Shown here: positions 1-64,000 of the stretch, in pieces
Numbering within the stretch: position 1 is the first letter of the stretch
How the letters are laid out: each line of letters begins with the position of its first letter
From: Hemerocallis citrina
Taxonomy: Eukaryota > Streptophyta > Magnoliopsida > Asparagales > Asphodelaceae
Length of the DNA: 64,000 nucleotides
Direction of reading: 5' to 3'
Assembly: GCA_017893485.1 (NCBI GenBank)
Contig: CM030358.1
Span: forward strand, 150,983,368-151,047,367
Translations under genes and position numbers: made by a program
The notes under the pieces: generated by a model
The model's input: the letters and a program-made list of their open reading frames with translations, nothing else
What the model was told of the DNA's origin: nothing
The model's database searches: none

Positions 1-974
1 AGTTCAGTATAAAACTGACTGGCTGATAGCAGTCCATAAAAAGAAAAGCATCATAAAGGTATAGTTTCATAAGAGTCAATATAATTATAAATCTGAATAG
101 TTCAATCAAGACTAAACCAATATAATTAAATAGTTCCAAACCATATCCAATTCAGAATAGTTCATAAAGACTAAACTAACTGGAATAATCTGTCATAGTT
201 TCAAAATCAAACAAAGCAAATAAACTTCAAGAACAAAATATGAGTTTTAAGCTCATGAACATAAGAGTCTTAAACTCAACAGAAGTTTTACCAAGCAAGT
301 GACTAATTTATTCTCGAAAGAAATAAACTGAAACTCTATCCTTGCACACTGCTTTATGTTTACTCCTCCATTCTGAGCAAATCATTATTTTTGAAATCTA
401 TGTTGACAGATTCAACTCCTCTATCTTTGCTAGCTTATAGGAAAACAAGAATATCAAGAGACACATCTTTAAGAATTCCAACGAATTTCACAAAGTATCT
501 AGTTCCACAAAAGAACTTAGTACAATTCATAATTAGCTTAGCAAAAATGTAATGCAAGCATCACAATCAAGTTTCTTTAACTAAATAAAGAACATGAACT
601 TTTATAGTTTCTACACAAGAACCATACTATGTTTCATATTGGAATGAAAAGACTGCCATTTCAATCATAGTTTAACATTGAATCATCAAAATTGAAATGA
701 AACATATATCCATAAAAGACATATCATCAAAATTGGAATGATATTTAAGACAATTTAATCATCGGAAACACATCGACAAGTTTTCACGTTTCGTATTGGA
801 ATAATATGATTATTCTAAGTAAATTCTCTAGATATATAATACCATCAAAATTAGAATGGCATTATATATTTGTGGAATTTATGTGGAATCATCAAAATTA
901 TCTAAAACATGTCAACTGCCTAAAATTGATGCTTAAGTTTGAACTTCTTTATGGCTCCAATTGGATTATAAATT
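1..974. other. AT-rich intergenic DNA, no gene seen
   Basis: No convincing coding sequence. The stretch is AT-rich and holds short imperfect repeats: variants of 'atagttcataaagactaaa' in the first 200 bases, and 'catcaaaattggaatg' variants between about 630 and 870. It may be the continuation of the decayed copia element that follows, but no LTR ends could be placed. Confidence 0.5.
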
Positions 975-1055
975 TCAAAACAATTAGGATGTTAAAGCTT
1001 TGACTCAATAGCTTTCAACTCCATTTTCCCAATGTTTTGATAATTAGATCACTTT
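975..1055. repeat. copy A of an internal 80-bp direct duplication
   Basis: This stretch ('ttcaaaacaattaggatg...gatcactttc') is repeated with about ten differences at 3355-3440. It lies inside the decayed copia region. Confidence 0.6.
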
Positions 1056-3700
1056 CAAGTCTCTTAGCAAGAGCATTAGCCATACTTGTCGCAATTGCAC
1101 TTTATCTATGAGAAAGTTCAACTAGGCTTCTTTCAGCTTTAATACACTCCTCTTACTATTATATAGTGAGTTATGAGATACATTGCATTGTAGCTTGATA
1201 GTCGCATAATAGAATTAGAGAGTTACTTAAACTTCTTAATGGATAGCTAGCAACAGTTTCTTCAATCCACTCAGCCTTTTCCCCTGCAGAGGATATCACA
1301 TAGAGGTATGATTTTATGGATGATAGCACAGTGCGTGTTCGCTTATTATTTCCATAATATTTCTGTTTCTCCTAGTGTAAACACATATCTACTAGTTATC
1401 GACTTTCATTAAATTCTGAGCATCATAATGCATCAGATCAGCCATTCATTCGAAGAATGACTAGAGTAGCACAAAGCAAACTCTTGAATACCACTCAAGT
1501 ATCTCATTAGCCTCTTAAGGGCACTTAAATGTATATGGGATTAATAGTGAATCTGCAGATCATACCTACCTCAAAGGCTATGTCTATTCTAGTGCAGATC
1601 TTTGTATACATGAAACTGTCAATTCCTTTAGAATGATCTACATGTCTCATAGTTGCACCATCATTAGGTGTCAACCTTTTATCATAATCATAAGGTGTTT
1701 CAAAACACACTTTCAATCACTATATTCCCACTTTTGAAACACATTTTGATTTGATGAGTTTGACTATGAGTTATCCCTTACCAACTGAAAACTCACCCTT
1801 ATACCTATGGCGTCCACAGTACCTAGGTTTTCATGTTGAATTCTTTGGATAGCACAATTTTAACTTCATTTGTAATAGAGAGGTCACTTCCAAGAACATG
1901 CATGTCAACAGAACAAGTAAATAATAGCCACTATATTTGACACACCACAAAATTGAAGGCACTGATCTGAATTACTTGATTCATATACTAGGCTCTTTCA
2001 TATACTAGGCTCTTTCAAAAATTTGTCAAATTATTTATACGTCGCCTATACATGTTTTAAGAACATACAATGATTTTACTAAATTGTAAATATTGTTCAC
2101 TAAACATATTAGTTCAAAACTTTCCAGTACAAAACTGTTCAATACAAAACATCAAGTACAAAACCTTTTAAATATCCTTTATGAATGACAAAATTTTCAA
2201 TAGATGTAAGGGTAAGAAGAATACTTATTCTAGCAATATGACAAATATGTGAGTAGACATCAAATAAATCTACCCCATTTTTCTCAGTTAATCTGTTAGC
2301 TACTAAAAAGCATTAAAATTGTTACTGAACAATCAAAATTAAGTTTCTTCTACAAAACCCCTTTCGGCAAATCAACTAAATTAAAGTATTATTGTATGAC
2401 ACAAAATCATCTCATTGTCTACTAAAGACTCTTCTTAGCTCATTTGTCATTCAGGTTTTTAAGTGTCAGTAAGGTTGGTTCTTGATTCTAACTGTGAATC
2501 ATTGAACGTGTCTGTAGGACTAGATTATTTCATACATTTATCTTTAATGAACATATCCTCAAAGAACTCTGCAAGTCTAGATTCTTCTAACACAAATTAG
2601 ATAGATACAACATCTGTCCACAAAATTACATTATGCACTTTCTAAACACACAAATATTTGTTGTAGGTCCTACTTTAGGCCTTCTAGGGTCATGTACTCT
2701 AACAAATGTATCACAACACAAATTTTCAATTTAACAAAATTATTTGTATTTTCATGCCATGATTTACGAGGTGTATTCAATTTAGAGTGTAGTAACACAT
2801 TAGAGATATGATTAACAACACAACATCACTCATAATTACACAAGACAAATAACAGTCAATAATATAGAATTAAACATTTCACTCAATGTTTGATTCTAAC
2901 TTTTATCAATATCGTTTAACTGTTGTAAGTAGAGTGCAGTAGAGGTTATGCCAAATACAAACTTCTCTTAAATTGTTAAAACATATTCACCACCTCTATC
3001 AAATCTGAACCTTTGATTTTTAGCATTTAACTATAATTTTTAATTCATTAAGAATAATAAGTGCTTCATTCTTCATATATATGACAGACTTATATTAATC
3101 ATCTACAAAAGCGATTAAATACTTCTGACCAACAATTATCTCACATAGTCATAAAGCTACTGAGATCACATATATCAGAATTTATTAATTCAAAAAAGTT
3201 ATGAACTCCTAGAGACCATACGAAATGATTTTCTAGTGATCAAAATCTGAATTCAAACTTCACATTTGTCATATTTAATGAAGTGTCATTTAGTAGAATT
3301 ATATGTTTTTACAAGAACAAACAATTTAATATATAGTTCATAGTGATTCTAAATTTCAAAACAATTTGGAATGTAAAGCTTTTTACTCAATAGCTTTTAA
3401 CTCCATTTCTCCCACAGTTTTGATAATTAGATCACATTTTCTCACAAACAATTGAATATATTGTTCTTAAATTCTAGCAAATTATGCTATGTTCAAGAAC
3501 ACAATTAGAACTATTATTATTAATTGTCTCATTTATTAAACTCAACTTATACATGCGATTGGTAATATATGCACTTTATAAGAGTTAATACAAAATTACT
3601 CTATCACATTTTACAAAATTATTTGCTTTCTCTAATGGTTCTAACAATGTCCACTTACTCAAACACATTGAGCGAAGAGTTCTTTCTTTTATTCGTTCTT
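1000..3700 (-). pseudogene. decayed Ty1/copia pol (integrase, reverse transcriptase, RNase H remnants)
   Basis: Translated minus-strand fragments match copia pol in the right order. Near 3040-3130 a degraded integrase-core piece reads GQKYLIAFVDD. Near 2160-2290 a reverse transcriptase piece contains GVDLFDVYSH...ARIS, corresponding to the usual 'GVDYFDTYAPVARIS' stretch. At 1525-1716 the RT/RNase H linker reads CTRIDIAFEVGMICRF. Near 1330-1400 SRYVFTLGETEILWK matches the 'GYVFTLGGGAISWKS' segment of RNase H. Many stops and frame changes separate the pieces, so it is an old dead copy. The ends are not resolved. Family assignment rests on several short matches in collinear order; I am fairly sure of copia and unsure of the limits. 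Confidence 0.65.
3355..3440. repeat. copy B of the internal 80-bp direct duplication
   Basis: Partner of 975-1055, about 2.4 kb away in the same orientation. It may record a rearrangement or two overlapping old elements. Confidence 0.6.
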
Positions 3701-4615
3701 CATCATCTTCAAACACTAGATGAGATAATGACTAACATATTATAATTCAACTTTGCACACACAGTACAATGAACGAGAAAGAACAAAATGTAACTAATAG
3801 AGTCATATCCTACATTAAGAGATGCTCTCTCCTAAGTTACAGACATTTGTTATACATTTTATACAATTTTTATTTTATTTTTAATTATTAGAGAAGCAAA
3901 TATGTAATCTCACACAAACTACAAACAGTGGATTTATCAAAATATCTATACACATAGTATGATAAAACACTTAACAACCCTAAACATGCTAGTTTTCCAA
4001 AGCGAGAATAACTATGATCTAAACTCTCAATCATATGATCAAACGCACAAAACGTTAACCCATTCATCACATGAAAATACTAAGAAAGATTAGAGCAGAT
4101 CATACCGACACTTCAAGTTAGAAGTGTTTTCCAAATTCGATGGAGAAGCCTGCGTAGTGCAGACTTATCATACCATGATGTAAATCCATCGTCTCCAATA
4201 CACACAAATTTTAAGTAACTTTGAAGTTTCTACATTCATCAAATCATTAAAGATTAGCCAATTAAACAAATTATTAGCACATTCTAATTCACAACAATTT
4301 AATTGGAGATTCAATTTTATAGTCAAAGCCTATAATTTATCAAAAAAATATTTGATCCATAGCATGTAGCCAAAGCAGTTATTCAGATTTGTATTTAATT
4401 AAACAATGCTTAATACGGTTTTGAACTTTAGCACTTAACAACAAAATTCAAACAAATAATTAAGTAACAGTTTAAATTGGGTGAGGAACTTATCTTTAAT
4501 TTAGATCTGAATTGGAAGTACATTGCAGTAGATCCAGTCTTCTCCCTAGACACGGAATACAAAATAATACACAATGGATTGTCTCCACTGGTTAGATCCA
4601 GATCTGATTCCTTTT
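3701..4615. other. AT-rich DNA without recognised features
   Basis: No recognisable protein or RNA gene. It could contain the unrecognisable gag side of the decayed copia element to its left, but I see no diagnostic motif. Confidence 0.4.
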
Positions 4616-4840
4616 GACTGGATCTGGATCTGATCCAACAGTCCAAACACCAAACAACAAATCTCTAACCAATAGAGTAGTTGTTGGACTGGATCTGAAT
4701 CTGGATCTGCTCCAACAGTCCAAACACCAAACAGCAATCTCCAACCAATAGAGCAGCTGTTGGACTGGATCTGAATTTGGATCTGCTCCAACCACCCGAA
4801 CACCAAACACCAAATTCTCAACCAATGAAAATTCTTGTTT
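4616..4840. repeat. three-copy tandem repeat, unit 71-76 bp
   Basis: Units start at 4616, 4687 and 4763 with 'gactggatctg'. They share 'tccaacagtccaaacacca' and 'aaccaatagag'. The third unit has drifted at its 3' half. Short ORFs here on the minus strand are repeat by-products. Confidence 0.8.
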
Positions 4841-5524
4841 GGTCAGATCTGAGTCAAACTCAACTGCAAGGATCCCCTTTCCAACCCGGACACAGAACAC
4901 CATAATCCACCAATCGAAAAATCAAATTTTGGATCTGAGTTGTCTCCTTCTTCTCCTTCTATCTCACACAAAGATCAATGGAGATGAAGTGGATAATGAG
5001 GCAACATAGACCAGACGGCGGGTTCGGCGACCTCCGGCGGCTCGCACCCAGTGACGAAAGGGGCGGCGGCGGCGGTTCGCATCTTGCACCCCACGATGGC
5101 AACGCTCGCGCCCCGTGATAGTAGCGATGCCCGACGACGTCAGGTGCGGCAGCGGCGCCCATTGACGGTGACGCCCATGGAGGCATTGCCCATCGGTGGT
5201 CGTGGGTGTCGGCTACGGCAGCTTCGACGAGATCCGGTAACCCCCTTGATTAATCTCACAAATTGATTAATACAATATCTCAAGATTGTTAGGTTTTGTG
5301 AGAAATTAACAATTGGGGATTAGGGTTAATATCTAGATCTAAGTTGCTTGAGATATTCACCCTAGGTATCAAGATTAGAATAACGAGACTGTATTTATTT
5401 CTAAATACTGGTTTGGGTACTGCGTTCTCAACCCACTCAAACCGCATTCCGATATCCATACAATTAGTACGTGTAACACACGTGTTATCCATAGAACAAT
5501 ATTACACATAATATTGTTCATATA
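4841..5524. other. unassigned stretch with a GC-rich patch
   Basis: The patch at about 5010-5240 is much more GC-rich than its surroundings and gives short alanine/arginine/proline-rich ORFs on both strands. It could be the first exon or leader of a lost gene or element, but no domain or start context supports a gene. The rest is AT-rich. Confidence 0.35.
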
Positions 5525-5532
5525 GTGAGAAT

Positions 5533-5820
5533 TAGGGCTGCAAACGAATCGAGCTATTCGCGCGCTATTTAGCTCGAGCTCAGTTAGAGCTCGGCTCGAG
5601 CCGAGCTCGAGCTCAAAACTGAGCTCATTTCGTAAACGACCGAGCTCGAGTTTGGGTTTTTTTTTAGGCTAAGCTCGCGAGCTATTCGGCTTGAATACGG
5701 TCAAAGATCGGTCAAAGCTCAGCTCGAACCGAGCTCGAGCTCAAAACTGAGCTCGTTTCGTAAACGAGCTGAGCCCGAGCTTGAAGGTATTCGGCTCAGC
5801 TCGGCCCGATTGCAGCCCTA
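5533..5820. mobile_element. hAT-type MITE with 8-bp target-site duplication
   Basis: Terminal inverted repeats TAGGGCTGCAA (left) and TTGCAGCCCTA (right) are perfect over 11 bp and continue imperfectly. The element is flanked by a perfect 8-bp direct repeat gtgagaat at 5525-5532 and 5821-5828, the size expected of hAT transposition. The 288-bp interior is full of GAGCTCGAGCTC-type palindromes and has no coding capacity, so it would move only with a transposase supplied in trans. Confidence 0.92.
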
Positions 5821-5828
5821 GTGAGAAT

Positions 5829-6646
5829 ATACCTATATATCCAACAAAATCATGGTTAACTTAACGATATCTAATATAGGGATAAGTATAAAATATAGTC
5901 CAAATTGTTAGGAGCATATATAAAAATATACATTTGTGAGGAATATATATGATATTATCATATTTATTAGGGGTACGCATGTTAAAAACCCTAAAGAAAT
6001 TATTGTTGCTTCCCTTCATTTCTCAACCCAAAAGAAACACTACCTTTATAAGCCACAAGGATGGATGACCAATTTTAAGTGGATGGTTAATATAAGCGTA
6101 ATCACCTGTTGATTGTTAATATAAGGGTAACCACCCTCAGTTTTGGCCCTCTAACAAATAACTATCCAATAATTCGGTCAATGAACCAACCTAATTTAAT
6201 TTTCGGTAAAACACGCCCTTTGGTGTGATAACATCATTAGATTAGGAGGTGAAATGTCTATTTTACCCCTCTCTAAATCTAACTACGCAATAATACTGAT
6301 TCAAATATTAAAATATTAAATTAATAATAATAATAATAATAATTTTATCTCCTCTGTTTTCTTTATATACTTCATCTTCCTCGAATGTATTTAAAATTTA
6401 AATCATTTTCTTCTAAATTTAAGAAAACAAACCACAATTTTCAAAAATATATCAAACACTTAAGTAATTAAGCAGGGGTAGATTAGGCATAAAAATATTT
6501 AAATCATACAATGTTACAGTGAGTGTGGTTTATTGTTTAACATTTCTAAAGAAGAAGGGTGGCTTATTAATGACTGAAAAAAATCAGTGGGTTATATATG
6601 TCAAACACCATAAACTGGGGTAATTAAATGAAATTTATCATTAATA
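5829..6646. other. AT-rich DNA, nothing recognised
   Basis: Contains a short (TAA)n run near 6320 and a small direct repeat 'gttaatataag' near 6090-6125. No gene or element ends could be placed. Confidence 0.4.
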
Positions 6647-6821
6647 TCTCTACTACTATAATGGGAGAAGGCCTTAGTGTAATTTGTCCATCTACCAACA
6701 TGTGCAACGCACATGCATAACTGTTGTAAATGATGTTTTAGATCAAATTCAGACTACGTCTGAATTTTACTTTTAAAAATATATATTTATTAAGACGTGC
6801 ATCGCACGTATAAACTACTAG
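6647..6821 (+). mobile_element. non-autonomous mini-Helitron
   Basis: Starts TCTCTACTACTATAATGG directly after an A and ends CTAG directly before a T, matching Helitron insertion between A and T without target duplication. A hairpin ACGTGC/GCACGT (6795-6809) lies 8 nt before the CTAG end, as Helitron 3' ends require. A second dyad ATGTGC/GCACAT lies near 6700. The 175-bp element has no Rep/helicase coding. Confidence 0.75.
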
Positions 6822-6916
6822 TAACTTTGACTTAAGAACGAGTAATTGAGATCCAAAAGTCAATGGTTTTCTATAAAATACACAACTCCCAACTCTCTAG
6901 TCATAAATACAAATAA

Positions 6917-7081
6917 GACAAAATTTAAAAAAACGTCACAAAATTTTGGCTCAGTTTAAAAAAAGTCACAAAACTTTAAAAAAAAAAACACACAATGTTT
7001 AACTTTCAACTCACAGAGTTACCAACCGTTAACTTGCTTCTACGTACACTGCACGTACTCTAAATAAGTGACGAAAATACC
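6917..7081 (+). repeat. left TIR of the split Mutator-like element
   Basis: Inverted match to 22022-22193 at roughly 80% by eye. Confidence 0.75.
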
Positions 7082-7100
7082 CTTGTTTTAATTAGGGTAA

Positions 7101-7720
7101 TGATATGGCTAAAAATGGGGTTAAATCGGAACCGTCCAGATTGGGAACGAATCTTAAAGCTCAGGGGTAAAACGGTAATTTCACATATAGATGGGCCAGA
7201 AGCGGGCACTGGATCTTCCCTTCACAGATCCAATAACCCGCGAAACGGATCCACTCCAGCTGGGTACGGGTCCCGACCCAAGACGAACCCAGACCAGCAA
7301 GAGGAGATCAGGGTCACTGATTTGACTAAATCAACGGGCCTGATTTGCAGTTATCCTCTCACCGGAAATCAGGGATCAGTTTCCTAAACTAATTATGAGG
7401 ATTTTACTCCTAACGGTTTTACAGGAAATCAGGTTCCTAATCAGACTCCCATGGCGACTATAAATACCTCCTACCTACCACTGTGACCAGGTAATCACTC
7501 TTTTGACAACTTAAGCTCTTTCTTAATCATTACTGGTTACTGACAAGAGCGTCGGAGGGTGCGTCGCCAGAATCAACTCCGGTGTATCGCACTTCCTTGC
7601 AGGTGAGCGGCAGGAATCAGCAGCCCAATTCCGACGGACAGGCTTGGATCCGCTATTCAGGTTTTTTCACGAACTCACAAATCTCATCTGTTTACCCCCA
7701 CACCAGATTCAGCGGTAACA
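7101..7720 (+). repeat. 5' LTR of the Tat element
   Basis: 620 bp, TG...CA bounded. Contains the TATA box at 7459-7466 after an 'atggcgac' stretch. Pairs with 20188-20806. Confidence 0.93.
7459..7466 (+). promoter_or_regulatory. TATA box of the 5' LTR
   Basis: TATAAATA is preserved in both LTRs of this element (7459 and 20545) and, reversed, in both LTRs of the related gag-only element (23027-23034 and 29889-29896). It probably drives the genomic transcript. Confidence 0.7.
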
Positions 7721-7742
7721 GATTAGCGCCGTCTGTGGGAAT
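7721..7742 (+). promoter_or_regulatory. probable primer-binding site
   Basis: Directly after the 5' LTR, 'ttagcgccgtctgtggga' resembles the tRNA primer site of plant Tat/RIRE2-like elements. The gag-only element has the matching 'ttggcatcgtctgtgga' beside its 5' LTR. I did not identify the tRNA. Confidence 0.65.
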
Positions 7743-7793
7743 CCATACGAAAAGCGGCCTCTCCTCTTCCCGTCGACTAGCTCTTCTCCAGAC

Positions 7794-10700
7794 ATGCCTC
7801 CCAGAAAGGTCAGGTCTAGGGGTCCAACCGTGGACCCAACCCCACCGATCAACAAGAAGAAGTCCCCGTGCATCCTGCTTCGCAGCCCGAACAACTTCCT
7901 CCCCCGGTCCAAGACCATTTCCAACAGGGCCAGCCCCCTCTTCTGAATCAACAACCCCCTAATGGTCCCACTGGTCAGAACCAGCGGAGGCAGAAACAAC
8001 CTCTCCACCCAGACCATGTGTCAGTACACAATACCTCCTTGGATTCTATGGCCTCCCATAATCCCCGAGCTTCCGACCTCCGCAACACCGTTCTAAATCG
8101 GCAGAAGGATGAGGACCTGCGCAACCGCCTAGATGAGAAGCGGGCCCGAGAGGGAGTCTCCCGCCAACATCAAGGTGAGCGATCTCCTCATCGCCGAGAT
8201 GGCAGGAGGTTTCCGGACCGAAGAGGACGGGGGGAATCTCCCGAGCGTCGTAGGAGGATGCCACATTCCCCTGCTGGTCGACATCATCCGAGGAACGATG
8301 AGGCACCCATCACTCGTGCCGAGTTCCAATAATTCCAGGCAACGGTGTTGCAGGCTCTCAACCTTCGCCACAACAACAATAATGCCCAAAGGGTTCCAAC
8401 ACCCCCACGGGTCCCAAGTCCTCGCCACCGATCCATAAGTCCTCCCCCGGCTCCTAGTCACCAGCAACACCCTCATAGTCCTTGCCGATCCCAGGACTAT
8501 CGATGTCGTAGTCCCCGCTCCCCTTTCTATGAAGACGAGTCCAGGGGATCGTTTGACTACCACCGGAGGGACGATGCCCTCTACCGTCGTCTCCACGAGA
8601 TGGAGAGGCACATCGGTCGAATGGACAAGGAGGAGGAGTCGAGAGGAAGGACCATCCGCCCCAGCAGACCCCCCTTCTCTCAGACTATCATGGAGGCTCC
8701 CATCCCGAGGGGTTTCAAGCCTCCACAGTTTGAAATGTACTCAAGGGAGTCGGACCCTGTTGATCATGTCGAGAGCTTCAAGACCTTGATGCTAATCCAC
8801 CAAGCTTCCGACGCCATGCTTTGCAAAACCTTCCCCGCCACTCTCAAGGGTTCGGCGCGGGAATGGTACTCCCGGCTCGCTCCCTCTTCCATCTTCTCTT
8901 TTGAGCAGTTCTAAATGCTCTTCATAACCCACTTTGTGAGCAGCAGACGAACGGAGAAGACCAGCCTCTCTCTACTCCACCTCCGACAGGAGAGGGGAGA
9001 GAAGTTGAGGGAGTATGTGAGGAGATTTACTACGGAGGTCAGGTCCATCGCCTCCCTCGACCAGTCTGTGGCGACCGTCGCATTCCAATCCAACATCCTC
9101 AACTCTAACCTTCGGTCGTCCCTCGCCAAAAAGCCCCTGCACAACTTCGCCGACATTCTCCTTAGATGCGAGAAATATATCCGGGCGGAGGAAGCCGAGT
9201 GCTTCCCGGGCTTCGGAGGATCCGCTTCCGGGTCGAAGAGAAAGACAACGGAAGAGGAAGGGGCCAAGAAGCTACAGAAGGATAATAGCGGTCAGCGACG
9301 TCCTCCTCCCAGGTTCGAGAAATTTACTCCTCTCACTACCAACGTCTCCACCATCCTGATCGAAGTCGGGAAGGAGGGAGTTATACCTCCCGCTCCGAGG
9401 ATGAACACCCCGGACAAGAGGAGAAACAAGGAGAAGTGGTGCCGTTACCACCGGGATCATGGCCACGACACCAACGACTGCCGGGCGCTGAAGAACGAAA
9501 TAGAGGCCCTCATCCAGAGGGGGCAGTTGGCTAAGTTTGTGAAGACAAATGATCGGGGAGATCGCACCACTCCTCCGCCTCGGGGGGCTAACAAGCGCTC
9601 CGAGCGACGAGATGAAACCCCCGAGTTTGAGGAGGAACGTGTTCTGCACCTTATCCACGGGGGTCTAATGGGGGGCTCTTCCAACTCCTCTCGGAAGGCC
9701 TTCGTCCGAGAGGTCAACTCAGTTCACGGTGCCCCTCCCCCCAAAGGCCTCGGCGTTCCAGTAACTTTCTCTGATGAAGACCTCGAGGGGGTCCGAACTC
9801 CCCACTGCGACGCACTTGTTATCGACCTCCGCATGGTGAACTTCAAAGTGCAGAGGATCCTGGTAGACAATGGGAGTTCCGTGAACGTCCTCTTCCTTTC
9901 GGCCTTCCGAGGGCTGCAACTATCCCGGGATCGCCTCAAACCGGCCGGCTACACGCTCCATGGGTTTACGGGGGTACCAGTAACTGTCGAAGGGGTTATC
10001 ACCCTGGACGTAACTGCTGGGAAGACCCCTACCACCCGGACAGAGTCGATGGACTTTATGGTCGTCGATGTCCCGGCGGCATACAATGTCATCTTGGGCC
10101 GACCTGGCCTAGCTGCCCTGGAAGCCGTTCCTTCGGCGTACCACCTCAAGATGAAGTTCCCCACCCGGGCGGGAGTGGAAGAAGTCAGGGGCAGCCAAGA
10201 GACGGCTCGGAAGTGCTACATGACTTCCACTGGGGGTCCGGTGCTCTTCCTCGAGACTTTAGAGATCCCCGAGCTGAACGTCCGACCCACGTCCGAGCCG
10301 GCGGACAAATTGGAAGAAGTGCTCTTCTCGGACGAGGACCCGAGTCGAAAGTTCCTCATCAGCAAGTCCCTGCCGACTGCCCTATGTTCCGACTTGGTGC
10401 AGTGCATCCGGAAGAACCGCGACCTATTTGCTTGGTCCGCTGTGGATATGCCTGGGATTTCCGAGGAGCTTCTAGTGCACCGCCTCAGCGTCGAACCGGG
10501 GTGCAGACCGGTTCAGCAGAAGAGGCGTAAATTCGCTCCCGAGCGACAACAAGCCATCAAGGAGGAGGTGTACAAGCTCCTAAAAGCTCGGTTCATACAG
10601 GAGGTAAACTACCCCGAGTGGCTCTCCAATGTCGTCATGGTTAAGAAGTCCAATGGTTCCTTGAGGATATGCATCGACTTCGCAGACTTGAATAAGGCGT

Positions 10701-13555
10701 GCCCGAAGGATCCGTTCCCTCTCCCGAATATCGACACCCTCATTGATGCCACCTCGGGCCATGAGCTCCTCAGCTTCATGGACGCCTTCTCCGGCTACAA
10801 CCAGATCCGAATGTTCCCCCCAGACATTCCGAAGACTTCCTTCATTACCAACCAGGGCCTCTACTATTATAGAGTTATGCCGTTCGGATTGAAGAATGCT
10901 GGAGCCACCTACCAGCGCCTCGTCAATAAAGTCATCCAAAGCCAGATAGGCCGCAACATGGAAGTATACGTCGACGACATGCTCATGAAGAGCATCCGAG
11001 GTACCGACCACGTGGCTGACCTCCAGGAGGCATTCGGTGTACTGAGAAGGCACAACATGAGGCTTAATCCGAACAAGTGTGCGTTCGGGGTCTCGTCAGG
11101 AAAGTTCCTCGGCTTCATGGTCAGCCAGCAAGGGATCGAAGCAAATCCTAAAAAAATTAAAGCCATACTGGACATGGCCCCATCCCGGAACGTCAAGGAA
11201 GTGCAGAAGCTTACGGGTCGCCTCGCCGCTATTGGGCGATTCCTTTCGAAGTCTGGGGAAAAGTGCCTCCCTTTCTTCAAGGCTCTCAGGGGGGCCAAGG
11301 GTTTTGAGTGGGGCGAACTGCAACAGGAGTCGTTCAAATAGCTGAAAGCCTACTTGGTCAATCCTCCCCTGCTCAGCAAGCCCGTTCCAGGAAAAACCCT
11401 CTTTATCTACTTAGCTGCTTCCGAGCAGACCCTAAGTGCCGTCTTGGTGAGGGAAGAAGAGCGGGCTCAGAGGCCCATTTACTATGAGAGCAAGGTGCTT
11501 CGGGACGCTGAGCTCCGCTACCCGAAGGTAGAAAAGATGGCCTACGCCCTGGTTATGGCGGCAAGGAAGCTCCGCCCATACTTTCAGTCCCACTCGGTTG
11601 TGGTCCTCACCGACCAACCGCTGAAGCAGGTCCTCCACAAGCCGGAAACCTCAGGCCGGCTTATGAAATGGTCCATCGAGCTGAGCCAACATGACATCTC
11701 CTACTAGCCTCGGACTGCGATCAAAGCTCAAGCCCTCGCGGACTTCATCGTCGAAACCACCATTCCCGAAGTCAGCCATGTCCCGAACGGACCCCCTATT
11801 TGGACGGTTTTTGTGGACGGTTCCTCCTGCAACGAGGGAAGCGGTGGCGGTATCATCCTGACAGGCCCAGATGACTTCGTCCTCCAGTATGCCCTTCGCA
11901 TGAAATTCAAGGCCTCAAACAACGAAGCAGAGTATGAGGCACTAATCGCTGGCCTCGGACTTGCCCGAAGTGTCGGGACGCAGCGCCTCCGAATCCATAG
12001 TGACTCTCAGCTGGTTGTGAACCAAGTCTTGGGCGATTACGAGGCACGAGACGAATGGATGGCGAAGTACCTCGCCAAAGTCCGAACCCTCATGGCACGG
12101 TTCGAAGAGGCACTCATCCAACGAGTCCCTCAAGAAGAGAATTCACAGGCCGACGCCCTCTCCAAGTTGGCCTCATCCTCCCTCCAAGGTCTCGAGCAGA
12201 CCGTCTTGATCGAGGTCCTCTTGAAACCGAGTATAGAAGACGAGACCCTCGACTCAGTGGAGTCATTGCCGGTCCTACTGCAAGATAATTGGATGAAACC
12301 GTTAGTGGAATTCCTAAGGGACGGACTCCTCCCCGAGGACCCCAAGGAAGCACGCCGAGTAAGAACCCGGGCCGAGCGGTACATCCTGATCAAGGGAATC
12401 TTGTACAAGCGCTCCTTCTCGCAGATAGACGGCCGACCGTACCTGAGATGCCTTTCCCAAGAGCAGGCCACCGATGCCTTACAGGAGCTCCACGAAGGCA
12501 TCGGCGGGGCACATTCAGGGTCTAGGTCCTTAGCTCGGAAAGCTCTGAATTACGGATACTTCTGGCCGACTCTCCTCCAAGACGCCGAGCGACACGTTCG
12601 GCAGTGTGGCTCTTGTCAGAGACATTCCAATATTCGTCGCCTCCCCCAAGCTAACCTCGCCTCCCTATCAAGTCCTATCCCCTTCGTAATGTGGGGGATG
12701 GATTTACTAGGGCCATTCCCTCCAGCTCCAGGCCAGTTCAAGTTCTTGGTCGTAGCCATCGACTACTTTTCGAAGTGGATTGAGGCCGAGCCCCTAGCTA
12801 CTATCACCGAGAACAAGGTACTTCAATTCTTTTGGAAGAACGTCATCTGCCGATTCGGCGTCCCCCGTGTCCTCGTAACAGACAACGGAACTCAGTTTAC
12901 TGGGGCCACGTTCCGAGCTCTATGTGAAAACCTTGCCATCCAACAGCGCTTCTCCTCCGTATCCTACCCCCAGTCGAATGGCCAGGCAGAGAACGCTAAC
13001 CGGCAGATCCTCTCTGGTATCAAGAAGAGACTAGACAAGTGTTCTAAAGGCTTATGGGTCGACCAACTTCCCAACATGCTGTGGAACTACCGCACCAACA
13101 AACGGACCCCCACAGGAGAGTTCCTGTTCAACCTCACCTATGGGTCCGAGGCAGTGATTCCCCTCGAAGTCGGCATACCTTCTCCTCGCCTCACAGCCTA
13201 CAACGAGGAACAGAACGCCAGAGAACTCCGGGTGAACCTAGACCTGATCGACGAGCTGAGGGAAAGAGCATCAGTTCGCCAACAGAGCTATCGAAGGAGG
13301 ATCGAGTTGGTGTATAACAAAAAGGTCCGACCTACCAATCTCAAAGAGGGGGACTTGGTCCTCAGAAAACTAGTCATCTCCTTCCCCAATCAGAAGAGCA
13401 AGCTAGCTCTGAATTGGGAAGGACCTTACAAGATCGCAAAAGTAGTTCGGCCCGGAGCTTATCGTCTAGAAGACCTTGAAGGCAGTGAGATTCCGAGGAC
13501 CTGGAACGTCGACCACCTTTTAAAAGACCAAGAAAGCGCCCCGGTGCCTCTCTGA
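7794..13555 (+). pseudogene. gag-pol polyprotein of the Tat element, four in-frame stops
   Basis: Encodes the structural and enzymatic polyprotein for reverse transcription and integration. From 7868 to the TGA at 13553-13555 one frame is kept, broken by TAA at 8330 and 8912 and TAG at 11339 and 11705. The ATG at 7794 (MPPRKVRSRG) is one frame off, so a frame change lies at about 7840-7866. Seen in order: capsid-like gag (8755-9110), a CRYHRDHGHDTNDC knuckle (about 9440), protease LVDNGSSVNVL (about 9857), RT with YVDDM (about 10967), a first RNase H (about 11240-11700), a second RNase H with FVDGSSCNEGSGGG (about 11806), an integrase zinc finger (about 12480-12630), and a catalytic core with MDLLGPF, VTDNGTQF and GQAENANR carrying D, D and E. 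The catalytic residues look intact. The gag stops align with Glu codons in the related element, so simple substitutions can explain them. Confidence 0.93.
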
Positions 13556-13713
13556 GTATCCTAGGGTGTCGAACCGTTCCTCTCCTCTAACTTGTAATTC
13601 CTCTCTTAAGTTGTCATATGTAAAAACGGCTCGCCGTCAATTATCAATAAAGAATGCTTTTTCGTACATATAAAATTGCATGCATCTCTCCGTCTTTATT
13701 CTTTATTCAATCA
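13556..13713 (+). terminator. possible polyadenylation region after pol
   Basis: AATAAA occurs in 'atcaataaagaatg' near 13648, about 90 bp after the pol stop. The gag-only element has AATAAA at the equivalent place after gag (near 27670, minus strand). The correspondence suggests an internal poly(A) signal; function is inferred only. Confidence 0.35.
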
Positions 13714-14530
13714 ATGGTTCGGAGTCTAATATCCGGCTCGACTCTACTTCGCAAGCTCGCTCTTAAGCGAGCTAGAAGTAGTTCGCCGCTCAGTATTGCT
13801 CCCACAACCGTTGAAATCTACCGATGGTTCGGAGTCCAACACTTGGCTCGAATCTACTTCGCAAGCTCGCTCCTCGGCGAGCTAGAAGTAGGTCGCCATT
13901 CGGAACTGCTCCCACAACCATTGAACTAATCTACCGATGGTTCGGAGTCCAACACTTGGTTCGAATCTACTTCGCAAGCTCACTCCTCGGCGAGCTAGAA
14001 GTAGGTCACCATTCGGAACTGCTCCCACAACCGTTGAACTAATCTACCAATGGTTCGGAGTCCAACACTTGGCTCGAATCTACTTCGCAAGCTCGCTCCT
14101 CGGCGAGCTAGAAGTAGGTCGTCATTCGGAACTGCTCCCACAACCGTTGAACTAATCTACCGATGGTTCAGAGTCCAACACTTGGCTCAAATCTACTTTG
14201 CAGGCTCGCTCCTTGGCGAGCTAGAAGTAGGTCGCCATTCGGAACTGCTCCCACAACCATTGAACTAATCTACCGATGGTTTGGAGTCCAACACTTGGCG
14301 CGAATCTACTTTGCCGGCTCGCTCCTTGGTGAGCTAGAAGTAGGTCGCCATTCGGAACTGCTCCCACAACCGTTGAACTACCTTACCGATGGTTCGGAGT
14401 CCAACACTTGGCTCGAATCTACTTCGCAAGCTCGCTACTCGGCGAGCTAGAAGTAGGTCGCCATTCGGAATTGCTCCCACAACCGCCGGGCAACTCTAAC
14501 GGTGGTTCGGAGTCCATCGTTCGGCTCAGC
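13714..14530 (+). repeat. tandem array, 113-bp unit, about 7 copies
   Basis: Units start with 'atggttcggagtccaacac' at 13824, 13937, 14050, 14163, 14276 and 14389, with a diverged first copy at 13714 and a partial last copy near 14502. Spacing is exactly 113 bp. Each unit gives a 72-codon ORF in its turn, an artefact of repetition. Such 3' arrays are typical of Tat-group elements and can seed satellite DNA. Confidence 0.95.
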
Positions 14531-14554
14531 TGCGTTCACTCAAAATCTCGAGCC

Positions 14555-14830
14555 GAGCGGACGAGGAACCGACCTCGTATATGGAGAAAAATTCTGCCGA
14601 ACCAATTTCGCCGTCGGATCATCTCAAAATGCGTGGTAGAACGTGATGGACGGATCTGATCGTGCCACGTATCCACAAAACGGCAAGATAGTGTTTTCTT
14701 GGAATTCGTGCCTCCCACCTCGTGATACGTACCACGATCATGATCGACTGTTTTGATGTTGCCACGTGGCCGGAATCTGATTTCCGAGCTATCGCACCTC
14801 GGAAGCGCACAGTCGCCTCGGAATACTCTG
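14555..14830 (+). repeat. isolated unit of the 225-bp repeat family
   Basis: 'gacgaggaaccgacc' followed about 110 bp later by 'ccacaaaacggcaagatagt' repeats the pattern of the array at 18605-19760. It lies on the other side of the antisense gene, so the gene is bracketed by the same repeat. Confidence 0.75.
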
Positions 14831-15200
14831 AGCGAAAAACTAAAGCTCTGCGGCTAAAACCTACAAAGAAGAACTAAGGGTCCTTATGGTTCGGCGTCAA
14901 GAATAAGGCGACCACGGCACGACTATGAACAAAGCAACTTTGATTTTATTAAGACACTTGGTAAATTTACATGGCAAACCATTACAATGGGAAAGCAAGG
15001 AAAGCAACTAAATAAATTACAAGTAAAAGGCTCGACGCCATTCGTTCAATGCCTCCTCGGAACAGGAACGTTCCGATTCAGAGACAATCGTGGTTTCCGC
15101 TTTTTCACCCTCGAGCTTGTCTCTAGGCCGACGAACTGGGACGCCGACTCGCCACTAATCCTAACGGTTGCTTCGACCGAAGCTCCGCTCGAGCTAATAG

Positions 15201-15761
15201 CTACTCCACTTTGTGCATCGGCCGCTGTCCGACCAATAACTTGGCACGAGTCGCTAGCTCGTAGAAGGTGATCCCCCGTTCTCTCTCCTCGCGAGTGCAA
15301 GAAGTGCTGCGAACATTAGCTCTCACAGGCTGAGGCTTCAGTCGAGCCACCTCCTCCTCGAGCTCGACAATCCTATCCTTCAGAGTGTCGTCCTTCACCA
15401 TTATCTTGAACCGAGGGAGCTTTGCTGAACCGGGGTACTCAGCGTTGTCGGATATAATACGACGCAGGTTGGCCACCTCGATGCTCTTATCAACCGTGAC
15501 CCTTTGCAACTGTTCGACCTTACTCTCGAGCTCATCTCGCTCGGCCACCACCGAAGCCAGCTCTGCTTCCTTCGCCGACAATTCTTCCTCGACTATCCGC
15601 AGGTGATGCACCTCGGCCAGAAGCTCGCTGTTCTTCTTCTCCACGTTGAACATCAACCTCCTGGTGAGCTCGATTTCACCGACGAGGCAAGCCTCGCGAG
15701 ATTGCTTAAACAGCTCGGCGCAACGCCGAGCTGCCGCGGTATTTAGGGCATCTTCGAGGAT
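15201..15761 (-). pseudogene. antisense coiled-coil exon of unknown function
   Basis: An open minus-strand stretch starts after a good 3' splice site ('gtatttcag' reading into 15761) and runs in one frame to a stop at 15201, giving about 186 residues. The product is rich in Glu, Lys, Leu and Arg with heptad-like spacing (for example ELESKVEQLQRV and DRIVELEEEVARLK), so a coiled coil is likely. A phase-compatible donor could be the CAG/GTGGAC just before the stop of the upstream exon (about 15942), which would make this an alternative last exon of the Transposase_28 gene. It could equally be the tail of a second, truncated copy. No enzyme motif is visible. Confidence 0.5.
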
Positions 15762-15933
15762 CTGAAATACAAGAACATCGCAATTGGAAAACTACACACC
15801 GACCCAAACACTTGCACAAATTTGAATTGAAACAAAGATTTTTCATTCATTGAAAGAAGCGGTGGCCAGTCCGCAAAAAAGGCATTACATTTTTGAAAAA
15901 GAAAAAAAAAGAGACTACAAAGAGACGAGAAGA

Positions 15934-18141
15934 TCAGGGGTCCACCTGTGCCGCCGATTCGACCATAGGTGCCTCACCAGATGCCCCCTCGTTTCTCGCC
16001 TCGCCCGGGGGGTTCGTCTCCAAAGCGTCGGCGACAACCTCCTCCTCGTCGTCGCCCTCCACCTCGTCACCTTCGCCTCCTTCCTCCTCGCCGTCCGACG
16101 GGGATCCGGGCCACAGTCTGTAGCCGACCCGCACGAAGCCGGGGATGCGGTCCTGAACTTGGTCGAGTGCCCTCTGGTAGGACTTCTCCATGTTCGAGGC
16201 CATGTGCTTCTTCGCCTCGGCCTCGACCTCCGCCTTGATCTTTGCTGCCAAGGCCTCTTTCTCCGCCTTCACATCGGCCAGAGCCTTCGCTGACGCAGCC
16301 AGCTCCTCGGCAGCCTTTGCGGCTTTGGCAGACTCCTCAGCGAGCCGCCCCTTGACTCGTTCCATATCGGCCACAAGATCGACAACCTGGACCTCCAAGC
16401 CTTCGGCTCGCCTCTGCTCGGCCTCGAGCTGCCGAACCGCCTTGACCTTTTTCGCCCTGTCTTTGTCGCTGGCGGCCTTCAACTCTTTCTCCTGCTCGGA
16501 GAACGCCTCAAGGAGATGGCTGAAGTGACAGGTAGTCTGTGAAGACAAAACAATGATGAGCGCAAGATACGGGCCGAGCAATAGACTTGAAGAATTTCAC
16601 AAGAAAAACTTACCGATACGAGCGACCGAGCCACTTCGTAGGTGTCGTCGCCGACTGTCCCCGCCAGCAGCGCGGCTCTATCTTTCGGGGTCGCCAGGTG
16701 CTTGACGAACTGCATCGACATCTGCGAGTTTCCGAGGAATCCATCATGATTCTTCACTCGCCAGTTTGGCACGAATAGCTGCTTATGCTGCTCGGTCAAG
16801 ATCTCCTCGGCCGGAGCGGTCAACGGCGGAGCCTCGAGCGACAACGCCGCAGTGACATCGAAGGCCCCACCAACCGGGGTAGAGGCAACGGGCGCCGAGG
16901 GCTCTTCGACAACAACCACCGACGAAGGCGCCTCGGTGGCCGGAGGAGGCGGAGTGGTAGTCGAAGCAATTTTGAGCTGCCGACCTGACGAGGCGGCCGT
17001 GGTCGGCCTCTTCCTCTTCCTACCATCAGCCACCTTGCCCCTATCGATCATCATGGCATTGAAGTCCATCTTCGGCGCTTCTGTACCAAATGACAAACAA
17101 ATTGAGTCAGTAAGGCGAGCTAAAGACTTTTAAAAAAAAATAATAAGCGAGATGTCAGGAGCGTACTCGGGTCGATTAGGCTAAGGCCTGACCCAAACAG
17201 CACCTCCTCCGTCATCTCCCTCCAACTCAACATTGGGAAGGCTATGATCTTCCTCGCCATCTCCTCCTCGGCCGCAGTCAGTTTGGGGTCGGCTCTCGCA
17301 AACTTGGGCACCTCTGGCTTCTACCGGCTCGGAATTTGCAGTATTGGTGCCCCCCTCAATATGAAGAACTTTTCCTTCCAGCCTTTGATCGAGTTTGGGT
17401 TTTCTATGATCCGAACACCCTTCCTTGGCGCCAGGTAGTACCGATGCTCGGTCTTGTGCATCCGGTTTATCCGATACATGCTTCGGAAGACTGTCAGGTC
17501 CGGCTCGACTTCAGCGTTGCGGCACTGGAGCAGGAAGGCGTTCACATGACGCCATGTGTTCGGCATAAATTGGGTCGGCGCGAGGCAGTACCATCCGAGG
17601 ACCTGGCAAATAAAGGGATGCAGCGAAAAATGCAGTCCGGCTTTCAGAGAGTCGTAGTCGAACATGCACATATCCGACGAGACAGCTTGGAATTCGCCCG
17701 CATCCCAGCACCGGGGAGAATTAGCTTGTACTCCAGAGGAATGGCGAATCCTTTTCTGATCCGAAGGAGATCCCTCTCAGATAGCACCGACCCAATCTCA
17801 TCTGCCTCGGTAGTCAGAACCTGGTTATTCTCTTCGTAAACTTCCGACTGGCCGAAGATCGCCTTCTTCAAGAGGTTGCCCTCGTACTGCCTAACCCCCG
17901 CATGCCCGGACAGTACACAAGGGTATCGGCCCATCTCGGGGGCCTGCTTCGGGTTCTCCACGATCACCTCGACCACGGGAGATTGGGCCACCACCCTCCT
18001 CTTCTTCTTCTCCTTCCTCGCCTCGGCCACAGAAGGCTCGGCCACTTGCTTCCCCTTCCTTCAGATCTCTGCCTGCCTCCTCTCCTCGGCGCCACCATCG
18101 CCCGAGGACGAGGCCTCACTCCCCGAGTTCACTCTTGACAT
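15934..18141 (-). pseudogene. antisense accessory gene with Transposase_28-like domain and coiled coil
   Basis: The product resembles the plant family annotated as 'putative gypsy-type transposon' (Transposase_28), whose role is unknown. It starts at ATG 18141-18139 (MSRVNSGSEASSS) and has a TGA at codon 27. The exon 1 domain includes PLEYKLILPGAG, HPFICQVLGWYCLAPTQ and PNTWRHVNAFLLQC, with a frame change near 17690-17715 and a TAG at about 17321. Exon 1 probably ends near 17168 (GA/GTACGC). Exon 2 is 17080-16614 (acceptor 'ggtacag', donor GTAAGT-like) and encodes a basic and Pro/Ala-rich linker. Exon 3 is 16536-15934, a long Ala/Glu/Lys coiled coil ending in an acidic tail. It lies opposite to gag-pol, between pol and the 3' LTR, a place where Tat elements are known to carry extra antisense ORFs. 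Three disabling changes make this copy non-functional. Confidence 0.75.
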
Positions 18142-18344
18142 CTCTATAAAAAAACTAAGGCAAATAGACTGACCTTGAAGTGACGTTCACGATCGGAATG
18201 AGCTCGCCGGAAATTGTCTGGCCCACGTGACAGCTAGCGCAACCACCTTGGAGCAAAGATCGCCGCTAGCAGAGAGCACAGAGAGTAAAAGTGAAATCTT
18301 GGAGTGAAAAGTGAGAAATGAGCTTGGGGGTGAGGGAGTGGAAA

Positions 18345-18351
18345 CTTATAA
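18345..18351 (-). promoter_or_regulatory. possible TATA box of the antisense gene
   Basis: TTATAAG on the minus strand lies about 205 bp upstream of the antisense ATG. It is suggestive only; no transcript evidence is available here. Confidence 0.3.
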
Positions 18352-18604
18352 CCCCAAAAGCAACGTTTGGGCTGCCTTGGGAATCTAAAAGCCCACTAAG
18401 AAGCCAAAGCACCAAAGCGGAGCGTTACGACGTTTCAATTTCAAACGGCGCTCAAGTCCGACTCGGCCACCGGATTGCTTAGCCAAGCTACCGAACAGCT
18501 TGGCCAAGCAGCCGAGCTACTGGGTCAGAGGGTGGCAACGCTTCAAGGCCAAGATGCTTCAAAACGTCTAACTCCCTACCTCGGCTAACGGCACCGAGCT
18601 TCCG

Positions 18605-19760
18605 GACCGAGGAGACGAGGAACCGACCCTCGTATATGGAGAAAAATCCTTCCGAGGCGAAATCACCGTCGGATTCCTTCAAAATTCGTGTCAAAACTCG
18701 ATGTACGGTTCAGATTGCGCCATGTCCACAAAACGACAAGATAATGTTTTCTCGTGATCTGAACCCAGTCCTCGTGATTCACACAATGATGGACGCTCCA
18801 GATCCGACCACGTGTACCTTCCGAACTGCCTACCACTGGCCTGCTTAACCGAGCTACCAAATAGCTTGGCCAAGCAGCAGAGCTACTGGGCCGGAGGGTA
18901 GCGACCCCTCAAAGCCAAGACTCTCCAAAACATCTAACTCCATACCTCGGCTGACGACACCGAACCTCCGAACCGAGGGGACGAGGAACCGACCCTCGTA
19001 TATGGGGAAAAGACTTGCCGACCATCCTCAGTCGTTGGATCTTGTCAAAAAGCGCGCTCGTCATGATGGGCGGCTCGGATCTCGCCACGTCCACTAAACG
19101 ACAAGATAGTGTTTTTTGGGGATCCGCACTGAGATGGACGCTCAGGATCACGCCACGTGCTTCGGCTGAATCCGAACTATGTGTGCCGACCTGCCGAGCC
19201 GAGGGGATGAGGAACCGACCCTCGAATATGGGAAAAAACCTGCCGACCATCCTCAGCCGTTGGATCTTGTCAAAAAATGTGCTCGTCATGATGGATGGCT
19301 CAGATCTCGCTACATCCACTAAACGACAAGATAGTGTTTTTTGGGGATCCGCACTGAGATGGACGCCCAGGATCACGCCACGTTCTTCGGCTAAATCCGA
19401 ACTATGTGTGCCGACCTGCCAAGCCGAGGGGACGAGGAACCGACCCTCGAATATGGGGAAAAACCTGCCGACCATCCTCAGCCGTTGGATCTTGTCAAAA
19501 AACGCGCTCGTCATGATGGACGGCTCAGATCTCGCCACGTCCACTAAACGACAAGATAACATTTTTTGGGGATCCGCGCTGAGATGGATGCTCAGGATCA
19601 TGCCACGTAACTCGGCTGATTCCGAGCTTGGCGCCGAGCAGCCGAGCCGAGGAGACGAGGAACCGACCCTCGTATATAAAGAAACTATCTGCCGAGGAGC
19701 GCGGATCGTCTGATCGCCCAGAAAATCGTGCTCGGCGCTGATCGAGGGTCCAGATTGCGC
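18605..19760 (+). repeat. tandem array, about 225-bp unit
   Basis: Units begin 'gacgaggaaccgaccctcg' at 18614, 18980, 19206, 19431 and 19654; the last three steps are 226, 225 and 223 bp. Each holds 'ccactaaacgacaagatagt' and a CCACGT box. Because 225 is divisible by three, long ORFs stay open on both strands (19015-19713 plus, 18909-19763 minus), but they are not credible genes. Confidence 0.9.
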
Positions 19761-20170
19761 CACGCCATAAATAAGTATTAATAATTAGTTTTTATTTATT
19801 TTAATCGCTTTATTTATTTAAAAATTGTGAAAAAATTACTAAAAATTCGGGAAAATTAACTAGAAATTCTAGAAAATAATTACAAATTCGGGGGAATAAA
19901 TCTGAGCCCCTGAACGAACAATTATTACCTAGAATGTATTGTTAAGGCTCCCGAACGACCGGTTAACACACCGCAAAATTAAATAAATAATCCGAAAAAA
20001 TAAGATAAAAACCGTTGAATATTCAACAAGGCTTCGGAACAGCTTACAGCTTCAAAAATCACCTCACTACCCCCTTCGAGATTCAAAACCCTCCATTCGG
20101 ACTCCGATACAACTCCACTAGCCACTGAAACAGTTAAACTACTCCTCAAAAGCTGATCACTCTCAGTCGT
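19761..20170. other. AT-rich block before the 3' LTR
   Basis: No gene. A strongly AT-rich stretch (19770-19900) is followed by moderately AT-rich DNA. The gag-only element has an AT-rich block at the same relative place (23480-23770), so it may be a conserved part of the element design. Confidence 0.6.
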
Positions 20171-20187
20171 TAGGAGTGGGGGGCTCG
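20171..20187 (+). promoter_or_regulatory. polypurine tract
   Basis: 'aggagtggggggctcg' directly precedes the 3' LTR. The same purine run, reversed, abuts the 3' LTR of the gag-only element (23346-23361). It is the expected primer for plus-strand DNA synthesis. Confidence 0.85.
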
Positions 20188-20806
20188 TGATATGGCTAAA
20201 AATGGGGTTAAATCGGAACCGTCCAGATTGGGAAGGAATCTTAAAGCTCAGGGGTAAAACGGTAATTTCACATATAGATGGGCCAGAAGCGGGCACTGGA
20301 TCTTCCCTTCACAGATCCAATAACCCACGAAACGGATCCACTCCAGCTGTGTACGGGTCCCGACCCAAGACAAACCCAGACATCAAGAGGAGATCAGGGT
20401 CACTGATTTGACTAAATCAACGGGCCTGATTTGCAGTTATCCTCTCACCGGGAATCAAGGATCAGTTTCCTAAACTAATTATGAGGATTTTACTCCTAAC
20501 GGTTTCACAGGAAATCAGGTCCCTAATCAGACTCCCATGGCGACTATAAATACCTCATACCTACCACTGTGACCAGGTAATCACTCTTTTGACAACTTAA
20601 GCTCTTTCTTAATCATCACTGGTTACTGACAAGAGCGTCGGAGGGTGCGTCGCCGGAATCAACTCTGGTGTATCGCACTTCCTTGCAGGTGAGCGGCAGG
20701 AATCAGCAGCCCAATTCCGACGGACAGGCTTGGATCCGCTATTCAGGTTTTTCCACGAACTCACAAATCACATCTGTTTATCCCCACACCAGATTCAGCG
20801 GTAACA
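20188..20806 (+). repeat. 3' LTR of the Tat element
   Basis: 619 bp, TG...CA, followed by the TSD ggtaa. About 17 differences from the 5' LTR. Confidence 0.93.
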
Positions 20807-20811
20807 GGTAA

Positions 20812-22021
20812 GAATCGTTTCGTGGTCTTCTTCATCCCCAATTACTAAGCAGGAAAAAAAGACCCAAATCATGGTTTTGCTTTCTTGCTACTATTCAAAC
20901 CAGGTTAAATTTGGTGCATTTTTTAGAGTTTTTTGTGCTACAGGTTCATTTGAATTTTTCTTATTTCAATGGTTTGTTTGAAATGTAGGGAAGAAGATGG
21001 AGAATGTTTCACTTTTTTGCACAGAAATTTGGATATGAAGCTTGAAATATAAGGAGTCAGTGGAGAATCAATGATTTTGTGTACAGGGCTACTCATTTTT
21101 TGGTCCCTAAAGGATAGAAGAATTTTGTATTATCAGGGTTACTCAATTTATTTGTCCCAATTTTATGAACATGTACTATGAAATTGAATGCAATGTATTG
21201 AACATCTCAACTGTCTTGATCTTACATTAGTGGATTTGTGGTGATGAGATTGATCTGATTTGCAAAATTTGATGCTCCAAATTGTAGATGTGATTTGTTT
21301 GAGGTGTTGGATTTTGTCGAATGTGCAATGTGTAAATTTGTTGTAAGTGTGTTGTTAGTATAAGTGAATGTGTGAAATAAACACACTAACAAAGTTGAAA
21401 GAAAACCTAATCATGTGAAATATAAACACTGACAATTTTGAGAGAAAACCTGATCATGTGTACTTACTGTACATTATCAATAGTTTAGGGTTGTTTTGTA
21501 AACTAAACTAATAGTTTTGTGATGTTCTCTTAAACAAAGGCATATCTCTGTGATGTTTTTTAAAGCAGAAGAATACTTTTGTGATTTTTTTTAAACCAAA
21601 CAATAGTTTTGTGATGTTTTTTAAAACAATTTTATACAAAAACCTAAAGTGTTCTGAAATGAAAAGATTTGCTTTTTTTTTTAAATCATAAACACTACAT
21701 CTATTAACAACAACGATTCGGAAGATGAATATATGGGTTGATTGTAAAACTATAGTCCCACACCACATTAACAACAAAAAAATTATCAAAATTGGTCTAC
21801 CCAAACCACACTTTCATTTGGTTCAAACAACATCAGAATACCCATACCGAAACCAACATACACAAATATATTAATTTGACAACCAACTTTGTTCGATTTG
21901 CTTTATTGATTTGGGGTTCATTGATTTCGATTGCTTCATTGAGTACGTTGCTGATAGAATCTATGGAGTGAATTAGGGTTCGTTAATTTGGGGTGTTTTT
22001 ACGGTAAGGAGGAGGAGAACA
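20812..22021. other. interior of the split Mutator-like element
   Basis: No ORF worth calling. Around 21510-21640 the phrase 'ttttgtgatgttttttaaa' recurs about four times at roughly 40-bp steps and resembles the TIR motif, so the TIR may have been internally amplified. The part next to the Tat insertion reads like UTR or intron, but no captured gene could be recognised. Confidence 0.45.
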
Positions 22022-22193
22022 GTGATATTTTCGTCACATATTTAGATTACGTGCAGTGCACATAGAAGCAAGTTAACGGTTGGTTACTCTGTAAGTTAAA
22101 AGTTAAACATTGTGTGGTTTTTTTTTTATTTTAAGTTTTATGATATTTTTTTAAGTTAGATGAAATTTTTGCGACGTTTTTTTAAATTTTGCC
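22022..22193 (-). repeat. right TIR of the split Mutator-like element
   Basis: Reverse-complement partner of 6917-7081. Confidence 0.75.
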
Positions 22194-22618
22194 TATACTT
22201 TTGAGGTGCAGTTCGGAGAGTAAAAAATTTAGATGAGTAAAGAGTTTCAGACTAGATTATGACGTACCATTTTATTCAAAAAACTAAAGTAAATAAGTTA
22301 CCGCACCGTGCAATGCACTTACGCACGTGCACTTCCTATTTTCCTTTCACTTATGCACATGAACATGCACTTTTCTTTTTATTTTAATACAGTCGCAACT
22401 GGTTTTCTTCCTTTTTATAAATTTAACTGCATAAATTTTCTTTTAATAAATTTGACAACAATTTTTAGAGATTTATTTTGTTTCTTTTAAAAACAACTAG
22501 TAAAATTTAATTGTGCGCGAAATGCATGTAGCTTGATGCAGAAGTCTAATATTAAACAAAAAAGTTGCACAATAATTAATTTCCTTCAAAGGTTCAATAG
22601 TTAGAAAACACACAAAAA
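22194..22618. other. AT-rich DNA, nothing recognised
   Basis: Contains a 'gtgcaatgcac' dyad near 22310 and a lone CTAGT near 22497, which were considered as Helitron ends and not accepted. Confidence 0.35.
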
Positions 22619-22659
22619 AAAAAAACCCTCCTCCCCCACACACACACACACCCCCCAAA

Positions 22660-22691
<32 letters not shown>

Positions 22692-22711
22692 ATCCCCCAA
22701 TATATATATAA

Positions 22712-22760
<49 letters not shown>
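22619..22760. repeat. compound microsatellite (CA)n, (TA)n, (TG)n, (TA)n
   Basis: Simple dinucleotide runs in succession. The long (TA)n at its right end is the insertion target of the gag-only Ty3 element, whose other flank continues with atata and a TA-bounded MITE. Confidence 0.95.
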
Positions 22761-22765
<5 letters not shown>

Positions 22766-23345
22766 CTGCTGATTTTGGTGTGGGAGCAAACAGATAGAAT
22801 TTGTAGATTCTTGAGAAAACGAACAAGGCAAACCTGTTGATCTGTTGACCTTCACCAATGTGTTGACTTGGTCTCTTACCGCTGCTGCGAACCTGCAAAA
22901 AGTCCGAGACACCGGGATGGATCCCGGCGATGCACCCTCCGACGCTCTTGTCAGTAATCTAAATGATTAAGCAAGAACTTAAACTGGAAAGGTATTGATT
23001 ACCTGGTAAGAGTGGGGGGAGAGAGGTATTTATAGTCGCCTTAGGGATCCGTTTTAAGATATGAACATATCTCTACTTCCCGGTGTGAATGGATAGAAGC
23101 GGTTAAGATCACTTCTTAGGGATAATTATGAATCTGAATTCTTCTTTATCCTTCTGAACTAGTTTGTAACGGGTTGAGACCCGTACCCAGTAAGACAGAT
23201 CCGTTTATGGGTTATTGGGCTTTGAAGAAAGACCCAGTTCCCATTTCAGACCCATTTGTAGGTGAAATTACCGTTTTATCCCTGAGCTTTAAGATTCGCG
23301 TCCGATTTGAACGGTCCCAATTTAATCCCATTTTCAGCCATATTA
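22761..23345 (-). repeat. 3' LTR of the gag-only element
   Basis: 585 bp. The terminal base pair at 23345 is changed (TA instead of TG on the minus strand). Relative to the other LTR it has an extra 'atctgttg'. TATA box reversed at 23027-23034. Confidence 0.9.
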
Positions 23346-23361
23346 CGAGCCCCCCACTCCT
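23346..23361 (-). promoter_or_regulatory. polypurine tract of the gag-only element
   Basis: 'cgagccccccactcct' on the plus strand is the reverse of the PPT of the Tat element, next to the 3' LTR as required. Confidence 0.85.
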
Positions 23362-24929
23362 GGAGACTGAGTTTTACAGTCTTTGAGGAGTAGTTTTGTT
23401 GTTCTAATGGCGTACAGGATTTTATCGGTGTTCTTAAGGGACTTTGGATCTTGCTTGGGGTGTAATGGTGTTATTCTGGACTTGTAAAATGCCCAAAAAT
23501 ATTCTCAGAATTTTCTGGATTTTTTGTGATTTTTTTAGATTTTTCTGAATTTTTTCTCCTTTTTTTAAATTTTTTATTCATTTTCCGAATTAAATAATTA
23601 ATTATCGAAAATATTAATTAATTATTCTAATTTAATAATTAGTTTTTCAGAATTTTTAAATTATTTTTCTGAATTAATAATTATTTTTAGAATTTTAAAT
23701 TAATTTTTTTCGATTTTTAAATATTTTTTCCGATTTTTAAATAATTAATTCAAATAAATAAATAAATTAAATATTACCTGGACACGTGGCGCATTTTTGG
23801 ATGTCGATCGTGATCAGATGGCGTGCATCGCAAAGCAGATCATGCTGTGGACACGTTACGCATTTCTGAGCGTCGATCGTGTCGTGGCGTGAATTTTGAA
23901 ACGATCGGACGGCGCGTGTAGGTCGGCAGTATTTTTCTCCAATTTCGAGCTCAGATCACATGTTGCTCGGAATTCGACCCACTTCGGGCAGCCACGTGGC
24001 TCGGTCAACGCGCGCGTTGACCGCCACGTGGCATTTTTTTTTCTTCTTTCTCTTCCGGCCCAGCTCTTCCTCTTTTCTCCTTCTTCGCCTTCTACTCTGT
24101 TTTGCTCCCTTCTTCTCCGATGTTTTCGGCTGTCTCCTTCTTCGCCAGCGTCTTCGAGCTTGGAGACAGTGGGGAGCTCGGCGAGTTTAACAAAGGAGAT
24201 GGACGAGCGCGGCGAGCGCGGCAAAGGAGTTTAGGCAAGCTCGGCGAACGAGAGACCGTTGGTTTTGACGAAGCTCGAGGAGTGGAGCTCGCAAAGGAGA
24301 GCTCGATAGCTGGAGGGTCTGGCGAACAGATCGAGCTCGGCGAATGAACTCTTCGAGGTGGCGAGCTCGTCGAACAAGTACGCTGCTCGACGGAGAGGGA
24401 GTGGCGAACGTTCGAGCTCGAGCTTTGGAGGTCGGCGATCCCGAAGTTGAGCTCGACGATGTTGGCGAAGAGCTTGGAGCTCGGCCATGGGGTTGGGTTC
24501 AAAGCTCGTGAAGGCGGGAGGAGCGATGGAGCTCGATGGATCTCTTTGGCGAAGAGAGTGGAGCTCGGTCGAGCTCGGCTATGGGTTCGGCAAGGCATGG
24601 TGGAGAGCTCGCCACTGGCACTCGACAAAACCGAACGGAGGAGCTCAGCTTCAGAGCTCGATGGAGGGTGAGGCGAGCTCGGCGAAGCTCTTGCTGATGG
24701 AGGGGGTCACCGGTGCTTGATGGTGGTTGGAGTCTGGTGAATTGGAGAGCATCGAAGGTTGAAGAAGAAGGTCATGTTGGGCTTTGTTCTGTTGGTTTTT
24801 GGCGGGAGCGTGTGAAGAAGAGGAAGGGGAGGTGACAAGTGGTTCGGTTTATTGGGTCCAAACGGGTTTTGGACCCTACTTGTTAGCTCTCCTTCACCTT
24901 CTCTTTATGCTCTGTTGTGCTAGTTCGGC
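23362..24929 (-). other. non-coding 3' region with a GAGCTCG-rich tract
   Basis: An AT-rich block (about 23480-23770) is followed by repeats of 'gcgtcgatcgtg' type (23800-23900) and, at 24160-24700, about 17 copies of GAGCTCG-like words. The many overlapping short ORFs on both strands here come from the low-complexity tract; none looks like a gene. Confidence 0.55.
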
Positions 24930-24931
24930 GG

Positions 24932-25252
24932 ATCCGAGCACAGATTTTGAGGTAAAATTTTGGCCATTTTGCAGCTCGGTAGGACAGTAGCTCGGATTGT
25001 AGATCCGAGCTACGTGGCTCGATCTGGACGGTTGATCACGATCGTGGCACGAATCACAAGACAAGAGGCTCAAATTTCGAGAAAACATTATCTTGTCGTT
25101 TTGTGGTCGTGGCGCAATCTGAGCCGTTTGATTGTGATCAGGCGCGAATCATGATGATGAAGTTGTTTTTCTCCAATACGCAGCTCGGAATGCAAGTTAC
25201 TCGGATTGTAGATCCTAGCTACGTGGGCGGATCTGGACGGTTGATCTTTACT
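24932..25252 (-). repeat. 321-bp repeat unit, copy 1
   Basis: Matches 25571-25890 closely. Contains 'aaacattatcttgtcgtttt', the reverse of the conserved core in the Tat element arrays (for example at 18724). The two copies bracket the strictosidine-synthase-like fragment. Confidence 0.85.
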
Positions 25253-25566
25253 TAGAGATAAACCATTTGGGAATTGAAGGTTCTTGCGGAGGACGGTGGT
25301 CTCATTTGTCACTGCATTGTATTTCAAAAGTCGGCCTGAAGGTTCGGAGGTGAATAACGGCTGAAAGAAGTTCCTTCTCTGGAAATTAGTGCTACTATCA
25401 GTGAAATAGATGTTCCCTTCCTCATCAATATCCAAGTCATTTGTGAAATTCATTGGGACCCCTTCAGCCTCAGTAGTTAATTGTGTCGCCAATCCACCCT
25501 CTGGCTCTACCTTTAACAACCCGAAATAAGCATCAGCAATATACAAGTCGCCTGTTTTCTTGTTCG
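25250..25566 (-). pseudogene. captured strictosidine-synthase-like gene fragment
   Basis: About 105 codons in one open minus-strand frame match the middle of plant strictosidine-synthase-like proteins, the six-bladed beta-propeller family: KKTGDLYIADAYFGLLKV, then TNDLDIDEEGNIYFTDSS, then LQFPNGLSLSKD. Both ends stop abruptly at repeat sequence of the retrotransposon, and the surrounding frame continues into repeat-derived residues, so this is a fragment and not a gene. A full protein of the family is over 300 residues. It sits between two 321-bp repeats inside a gag-only Ty3 element, indicating transduplication of host sequence. The lack of an intron within 316 bp may mean capture through RNA, or simply a single-exon stretch of the parent gene. 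It has no in-frame stop. Confidence 0.85.
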
Positions 25567-25570
25567 GCCA

Positions 25571-25890
25571 ATCCGAGCACGGATTTTGAGGCTCATTTTT
25601 TGCCACTTTGCAGTTCGGTAGGACAGTAGCTCGGATTGTAGATCCGAGCTATGTGGCTCGATCTGGGCAGTTGATCACGATCGTGGCGCGAATCACGAGA
25701 CAAGAGGCTCAAATTTTGAGAAAACGTTATCATGTCATTTTGTGGTGATGGCGCAATCTGAGCCGTTTGATTGTGATCAGGCACGAATCATGATGATGAA
25801 GTTGTTTTTCTCCAATACGCAGCTCGGAATGCAAGTTGCTCGGATTGTAGATTCGAGCTTCGTGGGGGGATCTAGACGGTTGATCATGAT
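25571..25890 (-). repeat. 321-bp repeat unit, copy 2
   Basis: Second copy of 24932-25252. Its core reads 'aaacgttatcatgtcatttt'. Confidence 0.85.
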
Positions 25891-26179
25891 CATGGCGCGT
25901 ATCCCGAGGCAATAGTTTTGGCCATTTTCTTGCTCGGCGTAGCTGTGTTGCGATCCACTTTTCCGGTGCTACGGAGGTCCGATCGGGGCATGCGACCCCT
26001 CGTTTCGAAGCTAACTCGGAGATCTAGAACTTCTCTTTAGGAGTGGGATGAGGATTCACCCTTCTTCATGGTCAAAATAGCCCCGCAACATCCTTGTCTT
26101 GATGAAGTTAATGAGTGTTTTGGTCTTGAGGATTTTTGAAGAAGATGTGCTAAGAAGATCCACGTAAGAGCCATGGGAA
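25891..26179. other. spacer of the gag-only element
   Basis: No gene or clear repeat, apart from 'gatcggggcatgcgacccc', a small imperfect dyad. Confidence 0.4.
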
Positions 26180-27600
26180 GACCCATTCTTTGAGGTGAGT
26201 GCAAGGAGCAACTCTATAGGAGAGTTTTGAGCTCGGAGCCCATTGAGAGGAAGGGCACTCGTGAGGCGAACGGAGTGAAGAACATCACAAGGCTCTAGGA
26301 GAGAGCCATTTAGGAGACGAGTTTGAGGAGCAACTCTAGGAGAGAGTTGTGAGCTCCGAACTCGTTGAAAAGAGGTCCGCCCCTGAGATGAGCGAAGCGA
26401 AGAGCTTGACTCTAGGAGAGAGCCATTTATGAGGCGAGTTTGAGGAGCAACTCTAGGAGAGAGTTGTGAGCTTCGAACTCGTTGAGAAGAGGTCTGCCTT
26501 GGAGGTGAGCGGAGCGAAGAGCTTGCCTCTAAGAGAGAGCCATTTGTGAGACGAGTTTGATTAGCAACTCTAGGTGAGAGTTGTGAGCTCCGAACTCGTT
26601 GAGAAGAGGTCCACCTTGGAGGTGAGCGGAGCGAAGAGCTTGACTCTATGAGAGAGCCATTTGGGAGACGGGTTTGAGGAGCAACTCTAGGAGAGAGTTG
26701 TGAGCTCCGAACTCGTTGAGAAGAGGTCCGCCTTGGAGGCGAGCGGAGCGAAGAGCACGGCTCTAGGAGAGAGCCATCTGGGTGACAAGTTTGAGGAGCA
26801 ACTCTAGGAGAGAGTTGTGAGCTCCGAACTTTTTGTTTAAGTGAGATTCAATGGTTGTGGGAGCAGTTTCGAATGGCGAACCACTTCTTATCCGCTTATG
26901 AGCGAGTAATTTGAAGCAGAATCGAGCCGAGTGTTGGACTCCGAACTCATCGTTTAAGAGAGATTCAACGGTTGTGGGAGTAGTTCCGAATGGCAAACCA
27001 CTTCTTATCCGCTTACGAGCGAATAATTTGAAGCGGAATCGAGCCAAGTGTTGGACTCCGAACTCGTCGTTTAAGAGAGATTCAACGGTTGTGGGAGTAG
27101 TTCCGAATGTCGAACCACTTCTTACCCGCTTACGAGAGAATAATTTGAAGCGAAATCGAGCCAAGTGTTAGACTCCGAACTCGTTGTTAGAGGGGGTTAA
27201 CGAGGTGTAGGAACAATTCCGAATAGCGAACCACTTCTTACCCGCTTATGAGCGAGTAATTTGAAGCGGAATCAAGCCAAGTGTTGGACTCCGAACTCGT
27301 CGTTTAAGAGAGATTCAACGATTGTGGGAGTAGTTCCGAATGGCAAACCACTTCTTACCCGCTTACGAGCGAATAATTTGAAGCAGAATTGAGCCAAGTG
27401 TTGGACTCCGAACACGTTGTTAGAGGGGGTTAACGAGGTGTAGGAGCAATTTCGAATGGCGAAGCACTTCTTACCCGCTTATGAGCGAGTAATTTGAAGC
27501 GGAATCGAGCCAAGTGTTGGACTCTGAACTCGTTGTTAGAGCTTAGTAAGTTGTGGGAGCAGCCATGTAGGAGAAGCTGGACTCTGAACTCACCATTTAA
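26180..27600 (-). repeat. 117-bp tandem array with two monomer types in one register
   Basis: The landmark 'ctccgaac' (one copy 'cttcgaac') occurs at steps of 116-117 bp from about 26353 to 27521. The first five units contain 'ctctaggagagagccattt' (type A). The last six contain 'gccaagtgttggactccga' and 'ggttgtgggag' (type B). The unit starting near 26819 is a hybrid. Type B reversed shares 'gttcggagtccaacacttgg' with the 113-bp units of the Tat element. Confidence 0.92.
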
Positions 27601-27853
27601 CGAGTCGTAGATGTGACTCGAAGAGATAGAGATGAAGCAAGAGAAATAATTTTCAATGAAAAAATGTAAAATTTTATTGAGATAAACTAAGTGGCCGCTT
27701 CAATAAGGCGAGCCATTATTACATGCTATTGGCCGGGTTACAAGCATCGGCCTTATTGAAAATCAAGATCCTACTTCTACGATAAGGTGAAGACCTCTTG
27801 GGAGGAGCTGAGTCTTGAAGCTTGACGGGCCTTTCTGTTCATTTGTTGGCTCC
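27601..27853. other. gag downstream region
   Basis: Holds AATAAA on the minus strand near 27670, a candidate poly(A) signal for the gag transcript. Nothing of protease or pol is recognisable. Confidence 0.5.
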
Positions 27854-29560
27854 TCAGGGGGGAAGCTCGGCCCCATCTTTTTGGACGAACTTGGTCAGGT
27901 GTCCCCGCTGTATGAGTTCTTCGATCTCCTCCTTGAAAGCCCGACAATTATCCGTGTCGTGGCCGTGGTCCCTGTGAAAGCGGCACCACTTATCCTTGTT
28001 CCTCTTCTTGCTAGGGGTATTCATTCTAGGGGGAGCGCGGAGTAGCCTTTCCCTATCCACCTCCATAAGAACTTCTGATATATTAGCAATGAGGGGGGTG
28101 AACTTCTCAAAACGAGGATTCGAGCGGCGCTGGTCATTGCCATCCCTCTGGAATTTTTGGGACCCCTCTTCGTTTGCATTCTTCCGTTTGTTCCCGGAAG
28201 ATGATTCTTCAAAAGTAGGGGGGTTGAGAGCCTCTTCCGCTCGTATGTACTTCTCCACTCTAAGTAGGAGTTCTGAGAAGTCCCGAGGAGGATTTTTGGC
28301 AAGGGACACCCTGAGGTTGGCATTAGTGACGTTGCGCTCGAATACGGCTGAGGCTACTGATTGGTTGAGGGAGGGAATGGACCGGGCTTCGACGGTGAAG
28401 CATAGAACGTAATCCCTTAGGCGTTCACCCTTTTCTTGGTTGAGGGTCACCAGGGATACGCTTGTTTTCTCGGCCAGGTGGCTACTCACGAAATGAGTAA
28501 GGAAGAGCCATTCGAACTGATCGAATAAGAAAATGGAGGCCGGGGCGAGTCGAGAGTACCATTCTCTCGTAGGCCCCTTCAACGTGGCAGGGAAGATCTT
28601 GCAGAGGAGGGCGTCTGAAGCATGGTGGATCATCATGAGAGTTTTGAAACTCTCTATGTGATCCACGGGGTCCGACTCCCCGGTATACGACTCGAAGTGA
28701 GGCGGCTTGAAGTTCTCTGGGATGGGGGCCTCCATGCTGGTGCGAGAGAATGGAGGTCTGCCCGGGCAGAGGTTTATCGCCCGTTGCTCTTCTTCCCTGT
28801 CCATTCGGCCGAGGTGCCTCTCCATCTTGTGGAGACGGCGGTAGACTGAGTCTTCTCTTTGATCATATCTTGCCGAGGCCCGGGATTCATCTTCGTACGA
28901 GGGTGGACTGGGGCTGCGGCAATGGTAGCTTGGAGATGGACGAGGACTGGGAGTGTGAAGGCGGTGGCTCCTAGCTGGCTCATGAGTAGGTGACCTTTGG
29001 TTGTTCTTTGAAGCGATATTGAGGGCCCGTAAGACTGTCGCTTGGAAGTCTTGAAGATCTGCCCTTGTGACTGGTGCCTCTCCAGCTTGGTGGTCCCTAT
29101 GTGTGGCTCGGCTTACTGGAGAATGAGTTCTCCACCGATGATGCTGAGGGGACTCTTTTCGCTTCCTCGGAGGAGGGGATCTTCTAGTCCTCGGTCGGCG
29201 GGGGGTCCGGATTCTTGAGGCCCCTGGGTGCTCGGGTTGATGGATTCCACCAAGGGCTCGCCATCCATTCAGGCGAGTTCTGAGGTCGACCCCCTTTTGC
29301 CGGTTGGCAATCACTTGACGAAGATCCCACTCGGAAGGGCTTTGAGAAGCCATAGATTCAACTGAAGGATTGGGACCCGCGACATGGTCATGAGGAGGAT
29401 GTTGCTTCGGATGACTCCGACGGGAGCCCCCCTGGGTAGCCCCCCGAGACCCTGGAGGGGCCTGTTTAGGAGGAGCACCTTGAGCTGGAGGAGGGGGAGG
29501 AGGAAGAGAAGTGGTTTTCCGGCTGGAGACTGCTGCCTTCCCCTTCTGTTTTGGATGCAT
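27854..29560 (-). CDS. gag polyprotein of the gag-only Tat-type element
   Basis: 568 codons, ATG 29560-29558 (MHPKQKGKAA) to the stop at 27854, without interruption. Gag forms the virus-like particle and packages the element RNA. The N-terminal third is Pro/Arg/Ser-rich and basic. The capsid-like region (residues about 265-400) includes DPVDHIESFKTLMMIHHASD and REWYSRLAP. A knuckle CRFHRDHGHDTDNC lies near residue 525. It is collinear with the gag of the Tat element at 7868-9700, but where that one has stops (8330, 8912) this reads Asp and Glu. It begins 70 bp after the primer site. The open frame in an element without pol suggests that the protein, or its RNA, has been under recent selection or that the element is young. 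Confidence 0.9.
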   Translation of the reverse strand: MHPKQKGKAAVSSRKTTSLPPPPPPAQGAPPKQAPPGSRGATQGGSRRSHPKQHPPHDHVAGPNPSVESMASQSPSEWDLRQVIANRQKGVDLRTRLNGWRALGGIHQPEHPGASRIRTPRRPRTRRSPPPRKRKESPQHHRWRTHSPVSRATHRDHQAGEAPVTRADLQDFQATVLRALNIASKNNQRSPTHEPARSHRLHTPSPRPSPSYHCRSPSPPSYEDESRASARYDQREDSVYRRLHKMERHLGRMDREEEQRAINLCPGRPPFSRTSMEAPIPENFKPPHFESYTGESDPVDHIESFKTLMMIHHASDALLCKIFPATLKGPTREWYSRLAPASIFLFDQFEWLFLTHFVSSHLAEKTSVSLVTLNQEKGERLRDYVLCFTVEARSIPSLNQSVASAVFERNVTNANLRVSLAKNPPRDFSELLLRVEKYIRAEEALNPPTFEESSSGNKRKNANEEGSQKFQRDGNDQRRSNPRFEKFTPLIANISEVLMEVDRERLLRAPPRMNTPSKKRNKDKWCRFHRDHGHDTDNCRAFKEEIEELIQRGHLTKFVQKDGAELPP

Positions 29561-29610
29561 GGCTTGAAACTAGTCTCACTGATGAAATTAGGTCGGGTTG
29601 CTTTTTCGGT

Positions 29611-29630
29611 TTCCACAGACGATGCCAATC
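29611..29630 (-). promoter_or_regulatory. primer-binding site of the gag-only element
   Basis: On the minus strand 'gattggcatcgtctgtgga' directly follows the 5' LTR and matches the site at 7721-7742 except for a few bases. Confidence 0.7.
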
Positions 29631-30207
29631 TGTTGCTGCTGATTTTGGTGTGGGAGCAAACAGATAGAGTTTGTGGATTCTTGAGAAAACGAACAAGGCA
29701 AACCTGTTGACCTTCACCAATGTGTTGACTTGGTCTCATACCGTTGCTGCGAACCTGCAAAAAGTCCAAGACACCGGGATGGATCCCGGCGACGCACCCT
29801 CCGACGTTCTTGTTAGTAATCTGAATGATTAAGCAAGAACTTAAACTGGAAAAGTATTGATTACCTGGTAACAGTGGGGGGAGAGAGGTATTTATAGTCG
29901 CATTAGGGATCCGTTTTAAGATATGAACATATCTCTGCTTCCCAGTGTGAATGGATAGAAGTGGTTAAGATCACTTCTTAGAGATAATTATGAATCTGAA
30001 TTCTTCTTTATCCTTCTGAACTAGTTTGTAACGGGTTGGGACCCGTACCCAGTAAGACAGATCCGTTTATGGGTTATTGGGCTTTGAAGAAAGACTCAGT
30101 TCCCATTTCAGACCCATTTGTAGGTGAAATTACTGTTTTACCCCTGAGCTTTAAGATTCGCGTCCGATTTGAATGGTCCCGATTTAATCCCATTTTCAGC
30201 CATATCA
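29631..30207 (-). repeat. 5' LTR of the gag-only element
   Basis: 577 bp, TGATATGGCTG...CAGCA-type ends with TG...CA, TATA box reversed at 29889-29896. About 97% like the other LTR by eye. Confidence 0.92.
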
Positions 30208-30212
30208 ATATA

Positions 30213-30576
30213 AAAGCTTTGGTTGTGCACTACCTCTAGTGCACACGGCATGTGCACTAGGCCTTCGGGCATTCATATCGACGATTCGAACCGTTCACAT
30301 TGATCTTCACATCTAAATTAGTCTAAATATGTAAAATCAAATCATTTGAAATTCATTTGCCCATCCATCATGTGACTATAAAAAACGATGATTTTCAGCT
30401 ATACAATTTTGTAATACTTCAATGGATAGGAAAATGAATTTCAAATGATTTGATTTGACATATTTAGACTAATTTAGATGTGTAGATCAATGTGAACGGT
30501 TCGGATCGTCGGTATGAACGCCCGAAGGCCTAGTGCACACGCCGTGTGCACTAGAGGAGTGCACAACCGAAGCTTT

Positions 30577-30577
<1 letters not shown>
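30213..30577. mobile_element. foldback MITE in a TA microsatellite
   Basis: The left arm starting 'aagctttggttgtgcac' and the right arm ending 'gtgcacaaccgaagctt' are inverted over about 150 bp with few mismatches; the centre is near 30395. It is bounded by atata on the left and a long (TA)n on the right. It has no coding capacity. The pattern recalls MITEs such as rice Micron that sit in TA microsatellites. Confidence 0.8.

Positions 30578-30626
<49 letters not shown>
30578..30626. repeat. (TA)n microsatellite
   Basis: A TA run of about 24 repeats at the right edge of the foldback MITE. Confidence 0.95.
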
Positions 30627-30629
<3 letters not shown>

Positions 30630-30990
30630 TAATTTGAAATTCATTTGTCCATGCTTTACATCATCACAAAATTGTATGGCTAAAAATTCTAACAGAATGA
30701 TGGATGGGTAAATGAACTTCAAATTACTTGATTTTTTATTGTTAGGCTATTTTAGGCATATAAAACAATATGAGCGGTTCGGATTTTTCATAGGGAATTT
30801 AGTTCATGAGTGCTCACGGAGTGCGCACCAAAAGTAGTGTGCAACCAAAGGGGACCATATATATATATATATATATATATAGTCCCCTTCGGTTGCACAC
30901 TATATATAGTCCCCTTCGGTTGCACACTATTTTTGGTGAGCACTCTGTGAACATTCATAAAATAAAGACCCTATGAAAAATTCTGGCCTG
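30627..30990. mobile_element. second TA-associated foldback
   Basis: Inverted arms 'gtgtgcaaccaaaggggac' (left) and 'gtccccttcggttgcacac' (right) face each other across (TA)n at 30857-30881, and the similarity continues outward through 'gagtgctcacggagtg'. The right arm is preceded by an extra direct copy of 'agtccccttcggttgcacac'. Words such as 'ggttgtgcac' relate it to the first foldback. Confidence 0.65.
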
Positions 30991-31357
30991 AAGTCTATAG
31001 TTTCTATGACTGAAACATTGTTCTATCAAGACATTATATCACAAGTAATGCGTTATTAAAATTATCTGCACAGAACAATGACGATGCTAAAAAAATTAGT
31101 TGTAAGACATTGCATTCCTACATCAAGAATCACTTGTTAATCCCTTAAATATAAGGAATATTGCCATATTTCATTACTTCAAACTTTACATCCACCCTCA
31201 GTACCAACTTTATTTATCTCCAGCTAATCAGGATGAATCTTCTTATGTGCTCTTCTCGCCATCCTTATCCTAGTCGTCCAGGTGGGAATCACTAAGCGAG
31301 ATTACGAAATAGAGCTCCAAACCAATCTACAAAGCAGAAAACAGAAAAATATGGGTA
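30991..31357. other. low-copy-looking DNA; possible terminal exon on the minus strand
   Basis: On the minus strand a pyrimidine-rich tract and 'tttgtag' (near 31325) precede a short open stretch ending in ISLSDSHLDD and a stop near 31280. This may be the last exon of a host gene, but it is too short to identify. The copia element would then sit in its intron. Confidence 0.25.
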
Positions 31358-31362
31358 AGCCT

Positions 31363-32042
31363 CGTTAGAAATTGTGGTCTCAAATACACGTAGACACGGA
31401 ATATATAAAGTTAGAGAAGAAAAGGAGAAGACAAAGAAGCAAGAGAAGACAAGCAGCAAGTAGATAAAGAGAAGTCTGGAGGGTTGCGGTCGACCGGCTA
31501 GGGGTGCGGTCGACCGACCCAGTCGACTGGGAGTTCTTCGAGTGTAGGCGTCCAACAGAGGAGGGGACGGTCGACCGGTCACTAGGGGTGCGGTCGACTG
31601 GTCAGCCCTCGGGTCTGGATCCGCACGATGCGGTCGACCGGCTTGGGGTTCGGTCGACCGACATCGACACTGATTGTTCTTTTGGGCTTACGGGAGAAAT
31701 GCCCAATTTGCTAGATTTGTGTATATCTTTTAGGGTTTACTTGGGGGCTATATATATGGCTGTAAACTCTAGGGTTTAGTATGTTGTGATCATTATTCAA
31801 CTTCAAGAGAGATTGTGCCGAGTGTTTCAGAGGTGACAGAGAGAGATTGAGAGTTGTAATCTCTTTTGTAATATTTGTATTTCTTTGGGAATAAGAAGTA
31901 TTGTTTATCTCTGCATATTGGTTGTGTTCTTGTGAGATCCATATATTGTGGTAGCTTGTTCTTGTCTATTTCTTGGGATTTCTATTGCTTGTGGTGCACT
32001 TCCGCTATTAGCACTGCGAGTTGGGAGTAGATTTTTTTGACA
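31363..32042 (+). repeat. 5' LTR of the copia element
   Basis: 680 bp. Its first base is mutated (CG instead of TG); it ends ...TTGACA. TATA run at 31749-31757. Seven GTCGAC palindromes lie between 31489 and 31658. Confidence 0.92.
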
Positions 32043-32044
32043 AG

Positions 32045-32058
32045 TGATATCAGAGCAG
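32045..32058 (+). promoter_or_regulatory. primer-binding site
   Basis: 'tgatatcagagcag' starts 2 bp after the LTR and resembles the initiator tRNA-Met site (TGGTATCAGAGC) used by copia elements, with one change. Confidence 0.85.
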
Positions 32059-32068
32059 TTGGTTCGAG

Positions 32069-33433
32069 ATGGCCGATAACAAGATGGAGATCGAGAGATT
32101 CGATGGAAGTGACTTCACGATGTGGAAGATTCAGATGATAGCGTATCTTCGTCAGAAAGATTTTGATGGTCCGTTGTTTGATGAGAAGTCGGTAGGTGCA
32201 GACAAGGATGTGAAGGTTTTGGCGAAGTGAAATCGTTTGGATCAGAAGGCGCTGGGGCAGATTCAGTGGGAGTTGAGTAGGAAGGCATTATTTCATATCT
32301 CGAAGGTAAAGACCACATAGGAGGCTATGGAGATTATCACGGATATGTATGAGAAACCATCGGCATCTAATCAAATTCTTCATCTGAAGAAATTGATTAA
32401 TATGAAGTTGAAGGAATGAGGTTTAGTAGCAGAGCATGTGAACAATTACTGTATGGTTTACAACCAGATGGAAGCTGTAGGTTTGAAGTTTTCAGAGAAG
32501 GGGCAGTCATTGTTACTTCTATCTACTTTACCCGATAGTTATGGTACGGTAGAACAGACTATTACAGGCACTATGACAGATTTAACTACTCTACAGAATG
32601 TGGTGAGTAGCATTCTGAACGAGGAGGTGAGAAGGGTGAGAAACGGGGAATATTCATCATCATCTTCTAGAGATTCTGCCATGTACGTTGAGAAGAGACG
32701 TGGGAGATCTAAGGACAGTCGAAGAAGAAAGGATCAGAGTAGTTCATCTGAGAGTGGGTCTGATGACAGCGATAGGGGACATGGGCCTGAGTGCTGGTAT
32801 TGTCACAAGAAGAGTCACATGATGCGCAGATGCAAGGCTTATATGAAGAAAAAGCAGGAGAAACCGAAGAGAGATACTCCAAAGAAAGCTCAAGTGGGGC
32901 TTATTGAGAATCTATGCTTATCAGCTCTAGAGGAGTTGGGCACTCAAGATTGGTGTATTGATTCGGGTGCTTCTTTTCATTGCACTTCGAGGAGAAATGT
33001 ATTTGATGACTACGAGGACGGTTCTTTTGGAGATGTGATCGTGGGGAATGGTCACCGGTGTCCTGTACGTGAGATTGGTACTATTCGCATCAATACCATT
33101 AATGATCAAAGTGTTGTCTTGCAGGAGACAAGGCATGTTCCAGACTTGAAGGAAAATCTTATCTCGATTGGAAGGCCAGACAAGGAGGGTTTGTCTACTA
33201 CAGTTGGTAGTGGGGAGTGGTGTATATCTGCAGGCTCAAGGGTGATTGCAAAAGGGAAGCGTGAGGGAACGCTATATTTGCTTAGAGACGTGAGGGGCAT
33301 TTCTCTTGTAGTTGACTCTCAGCCGGAATCGAGTAGTAGGTTGTGTGGGGTGCAACCGAGTTCTTTCAGTTATGGAGGGAAGGTTACTAATTTTGTGGGA
33401 GATGCTGGCCATGGAAGTGATCTTAGTGGGTAA
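32069..33433 (+). pseudogene. copia gag with zinc knuckle and protease motif
   Basis: The frame opens at ATG 32069 (MADNKMEIERFDGSDF, a typical copia gag start), runs through stops at about 32227, 32319 and 32416, then is open from 32438 to 33433. Gag assembles the particle and the protease would process it. The UBN2-type gag region is followed by a Ser/Arg-rich linker, the knuckle CWYCHKKSHMMRRC (CX2CX4HX4C, near 32795-32836), and the aspartic protease motif WCIDSGASFHCT (near 32950). The frame ends soon after, where an integrase would begin in a complete element. The region to 33807 has no recognisable pol. The early stops make this copy inactive. Confidence 0.9.
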
Positions 33434-33807
33434 GACATTGCTGCGGTGATGGTACTTTGTGAATTGGCAGTTGAAGCTTCAAGTCACTCTGGTGTGATAG
33501 AGAGCACTGATATCGATATGCGGGGTGATATCGATGAGAGTAACCGAAATGGGACTGTAGGAGTTGAACAGTCTGCGGAGTTTGTGGAGGTGTCGTCCAC
33601 GAAGGTTTCTAGTACAGAGGGTGCATTGTGAGACTTTGAACAATGTCCGGTGTTGATGGAGATCTTGCGAGTTGGGGAGTCTCATAATAAGGAATCCAAC
33701 ATGAGAGGCTGTTTCTTCGGTATTCGTGCTCTATGCGATTGGTGGAACACATCCTTCATGAGGCGATGAGGGGTGGTTGGTGCACTCCACGTGGTAGAGT
33801 GGCGGAG
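33434..33807 (+). other. unidentified 3' part of the copia element
   Basis: A 61-codon open stretch at 33446-33631 lies in this interval but shows no known domain. It may be residual coding from a spliced or deleted pol. Confidence 0.4.
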
Positions 33808-33815
33808 GTGCTCTT

Positions 33816-35882
33816 TAGGGGTGGGCTCGGTACGGTACCGGACTTTTTGATATTGTACCATTACCATACCAAATTAGTTCGGTTTGAAAATATGCAAACT
33901 GTTACCAACCAAAAAGTTCGGTGTACCGAAAGTTCGATATACCGACTACTTCGGTTGGTACAGTTCGGTATTGGTGTTATACCAAATATAACCCAACAAA
34001 TACCAAATGGGATGGTTTAGGCATGTCCAACTTGGTGTCATTAAGCCTCTGATTACGTGATCAGAAACTAAAGGCAGCACACTTGCAGTAGTTAGGGATG
34101 AAATCGAACCAAATGAGATGGTTTAGGCATGTCCAACTTCGATTAATAAGTGCAGTATTTAGTTACAGAGCTAGAATTGTAACTAAAGGTGTTGCAATGT
34201 GGTGTTACCGTACCGTACCGAAAGGTGTTGTTGTGCTACAAATTACTCTGTTAAGATTTCTATACATTAATTTACTAAAAGTGTTGTGGTGTATGGACAA
34301 AGAATTCTATATGTAATGCATGTGTCAAATGTCTAATATTAATGAGTACAAATGGTAGTAGTCTATATAATAAATTACAAAGAAAGCTATCAAGTGGCTC
34401 TCATTCAATCTCCCCTAAACCAATGGCCTAGATTGATTCTCACAAAAGATATTTTTCCGCCCAAAATTTCAAACCCCAAAATTAAATTTTTTCCCCCCAA
34501 AACTAAAAAACTAATTACTTTATTACTATCTATCTTCTCTTTTCACTTTTTCATATTTCTCTCTTTCTCTCTCTTTCTCTCCCATTCTTTCTTAACTTAC
34601 ATAGAAATTTAAATTTTAAGATTTCAGGTTTGTAAAATTTTTAGAATTTTTATGTTTTTTTTATTGCACATGTTATATTGAAAATAGCAAATATCTCTTC
34701 AACAGTTAAATCTCAATATTTTCCACACTTAAAGTTCTATGAAGTTGGATTTTACACCCTTATTTATAATTGTTTTTCAACATATATTAATAGAAATATA
34801 GACTTTTATTTACAACTAATTATTGTCATACTATTCAAACGTGAACTACATAATTGTTGTTTTACTGTTTACAAGGCTTTTCGTGTGTTGTATCGTTCCG
34901 AAGATGTGCCGTAGGCACGTGTCCATGGGCAAATCTAGTGTATATATATTAACTTTAAAAATTTATGCTACGGTGAATGTAGAAAAAACTGTACATCTCT
35001 GCAACTCAAATTTAACTGATTTGTATCATGCTTTTGAATTTCAAGACACAGGGATGAGATATTACAAAAGTGAACACGTCTATAGAAATGGAAGACAACT
35101 AGGGAAAAAAGGGTTTATAAGTTTTATTACAATGAGTATAAATAATGAGATACTATCCAATCAGTATTACTTGAGAATCATAATCTAATAAATGCAAGGT
35201 AACATATATAATAAATTGTTTCTGATTCTGCAGTCCTCATGTAACCACAAGCATTTGACAGATGCATCTTGGTTGTGACAAATAAATAAATAAAACTTTA
35301 GATAGCACAAAATTAAATCAGCTGAGGGCACTGTATAAACCTTAAAGAATTTATAAATTTCAGAACAGTAAGAAAAAGATAGTAACAGATGAAATTAACA
35401 ATCCTAGACAAAAGACTTATACTTCTTCTGAGTCCAAACCTTTCAGAATAATAGTTGAATTCATTTACCTAATAATGCACCAATTGATAGAGGTGAAAGT
35501 TAAAACTTGATCAGATCCTCAACTCTAAAAACAAGAATCCTATCAAAATGATATGAGAAGAATTAAGTAGAAATGGATAAGAAAAACCCTGACACTTGAA
35601 GAGACTAAAATGAGAGACTGGGAGAAACAAACCTGAATAGGTTTAGGCATGACCAACTTCGATTAATAAGTGCAGAATTCTTTGTCCATACACCACACCT
35701 TTCGGTACGGTACGGTAAAATAGCGACTGAACCATATTCATATCGAAACCGAACCGAATTTTAGAACTCGGTACGGTTGTACCGTACCATACTTTTGGAA
35801 ACCGAATTTTTCGGTACCGAATCGATTGGTTCGGTTGGAAAACTGGTCGGTTGGCTCATTTCGGTATGATCGGCCACCCCTA
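33816..35882. mobile_element. hAT-type element inserted in the copia element
   Basis: Ends TAGGGGTGGGC and GGCCACCCCTA are inverted with one mismatch and are flanked by a perfect 8-bp duplication gtgctctt (33808-33815 and 35883-35890). Subterminal regions are rich in 'cggtacggtacc' words at both ends. The 2067-bp interior has no transposase, so it is non-autonomous. It contains partial internal repeats ('gtttaggcatgtccaacttc' near 34120 and 35640) and a likely Helitron. Confidence 0.9.
34362..34938 (+). mobile_element. probable Helitron nested in the hAT element
   Basis: Begins TCTATATAATAAATTAC and ends CTAG before T, with the hairpin GTGCC/GGCAC (34906-34918) about 16 nt before the end. 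The base before the start is G rather than A, so the left border is less sure. No coding capacity. Confidence 0.55.
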
Positions 35883-35990
35883 GTGCTCTTCATAAGAGTG
35901 GGGAGTACTTGGGTCTTCCATAAAAGTGGGAGATGGCAGAGATAATGCGAGGAAAGATTGCAATAACTTTGAAGCATGGTGTATTTGGTC

Positions 35991-36001
35991 CAAGTGGGAG
36001 A
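35991..36001 (+). promoter_or_regulatory. polypurine tract of the copia element
   Basis: 'caagtgggaga' lies next to the 3' LTR start at 36003. Confidence 0.8.
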
Positions 36002-36002
36002 T

Positions 36003-36691
36003 TGTTAAGAATTGTGGCCTTAAATACACGTAGGCACAGGGTACTTGAAGTTGGAGAAGAAGAGGAGAAAATAAAGAAGCAAGGGAAGACAAGTAGCAAG
36101 TAGAAGAAGAGAAGTCTGGAGGGTTGCGGTCGACTGGCTAGGGGTGCGGTCGATCGACCCAGTCGACTGGGAGTTCTTCGAGTGTAGGCATCCAATAGAG
36201 GAGGGGACGGTCGACCGGTCACTATGGGTGCGGTCGACTGGTCAGCCTTCGGGTTTGGATCCGCACGATGCGGTCGACCGGCTTGGGGTGCGGTTGACCG
36301 ACATCGACGCTAATTGTTCTTTTGGGCTTACGGGAGAAAGGCCAAATTTGCTAGATTTGTGTATATCTTTTAGGGTTTGCTTGGGGGCTATATATATGGT
36401 AGTAAACTCTAGGGTTTAGTATGTTGTGATCATTATTCAACTTCAAGAGAGATTGTGCCAAGTGTTTCAAAGGTGAGAGAGAAAGATTGAGAGTTGTAAT
36501 CTCTTTTATAATCTTTGTATTTCTTTGGGAATAAGAAGTATTGGTTATCTCTGTATATTAGTTGTGTTCTTGTGAGATCCATATATTGTGGTGGCTTGTT
36601 CTTGCAGGTTCATCTATTTTATGGGAGTTTCTATTGCTTGTGGTGCACTTCCGCTATTAGCATTACGAGTTGGGAGTAAATTTCTCTGACA
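36003..36691 (+). repeat. 3' LTR of the copia element
   Basis: 689 bp, TGTTAAG...CTGACA. Some of its GTCGAC palindromes are decayed by C-to-T type changes (for example 'gtcgatcgac', 'ggttgacc'), and its TATA run is at 36389-36397. Confidence 0.92.
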
Positions 36692-36779
36692 AGCCTACCC
36701 ATACAAATGTATCTTTGCAAGCATAATTGGGATTAAATAATATCACCCACTGTGGAAAAAATAGCATCATTTAAGAACT

Positions 36780-37500
36780 TTTATAGCCACAAATAGCATT
36801 TGTAGTAAGTTGGCTATTTTTCCAAATTTTGCCAACCAAATTTTGCAAATTTAGCAAAATTTGTGCCGTAGTCGTTGGCCAAATGCTCATTTTTTGGGTT
36901 TGAGGGGAACAGTACCAAGCTATATTTGAGAGAAGATATAGCAATTGCCAGAAATCGAAAAATCATAATCCGTCCGATCCAATTTTTCTCCCAAAAAGTT
37001 CTTGGACGAATGATGATCTTTCGTCCCATTTTTTATATATTGAAAACATAATAGACGGGAAATGATTTCCCATTTGAATCATTTTTTTTTTAAAATTGAA
37101 CGGACGGGAAATGGTATCCCGTCTGTTTTCTTTCTTGAAAAATATTCCATGGAATTAAGCCTATAGAATTATTGTGCATACATATTAGAATTTAATTAAG
37201 ATTTGAAATTTAATTAGGATTAAATTAAGATTTAAGATTAAATTAAGATTCTTAATTTCCTCTCGGATGGGATTTGATCTCCCGTTCGTTAATTTTTTTA
37301 AATTTAAAAAAAATTAATCATACAAAATTTGATCATTTTTTTTAAATTAAAAAAAAAATAATCAGACGGAATTTGATCTCTCATTCGTTACTATTTAAAA
37401 TTTAAAAAACAAAATTTTAAATAGGATGAAAAATCATCTCCATCCGACATTTTTTAAAAATCAAAACCTATATTTTGGCTTCAAACGACTACAACTCTAA
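36780..37500. mobile_element. Harbinger-related remnant
   Basis: Between 37050 and 37440 imperfect palindromes of the GACGGGAAATGATTTCCC type recur every 50-100 bp, as in the subterminal parts of the PIF/Harbinger element at 44848-51558. End-like sequences 'cgttggccaaatgctc' (to about 36889) and 'cgactacaactctaa' (about 37498) resemble its right TIR. No left end was found, so this is probably a decayed or composite non-autonomous copy. Confidence 0.55.
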
Positions 37501-37695
37501 CATAAATTTTCTAAATCTTATGGTTAAATACCCAAATTTTAACTCCAAACCAACTATATATACTCTCATCATCAATGTTGCACTTCACATGCCTCAAGAA
37601 TTCCTTCCTAAATCCCATACCAAAACTCCGGGACATTAATAGGAAGGTACAGTTATTGTATATTATTTTTTATTAACAAAAATCAGGTCCGCAGA
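37501..37695. other. short unassigned stretch, possible host exon and intron
   Basis: 'aataggaag/gtacag' and 'gtccgcag/aatatgcac' look like a splice donor and acceptor. Without the Mutator-like element the sequence after the acceptor would join the open stretch at 44608-44737. Evidence is weak. Confidence 0.2.
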
Positions 37696-37704
37696 ATATG
37701 CACG

Positions 37705-37949
37705 GAATTTTTTCCCAAAACGATCCATTTTTGCAAAGTTTTTCCCAAACCGCTCTACTTTTTTTTTTATTTCCCAAAGCGCCCTACTCGGTCTTTCAAA
37801 GACCGAGTCTAGTGCAAATAGACCCGAGTCTTGCACTTTGAAAAATCAAAGACCAAGACTCGGTCTTTCAAAGACCGACTCTATTTGCACTAGACTCGGT
37901 TTTGGACTTTGCGTTTTTAATAGCGCGGATCCCCTTTCTTCTTCTTCTC
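37705..37949 (+). repeat. left TIR of the Mutator-like element
   Basis: Starts GAATTTTTTCCCAAAACGAT and contains two copies of the GGTCTTTCAAAGACC palindrome. Inverted partner at 44346-44598. Confidence 0.93.
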
Positions 37950-38855
37950 CGACTTTTGATTGTTTTTTTCTTTTCGCTCTGTCCCTCAACGAATCCGTCG
38001 CACTCGCTACTTTTTAGTTCGATTACTCCCTTAATCGATCGTTAAACTTCCCAAAACCAATTACTCTCTAATCCAATTTCGATTTTCCCCAATCCTATTC
38101 CCCAAAATCGATTATTTCTTTAAACCCTAAACCCCGAATACCCAAAATTGGAAGATTTCGGTTGTAGGATCTTGCTCTTCTTGCCAATTTCGTCTTCGTC
38201 TTTAGATTCTCCTACTTGTAAGGTATATTTCTTAAGCTTTTGCTAAGCAAAATTTGTGTTAGTGTTGATGCTATTGTGAAGTTTATTAGTTGAATTTGAC
38301 TTATTGTTGACAATGTAGAGCAGTTATTGATGTTATTTTTAGTATTAATTTTGCTTAGCATTGATGTTCAAGAAGAAAGAGTTGAGTTATTGATGTTATT
38401 GAGTTATTGATGTTCAAAAAGAAAGAGTTGAGTTATTTTTAGTATTAATACCCAAATTTTGTTGAGTTATTGATGTTCAAAAAGAAAGAGTTGAAAGAGT
38501 TGAAGTTGGAATGAATAGAATTATGTTGAAAGAGTTGAAAGAAATTTTGTTGAAAGAGTTCAATTTTGTATAGAATTTTGCTGAAAGAGTTGAAAGAGTT
38601 CAATAACCTTGTTGAATAGAATTTTGTTGTTGAATCAATTTTGTATAGAATTCCATATAGTATGTGTTGAATCTAGTTTTTTAGAATTTTATAGAATCTA
38701 GGTTATGTATAGAATTTGTTGAATTTGTTATACTCTAGTTTTTTGCTGAAATTAGAGAATCAACGGCATTGTTATATAGAATTTGTTTTTATATCTAGGT
38801 TATGTATAGTTAATAACATTTTTGTTGAACTTGTAGGATTTGTAGTCTATTGTAA

Positions 38856-40200
38856 ATGGCACGCATAAGGGGTAACATGGAGGTAGGAGAAAGTAGTAGA
38901 CCTCCACTTGGCGATAGAGCACGTACTCGCGGTGGACGTGATCGTGGTCGTGGTCGTGGTCGTGCTCCTACCGAGGCTACTAATGTAAGTAATTAAATAT
39001 TGATTCTAATAGAATTGTATTACATTTCGGTCTATTGATTTAAATGTTATTGTTATGCAGGTTGAATTCAATCCAAATGAGGCGGGCACTTCCTCTTCAG
39101 TCCCTTCGTCGTCATATATCCCTTCTGGAGGCCCCGGACCACTCGACCCTTCACTCCTCACTCTCCAGCCGATGCATCGATCGCAGTATGTTTGGAACGG
39201 TGAGGCTACGGAGTGCCGCTTTAGGACTGGTCATCCGCTACCTGTGCACCCACGTATACACGAGATACTTAGAGATTGTGGGTTCTACGGTATTGCCAGG
39301 ATGACATCCATCAAGTGCGATCGTCCACTTTTGGAAGCACTGCTTGAAAGATGGAGGCCCGAGACACACTCATTTCACCTGCCAGTCGGGGAGATGACGG
39401 TGACTCTACAAGACGTTGTCATACTAACCGGACTTCCAATCGATGGAGAGGTAGTCACAGGATCGATGGACTTCGACCCAGTGTATTTAGTGGAAGAGTA
39501 CTTAGGGGTTGAAGTGGAAGCCGGTGCGATAAATGGAAAATTTATCCGTCTAAAGTGGTTGAAGGACACCTTTAAAGATAGATTGAATGACGGTTCATCT
39601 GCAGCGGAGGTGGAGTGCTACTATAGGGCGTATATTCTAACGCTATTCGGCACGGTCTTGTTTCCAAATTCAACCGGGAATACCGTAGCACTGATGTTCT
39701 TGCCCTTAATCGCCGACCTAGGTAGGGTAAGCCGTTACAGTTGGGGCAGTGCAATACTATCATCACTGTATCGGAGTCTGTGTCTGTGCAGTATAGGTTC
39801 GAACCAGATGAATGGACCTCTAATTTTACTGCAGATATGGAGTTGGGAGCGGATTCACGTAGGTCGGCCTGTAGAACGGATCCAATCCCAACATTGGAGA
39901 GTTCTTCCTGAAGATATTGACATGCTACCTCCGATCGGTGTGTATTGGACAGGAAAACTGACATGGACAGCCAACCCCAACAGGTGCTTGACATACTACC
40001 GCGATGAGCTCGATAGGTTGGCCGCTGACTGTGTGGTGTGGACCCCTTACACAGAGGAGCGACTGATTCTTATTTTGTGCAGTAGATGTGGTAGAGAGTT
40101 ATGGTTTGTTATGGTGGTCTTATTATGTGTTAAGTTGGTGTGGAGTGGTGATATTTTCTTATTTTGTGTTAAGTTGATTTTGGAGGAGTTGAAGAGGTGA
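38856..40200 (+). CDS. plant mobile domain (PMD, MAIN-like) protein, 3'-truncated
   Basis: Two exons. Exon 1 is 38856-38984 (MARIRGNMEVGESSRPP, then an RG-rich stretch RDRGRGRGR), intron GT at 38985 to AG at 39060, exon 2 from 39061 to the stop at 40200, in frame, 422 residues. The PMD part (residues about 80-350) includes RPETHSFHLP, GEMTVTLQDVVILTGLPIDG and VYWTGKLTWT. Host MAIN/MAIL1 proteins with this domain are nuclear and linked to genome stability and transposon silencing; the role of transposon-borne copies is not settled. After residue about 350 the family pattern is lost: the last residues (REL, then hydrophobic LLCVKLV) run into sequence next to the inverted repeat, so the usual C-terminus is missing. 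It may be a shortened but translatable gene. There is no stop before that point. Confidence 0.85.
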
Positions 40201-40473
40201 TTTTGTGAAGATTGTTTCAAAGATTGTTGTAGAGTCTTGTTGTGAAGATTGAGGGTTTTCTTTGGCTGTATCAAAATCTTAAACATGTTGGAATTTTGGC
40301 TGTATCAAGAATGAGGGTTGTATTTGGCTGTATCAAGAATGAGGGTTGCATTTGATTGTGGTAGTGATGATGGGATTGTGAAGAATTTGATTGTGGTAGT
40401 GATGATGGGATTGTGAAGAATGAGGGCTGTATCAAGAATGAGGATTGTATTTGATTGTGGAAGAATGAAAGGG
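40201..40473. other. simple-sequence-like spacer after the PMD gene
   Basis: Variants of 'ctgtatcaagaatgagggtt' and 'gattgtggtagtgatgatgg' are repeated. Likely slippage-derived; no gene. Confidence 0.6.
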
Positions 40474-41222
40474 GTTGTGAAGAATTTGAAGAATCTTGTG
40501 GTTTGGTGTTGTGAATATAGATATGGATGTGAAGAATTTGAAGATTGTCACAAAGAATCTGGCTGTAGCAAAAAAAACACACAGCATCAAGACTCGGTCT
40601 TTCAAAGACCGAGCTTAGTATAACTAGACTCGGTCTTTGAAAGACCGAGTCTTGTTGCTGAGTGTTTTTTTTGCTATCAGACTCAAGGTCTAGTTATATT
40701 AAGCTCGGTCTTTGAAAGACCGAGTCTTGAGTTCAATAGACTCCAGAACTCAAGCAGCTCTCTGGAAACTTGTGAACATCACAGTCAGTCTTTCAAAGAC
40801 CGTTTTAAAAACACCTAGACTCGGTCTTTCAGACCGAGTCTTCAATCTGAGAATTTTTGATTGAAGACTCGGTCTTTCTTTGAAAGACCGAGTCTATTTG
40901 TTTTTAAAACGGTCTTTGAAATATCGACTGTGTTGTGCACAAGTTTCCAGAGAGCTGCTTGAGCTCTGGAGTCTATTGAACTCAAGACTCGGTCTTTCAA
41001 AGACCGAGTCTTGAGTCTGATAGCAAAAAAAAAACACTCAGCAACAAGACTCGGTCTTTCAAAGACTGACTGTGTACTAAGCTCGGTCTTTGAAAGACCG
41101 AGTCTTGATGCTGTGTGTTGTTTTTTGCTACAGCCAGATTCTTTGAAACAATCTTCAAATTCTTCACATCCATATCTATATTCACAACATCAAACCACAA
41201 GATTCTTCAAATTCTTCACAAC
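40474..41222. repeat. large inverted repeat between the two converging genes
   Basis: The left arm (about 40474-40846) is the reverse complement of the right arm (about 40858-41222) with scattered mismatches and small indels; the loop is about 11 nt around 40852. Landmarks: 'gaagaatttgaagaatcttg' at the left outer end, 'caagattcttcaaattcttc' at the right, and 'aagcagctctctggaaactt' against 'aagtttccagagagctgctt'. About nine copies of the GGTCTTTCAAAGACC palindrome or near variants lie inside. Transcription through it from either gene would give a long hairpin RNA. Confidence 0.9.
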
Positions 41223-41359
41223 AAACTTCACAAGATTCTTTGAAACAATCTTCAAATTCATTGAAACAAGCATTCTCAACAACAAACCACAACTATCCAA
41301 ACTAAGTGTTCATTTCGAAATAAATATTACAAACACAATAGGAAGCACATAATCATATT

Positions 41360-43994
41360 TTAATTGTTTTGAGATGCTCTGTTAGTACATCGACGCTTGT
41401 TGTGTCCTTCCAACCCGCACCTTGAACATTTCATTCTTGTACCCCTGCTAGAACTATCTCTCACATCCATATCGTTGCGTATTCTCGTGGATTTAGGCCG
41501 GGCTTTCCGTGAACGTCGCCCGTCGATAGTAGGCCAATATGCTTCATCTAGAATAGGACTGAACACAGGTGCCCAAGTTTGTGCTAATGACGTGATAAGG
41601 AAAAATTTATCAACATAAGGCTTGTGATCGATTGCACGATATGCACAGGCTGCTAATACATGAGAACAGGGAATATGATATAGATGAAACTTCATACATG
41701 TGCATGTTTTCGTACCCAAATTCACGGTGTGCAAGTTCCCACCCTTCCGTTCTCCATTTACCATGCGTATACCCGTTTTGACGGAAAAAACTCCAGGCTG
41801 ATGATGAAACATTGTAACCACATGTTGATTTGCTCTTTCACGGCGACTATCAATCAAATCATGTACACTTTTAGCAAAAATCTTCCCTTCACATAAAAGC
41901 TTACTAGCTTCCTATCGACGAGTAGTAAAGTAAGAGTTGAGACGTAAAAAAATCGTCTCAACAATCGCAGTTACTGGTAAACTACGGACTCCTTTCAGTA
42001 CTGAATTGAAGCATTCTGACAGGTTCGTAGTCATCATTCCATATCATCGACCTCCATCTGCATAAAGTGCCCATTTCTCAACTGGCTTCTCTTTCAACCA
42101 ATTAGCCGCCTCTACATTGACGATTTCAAGTTCAGCGAGTTTGGCCATGAACTTTTTGGGTTGGTGTTGACAAGCTATAATTTTGGCCTTCTTGCGCAAT
42201 GCCTTGCTACCAAATTTACTAAAAAAATTTGTGGCAAAATGACGCATGCAATATCGATGAAATCCATTCGGTTCGTTCCAAGCTCCGTTTTGCAAATCCA
42301 TAGCAGACAATATACCAGCATGACGATCCAAGATAACACACAACTCAGTGCGATTGGTGACATAATACCGGATGCAAGTCATAAACCATGTCCACGTATT
42401 TATACTCTCTTCATCAACCAATGCAAATGCAAAAGGAAATAAGCAACCATTCGCATCCGGAAAAACAGCAATTAGCAAACAACCCTTGTACTTACCGTAC
42501 AAGTGAGTTCCATCTACACTGATAACCGGTCTGCAAGACTTGAAACCTTCAATCGAAGGATCAAATGCCCAAAATACTGTCTTGAATGTTTCCTCACTGG
42601 GGCTAGACTCATATTTATCCCAGTGGACATCGGTCCCTGGATTTGCTGTTAGCAGAAAAGGCAACTTCGTGTATGCTTCTTCGAAGGTACCGTACAACCT
42701 CTCAATTGCCTTTTGTTTTGCTTTCCAAGCTTTCTTATATGAAATCTGATAATTATATTCTATTTTCACAATCTCAATAATTGTTCCCGGAAATAGAGCA
42801 ATATCCTTCTTCACCACACCCACAATCAAATTACTAACAAGGTTAGCATCAATTTTATAGTGGTCTTGATTCAACGTGGGATTCGTACAAGTATGAGGGC
42901 CAACTATTTTTTTCACCACAAAATTTCTCCCCCCTTTTGGAACAATAGCTCGTAATCTCCAAGGGCATCCACCATCACTTACTCCTGGGGGACCTTGTAC
43001 GATCTCCTCTTTTGTACGGTTTCTAGGTGCCATTTTACATTTAACAGTGTATAGTGACGGTGTTGTTTTCAATGTGACAAATTCACGATGTTTCTTGATA
43101 GAATACACCTTCACAGCATGCTGAATGGACTCTTTACTTACAAACTCCTGTCTAACGTAAAATTCGTCTACATTGGATGAACCAGAAGACTCTTGTGGAA
43201 ATGGGGGTACTCTAGCAGCTTGAGCCATCTCCTCCGTAACATGAGCATTAACATTAGCATACCTATCAATAGCTCTCACTTCATTAGAACTATTGTTCGA
43301 AGGATTTACATTTGCTACATCATCATCTTCTTCTCCATCATCACTTTCTAGACTTTTATCATCGTCTGTTTCTTCTTCTTCTTCATCATCATCTAATAAG
43401 CTGTTGTTAACCACTGCATTTTGAAAGAGTTCAAATACACTGTCATTTGGAACATAGTCAGGAACCGGTGTAGGTTGGGGGGGGGGGGAACTCAACATCT
43501 GTAGAATCAGCATTTCTTGTATTTGTGAATGTGTTTTCTTGTGAGGACAGTGGATTTGGTTGTGAAGATTGAGCGGGGTTAGACATTGTCTGCTGTGTAG
43601 GTACTACCCTTATGAAGCTTGCACTTGGAATATCATGTGGCTGAGCATTCAAGTTTTGAATTTGCTGAATATATAACTCTAATGCAGACCAAGCACAATT
43701 GGGATCAAATGTCTTAGCAATCAATGACTTCAGCGCATTATTAGTAGGTACGGGCACTGTCATAAAATACTGACCATCTCCTCTTCCTGCTGCGTATCGA
43801 GCTAAAATTTTCACATTCCATTGATTCATATCCCAATTAGTAATTTCATATATTTTCTCAACTAGTTCTTCAAATGTAATGGTACGGGGTACCCAAACTA
43901 TTTCCGGATCCAATACACTATAGCAACTACCAATCTTTGGATCACGAATTATTTCACCACCAAAGTATAACCAAATAGGAATCTCAAGATCCAT
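41360..43994 (-). pseudogene. MURA-type Mutator transposase
   Basis: Would cut and paste the element by a DDE reaction at the TIRs. Starts at 43994 (MDLEIPIWLYFGGEI), about 875 codons. Residues 1-100 look PB1-like; then a spacer, an acidic stretch, and a Mutator DNA-binding region (YVRQEFVSKESIQHAVKVYS). The catalytic part has VISVDGTHLYGKYKG (first D, near 42517), CVILDRHAGILSA (second D, near 42330) and NLSECFN (E, near 42020). A SWIM zinc finger CTCMKFHLYHIPCSH (near 41690) and a CCHC knuckle CSRCGLEGHNKRRC (near 41410) follow. Three defects: a frame change at a run of 12 G (43478-43489), a TGA at 42044 and a TAG near 41913. All motifs remain recognisable, so inactivation is recent. The stops fall close to the catalytic Glu. 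Confidence 0.92.
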
Positions 43995-44345
43995 ACCTAC
44001 GTATATTTATTAAAATATGCGAGTTATTATCTAACCACAAACAAAATCTATAACAAAATTCAGAAAATTAAAGGCCAATATTCATCATACCTTCACAAGC
44101 GTCAATGATAGAGCCGTAGATATTCCGGTAAAAGAGTTAAAGTTGCTATCCGCTTCAAATTTAGCAAAAATCAAAAAAATGGATCTTTCAAAATAAGGGT
44201 TTTGGATTATTATAGTGGAGATGGTTAGAGGGTTAGGAAGATATTGGTAAATATATTTAGATTAAGATTAGATTTTGTTGGTAGGAGGTCGCCCTAGATT
44301 TAGGAAGATGGGTTAGAGAAATAGAATATGTTAAAGTAGAGAGAG

Positions 44346-44598
44346 AGAAGAAGAAGAAAGGGGATCTGCGCTATTAAAAACGCAAAGTCCAAGACTAGTG
44401 CAAATAGAGTCGGTCTTTGAAAGACCGAGTCTTGGTCTTTGATTTTTCAAAGCGCAAGACTCGATCTTTCAAAGACCGAGTCTATTTGCACTAGACTCGG
44501 TCTTTGAAAGACCGAGTAGAACGCTTTGGAAAATAACAAAAAAAGTAGAGCAGTTTGAAAAAAACTTTGCAAAAATGGATCGTTTTGGGAAAAAATTC
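44346..44598 (-). repeat. right TIR of the Mutator-like element
   Basis: Inverted partner of 37705-37949, with three copies of the GGTCTTTGAAAGACC palindrome type. Confidence 0.93.
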
Positions 44599-44607
44599 AT
44601 ATGCACG

Positions 44608-44844
44608 AAAGGGAACAATTATCACTCATCTACCTGCACTTCCTATCGATCGCATAATATCCCTCTCTGACACATCGGTCCTACTCACACTTCAGGACAA
44701 CTCTTTGAAAGAGGAATTGAGTATAACTGCATTCTAATCTGATAAAACTTCACTATCACCATCATTTCTTTTTCACTAGTCTTTTATTATTATCATCATT
44801 TTTTGTATAAACCAGGAGAAAGAAGAAATACAGGAAAGTGCATA
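44608..44844. other. spacer between the two DNA transposons, possible host exon
   Basis: A 43-codon open stretch to the TAA at 44735-44737 has ordinary protein-like composition (LPALPIDRIISLSDTSVLL). It would follow a splice acceptor at 37694 if the Mutator-like element were absent. I do not recognise the protein. Confidence 0.25.
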
Positions 44845-44959
44845 TAAGAGCATCTGCAGTCGGTGGTTGCTAAATTTTGGGTAAATAACACAGAGAAATG
44901 AAAAATATGAGTTGTCAGTGTAGTCATATAAAGCTAAAATTTGGATTTTCATACGTTTT

Positions 44960-45330
44960 TTAATATCAGACGAAAAATTATCTACCGTCGTAGCACTTCG
45001 TATACATAAATTTAGTTGGACGGAGGATTATTTATCGTCCGTAAAATTAGAATTTTTTTTTTTAAATCGAATGGGACGACGGATCATTTGTCGTCGGTTG
45101 GATTTTGTTTTTTTTTTTAAATAATTCGATCGGACGGGAGATTATTTCCCATTCGACGAAAGGGGGCAAAATTGACGCGTTTTTGGGTGTCGGACGATGC
45201 TTAATGTTTCGTCTCATTAAATTTATTAATAAAAACATTAAAAATTTTGGCGCCAGACGAAGGATAAAACACCGTCCGTGAAACTTGCGCTAAAATGGAT
45301 CACGAGACGTGATTGAGACATTCGTCTCAT
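44960..45330. repeat. left subterminal palindromic repeats
   Basis: About seven imperfect dyads of the form GGACGRAGGATTATTTATCGTCC recur every 40-65 bp (near 44970, 45020, 45075, 45130, 45190, 45254 and 45305). Similar ones lie at 51220-51410. They may bind the transposase or ORF1 protein; that is inference. Confidence 0.65.
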
Positions 45331-45546
45331 GTGAAAAAGTAATATAAAAAAAATTCAAAAGGCAAATAAAGATGCTGGTTGAATAATTTACTTGGACAAA
45401 ATTATCCTTCGCCGAATGTGGGTTTCTCCTTATATATGGAGTTGGTTTAGAGAAGTTGAAACAACAGATTACATTACATCTTCTCTGTCTCAATTCTTCA
45501 TTTCCTTATTTCTTCCTCATCCTACCTCAATTCCCCAAAAAAAAAT

Positions 45547-47644
45547 ATGTCAATTAAACGTTTTATTGGTAGGCTCAAATCGAAGGGTATATTTAGTTCT
45601 GATCATGGTAACAGAGACAAATAACCGGAATCGGTTACTGAAGAAGTTGATTTAAACAATCCTAAAATGTGGATACCAGTAGTCGACAACCGCACTCATA
45701 TATGTAAGAATATTACTGAAAATTCTTTTGGTGGGTACTGTAACTTTAGGGGTAGTTGAAATGTTCCAATCAAAGCTTACAAGATTTGTTCTTGTATCCC
45801 AGTAGTGAAACAACTAATAGATAATACTGGCTGAAAACGTTTTTTCACAATTGATACGGAAAAATCATCCCATAAGATTGTTGAGTCTTTGGTTGAGAGA
45901 TGGTGGGACACTACCCACACATTTTATCTCTCATGCTGTGAGTTGGGTTTTACCCCGTTGGATTGGGCGATGTTAACGGGAATATCCATTGGGATCGGCA
46001 ATCAACCACCATGTAACAACGAGGCATATCCATTCGAAACAGTATAGTCCCGCTTCTTTCCTGAACTTACTTCCGATGATTGGAAGTCTCAGGAAATACG
46101 TTGTTCATTCCTGAAGAAATATTTCCACAGTAGTGTGATTGAGGCAGCAAAAACTGACTTGGTTATGAGGGTCGCTAGGGCATTCTTTTTTTTCTTCTTG
46201 AGTGAATTCCTTTTTGCAAATGGTGCTTCTGTTATTAGGTGTGGATAGCTTACAGCCCTCGCAGATTTGAGTAAATTTGGCACATTTGATTGGGGTAGTC
46301 AAGCTTTCGCACTATTATTTATGTCTCTGGATGCTTGTTCTAGGCATAGAGTTAAATCATTCAACGACCCATGGCAAGTACTCGAGGTAATTTTATTAAT
46401 AAGAGTACTAATTTAAACTTTTATATACTCATATATTCCAGGCTAATACATCATTATATTGTCAGTACTGGGCATATGAATACACATGTGTGTGTGTTTC
46501 AATCACTGTAAATACGGAAAATATTGCCGACACATTGCGAGCCACTGACAAAAGGCCAAAAATAATATGTTGGAACAAAAGTGAAATTGAGTACCGAAGA
46601 ACAGATCACGTTAGGTACAATATATCTATTGCTATGTACCAATTGGAGATGCGAACTTCGGCATCAATTATATGGCAACCGTATTTTGGATCTTCATATG
46701 AGGGTGAGCATGATATTATGCACGCTAATATCATGTCTCGTCACCGAATTGTTTTCCAGTTTTACGAGCAGGTAATAGTTTATATTTGTCACTTTATGAT
46801 ATTTTTTATTTACCGAGTTATTTAGGATATGTTTAATTTTTGTAATTTTACATAATTATATTGTAGGGTGTTTGGTATCTTGGTGATCGGTGTTACCGTC
46901 AATTGACTGGGATTATAGTAATACCAAGAGAACCACCGGTTGTTATGTCTAGAATACCAGTACAAGATATATGTCCACCTATTAACGCTTCTCAATTGGT
47001 CCACCCAGTAACCCAACGTATATATGATAAATATTAGGCAAAAGTATCAACAGGTGCTATTATGAAGAAAGTCTCGCATGTGGCAAATATTAATTTTAAT
47101 GGACCAGCTAGCATTAGTGATCCGACCGCACAGTTACCATTTCCTGCTCCACCATTTTGGGCCTCATCAGAGTATGTAACACAACCGTTTGAGGAACAGC
47201 CTGTAGACTACGGAGAGTGTGCAGTGGAAATGTCGTTGTATTATGAGGGAACAGTTACGAGAAGTTATCCACGTGAACCTGTTCATTTAGAACCCCGCAG
47301 TTCAAAATCATATGTAAGTTTATTTCCAACATTCTTACTTTACAAATAATTTCTAATTGACTATATTTACATCTGAAATATAACAGGAGGAACTGTACCA
47401 TGAACATGCTCAAGCAACTAATACGGAGGCACAATTACGAAGACTCATTCTAACTGAAACAGTATTAAGATCCTCTATTCCAACTAAAGTTATCGATCGT
47501 CGGAGATCAATATCAGGAGATCGGCCATCGCAGTCGGGTCGGTGGACCATGCATAGGAATGTTCAATACAGTAACACTTTTTATGATTCATCTAACCGAT
47601 CACCGGAATTCGTGCCAGAAACACAACCTGGGTATGATGATTAG
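45547..47644 (+). pseudogene. PMD protein gene carried by the Harbinger element, four exons
   Basis: Exons by splice sites and continuous phase: 45547-46386, 46442-46771, 46867-47313, 47387-47644 (280, 110, 149 and 86 codons). All introns are short, GT-AG, phase 0. PMD signatures: LVERWWDTTHTF, LGFTPLDWAMLTG, ANGASVIRCG, FDWGSQAFALLFMSL, and in exon 3 GVWYLGDRCYRQL. About six in-frame stops (near 45625, 45748, 45832, 46046, 46246 and 47036) disable it, yet every exon border is intact. At about 625 codons it looks complete. It lies upstream of the transposase gene in the same direction, about 430 bp apart. It is clearly a different PMD lineage from the one at 38856-40200. The function in the element is unknown; interference with host silencing is a guess based on the host MAIN/MAIL1 proteins. 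Confidence 0.85.
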
Positions 47645-48071
47645 ATATGGTAGATTTCTATTGCTAGTAGGCATTGTAAAAAAATGATCAATGTTGTAAT
47701 ATGAGATTAAAATGAAGTTGTGTTTTACCAAGTAAAATTAAATTTACAATTTTAATGCCCAATTAGCTAATGAGGGTTTTTTTAGTAATTTGCTTAAACA
47801 TAGGATTCGTTTCATTCTACATTGGTCATTACCGTTTCATTCAACCATGAACATGAAAGAATGTTTCCAAATTGAGATGTCACATCTTGTCACTTCACAT
47901 CTTGTCACTTCACTTTACATCTTTTCAAACTTTTTGAAGTTTGTCCATACGCTGTTGGTTTGTTTTTTGATTCGTTTCTTCCTTCGTAGACAACCAACAT
48001 GCTATTTAAGGACCATAAACAAAATATGAAAATGCATACCCAGATACACCAAATCAAAAAAGAAACAGAAG
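47645..48071. other. spacer between PMD and transposase genes
   Basis: AT-rich, with a direct repeat 'tcacatcttgtcacttcaca' near 47880. It probably holds the transposase promoter. Confidence 0.4.
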
Positions 48072-49357
48072 ATGACTTCTTCAAGCTACGTTGGCTCCTC
48101 TTCTTCATCCGACGAAAAAAATGATACGCTTGCACACATTATGAATCTACGTATGAATGTATTGTCGTTAGTTGTTCAAGACAATCAACGTACTAACCAC
48201 CGATGGTATATTTGTCGGGAAAGAGAAGATGGTGATAGACATCTTCACAGGGATTATTTTGCCGATAATCCTATTTACGGCGACACTCTATTTCGACGTC
48301 GTTTTCGTATGCACCGGCATTTATTTATTCGGATACTCCAAGCAACTGTAAGTTATGATTTCTATTTTCTTCAACGCCAAGATGCAACAAAAGCATTTGG
48401 CTTATCCCCATATCAAAAAATTACTGTCGCAATACGCTGTTTGGCATATGAAACTTCTGCCGATGCAATTGACGAATACATACGTACAAGCGAATATACG
48501 GTTCTAAAGATATTGCGACGATTTTGCATGTCAATTGTTAACGTGTTTGGGCCAGAATACATAAGACATCAAACGGCAAATGATGTGCAGAGGCTATTGG
48601 CAGAAAATTCATCTAGGGGTTTTCCAGGAATGTTAGGAAGTACTGATTGCATGCATTGGGCATGGAAAAATTGCCCGGTAGCCTGGCATGGTCAATACAC
48701 GGGTCACATACGTGAACCCACTATTGTTCTTGAAGCAGTGGCATCTTTCGATCTTTGGTTTTGGCATTCTTTCTTTGGAATTCTGGGGTGCAATAATCAT
48801 CTGAAAGTCCTCAACCGTTCTCTGCTGTTCAACAACATTCTCAATGGTTGTGCACCACCTGCTGAATTTTTAATTAACAATCGTGCATATAACATAGGGT
48901 ACTATTTAGCTGATGGTATATACCCCCATTGGCGACTATAGTGAAGACTTACTCAGCTCCAGATACACCGAAAAAGAAGAAATTTTCACAGATGCAAGAG
49001 GCTGCACGAAAGGATGTTGAGCGGACCTTCGGGGTATTACAGGCACGATTTACTATAGTTAGAGGTCTAGCCAGACTTTGGGATCCTAACAGTCTCTCAT
49101 ATATTATGAAAACGTGTATCATATTACACAATATGATTGTTGAAGATGAAAGGAAAGATGGGATTGGTGAATATGTATACGAACAACAAGCTAACTCGGC
49201 CTTCGTCACCCCTAATAGGTCTGGTCCAACTAAGTGTGCAGCTCGAATGGCACATACCGTACAACTGCATGATAGACAAATGCATCATGCACTTCGTCTT
49301 GATTTAGTTGAACATATTTGGAACACATATGGAGAGGTTGAAGAGAACGAAGATTAA
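48072..49357 (+). pseudogene. PIF/Harbinger transposase (DDE nuclease)
   Basis: About 428 codons from ATG 48072 (MTSSSYVGSSSSSDEK) to the stop at 49357. Family matches are strong: GMLGSTDCMHWAWKNCP with the first catalytic Asp, YNIGYYLADGIYP, and RKDVERTFGVLQARF with the catalytic Glu. Two defects are visible. The frame shifts by one base near 48930, between IYPHW and the following TIVKTYS. At the expected second catalytic Asp ('NNDINVL' in relatives) the sequence reads NNHLKVL, so Asp seems replaced by His. Either would abolish cutting. The transposase would act on the TIRs together with the Myb-like protein encoded on the opposite strand at 49967-50807. Confidence 0.92.
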
Positions 49358-49960
49358 GCAAAGATTTGAGATTGGTGCAAATGTGGAATGTGTAATTTGA
49401 GTTGGGAAAATTTTCATAAATGTAGCACTGTTAGTGTTTATGTTATGCTTTTAATTTGAGTTGAAGTTTTGTGCATGTTTTCGACTAATACTCGATTAAA
49501 AATTGTAAAATCAAAATATAATTTTCTAAGATGCTTAAACTTTTATCTTATATAACATGTACGAGTTATTAAGACACATTAAAACATGTCAATATCTCAA
49601 AAATAGAATCCCTCTTTTAACTTCAAACACATCAAAATCATTGAACAAGTCAAGAGCAGGACAACATATGCATACACAGTAGGGTTCTCCCTTTAAATCA
49701 AATTTTCGTTTACTTTTCATACAAAAACACCATACAACTCAACATATAATATTCAAACAACAACAATATAATTAAAATAACCACATTAAAAATCCATCAT
49801 TTTATTAATACCGGGTCACGTACATTAATAATAACCACATTAAAAACATTACAACATTAACATTAACAATAAGAGATAACTAATACAAATTGATGTACTA
49901 CTTTAACCCGGATGGGCCCCTTTTATGCATTATTTCATTCTGTCGACACAGAAAATAATA
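49358..49960. other. 3' regions of two converging Harbinger genes
   Basis: AT-rich, no ORF. Holds the 3' ends of the transposase and ORF1 transcripts. Confidence 0.5.
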
Positions 49961-49963
49961 ACG

Positions 49964-50807
49964 TTAACTTTCACTTAAGCTACTCAAATCCATACCCATT
50001 ATACGATCTTCATCCGCTCTTTCTAACCAATCTCGATCTCGTTGTTTCATCTCAAGCCTTCTTTCCTGCGTACTAATATAAAAAGCGTTAAAATTTCTCG
50101 TCTCTTCGATCATTGCAGAAACATCGGTGGCTTCGGAGGTGCGCTTCCCTTTTTTCTTTGCTTCTTTCCTACCAAGTGGTCGAGAAAGTGGGAAATGTGC
50201 ATTGAGATCAATTGGTATATCTGAACCCCATTGTACGTTTGGTGGTGAAGGGTTTGAACTACCACCTTCGTCAAATTGAGTATTTGGGATTGGTTTGAAA
50301 ACCTGAGTTGTACGAGTGGAGAATTTTGGTTGATCTTTCAAAATTTCATAACAGTTCAAATTTGAAGGGCTTGCCAGCTAACTGCATATATTCTAGTCGC
50401 GCATTGCGTACCTATTATAAAAAAAATTGTTCACGAAGATTAAGTTAACGGAATTTATTTTTATAAATGATACATATGAAATTAATGAAATTCATTAAAA
50501 CAAAACACACCTTATCCGCATCCATAGTACCGCTTGTCGCTCTATTGGTCACACTGCTCATCTTCGCAATGAACAGTGCAACTTCCTTTGACATAGTAGA
50601 GAATCGACTGCAAAGAGAGCCGGCTGTTCTATCGGTTGGACTTCCTAATAGATTGACAAATGTGAGAGAAATCCTATCCCAAAATTGAGACCCAGTTTAA
50701 TCGGTACCGATCAATGGAGATTGGGTTATTGCAACCCAACTTTGAGCCAAAATAATATCCTCATACATGGTGTATGCCCAGCCTCTAATTGGACGAGGAT
50801 TAGCCAT
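49964..50807 (-). pseudogene. Harbinger ORF1, Myb/SANT-like DNA-binding protein
   Basis: The companion protein that PIF/Harbinger transposases need for DNA recognition and nuclear entry. Exon 1 runs 50807-50511 (MANPRPIRGWAYTMYEDIIL), with a TAA near 50700, then FWDRISLTFVN and a SGTMDADK stretch that match the trihelix/SANT-like family. The intron is GT at 50510 to AG at 50412. Exon 2, 50411-49964, has EYMQLAGKPFKFE, a one-base frame change near 50350, then NCYEILKDQPKFS and, toward the C-terminus, RPLGRKEAKKKGKR and a charged helix. The stop and the frame change make it non-functional. Convergent to the transposase gene, as usual for this superfamily. Confidence 0.8.
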
Positions 50808-50819
50808 AAAATGAAATAA

Positions 50820-51558
50820 AAACAATATTGAGAATTGATACGGGATAGATAGATAGGAAGACCCTTAAGCAAAAAATTTGAGATGTGGTTTATAGAAAAG
50901 AATAGAGAGTGAGATGAACCCAATTCGTCTGCTCTGTTTGAGGATTTCAAAAACAACAGTGAGTGAGATGAAATGAGAAGAACACAGAGAGAGAGGAGAA
51001 CTGAGAGTGAGATGAACCCAATTCTTCTGCTCTGTATGAGTTGTTTACTTATATGAAGTAGTGTTTTTTTTTAAGCCGTTGGAGTGCGTTTGTACATCGA
51101 ATAGCCGTTGTAAAGTATAAAATTATAGGGAAAATGTGGATAAGGGTAAAAAGGTAATAACACAATTTGAAAAAAACAAAGGGGTACCAAAAGATTTTGT
51201 CTTTTAGACAATTGTAGGGACGGAGGATTATTTACCGATCGACGTTTTTTTTAATTATAATTTATTTCACAGACAGTATATTATCTTTCGTCCGATCAGA
51301 TTTGAGCTGCGAATTTGTAGGACGGTGTTTTATTTTTCGTTCGACCTCTTCGACGAAAGATAATCTTTCGTCTCATTAAACGGACGAAAGATTATCCTTC
51401 GTTAGCTATATTTTGGCAAAAGTCATTTCGTCTCTTATATTTGGCCAAGCAATGTTCATGTCAGATCGATATTTTGGGTAAATTGCCAACGACTACAACG
51501 TTTTTTTTTTTCATTTTTTTCCAAAATATGGGTAAATGGAAAACGACTACAAATGCTC
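50820..51558. other. right subterminal region of the Harbinger element
   Basis: Non-coding leader of ORF1, then palindromes of the GACGAAAGATAATCTTTCGTC type (51220-51410) and the TIR. The repeated phrase 'gagtgagatgaacccaattc' occurs near 50907 and 51005. Confidence 0.6.
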
Positions 51559-51561
51559 TAA

Positions 51562-53060
51562 GGAAATGAAAATATACTCTAGTACCGTACATAAATCACA
51601 AAAACTACATTCAGTCATTACAGTTGCCATAAGAACAAGTCTAATAGGAGAGGTAAGATGGGGTGGAACGAGGCAAGCGGCAAAACACAAGAAAAATAGG
51701 GTTCTAATAGGAGTGGCAAGCCCCCGGGGCGAGGGGAGGGGAGGGGGTGTGGATGGGGAAGTTTGGCAAGAAGAAGTGGGCATGTGGGTGATGTCGGGGC
51801 TGACATTAGCCGCATGCAAGAGCTGTGGAAAATTTCCAACGGCTCTTAAATTGCTCACATTGACAATTTTTTATTATTATTTAAAAACAGTGAATTTTTT
51901 AATTTTAAATTTCAACGGTAATATTTTTTTATATTTATTAAAGTTTCCAACGGTAACTTTTTTCCCTAAATTTTACGATCACATTCGAGCAAGATATGCA
52001 GAAATTTGGGAGGGTCCTCCTAAAAAACTTCAACCCGAACTCAGATTTGAGGGTAGGTGGAGAAGACATCTAACCCTGACGCTACCTAAGTGACATGAAA
52101 CTTTGATGCGTGTGAAGAGAACAAATAAGAGCGACCAATCTTATCTAGAAAAGTTAAATAATTTTACAAATTTATTCAAAGTTATCAATGTTATTAATAA
52201 TTATTTAATTAATTTTTGTATGCTAGCTTGGTTAGATTGTAGATGTTAAATCGTGGTACAAAAATTAAATCGCTAAAGATTGAAACTTAGATGCTTGCTG
52301 AGACATAGTCAAAGTTGTTGACAAATTCAAAGATCCCTTTGAAACTGGATTTGAAGGAAGCCAACAATTTTCGGTTAGAGCAACTCATGTTGATTTAACT
52401 TACGATGAAGATCCCACATCATTGCTGACATCCACTTTTGCGAGACTTTAGGGAAGGAAGGCTAAAAAGAGGGTACTCGAAAGAAAGGGAAATCTTTATC
52501 GGGTGAGAGTAGTCGAATTGCAGAAGCCATCAAAAAAATAATTGGACGAGCGGATGATGAGACAGAGAACCAATGATTTGGTTTATGAGATGATACAATG
52601 ACAGAAGACGAAGATAAGGTGAAAAAAGCAAAGAGAGGGTCGAGCAATGAAGAATGCAATAATGTTATATGACACCACCATAATGACTCGTGATAAAGCT
52701 ACATTGTGGAAGGAAGAACAACGAAAAATAATATGTAGTCATGCTCAATCTAATGGCAATATTAGCAATGGCAGTGGCTACAACTATAACCAAAATGATG
52801 GAGTTGATGTAAATTTCCCATAATTTCATAACGGTTATGTAACCCCTTAGTAAAAATAATACATGTTATTTATGTAACTTGATCTTATATAATGAAATTC
52901 TAATTTAAATGTCTTAATAATAATTTTTTAATATATGAAAACACATCATACAAGCAAAATACGGTGAAATATGTGTATGTGTTAAAAATACTTGTACGGT
53001 GGGAAATTTATCGTATTGATTAAAATAAATATAAAAACAAAAAGACGAGTCAAGAGGAAA
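51562..53060. other. gene-poor DNA with a faint Harbinger ORF1-like remnant
   Basis: 51640-51990 has GC-rich then AT-rich stretches with a 'tttccaacgg' word repeated at about 51833 and 51944. Around 52440-52790 several plus-strand frames give Lys/Arg-rich fragments and 'WKEEQRKIICSHAQ'-like text that may be a decayed Harbinger ORF1 C-terminus. No reliable gene. Confidence 0.3.
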
Positions 53061-53066
53061 AACATA

Positions 53067-53264
53067 GAGCAAGTCTAATAGAAGATCTTCTTCCCATCAT
53101 GGAAAGCCACTTTCACCGTGAAAATACTCATGTGTTTCTAACACGAGAATGGCTTCCCATGTGGAATGCCACTCTCCTATTAGAAACACTTGTGTTTCCA
53201 CGGTGGAAGTGGCATTCCACGATGAGAAGAAGAGTGGAAAGCCACTCCACTACTAGACTTGCTC
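53067..53264. mobile_element. small foldback MITE
   Basis: Ends GAGCAAGTCTAATAG and CTACTAGACTTGCTC are inverted with one mismatch and flanked by TA on both sides. The interior repeats 'ggaaagccact' and 'ggaatgccac' in both orientations. The TA duplication fits Tc1/mariner-type (Stowaway-like) MITEs; a Tourist-like origin cannot be excluded. Confidence 0.75.
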
Positions 53265-53515
53265 TAAGTACATGAAAATATATGGTATATCGACAAGGAT
53301 TGTATCTCAAAGAATAAGTATAATAATAAAAAAAACAACAACAACAATTTAACCAGAAAATTTATAACAAAAAGAAGAAGAAAAAACATTGTTATATATT
53401 CTTGTGGCAGGGAAACTTATATAATATGAGGTATAATCAGCTGAAAAAAGTATGACCAACAATAAAAAGTAAAAACAAAACATACTTGTTATTCAAGTTC
53501 CTGGTGGGTCTTGAT
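53265..53515. other. AT-rich DNA, nothing recognised
   Basis: No gene or repeat of note. Confidence 0.4.
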
Positions 53516-53720
53516 CATAATAATTGTATAGATGCATACAGCTTTGTTTCAATATCATATAGGGGACTTAGAAATGAAACCATAAGCAATATCATACAAC
53601 CTTAGCATATAAAGAAGAATGAAACTACCCTAGAGTGTGACATTTTGGCGTCTTTTATTACCTATGGCGCATTCGCAACATTTAACAATCTGAAATACCA
53701 TGCATACTACATGATTTTGA
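53516..53720. repeat. left copy of a 200-bp direct repeat flanking the LINE
   Basis: Shares 'atatcatatagg', 'aaccataagcaatatcata' and 'cataaagaagaatgaaac' with 59101-59320 in the same order; about 70-75% alike by eye. Confidence 0.75.
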
Positions 53721-53757
53721 TCATTGTATCTCAAAATCTTTGAGATACAACCCTCTC

Positions 53758-54341
53758 GTAAGATCGACTCTCTCGGATCTTCGATTCGAGGTTGGATTCC
53801 TCCAGCCCCTGAATCGAAGGCCCGTAGATTACGGGGGCTCTCTTTTCCCCTATCACCCCTTTCTTCATCCTTCTGTGATGTTCATCACAAGTTCCCGATT
53901 AAGTCTCTCGACCAATCTCCGATGCCTTATTCTGCCAGCATCTCGTCCCCCCTTCCCTCGCTTGCTATGGAGTCGAAGTGCATCGATTCCGAGAGCAAAC
54001 TCCCCCCACTCTTGCCTCATCGCTACCTCAGGTCTAGTGCTAGACTGTTAGCCAATAAACAGAAAAATTCTCCTTCCCCAGTCGACCGTTTCTCCGCTGC
54101 TGGCATCAGCACGGACAAACCCAAGATTCTATCTCCGTCATCCTCCGACCAACCCCTGACCCACCATAACCAGCTAGGGTCCTTATACTTCCCTATTTTC
54201 AACTCTCTCTCTGATAGCAAAATTGCTACCCCTGCGCATAACATGGGTTTCCTTATCGACCCTACTGACTCCCCCCGGATCTGTGCTATTAGAAAATTAG
54301 AACGTCTTAGATTCTTAGAGCACAGTCAGCCCCATGATTAG
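53758..54341 (+). pseudogene. LINE ORF1 C-terminal remnant
   Basis: An open Ser/Pro-rich stretch ending at 54341, overlapping the ATG of the endonuclease ORF (54334) by 8 bp, the arrangement expected for ORF1/ORF2 of plant L1 elements. The N-terminal domain of ORF1 proteins and the CCHC knuckle are not seen. Function in RNA binding is therefore lost. Confidence 0.55.
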
Positions 54342-57300
54342 TGTCTCTTGGAACATTCGAGGCTTGAATTGCCCGTCTAAGCAACGGGCGATCTTTGACT
54401 TAATCTCTTCTTCCCACTGCGACTTAATCTCCATTAAAGAATCCAAATTGGTTTCTCCCACTCAATCGATCCTAAGCTCTTTAGGCGGAACCCTAATCTC
54501 TAAGTGGATTTCATTGGATGCTACCGGATCGAGAGGAGGGATTCTATTTGGATTTAAAGAAGCGTTATTCTCGCTTATTGCGGTTCAACGCCTTAATTTA
54601 TTTCTTATCACTAAGCTTTTTTGGACGCAATTCAACTGTCCCCTTACCGTTATTTCGGTTTACGGTCCCTCCTCCTCCGAGGTGAGGTCTTTATTCTGGA
54701 CCGAATTTCTCTCCTTACAACAATTTTCCAGCGATCTATGTATCCTCTGTGGCGACTTCAATGTTACTTGCTTTGTTTCCGAAAGATCGAATCCAGTCCC
54801 CTCTTATACCCAATCCTGCCTTTTTAATGATTGCATCCGCGAGCTGCAACTATCTGACCTACCAATCTCAGGTAGGTTGTTCACCTGGTCCAACCAGCGT
54901 CACCCTCCCACGTTCGCCAAGCTTGATCGTTTCCTAGTATCGCAATCCTGAATCGAGCGGTTCCCTCAATCTTCCTCCCAAGCTCTCCCTAATCCATCTT
55001 CGGACCACGTTTCGATTACCCTATCTTCCAATTTTCATTTTAGCCACCAGCATAAATTTCGTTTTGAAAAATTATGGTTACAGGACCAACTTTTCGTTAG
55101 CCTGGTGGTGGAATGTCTTGCCTCGATTAACGGTTCATCCGAATTGGGCAACATCCTCCTCAAACTTCACGCGATCAAGCACGGTTGCAAAATCTGGCGT
55201 TCCGAGAGACATCACGACACCCTCTTCCTCAAACTTCCTCCTTCATTCCATCGAGTCCCTTGATAAGATGGAAGAACAAGTTCCGTTATCTGATGCTACT
55301 CGAGCAAAGCGTCTTTCCTGCAAGCAAGATTATGCTGACATTCTCGAGCAAGATCATACAAAATGGGCTCAAAGAGCGCGTATTAAATGGATGAAGGAGG
55401 GAGATGCCAATACCGCATTTTTCCACAACTTTGCCTCTCATAGGAAACGTTGTAACCGAATTTCATCGATCTCCGTCCAGGGGGTTGATTTCTCCTCCGA
55501 TGGAGAGATCCATCGGGAATTCCTTAATTTCTATAAAACCCTTATTGGCTCGCAGAAACATCGCGCAGTCGAGCTCGATTGGCTTCAACTTTATGGTAAC
55601 CAATCTCACGATCTCTCTTCTCTTGAAGCTCCCTTCACCATGGAAGAAATCAAAAGTGTTGTTTTTGCGTTAAAAAGCGACTCAGCCCCTGGCCCAGACG
55701 GCTTCCCGGCCTTCTTCTTCCAAAAATTTTGGGATTGGCTTAAGGAAGATCTCTTTAAATTGTTTCAGGACCTTCACCAGGGTCACTTCTCCTTTGACAG
55801 CATTAATTATGCGCACATAGTTCTCATTTCCAAGATAGCGGGGGCTCACTTATTGACCAACTTCAGGCCCATCAGCCCGATCAACACTTCTTTCAAAATT
55901 ATTATGAAAGTCCTGTCTTCTAGACTGGGCGCTATAATCTCGCCCCTCATCGACTCCGCACAATCGGGATTCATCAAAGATTGATTTATCCTTGATAGTG
56001 TTTCCTCGGCTCAGGAGATCATTTCCCACTGTCATAGATCTAGCTCTGAGGGTATCCTACTCAAGCTAGACTTTCAAAAAGCCTACGATAATGTTAATTG
56101 GGAATTCCCCCTTGACACCCTTACCTTCCGAAGATTTGGCCCCAAATGGATAGCTTGGATTAAATCCAGCCTATACTCGGGGACCTCTTCTATCTTCATC
56201 AACGGCTCGGAAGGGCACAAATTCAAAATTAAATGTGGTCTCCGGCAGGGAGATCCCCTCTCCTCTCTTCTTTTTGCCCTCGTTGCCGACGTGTTTAGCA
56301 AGCTTCTCAGGAATGCTTGGAACCTTTATATATCGAGGGTCTCGGATCTTCCCCCCATTTTGAGGGGGTTCTCAATCTGCAATATGCAGATGACACTATC
56401 ATCTTTTCCAAACCCAACTTTCACTCCCTTCGCAACCTAAAACTTCTCCTTTACTGCTTCGAAATGGCTTCTGGCCTTTCTATCAATTTCTAAAAATCTT
56501 CTGTCCTTTGGCTTAGCGGTTCCCCTAATCGCCAGGTTGAGGTATCCAATTTCTTCAATCGCCCTATCGCAAGCTTTCCGATCTCGTATTTAGGCATCCC
56601 TCTGAGATGGGGTAAGTTGCGCAGAGCTGACTGGTTCCCACTTATAGATAAAGTGGAATCTAGGCTTTCTGTTTGGGCTGGTAAAGTCCTCTCCCGAAGA
56701 GGCAGGTTGGTACTCATTATCTCGGTTATTTCAGCCATGCCTCTTTATATGATGTCTTTTCACTTCATGCCCTCCTGGGTGATCAAGAGGATTGATCAAA
56801 TCAGGAGTAATTTCCTCTGGTCCGGATCTGCCTCCTTTAAACCTGGATCGCACCTAGCTCATTGGAGATTAATCTGTTCCTCTAAAGAAGAAGGGGGCCT
56901 CGGTGTTTTGGATCTTAGGGACCATAACATTGCACTCTTGGGTAAATAGCTGTGGAGATTACACAATCTCAATCATCTCCCGTGGATCCAATGCATCAAA
57001 AATTATCGATCATCGTCTTCCAATTGGTGGGAATTCCCCCCTCTAACTTCTCGTCTCGCTTCCCCTTTCTAGAAAGGGATCTGGAAGGCGTCTTCCGCCT
57101 TCCAGTGTAGCATAGCTCGTACCTGTTATGACGGTTCCACAGCAAAATTATGGACTGATCTGTGGATTGGCAATATTAAACTTTCATCCGCGTATCCTTC
57201 TTTATTTCGTTTAGCGGCTTCTCCGTCAGCAACGGTGGCGAACTCGTTCATCATCATTGATAATGCTAGACATTGGCTTATCCCATTCGTGATCAATCTT

Positions 57301-57978
57301 CCTCCCTCTCTCGCTAACAGTTTTAACGACCTCCTCGCCTCCCTCAATAGCTACGTGTGGCACCCAAATGAGGGTATTTCTTGGCGCTGGTCGCCTTCAG
57401 GCACTTTCTCGGTTAAATCGTTTTACCGTTTCCTTAACACTAAAGGAATCTGATCGTTGTCAGCCCATTTTATTTGGGACTCCTGTGCACCTCTTAAGGT
57501 GCAAATAACCTCATGGCTCGCTCTCAATAACAAACTGGTTACCGTTGATGTGCTTAACAAAAGAAACTTGGCCTGGGGGCAATTATGCCAGATGTGCGAG
57601 CAGCATCCAGAAGACGTTAACCATCTTTTCATCCAATGTCCCCTCACCCTCTCTCTTTGGAAGATTAGCACTTTGGCTTGGGACATTGGTTCGATCCCCC
57701 CCCCCCTGTTAGCGGCCGTTTGGTCTTATACACCATCGAACATAATGTTTCGAAGTGCGTGGATACTAACCATTCAAATCATCATTTGGATCATTTGGAA
57801 GGAAAGAAATATCAGGGTGTTCCAACATCGACGTAACTCGATCGCGTCTATGACTGATGAATTTTTATTTCTTTTTAAACTCTGGGTTTCTAGCCCAAAG
57901 TACAAAGCCAACGCTTCTCTGGCCTGTTCAAAATTATATGACTCCTTTCATTGTCTTAGTAATCTTCACGCTTTATAA
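54334..57978 (+). pseudogene. LINE ORF2: endonuclease, reverse transcriptase, zf-RVT
   Basis: Nicks target DNA and reverse-transcribes the element RNA. The endonuclease (54334-54951) shows VSWNIRGLN at the start and LCGDFN in the middle. A stop at 54949 and a frame change before about 55260 follow. The RT region has EGDANTAFFHNF, GPDGFPAFFF, then a TGA at 55982 where relatives have Arg, and CGLRQGDPLSSLLFAL. The catalytic QYADDTIIF lies at 56380-56406, after another frame change. A C-terminal part (56617-56949, 57235-57978) with stops at 56947 and 57451 includes the zf-RVT block with CQMCEQHPEDVNHLFIQCP. Most of the length keeps frame with the endonuclease start. It is a moderately old dead copy. 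Confidence 0.88.
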
Positions 57979-59100
57979 AAGTTGTATTACTTCTCTTGTG
58001 TGCTCATCTTTTTTCTTTTTTCTCTCCTCCTCTTTCCCTTGCAGGTTTGAACTTCCCATTAGGGATCGGCAGGCTGTGCAGGTTTAGTTCTACTGCTACT
58101 GCTGAATTCTTCTCTTTTTGGTCTACCTGGGCTTTAGCTAAGCTACTATATGTATGTTTTGTGAAGCTTTAGCTGCTTTTGTTGCCTGGGAGACTTAAGT
58201 GTCTGTTTTTATTTCCTGGTCTGGTTATACTATTGGGATCTTTCCTTACCTCTTGTTGGCTCTTTATATATAGCTGGATGTTCAGCTGCTTGGTGCATCT
58301 CTGCACCTTTACCTATTTGAGATGCCTTACAACCAGTCTGTACTACTATGCACTGCTATTATAGTCTCATTCTAGCTTCTTGTTTTGGCTATTGGTTTGG
58401 TTTTAGCTGAGCGTTTTATTATCGCTTGTATTATTCTTATCTGTGATCGGTGCCTTTGCTCTACCTCACTGCGGGTTAGTGAGGCGGTTTGCTGCATTCC
58501 CGGACTCTGTGGGTTTAACCGAAGTGTGTTTTCCCTGTGAGTATGATGAGTGTCTCTGTTTTTGGGTGAGAGGAGGATGTTGTGGCGTGCCTATCCTCAT
58601 CCACCGCGCGGGCTTGCCAGGGTCTGGCTTTGCGGTAGAGCACTGGTCATATGATCTCATTCTTTTCTCTGTGGTTTTTCGATTTGTCTGTTGTTTCTGC
58701 AGTAGTGATTTCTTCTTCAACATTGACAGTCCCTTGGGGCTGCCTCCAGACTTCGCACTTACAGTTGCGAGTTTTTCCTCCAATCTCATCTTGAGTGATG
58801 CCGAGTAGGGTCACCTCGACGTGCCCCTCCATTCCAATTTCTAGCCAAGACAGAGGCAACCTTCCCGAGGAGCGGGTTCCCTTCCCTGGATCGCAATTTA
58901 GCTCCGCTGAAGCCGCGCGTCGCTGTTTTTGAGTCGCGCCTAGCTTGATTTTGAATTTTATATTATCTTTACCTGTATTAGTGCTTTTCTTGTGCGTTTA
59001 ATTTGTTTTACTCCTAGTAAAACCCTTCTTGTAATTACTATTATTATTTATTGATTGCCAGGCTGGAGTCTTTTGACTCTATCCGTTTAATCAAAAAAAA
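57979..59100 (+). other. LINE 3' region
   Basis: No ORF of note except a 121-codon stretch at 58443-58808 without similarity to known proteins. T-rich first half; ends in an A run. Confidence 0.6.
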
Positions 59101-59320
59101 GATAATCGTAGAAATATATATAGCTCAATTTTGATATCATATAGGAGACTCTTAGAAAAGTAACCATAAGCAATATCATACTACCATAGCAAATAAAGAA
59201 GAGTGAAACTTCCCATTGTCCTCCAACTGTGACATTTCAGCCTTTATTGAATCGGCAACTTTTATTTACCGCTGGTGCATTGACAATATTTAAGAATCTA
59301 CAAACTGCATGATTCTAAGA
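59101..59320. repeat. right copy of the 200-bp direct repeat
   Basis: Starts immediately after the A run of the LINE. Partner of 53516-53720. Confidence 0.75.
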
Positions 59321-59783
59321 CAGATAAAAGTAATAGAAAATGACATGCAGTTTATGTACCTTGTTAAAGTGATTTTGGGAAACCATTGAGATTCAATTCC
59401 ATTGTGGTTTTGACTATTTGCAAACTGAAACTGGTTTCCAATGGATTAACAGCCCTGTGCTTCAGGTAAGTGCAATGCCAGCTGATCCAGAGGACCAGAA
59501 ACTACTTTTTCTGTTTTTCCTTTGCATGCATCTGCCTCATAATTGCACCAGTCAGAAAATATTAATTAAACAAACTGTTCACGTACTAAGTTTAAGTTGT
59601 TTAATAAAAAATTGATTACAGAGCTGTAACAAAGGTGACAAATGTAAAAGGATCCGTATGGGAAAGATGATAAATGAAAATTAGGGGTCAAATTTCACAA
59701 AGAAACACAGAAAGTAAGCACGCATCATCACAAGATTCATTTTACAGTATATTGCAGATTTCTAAATCCCCAAGAAGTGTTCA
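59321..59783. other. unassigned DNA with a splice-donor-like site
   Basis: The open phrase FDYLQTETGFQWINSPVLQ runs into 'cttcag/gtaagt' at about 59465, a strong donor consensus. No acceptor or further exon was found, so a gene cannot be supported. Confidence 0.25.
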
Positions 59784-61056
59784 TGATGTAAAACGTAATT
59801 CTAAATAGAGAATTTTCAAGAATCTTAAATGATTAATTTTATCAACATGTAGTGCAGATCAAAGTTAGAAATTTAAACAGTTAATCGGTTTGATGGATTT
59901 TCAAGATTTGAATTAAGTTTAACAAGCCCAATTAATAATTCAGTTCTAACAATCAATAATTATATTCCTAAGCAGTCTTAGCAAGTAAAAGATTCAATAT
60001 TGATTTGTATTCTAATTAGGCAAGTAGAACACTCAATCTCGATATTTGTGGTCGACTTAAATTAAATAATATAATAGAGATGATAAAACAATATAATACA
60101 AATATTTGAAAAATGAAAAGATTATACCGGGGTTCGAAGAAACGCCTCTGATCTTAGTTGTAGCACTGCGATTCACCAAGTTGATAGATCGCCTACGGAT
60201 GGTGACTGACGACCGTCGTCGGAATGCGACAAAGAAGAGGGAGGGGTGCGATCGACGATAGTGGGGGATTCGGTGGCGCCGAGCAGTAGGAGAGGAGGTC
60301 GGGGCTTCAGGAAGCAGAGTGTCGTGGGTGGTGTGTCGGATCAGTCAGTAAAGGGGATTAGGGTTTCGATCTGAAGTGGGTTTGGGGGAAAATAGGGTTT
60401 CGGTGTGGAGGAGGGCTAGAGGTGCAGGTGTCGGGGAGAAGGGAGGACGAAGGTGAGGGCGTGGGGCGATTGGGTTGATGGCAGTGGTGGTCGGCGAAGG
60501 TGAGGGTTGTGAGGGGTTTCGGATTTTAAGAGGAAGAAGAAGAAGATGGTGGAGAAGAGGGAGGGACGTCGATGACGACGGAAGGAGGGGGGGTGCTCGG
60601 GTGATGATGGTGGTGGTCGTGGGTTTTGGGGTTACAAGATCCAGAGAAGAGGAAGAAGGAGGGTAGAGATTAATTAGGGTTGGTTAATTTGGGGATTAGG
60701 GTTAGGGTTTAGAACTTTGTATAGGATTTGGGGAGTTGGGGTAGTTTTAGAGTTGATCACAAACCCTAAAATTAATTCTCAATTGTATCACACAGAGAAA
60801 TATGAAGTGCAAAAACTCAACACAATTTTTTTTATAACAACACAACATTTTTTTTATATCAAGAATAGTATACTTTCTCATTAATCTCAAGACGTATATA
60901 TAGGCTCCAAACAAATCTTGATACAAATCTCAAAATATTCTAAAATCTCAGAAATATTATAATGCATAAAAAAAGATTACATATGTCTATAATTGCCAAA
61001 AATAAATATGGTACTGAAATAAAATACTAAACTAAATAGAATGGATGTCCTCATCA
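59784..61056 (-). repeat. 3' LTR of the deletion derivative
   Basis: About 1273 bp. On the plus strand it begins TGATGTAAAACG and ends CTCATCA; the right border is set by a TG...CA end next to a purine-rich minus-strand tract (61057-61075). TATA run on the minus strand at 60895-60904. The 60-codon ORFs in its GC-rich half are not genes. Confidence 0.8.
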
Positions 61057-61059
61057 TTC

Positions 61060-61560
61060 TCTCCGGGTGGGAGAGAGCTCGATCCAGTCGAGTCAAAACC
61101 AGTGATCCTGTCATGGTGCACCAAAGATCTGGATCCAGTTGCGGGAGCTCCTCACGATCACTACAAGTGTCATCCGACTTCGGCTTGTTCTTTCACCTCA
61201 CCAAATACTTGTGCCTACCACCATCTCTTGTAGAGATTATCGGATCATCTCAAATATTATTCAATTCTTCTGTCGGTGGGTAAATAGCATCAGGTAGAGG
61301 GATAAATATGGAAATCTCACAATTAGGCTACAGGGTAGGCTCATCTATAAGAAAATTTCTAGGATTGAATTTTGAGCCTTCATAGAGTACTAGATCCTCA
61401 GTATTGAAAGTCTTACTTATGCCAAAGCCTTCAGGAAGGTCAACGACATAGGTATTGTCATTGTTGTCTGTAGAATCTTAAATGGGTCTGCAGCATGTAT
61501 GTTCAAGTTCTTAACGGATCTAACTGGAAACCGTTCCGGATGAATCCGAACCATCTCGTC
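61060..61560 (-). pseudogene. C-terminal end of Ty3 pol
   Basis: Minus-strand frames show RIHPERFPVRSVKNLN followed by HAADPFKIL, then in another frame LPEGFGISKTFNTEDLVLY. This is the stretch after the integrase core in plant Ty3 pol, where relatives read 'ARRAGPFKIL' and 'DLPEGFGIS..FNVEDL'. Frame changes and stops occur. It sits next to gag, so the whole enzyme-coding part in between has been deleted. No function is expected. Confidence 0.7.
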
Positions 61561-61803
61561 GTCACTAATATCAAAAGTTATAAATTTCTTCTAGCATCTG
61601 CTATTAACTTATAGTTAAAATTATTCTCATTAAGTTTCTTAGAAATTTCTCTATACAAGTCATGAATGTGATATGCAAATGTGGATGCAGATTATGTGAC
61701 TTTGTGATGTTCTCACACGGGTAAAATCTATAAGTTGCCAAGTGACTTGGAAAATGATGGGTAACTCAGGTACACTCAATGGAGGTGACTGAACAGACTG
61801 AAT

Positions 61804-62960
61804 TCAATTAAAAGACTGGTCAACCCCCTTTTCATTAGGTTCATAGGTAAAGTCATTGTCGGGCTCATCAACAATGACAATGGTACCCTCTACTATATTG
61901 ATCGTACTGGGGCTGGAACAGTTGCCAGCAATATGGCCGTATCCCTTGCATTTATAGCACTTAGTGAGAGGACCAATCTTAGAATAGTCTCTTTTAGTGT
62001 TCTTATCCGTATGGTCATTTCTGAGTGGATATGAATTTGATGTAGGCTTGCTTGGGTACGACTTATTGGGGTACTGAGGAGAAGAGTGCTCAGGTCTAGA
62101 GGGATCATGAAGGGTCATTCTAGGGGAATGATCTCTCGAATCGCTGGATCTATAATAGGAACTAGCTTTAAGGAAATCCATATCGAGGACTAGGGCATAA
62201 GTTGCCGCTAATGAGTCCACATTTCTATGAATTAGCTCGTTCTTCAGATCGGCTCGTAATCCAGCCCTGAACCTAGAGAGAGTTTGTTCTTCGCTCTTTT
62301 TACCTAAGACATTGCACTGAATAAGAAAGTCATCAAACTTATCAACATATTCTTATGTGGATTTGCTTCCTTGATAGAGTTGGTTCCACGAATCTGGTAA
62401 TCTGGTATGGAACGATAACGGTATATATCTCTCAGTGAGCTTCACTTTCATTGCTTCCCAAATGGCTATGGGTGTCAGGCCTCGACCTCTGCGGACATGT
62501 TCAAGATTGGTCCAGTATTGTTGAGCTTTACCCGTCAAATTCATAATGGCAAATTTAACCTTCAGGACTTCGCTCATGTCAAACCACACAAAGTAGTGGT
62601 CCATCGCACGGATCCAATCAAGATAAGCTTGGGGTTCCATGTGGCCTTTAAAATGAGGAACGTCAGCCTTAACGTTCTTTTTGTATTATTCGTCAGGGTC
62701 ACGATCTTGATGACGGCTGTCGCGATCATTCCCTTAAGGAACTGATGATTAGCATGAAGCCTAGGGGCAACAATTTGATTTAATTCTACTTTCTTAAGCC
62801 TCTGATTGATATTGGCAATAATTGCTTGAATGGTAGCTAGGGTAGCGGAAATATCAGAGTTGTCCATCTCAGTTTGGGAAGATCTAGGGTTTCTAGTTGG
62901 GTGGTTTGGAAGGGAGAAGAAATGCTCTTGGGAATTTGTGATGGTGCTCCGAAGACGCAT
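61804..62960 (-). pseudogene. Ty3 gag, frame-broken
   Basis: Gag builds the particle. The start is at 62960 (MRLRSTITNSQEHFF). A coiled-coil-like piece (TIQAIIANINQRLKKVE) follows, then a frame change near 62640-62660, the Retrotrans_gag block with YLDWIRAMDHYFVWFDMSE and AQQYWTNLE, a stop near 62353, then a further open part with RFRAGLRADLKNELI and the knuckle CYKCKGYGHIAGNC (near 61920-61960). It ends at 61804. At least two disabling changes. Pol remnants follow after about 240 bp. Confidence 0.8.
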
Positions 62961-63114
62961 TCACCAACGGTGGAAAATTAGGGGTCGGTTTTTTTTTTTT
63001 TTCATTAATCTGAAATGATCTAAAATAAAGCAAGAAAAAATACGGACTCCAAACGATCCTACATGAATGTAAAAATTGATGCCTAAATAATACAAGAACT
63101 AGGATTTTAAGAAC

Positions 63115-63133
63115 CTTTGCTATGATACCAAAA
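63115..63133 (-). promoter_or_regulatory. primer-binding site of the deletion derivative
   Basis: On the minus strand 'ttggtatcatagca' adjoins the 5' LTR and matches the initiator tRNA-Met complement TGGTATCAGAGC with one change. Confidence 0.75.
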
Positions 63134-64000
63134 TGATGTAAAACGTAATTCTAAATAGAGTATTTCCAAGAATCTTAAAGGATTAATTTTACCAACATGT
63201 AGTGCGGATCAAAGTTAGAAATTTAAACAGTTAATCAGTTTGATGGATTTTCAAGAATTGAATTAAGTTTAACAAGCTCAATTAATAATTCAGTTCTAAC
63301 AATCAATAATTATATTCCTAAGTGTTCTTAGCAAGTAAAAGATTCAATATTGATTCGTACTCTGATTAGGCAAATAGAACACTCAATCTCAATATTTGTG
63401 GTCGAAAGTTAAATTAAATAATATAATAGAGATGATAAAGCAGTATAACACAAATATTTGAATAGTGGAAAGAGTATACTGGGATTCGAAGAAATGCCTC
63501 TGATCTTAGTTCCAACACTGTGATTCACCAAGTTGAGAGATCGCCTAGGGATGGTGGCTGACGACCATTGTCGAAATGCGACAAGGAAGAGGGAGGGGTG
63601 CAGTTAACGACAGTGGGGGATTCGGTGGCACCGAGCAGTAGGAGAGGAGGTCAGGGCTTCTTGAAGCAGATGGGGCCGATGATGGCGTCGTGGGTGGTGT
63701 GCCGGATCAGTCAGTAAAGGGGATTAGGGTTTCGATCTGAAGTGGGTTTGGGTGGAAATAAGGTTTCGGTGTGGAGGAGCCATGGGGGTGCAGGTGTCGA
63801 GGAGAGGGGAGGACGAAGGCGAGGGCGTGGGGCGATTGGGTTGATGGCAGTGGTGGTCGACGAAGGTGAGGGTTGTGAGGGGTTTCAGATTTTAAGAGAA
63901 AGAAGAAGAAGATGGTTGAGAAGAGGGAGGGATGTCGATGATGACGGAAGGAAGGGGGGTTGCTCGACGGTGGTGGTCGTGGGTTTTGGGGTTGCGGGAT
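63134..64000 (-). repeat. 5' LTR of the deletion derivative, partial
   Basis: The first 867 bp (plus-strand order) match 59784-60645, including 'ggattagggtttcgatctga' and the GC-rich block. The rest lies outside the window. Confidence 0.88.

Follow-up and report, generated by a model that had tools for sequence, protein, structure and literature searches.

Organization of the locus

The window, meaning the whole stretch of DNA analysed, comprises 64 kb of a 3.78-Gb plant assembly (positions 150983368-151047367). Two transposons lie side by side in it, a Mutator-like element (MULE) and a PIF/Harbinger element, with the following features.

37696-37704, no strand: left TSD of the MULE, 9 bp, ATATGCACG
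37705-37949, plus: left TIR region of the MULE, with two palindromic motifs ACTCGGTCTTTSAAAGACCGAGT at 37786 and 37858
38856-38984, plus: MULE PMD, predicted exon 1 (splice consensus only)
39061-40200, plus: MULE PMD, predicted exon 2, holding the plant mobile domain (PMD; splice consensus only)
40474-41222, no strand: near-perfect palindrome of 749 bp between PMD and mudrA, with 7 of the 12 palindromic motifs
41360-44006, minus: mudrA transposase (DBD_Tnp_Mut, MULE, SWIM)
44345-44598, minus: right TIR region of the MULE, with three palindromic motifs at 44408, 44459 and 44495
44599-44607, no strand: right TSD of the MULE, 9 bp, ATATGCACG
44845-44847, no strand: left TSD of the Harbinger element, TAA
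44848-45213, plus: left TIR and subterminal array of the Harbinger element, palindromic motifs of the GACGAAAGATTATCTTTCGTC type
45547-47644, plus: Harbinger PMD, predicted exons 45547-46386, 46442-46771, 46867-47313 and 47387-47644 (splice consensus only)
48072-49357, plus: PIF/Harbinger transposase (PF04827 Plant_tran / PF13359 DDE_Tnp_4)
49964-50789, minus: second Harbinger gene, ORF1, with NAM-associated domain
51172-51558, minus: right arm of the Harbinger element, motif array 51218-51403 and right TIR
51559-51561, no strand: right TSD of the Harbinger element, TAA

The preliminary description held that both elements are precisely bordered, lie less than 250 bp apart and each carry a PMD gene, and all of this was borne out. 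Comparison of TIRs and TSDs placed the MULE at 37705-44598. Over their first 20 bases the two TIRs are identical, the arms 37705-37949 and 44345-44598 match at 88%, and the 9-bp TSD, long TIR and mudrA transposase assign the element to the Mutator-like group. The second element spans 44848-51558, with TIRs GAGCATCTGCAGTCG and GAGCATTTGTAGTCG whose outermost bases are 44848 and 51558; its 3-bp TSD (TAA/TTA) and short TIR are those of PIF/Harbinger elements. The TSDs of the two elements are separated by 237 bp. Both PMDs exceeded the PF10536 cut-off of 34.9 bits, at 217 bits (E 5e-64) for the MULE PMD and 67 bits (E 2e-18) for the Harbinger PMD, the latter queried as a protein assembled from its exons by eye, stops being written as X. 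The difference in exon number, two in the MULE PMD versus four in the Harbinger PMD, also stands, as a prediction by splice consensus only.

The MULE genes are convergent, PMD on the plus and mudrA on the minus strand. The PMD frame is open and matches only profile positions 1-272 of 347, and its genomic copies align only as far as window position 40069; the window copy is judged from these alignments to have lost its C terminus. Read by eye, the frame of mudrA is shifted at a poly-G run near 43480 and interrupted by two in-frame stops. The 749-bp palindrome may be a hairpin RNA source or a terminator; pieces of it are also present in the three sampled MULE copies described below.

The Harbinger gene order is PMD (+), transposase (+) and ORF1 (-). 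The transposase was confirmed as the Harbinger-type DDE enzyme (PF04827, E 1e-55; PF13359, E 6e-06) and has one frameshift near 48914-48941, frames being read by eye. ORF1 matched PF14303 (NAM-associated; E 3e-12), a domain that accompanied PF04827 in 3 of 20 protein hits, and is probably interrupted by an intron; no match to a Myb/SANT part of ORF1 was obtained in the window. The window copy of the Harbinger PMD contains six internal in-frame stops and no frameshift, and four of the stops sit at Trp codons of relatives. Decay of methylated cytosines as the source of these stops was considered and dropped, the sequence contexts being judged indecisive.

Other elements were seen in the window. 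Positions 36790-37498 probably hold a short Harbinger-family relative that is non-autonomous: they contain the Harbinger palindromic motif at 37005-37287, and TAA follows their right end, CGACTACAACTC. Retrotransposon genes of the Gypsy and Copia types, together with a LINE-looking piece that has an endonuclease domain and RT-like similarity, occupy 8915-13555, 32420-33433 and 53721-57204.

Copies of the two elements in the genome

Genome searches with the DNA of the Harbinger PMD and of its transposase gave 2267 and 2179 first-look candidates, respectively, and the best 40 of each were scored. Apart from the window's own copy, the scored PMD matches were 85-94% identical and mostly full length, introns included. 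Thirty PMD loci and 30 transposase loci were read; the sets overlap, both include the window, and the near-identical pairs L002/L003 and L051/L052 mean that the copies are not all independent. Among these best-scoring candidates a PMD lay at most 1.5 kb upstream of the transposase in 29 of 30 loci, the window included, with L055 as the exception. From the PMD side, the left arm was covered to 0.42 or more at 29 of 30 loci (L024, 0.10), and some transposase followed downstream at 27, with coverage of at least 0.5 at 23 of them; L012, L024 and L028 had none downstream. Left ends were located in 26 of the 30 copies and were preceded by TTA or TAA in 22, the outer one being counted where two matches lay close together. 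Right ends were sought in four copies: L002 and L010 had matching TTA TSDs in different flanks, and none was found within the 1.2-kb stretch of the other two. In L007 and L040 a segment resembling the right end adjoins the transposase, which would fit rearrangement or nesting.

These data bear on whether the PMD came into the Harbinger element by a chance nested insertion, or the element is a composite of two elements' ends. The TSD is just 3 bp, which leaves room for such a composite, and a search for TIRs and TSDs of the PMD's own found nothing beyond shuffles in a weak test, in which the true Harbinger ends also fell within shuffles and weak TIRs cannot be separated from chance. Against this, the identical arrangement recurs in 29 of 30 transposase copies, the check that had been set beforehand as able to overturn the association; the TSDs of two of four copies match at both ends in different flanks; and between the arms of the window element neither a TIR-like end nor a subterminal motif was found. 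The probability left to this explanation is negligible. The association of PMD and Harbinger element is concluded to be a real, selected trait of the family.

For the MULE PMD, the best 40 of 3677 candidates were scored, and the 39 matches besides the window were 97-98% identical. At least four of these copies coincide with near-full-domain PF10536 matches, three of them stop-free. Three copies (L068-L070) were sampled as short stretches not reaching the upstream part of mudrA, for which tblastn accordingly gave no match. In all three the left TIR lies upstream of the PMD, in differing flanks, and the downstream sequence includes a portion of the central segment and the 3' end, at least, of mudrA. 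Both elements are members of multicopy families that carry a PMD besides transposition genes. A PF10536 profile search of the whole genome gave 19735 first-look candidates, and all 117 that were scored exceeded the cut-off. Many of these 117 are equal-scoring open frames of 517-519 aa; together with the number of candidates, this points to a large recent burst of PMD-bearing elements.

Selection on the Harbinger PMD

Every one of the 30 Harbinger PMD copies has at least one internal stop, and their majority state is stop-free. Selection was assessed with 27 of the 30 copies (all but L003, L010 and L014), sorted by eye from a tree into four groups, of which W is not a clean clade. The pN/pS of the PMD between group consensuses was 0.25-0.45 in all six comparisons, with p from 2.5e-11 to 0.0057; the consensus of group Z holds one stop. 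The Harbinger PMD was thus maintained in working form during the spread of the family. Single copies compared pairwise gave a median of 0.56 (range 0.40-1.19; 435 pairs), a higher level that would be expected if copies went on decaying once inserted. Grouped in the same way (23 of 30 copies), the transposase gave 0.06-0.21 between consensuses. The difference from the PMD was significant in three of four comparisons and not in Y-Z (p 0.16). The PMD is thus under weaker constraint or changes faster than the transposase, and relaxed constraint alone could explain its higher pN/pS.

It might be argued that the PMD genes are passive passengers acquired by transduplication, since capture of gene fragments is known for MULEs (PMC5418596, available in part) and no Harbinger PMD copy read is free of internal stops. 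The consensus pN/pS, the retention of a whole multi-exon gene and the presence of the PMD at 29 of 30 transposase copies speak against this. For the Harbinger family the idea is contradicted by selection, and overall it is considered highly improbable.

Relationship of the two PMD proteins

The two window PMDs share 24% identity over 230 aa. In a quick 75-row tree (hits shorter than 300 aa omitted; SH-aLRT without bootstrap) they separated with an SH-aLRT of 100, the program warning of long branches; because the rows were gathered with the two window PMDs as queries, the division into two clades is in part a product of the sampling. The Harbinger PMD grouped with P0001 (from a metagenome), Papaver, Coptis and one Logan protein; P0001 is 54% identical to it in the search and 58% over tree columns. 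The MULE PMD grouped with the other 69 rows and had no firmly supported neighbours within. Proteins named MAIN-LIKE and mutator are among the rows of the tree. The suggestion that the two PMDs were acquired separately fits this split, in a tree built without Arabidopsis MAIN/MAIL or Gypsy PMD references. No PMD relative was confirmed in viral contigs or in prokaryote genomes, and PF10536 occurred in 0 of 20 hits examined for a fused PMD-transposase protein. The best fusion candidate, P0005, was rejected; it looks like a transposase with a LINE-like piece joined to it.

Motif arrays

The MULE motif ACTCGGTCTTTSAAAGACCGAGT had 12 matches in the 64 kb (at most 4 mismatches) and none in 20 shuffles. 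Two matches lie in the left arm, seven in the central palindrome, three in the right arm and none in genes. Two overlapping patterns of the Harbinger motif matched 26 times, whereas 20 shuffles had 0-1 matches. Seven occurrences of the Harbinger motif lie in the arms and none in genes, so that inside its element the motif is restricted to the outer subterminal arms; outside, it occurs in the neighbour at 37005 and as a weak match at 52720. Of the 30 copies, 29 have at least two matches in their left-arm stretch, counted without a shuffle control. Each element therefore has its own motif array in its noncoding DNA, a trait of VANC-type systems.

Subterminal regions are frequent binding places of transposases. 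The arrays could accordingly be binding sites of the transposase or ORF1, the PMD being an accessory to transposition (tethering, target choice) rather than an anti-silencer. The confinement of the Harbinger motifs to the subterminal arms and the retention of the PMD together with the transposase are in keeping with this. It is not readily reconciled with the MULE, where 7 of 12 motifs lie in the central palindrome, far from the ends, nor with the fold match described below, which points to an anti-silencing protein, and is regarded as unlikely.

Predicted fold match to VANC21

VANC21 is an anti-silencing protein whose target is a nine-base motif in the noncoding repeats of its own transposon (PMC5735166 and PMC10398659, excerpts), and structure entry 9LNJ is VANC21, bound to DNA according to its title. 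The predicted model of the MULE PMD matched the VANC21 fold. For the model of a Harbinger PMD relative, Foldseek gave no match at E <= 0.001 and VANC21 was absent from its 10 rows; VANC21 was ranked by a second aligner, which re-aligns Foldseek candidates. The MULE-type and Harbinger-type models share alignment rows. TAF6L also matched residues 8-65 of the MULE PMD (E 3e-05), partly in the low-confidence start of the model. Sequence searches of the PDB with PMD profiles or proteins gave no match at E <= 1 or 10, and a further one gave only weak unrelated matches. Against DUF1985, the domain of VANC, the Harbinger PMD scored 16.2 bits and the MULE PMD 12.5, below the cut-off of 35.1. DUF7745 matched 8 of 41 PMD proteins in alignment A2 (best E 1.4e-06) and may be a third branch of a PMD/VANC superfamily.

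Discussion

It is proposed, with a probability of about 60%, that the transposon-borne PMD is an anti-silencer of VANC21 fold that binds DNA at the palindromic motif arrays of its own family. The protein would recognise these short motifs in noncoding DNA, and its presence there would relieve host silencing and allow the transposase genes to be expressed; both the binding and the removal of silencing marks by it are inferred. The proposal is based on the linkage of the PMD with the Harbinger family and, in the three sampled copies, with the MULE, on purifying selection on the Harbinger PMD together with the predicted fold, and on element-specific arrays confined to noncoding DNA. The earlier suggestion that the PMD helps transposons gains support from that selection and, at the level of predicted models, from the fold match. 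Several points weigh against a VANC-like role: the host relatives MAIN and MAIL1 promote silencing, the opposite sign; the arrays may serve the transposase or ORF1, as discussed above; the DUF1985 similarity falls under the Pfam cut-off; and VANC21 was reached for the Harbinger-type model only via the second aligner.

In another possible route, transposon PMDs would imitate MAIN/MAIL1 and so disable the MAIN-MAIL1-PP7L silencing complex of the host, with no binding to transposon DNA. That complex is required for transposon silencing (PMC7156037, in the part available), and a published review, likewise seen as an excerpt, proposes transposon PMDs as a counter-silencing strategy. Such interference leaves the element-specific arrays unexplained, VANC21 was by its entry title solved with DNA, and we consider this route improbable. 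VANC-like anti-silencing through the motif arrays is, on the predicted models, the most likely role of the PMD.

VANC proteins belong to the VANDAL MULEs of Arabidopsis (Hosaka 2017, PMC5735166, excerpt). They carry DUF1985, for which the window PMDs score far below cut-off; they sit in MULEs, whereas one window PMD sits in a PIF/Harbinger element; and the VANC21 motif is YAGTATTAY, whereas the window motifs are longer palindromes. According to the accessible text of Ikeda 2017 (PMC5418596), PMD-C was taken up twice by MULEs, in grasses and Amborella, and anti-silencing by transposon-borne PMDs is a speculation of the authors. Those MULEs likewise contain a PMD gene, and the window MULE PMD falls in one large tree clade with barley proteins named 'mutator protein'. 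Theirs are transposase fusions in that text, whereas in the window MULE the PMD and mudrA are separate genes that converge on the motif-rich palindrome between them. PMD-A in Ty3/Gypsy elements (PMC5418596) and the PMD in 57% of Ogre elements (PMC6317226), both from partial texts, are also transposon-borne, but in retrotransposons. MAIN/MAIL1 with PP7L resemble the window PMDs as PMD proteins acting on transposon silencing and gene expression; they are host genes promoting silencing, whereas the window PMDs are transposon genes (PMC7156037, excerpt). The window Harbinger element shares the TAA/TTA TSD, GAGCATC-type TIR, DDE transposase and second gene of plant PIF/Harbinger elements and differs in its extra PMD gene and palindromic subterminal array. 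In the open-access literature, as far as its text was available and with Repbase outside the scope, no description of a PIF/Harbinger carrier of a PMD was found, and neither was a statement of PMD-VANC kinship, including in the PMD parts of two papers naming both. Fungal DNA transposons encoding a TET/JBP enzyme offer a parallel in kind, again from partial text.

More broadly, PMD and VANC (DUF1985), perhaps with DUF7745, may form one superfamily of motif-specific DNA-binding proteins, repeatedly taken up by MULE, Harbinger and Gypsy elements as an anti-silencing device, each with its own array; one copy, host MAIN/MAIL1, would have been redirected to silencing and the control of promoters. 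We hold the chances for and against this to be even. In published papers, as available in part, the PMD is called a domain of unknown function, though it is present in transposons, MAIN and MAIL1. A fold common to PMD and VANC21, as the models predict, would give the PMD a testable biochemical role and would explain its retention by unrelated transposons. If true, transposon anti-silencing would be tied to the host silencing pathway via one protein family.
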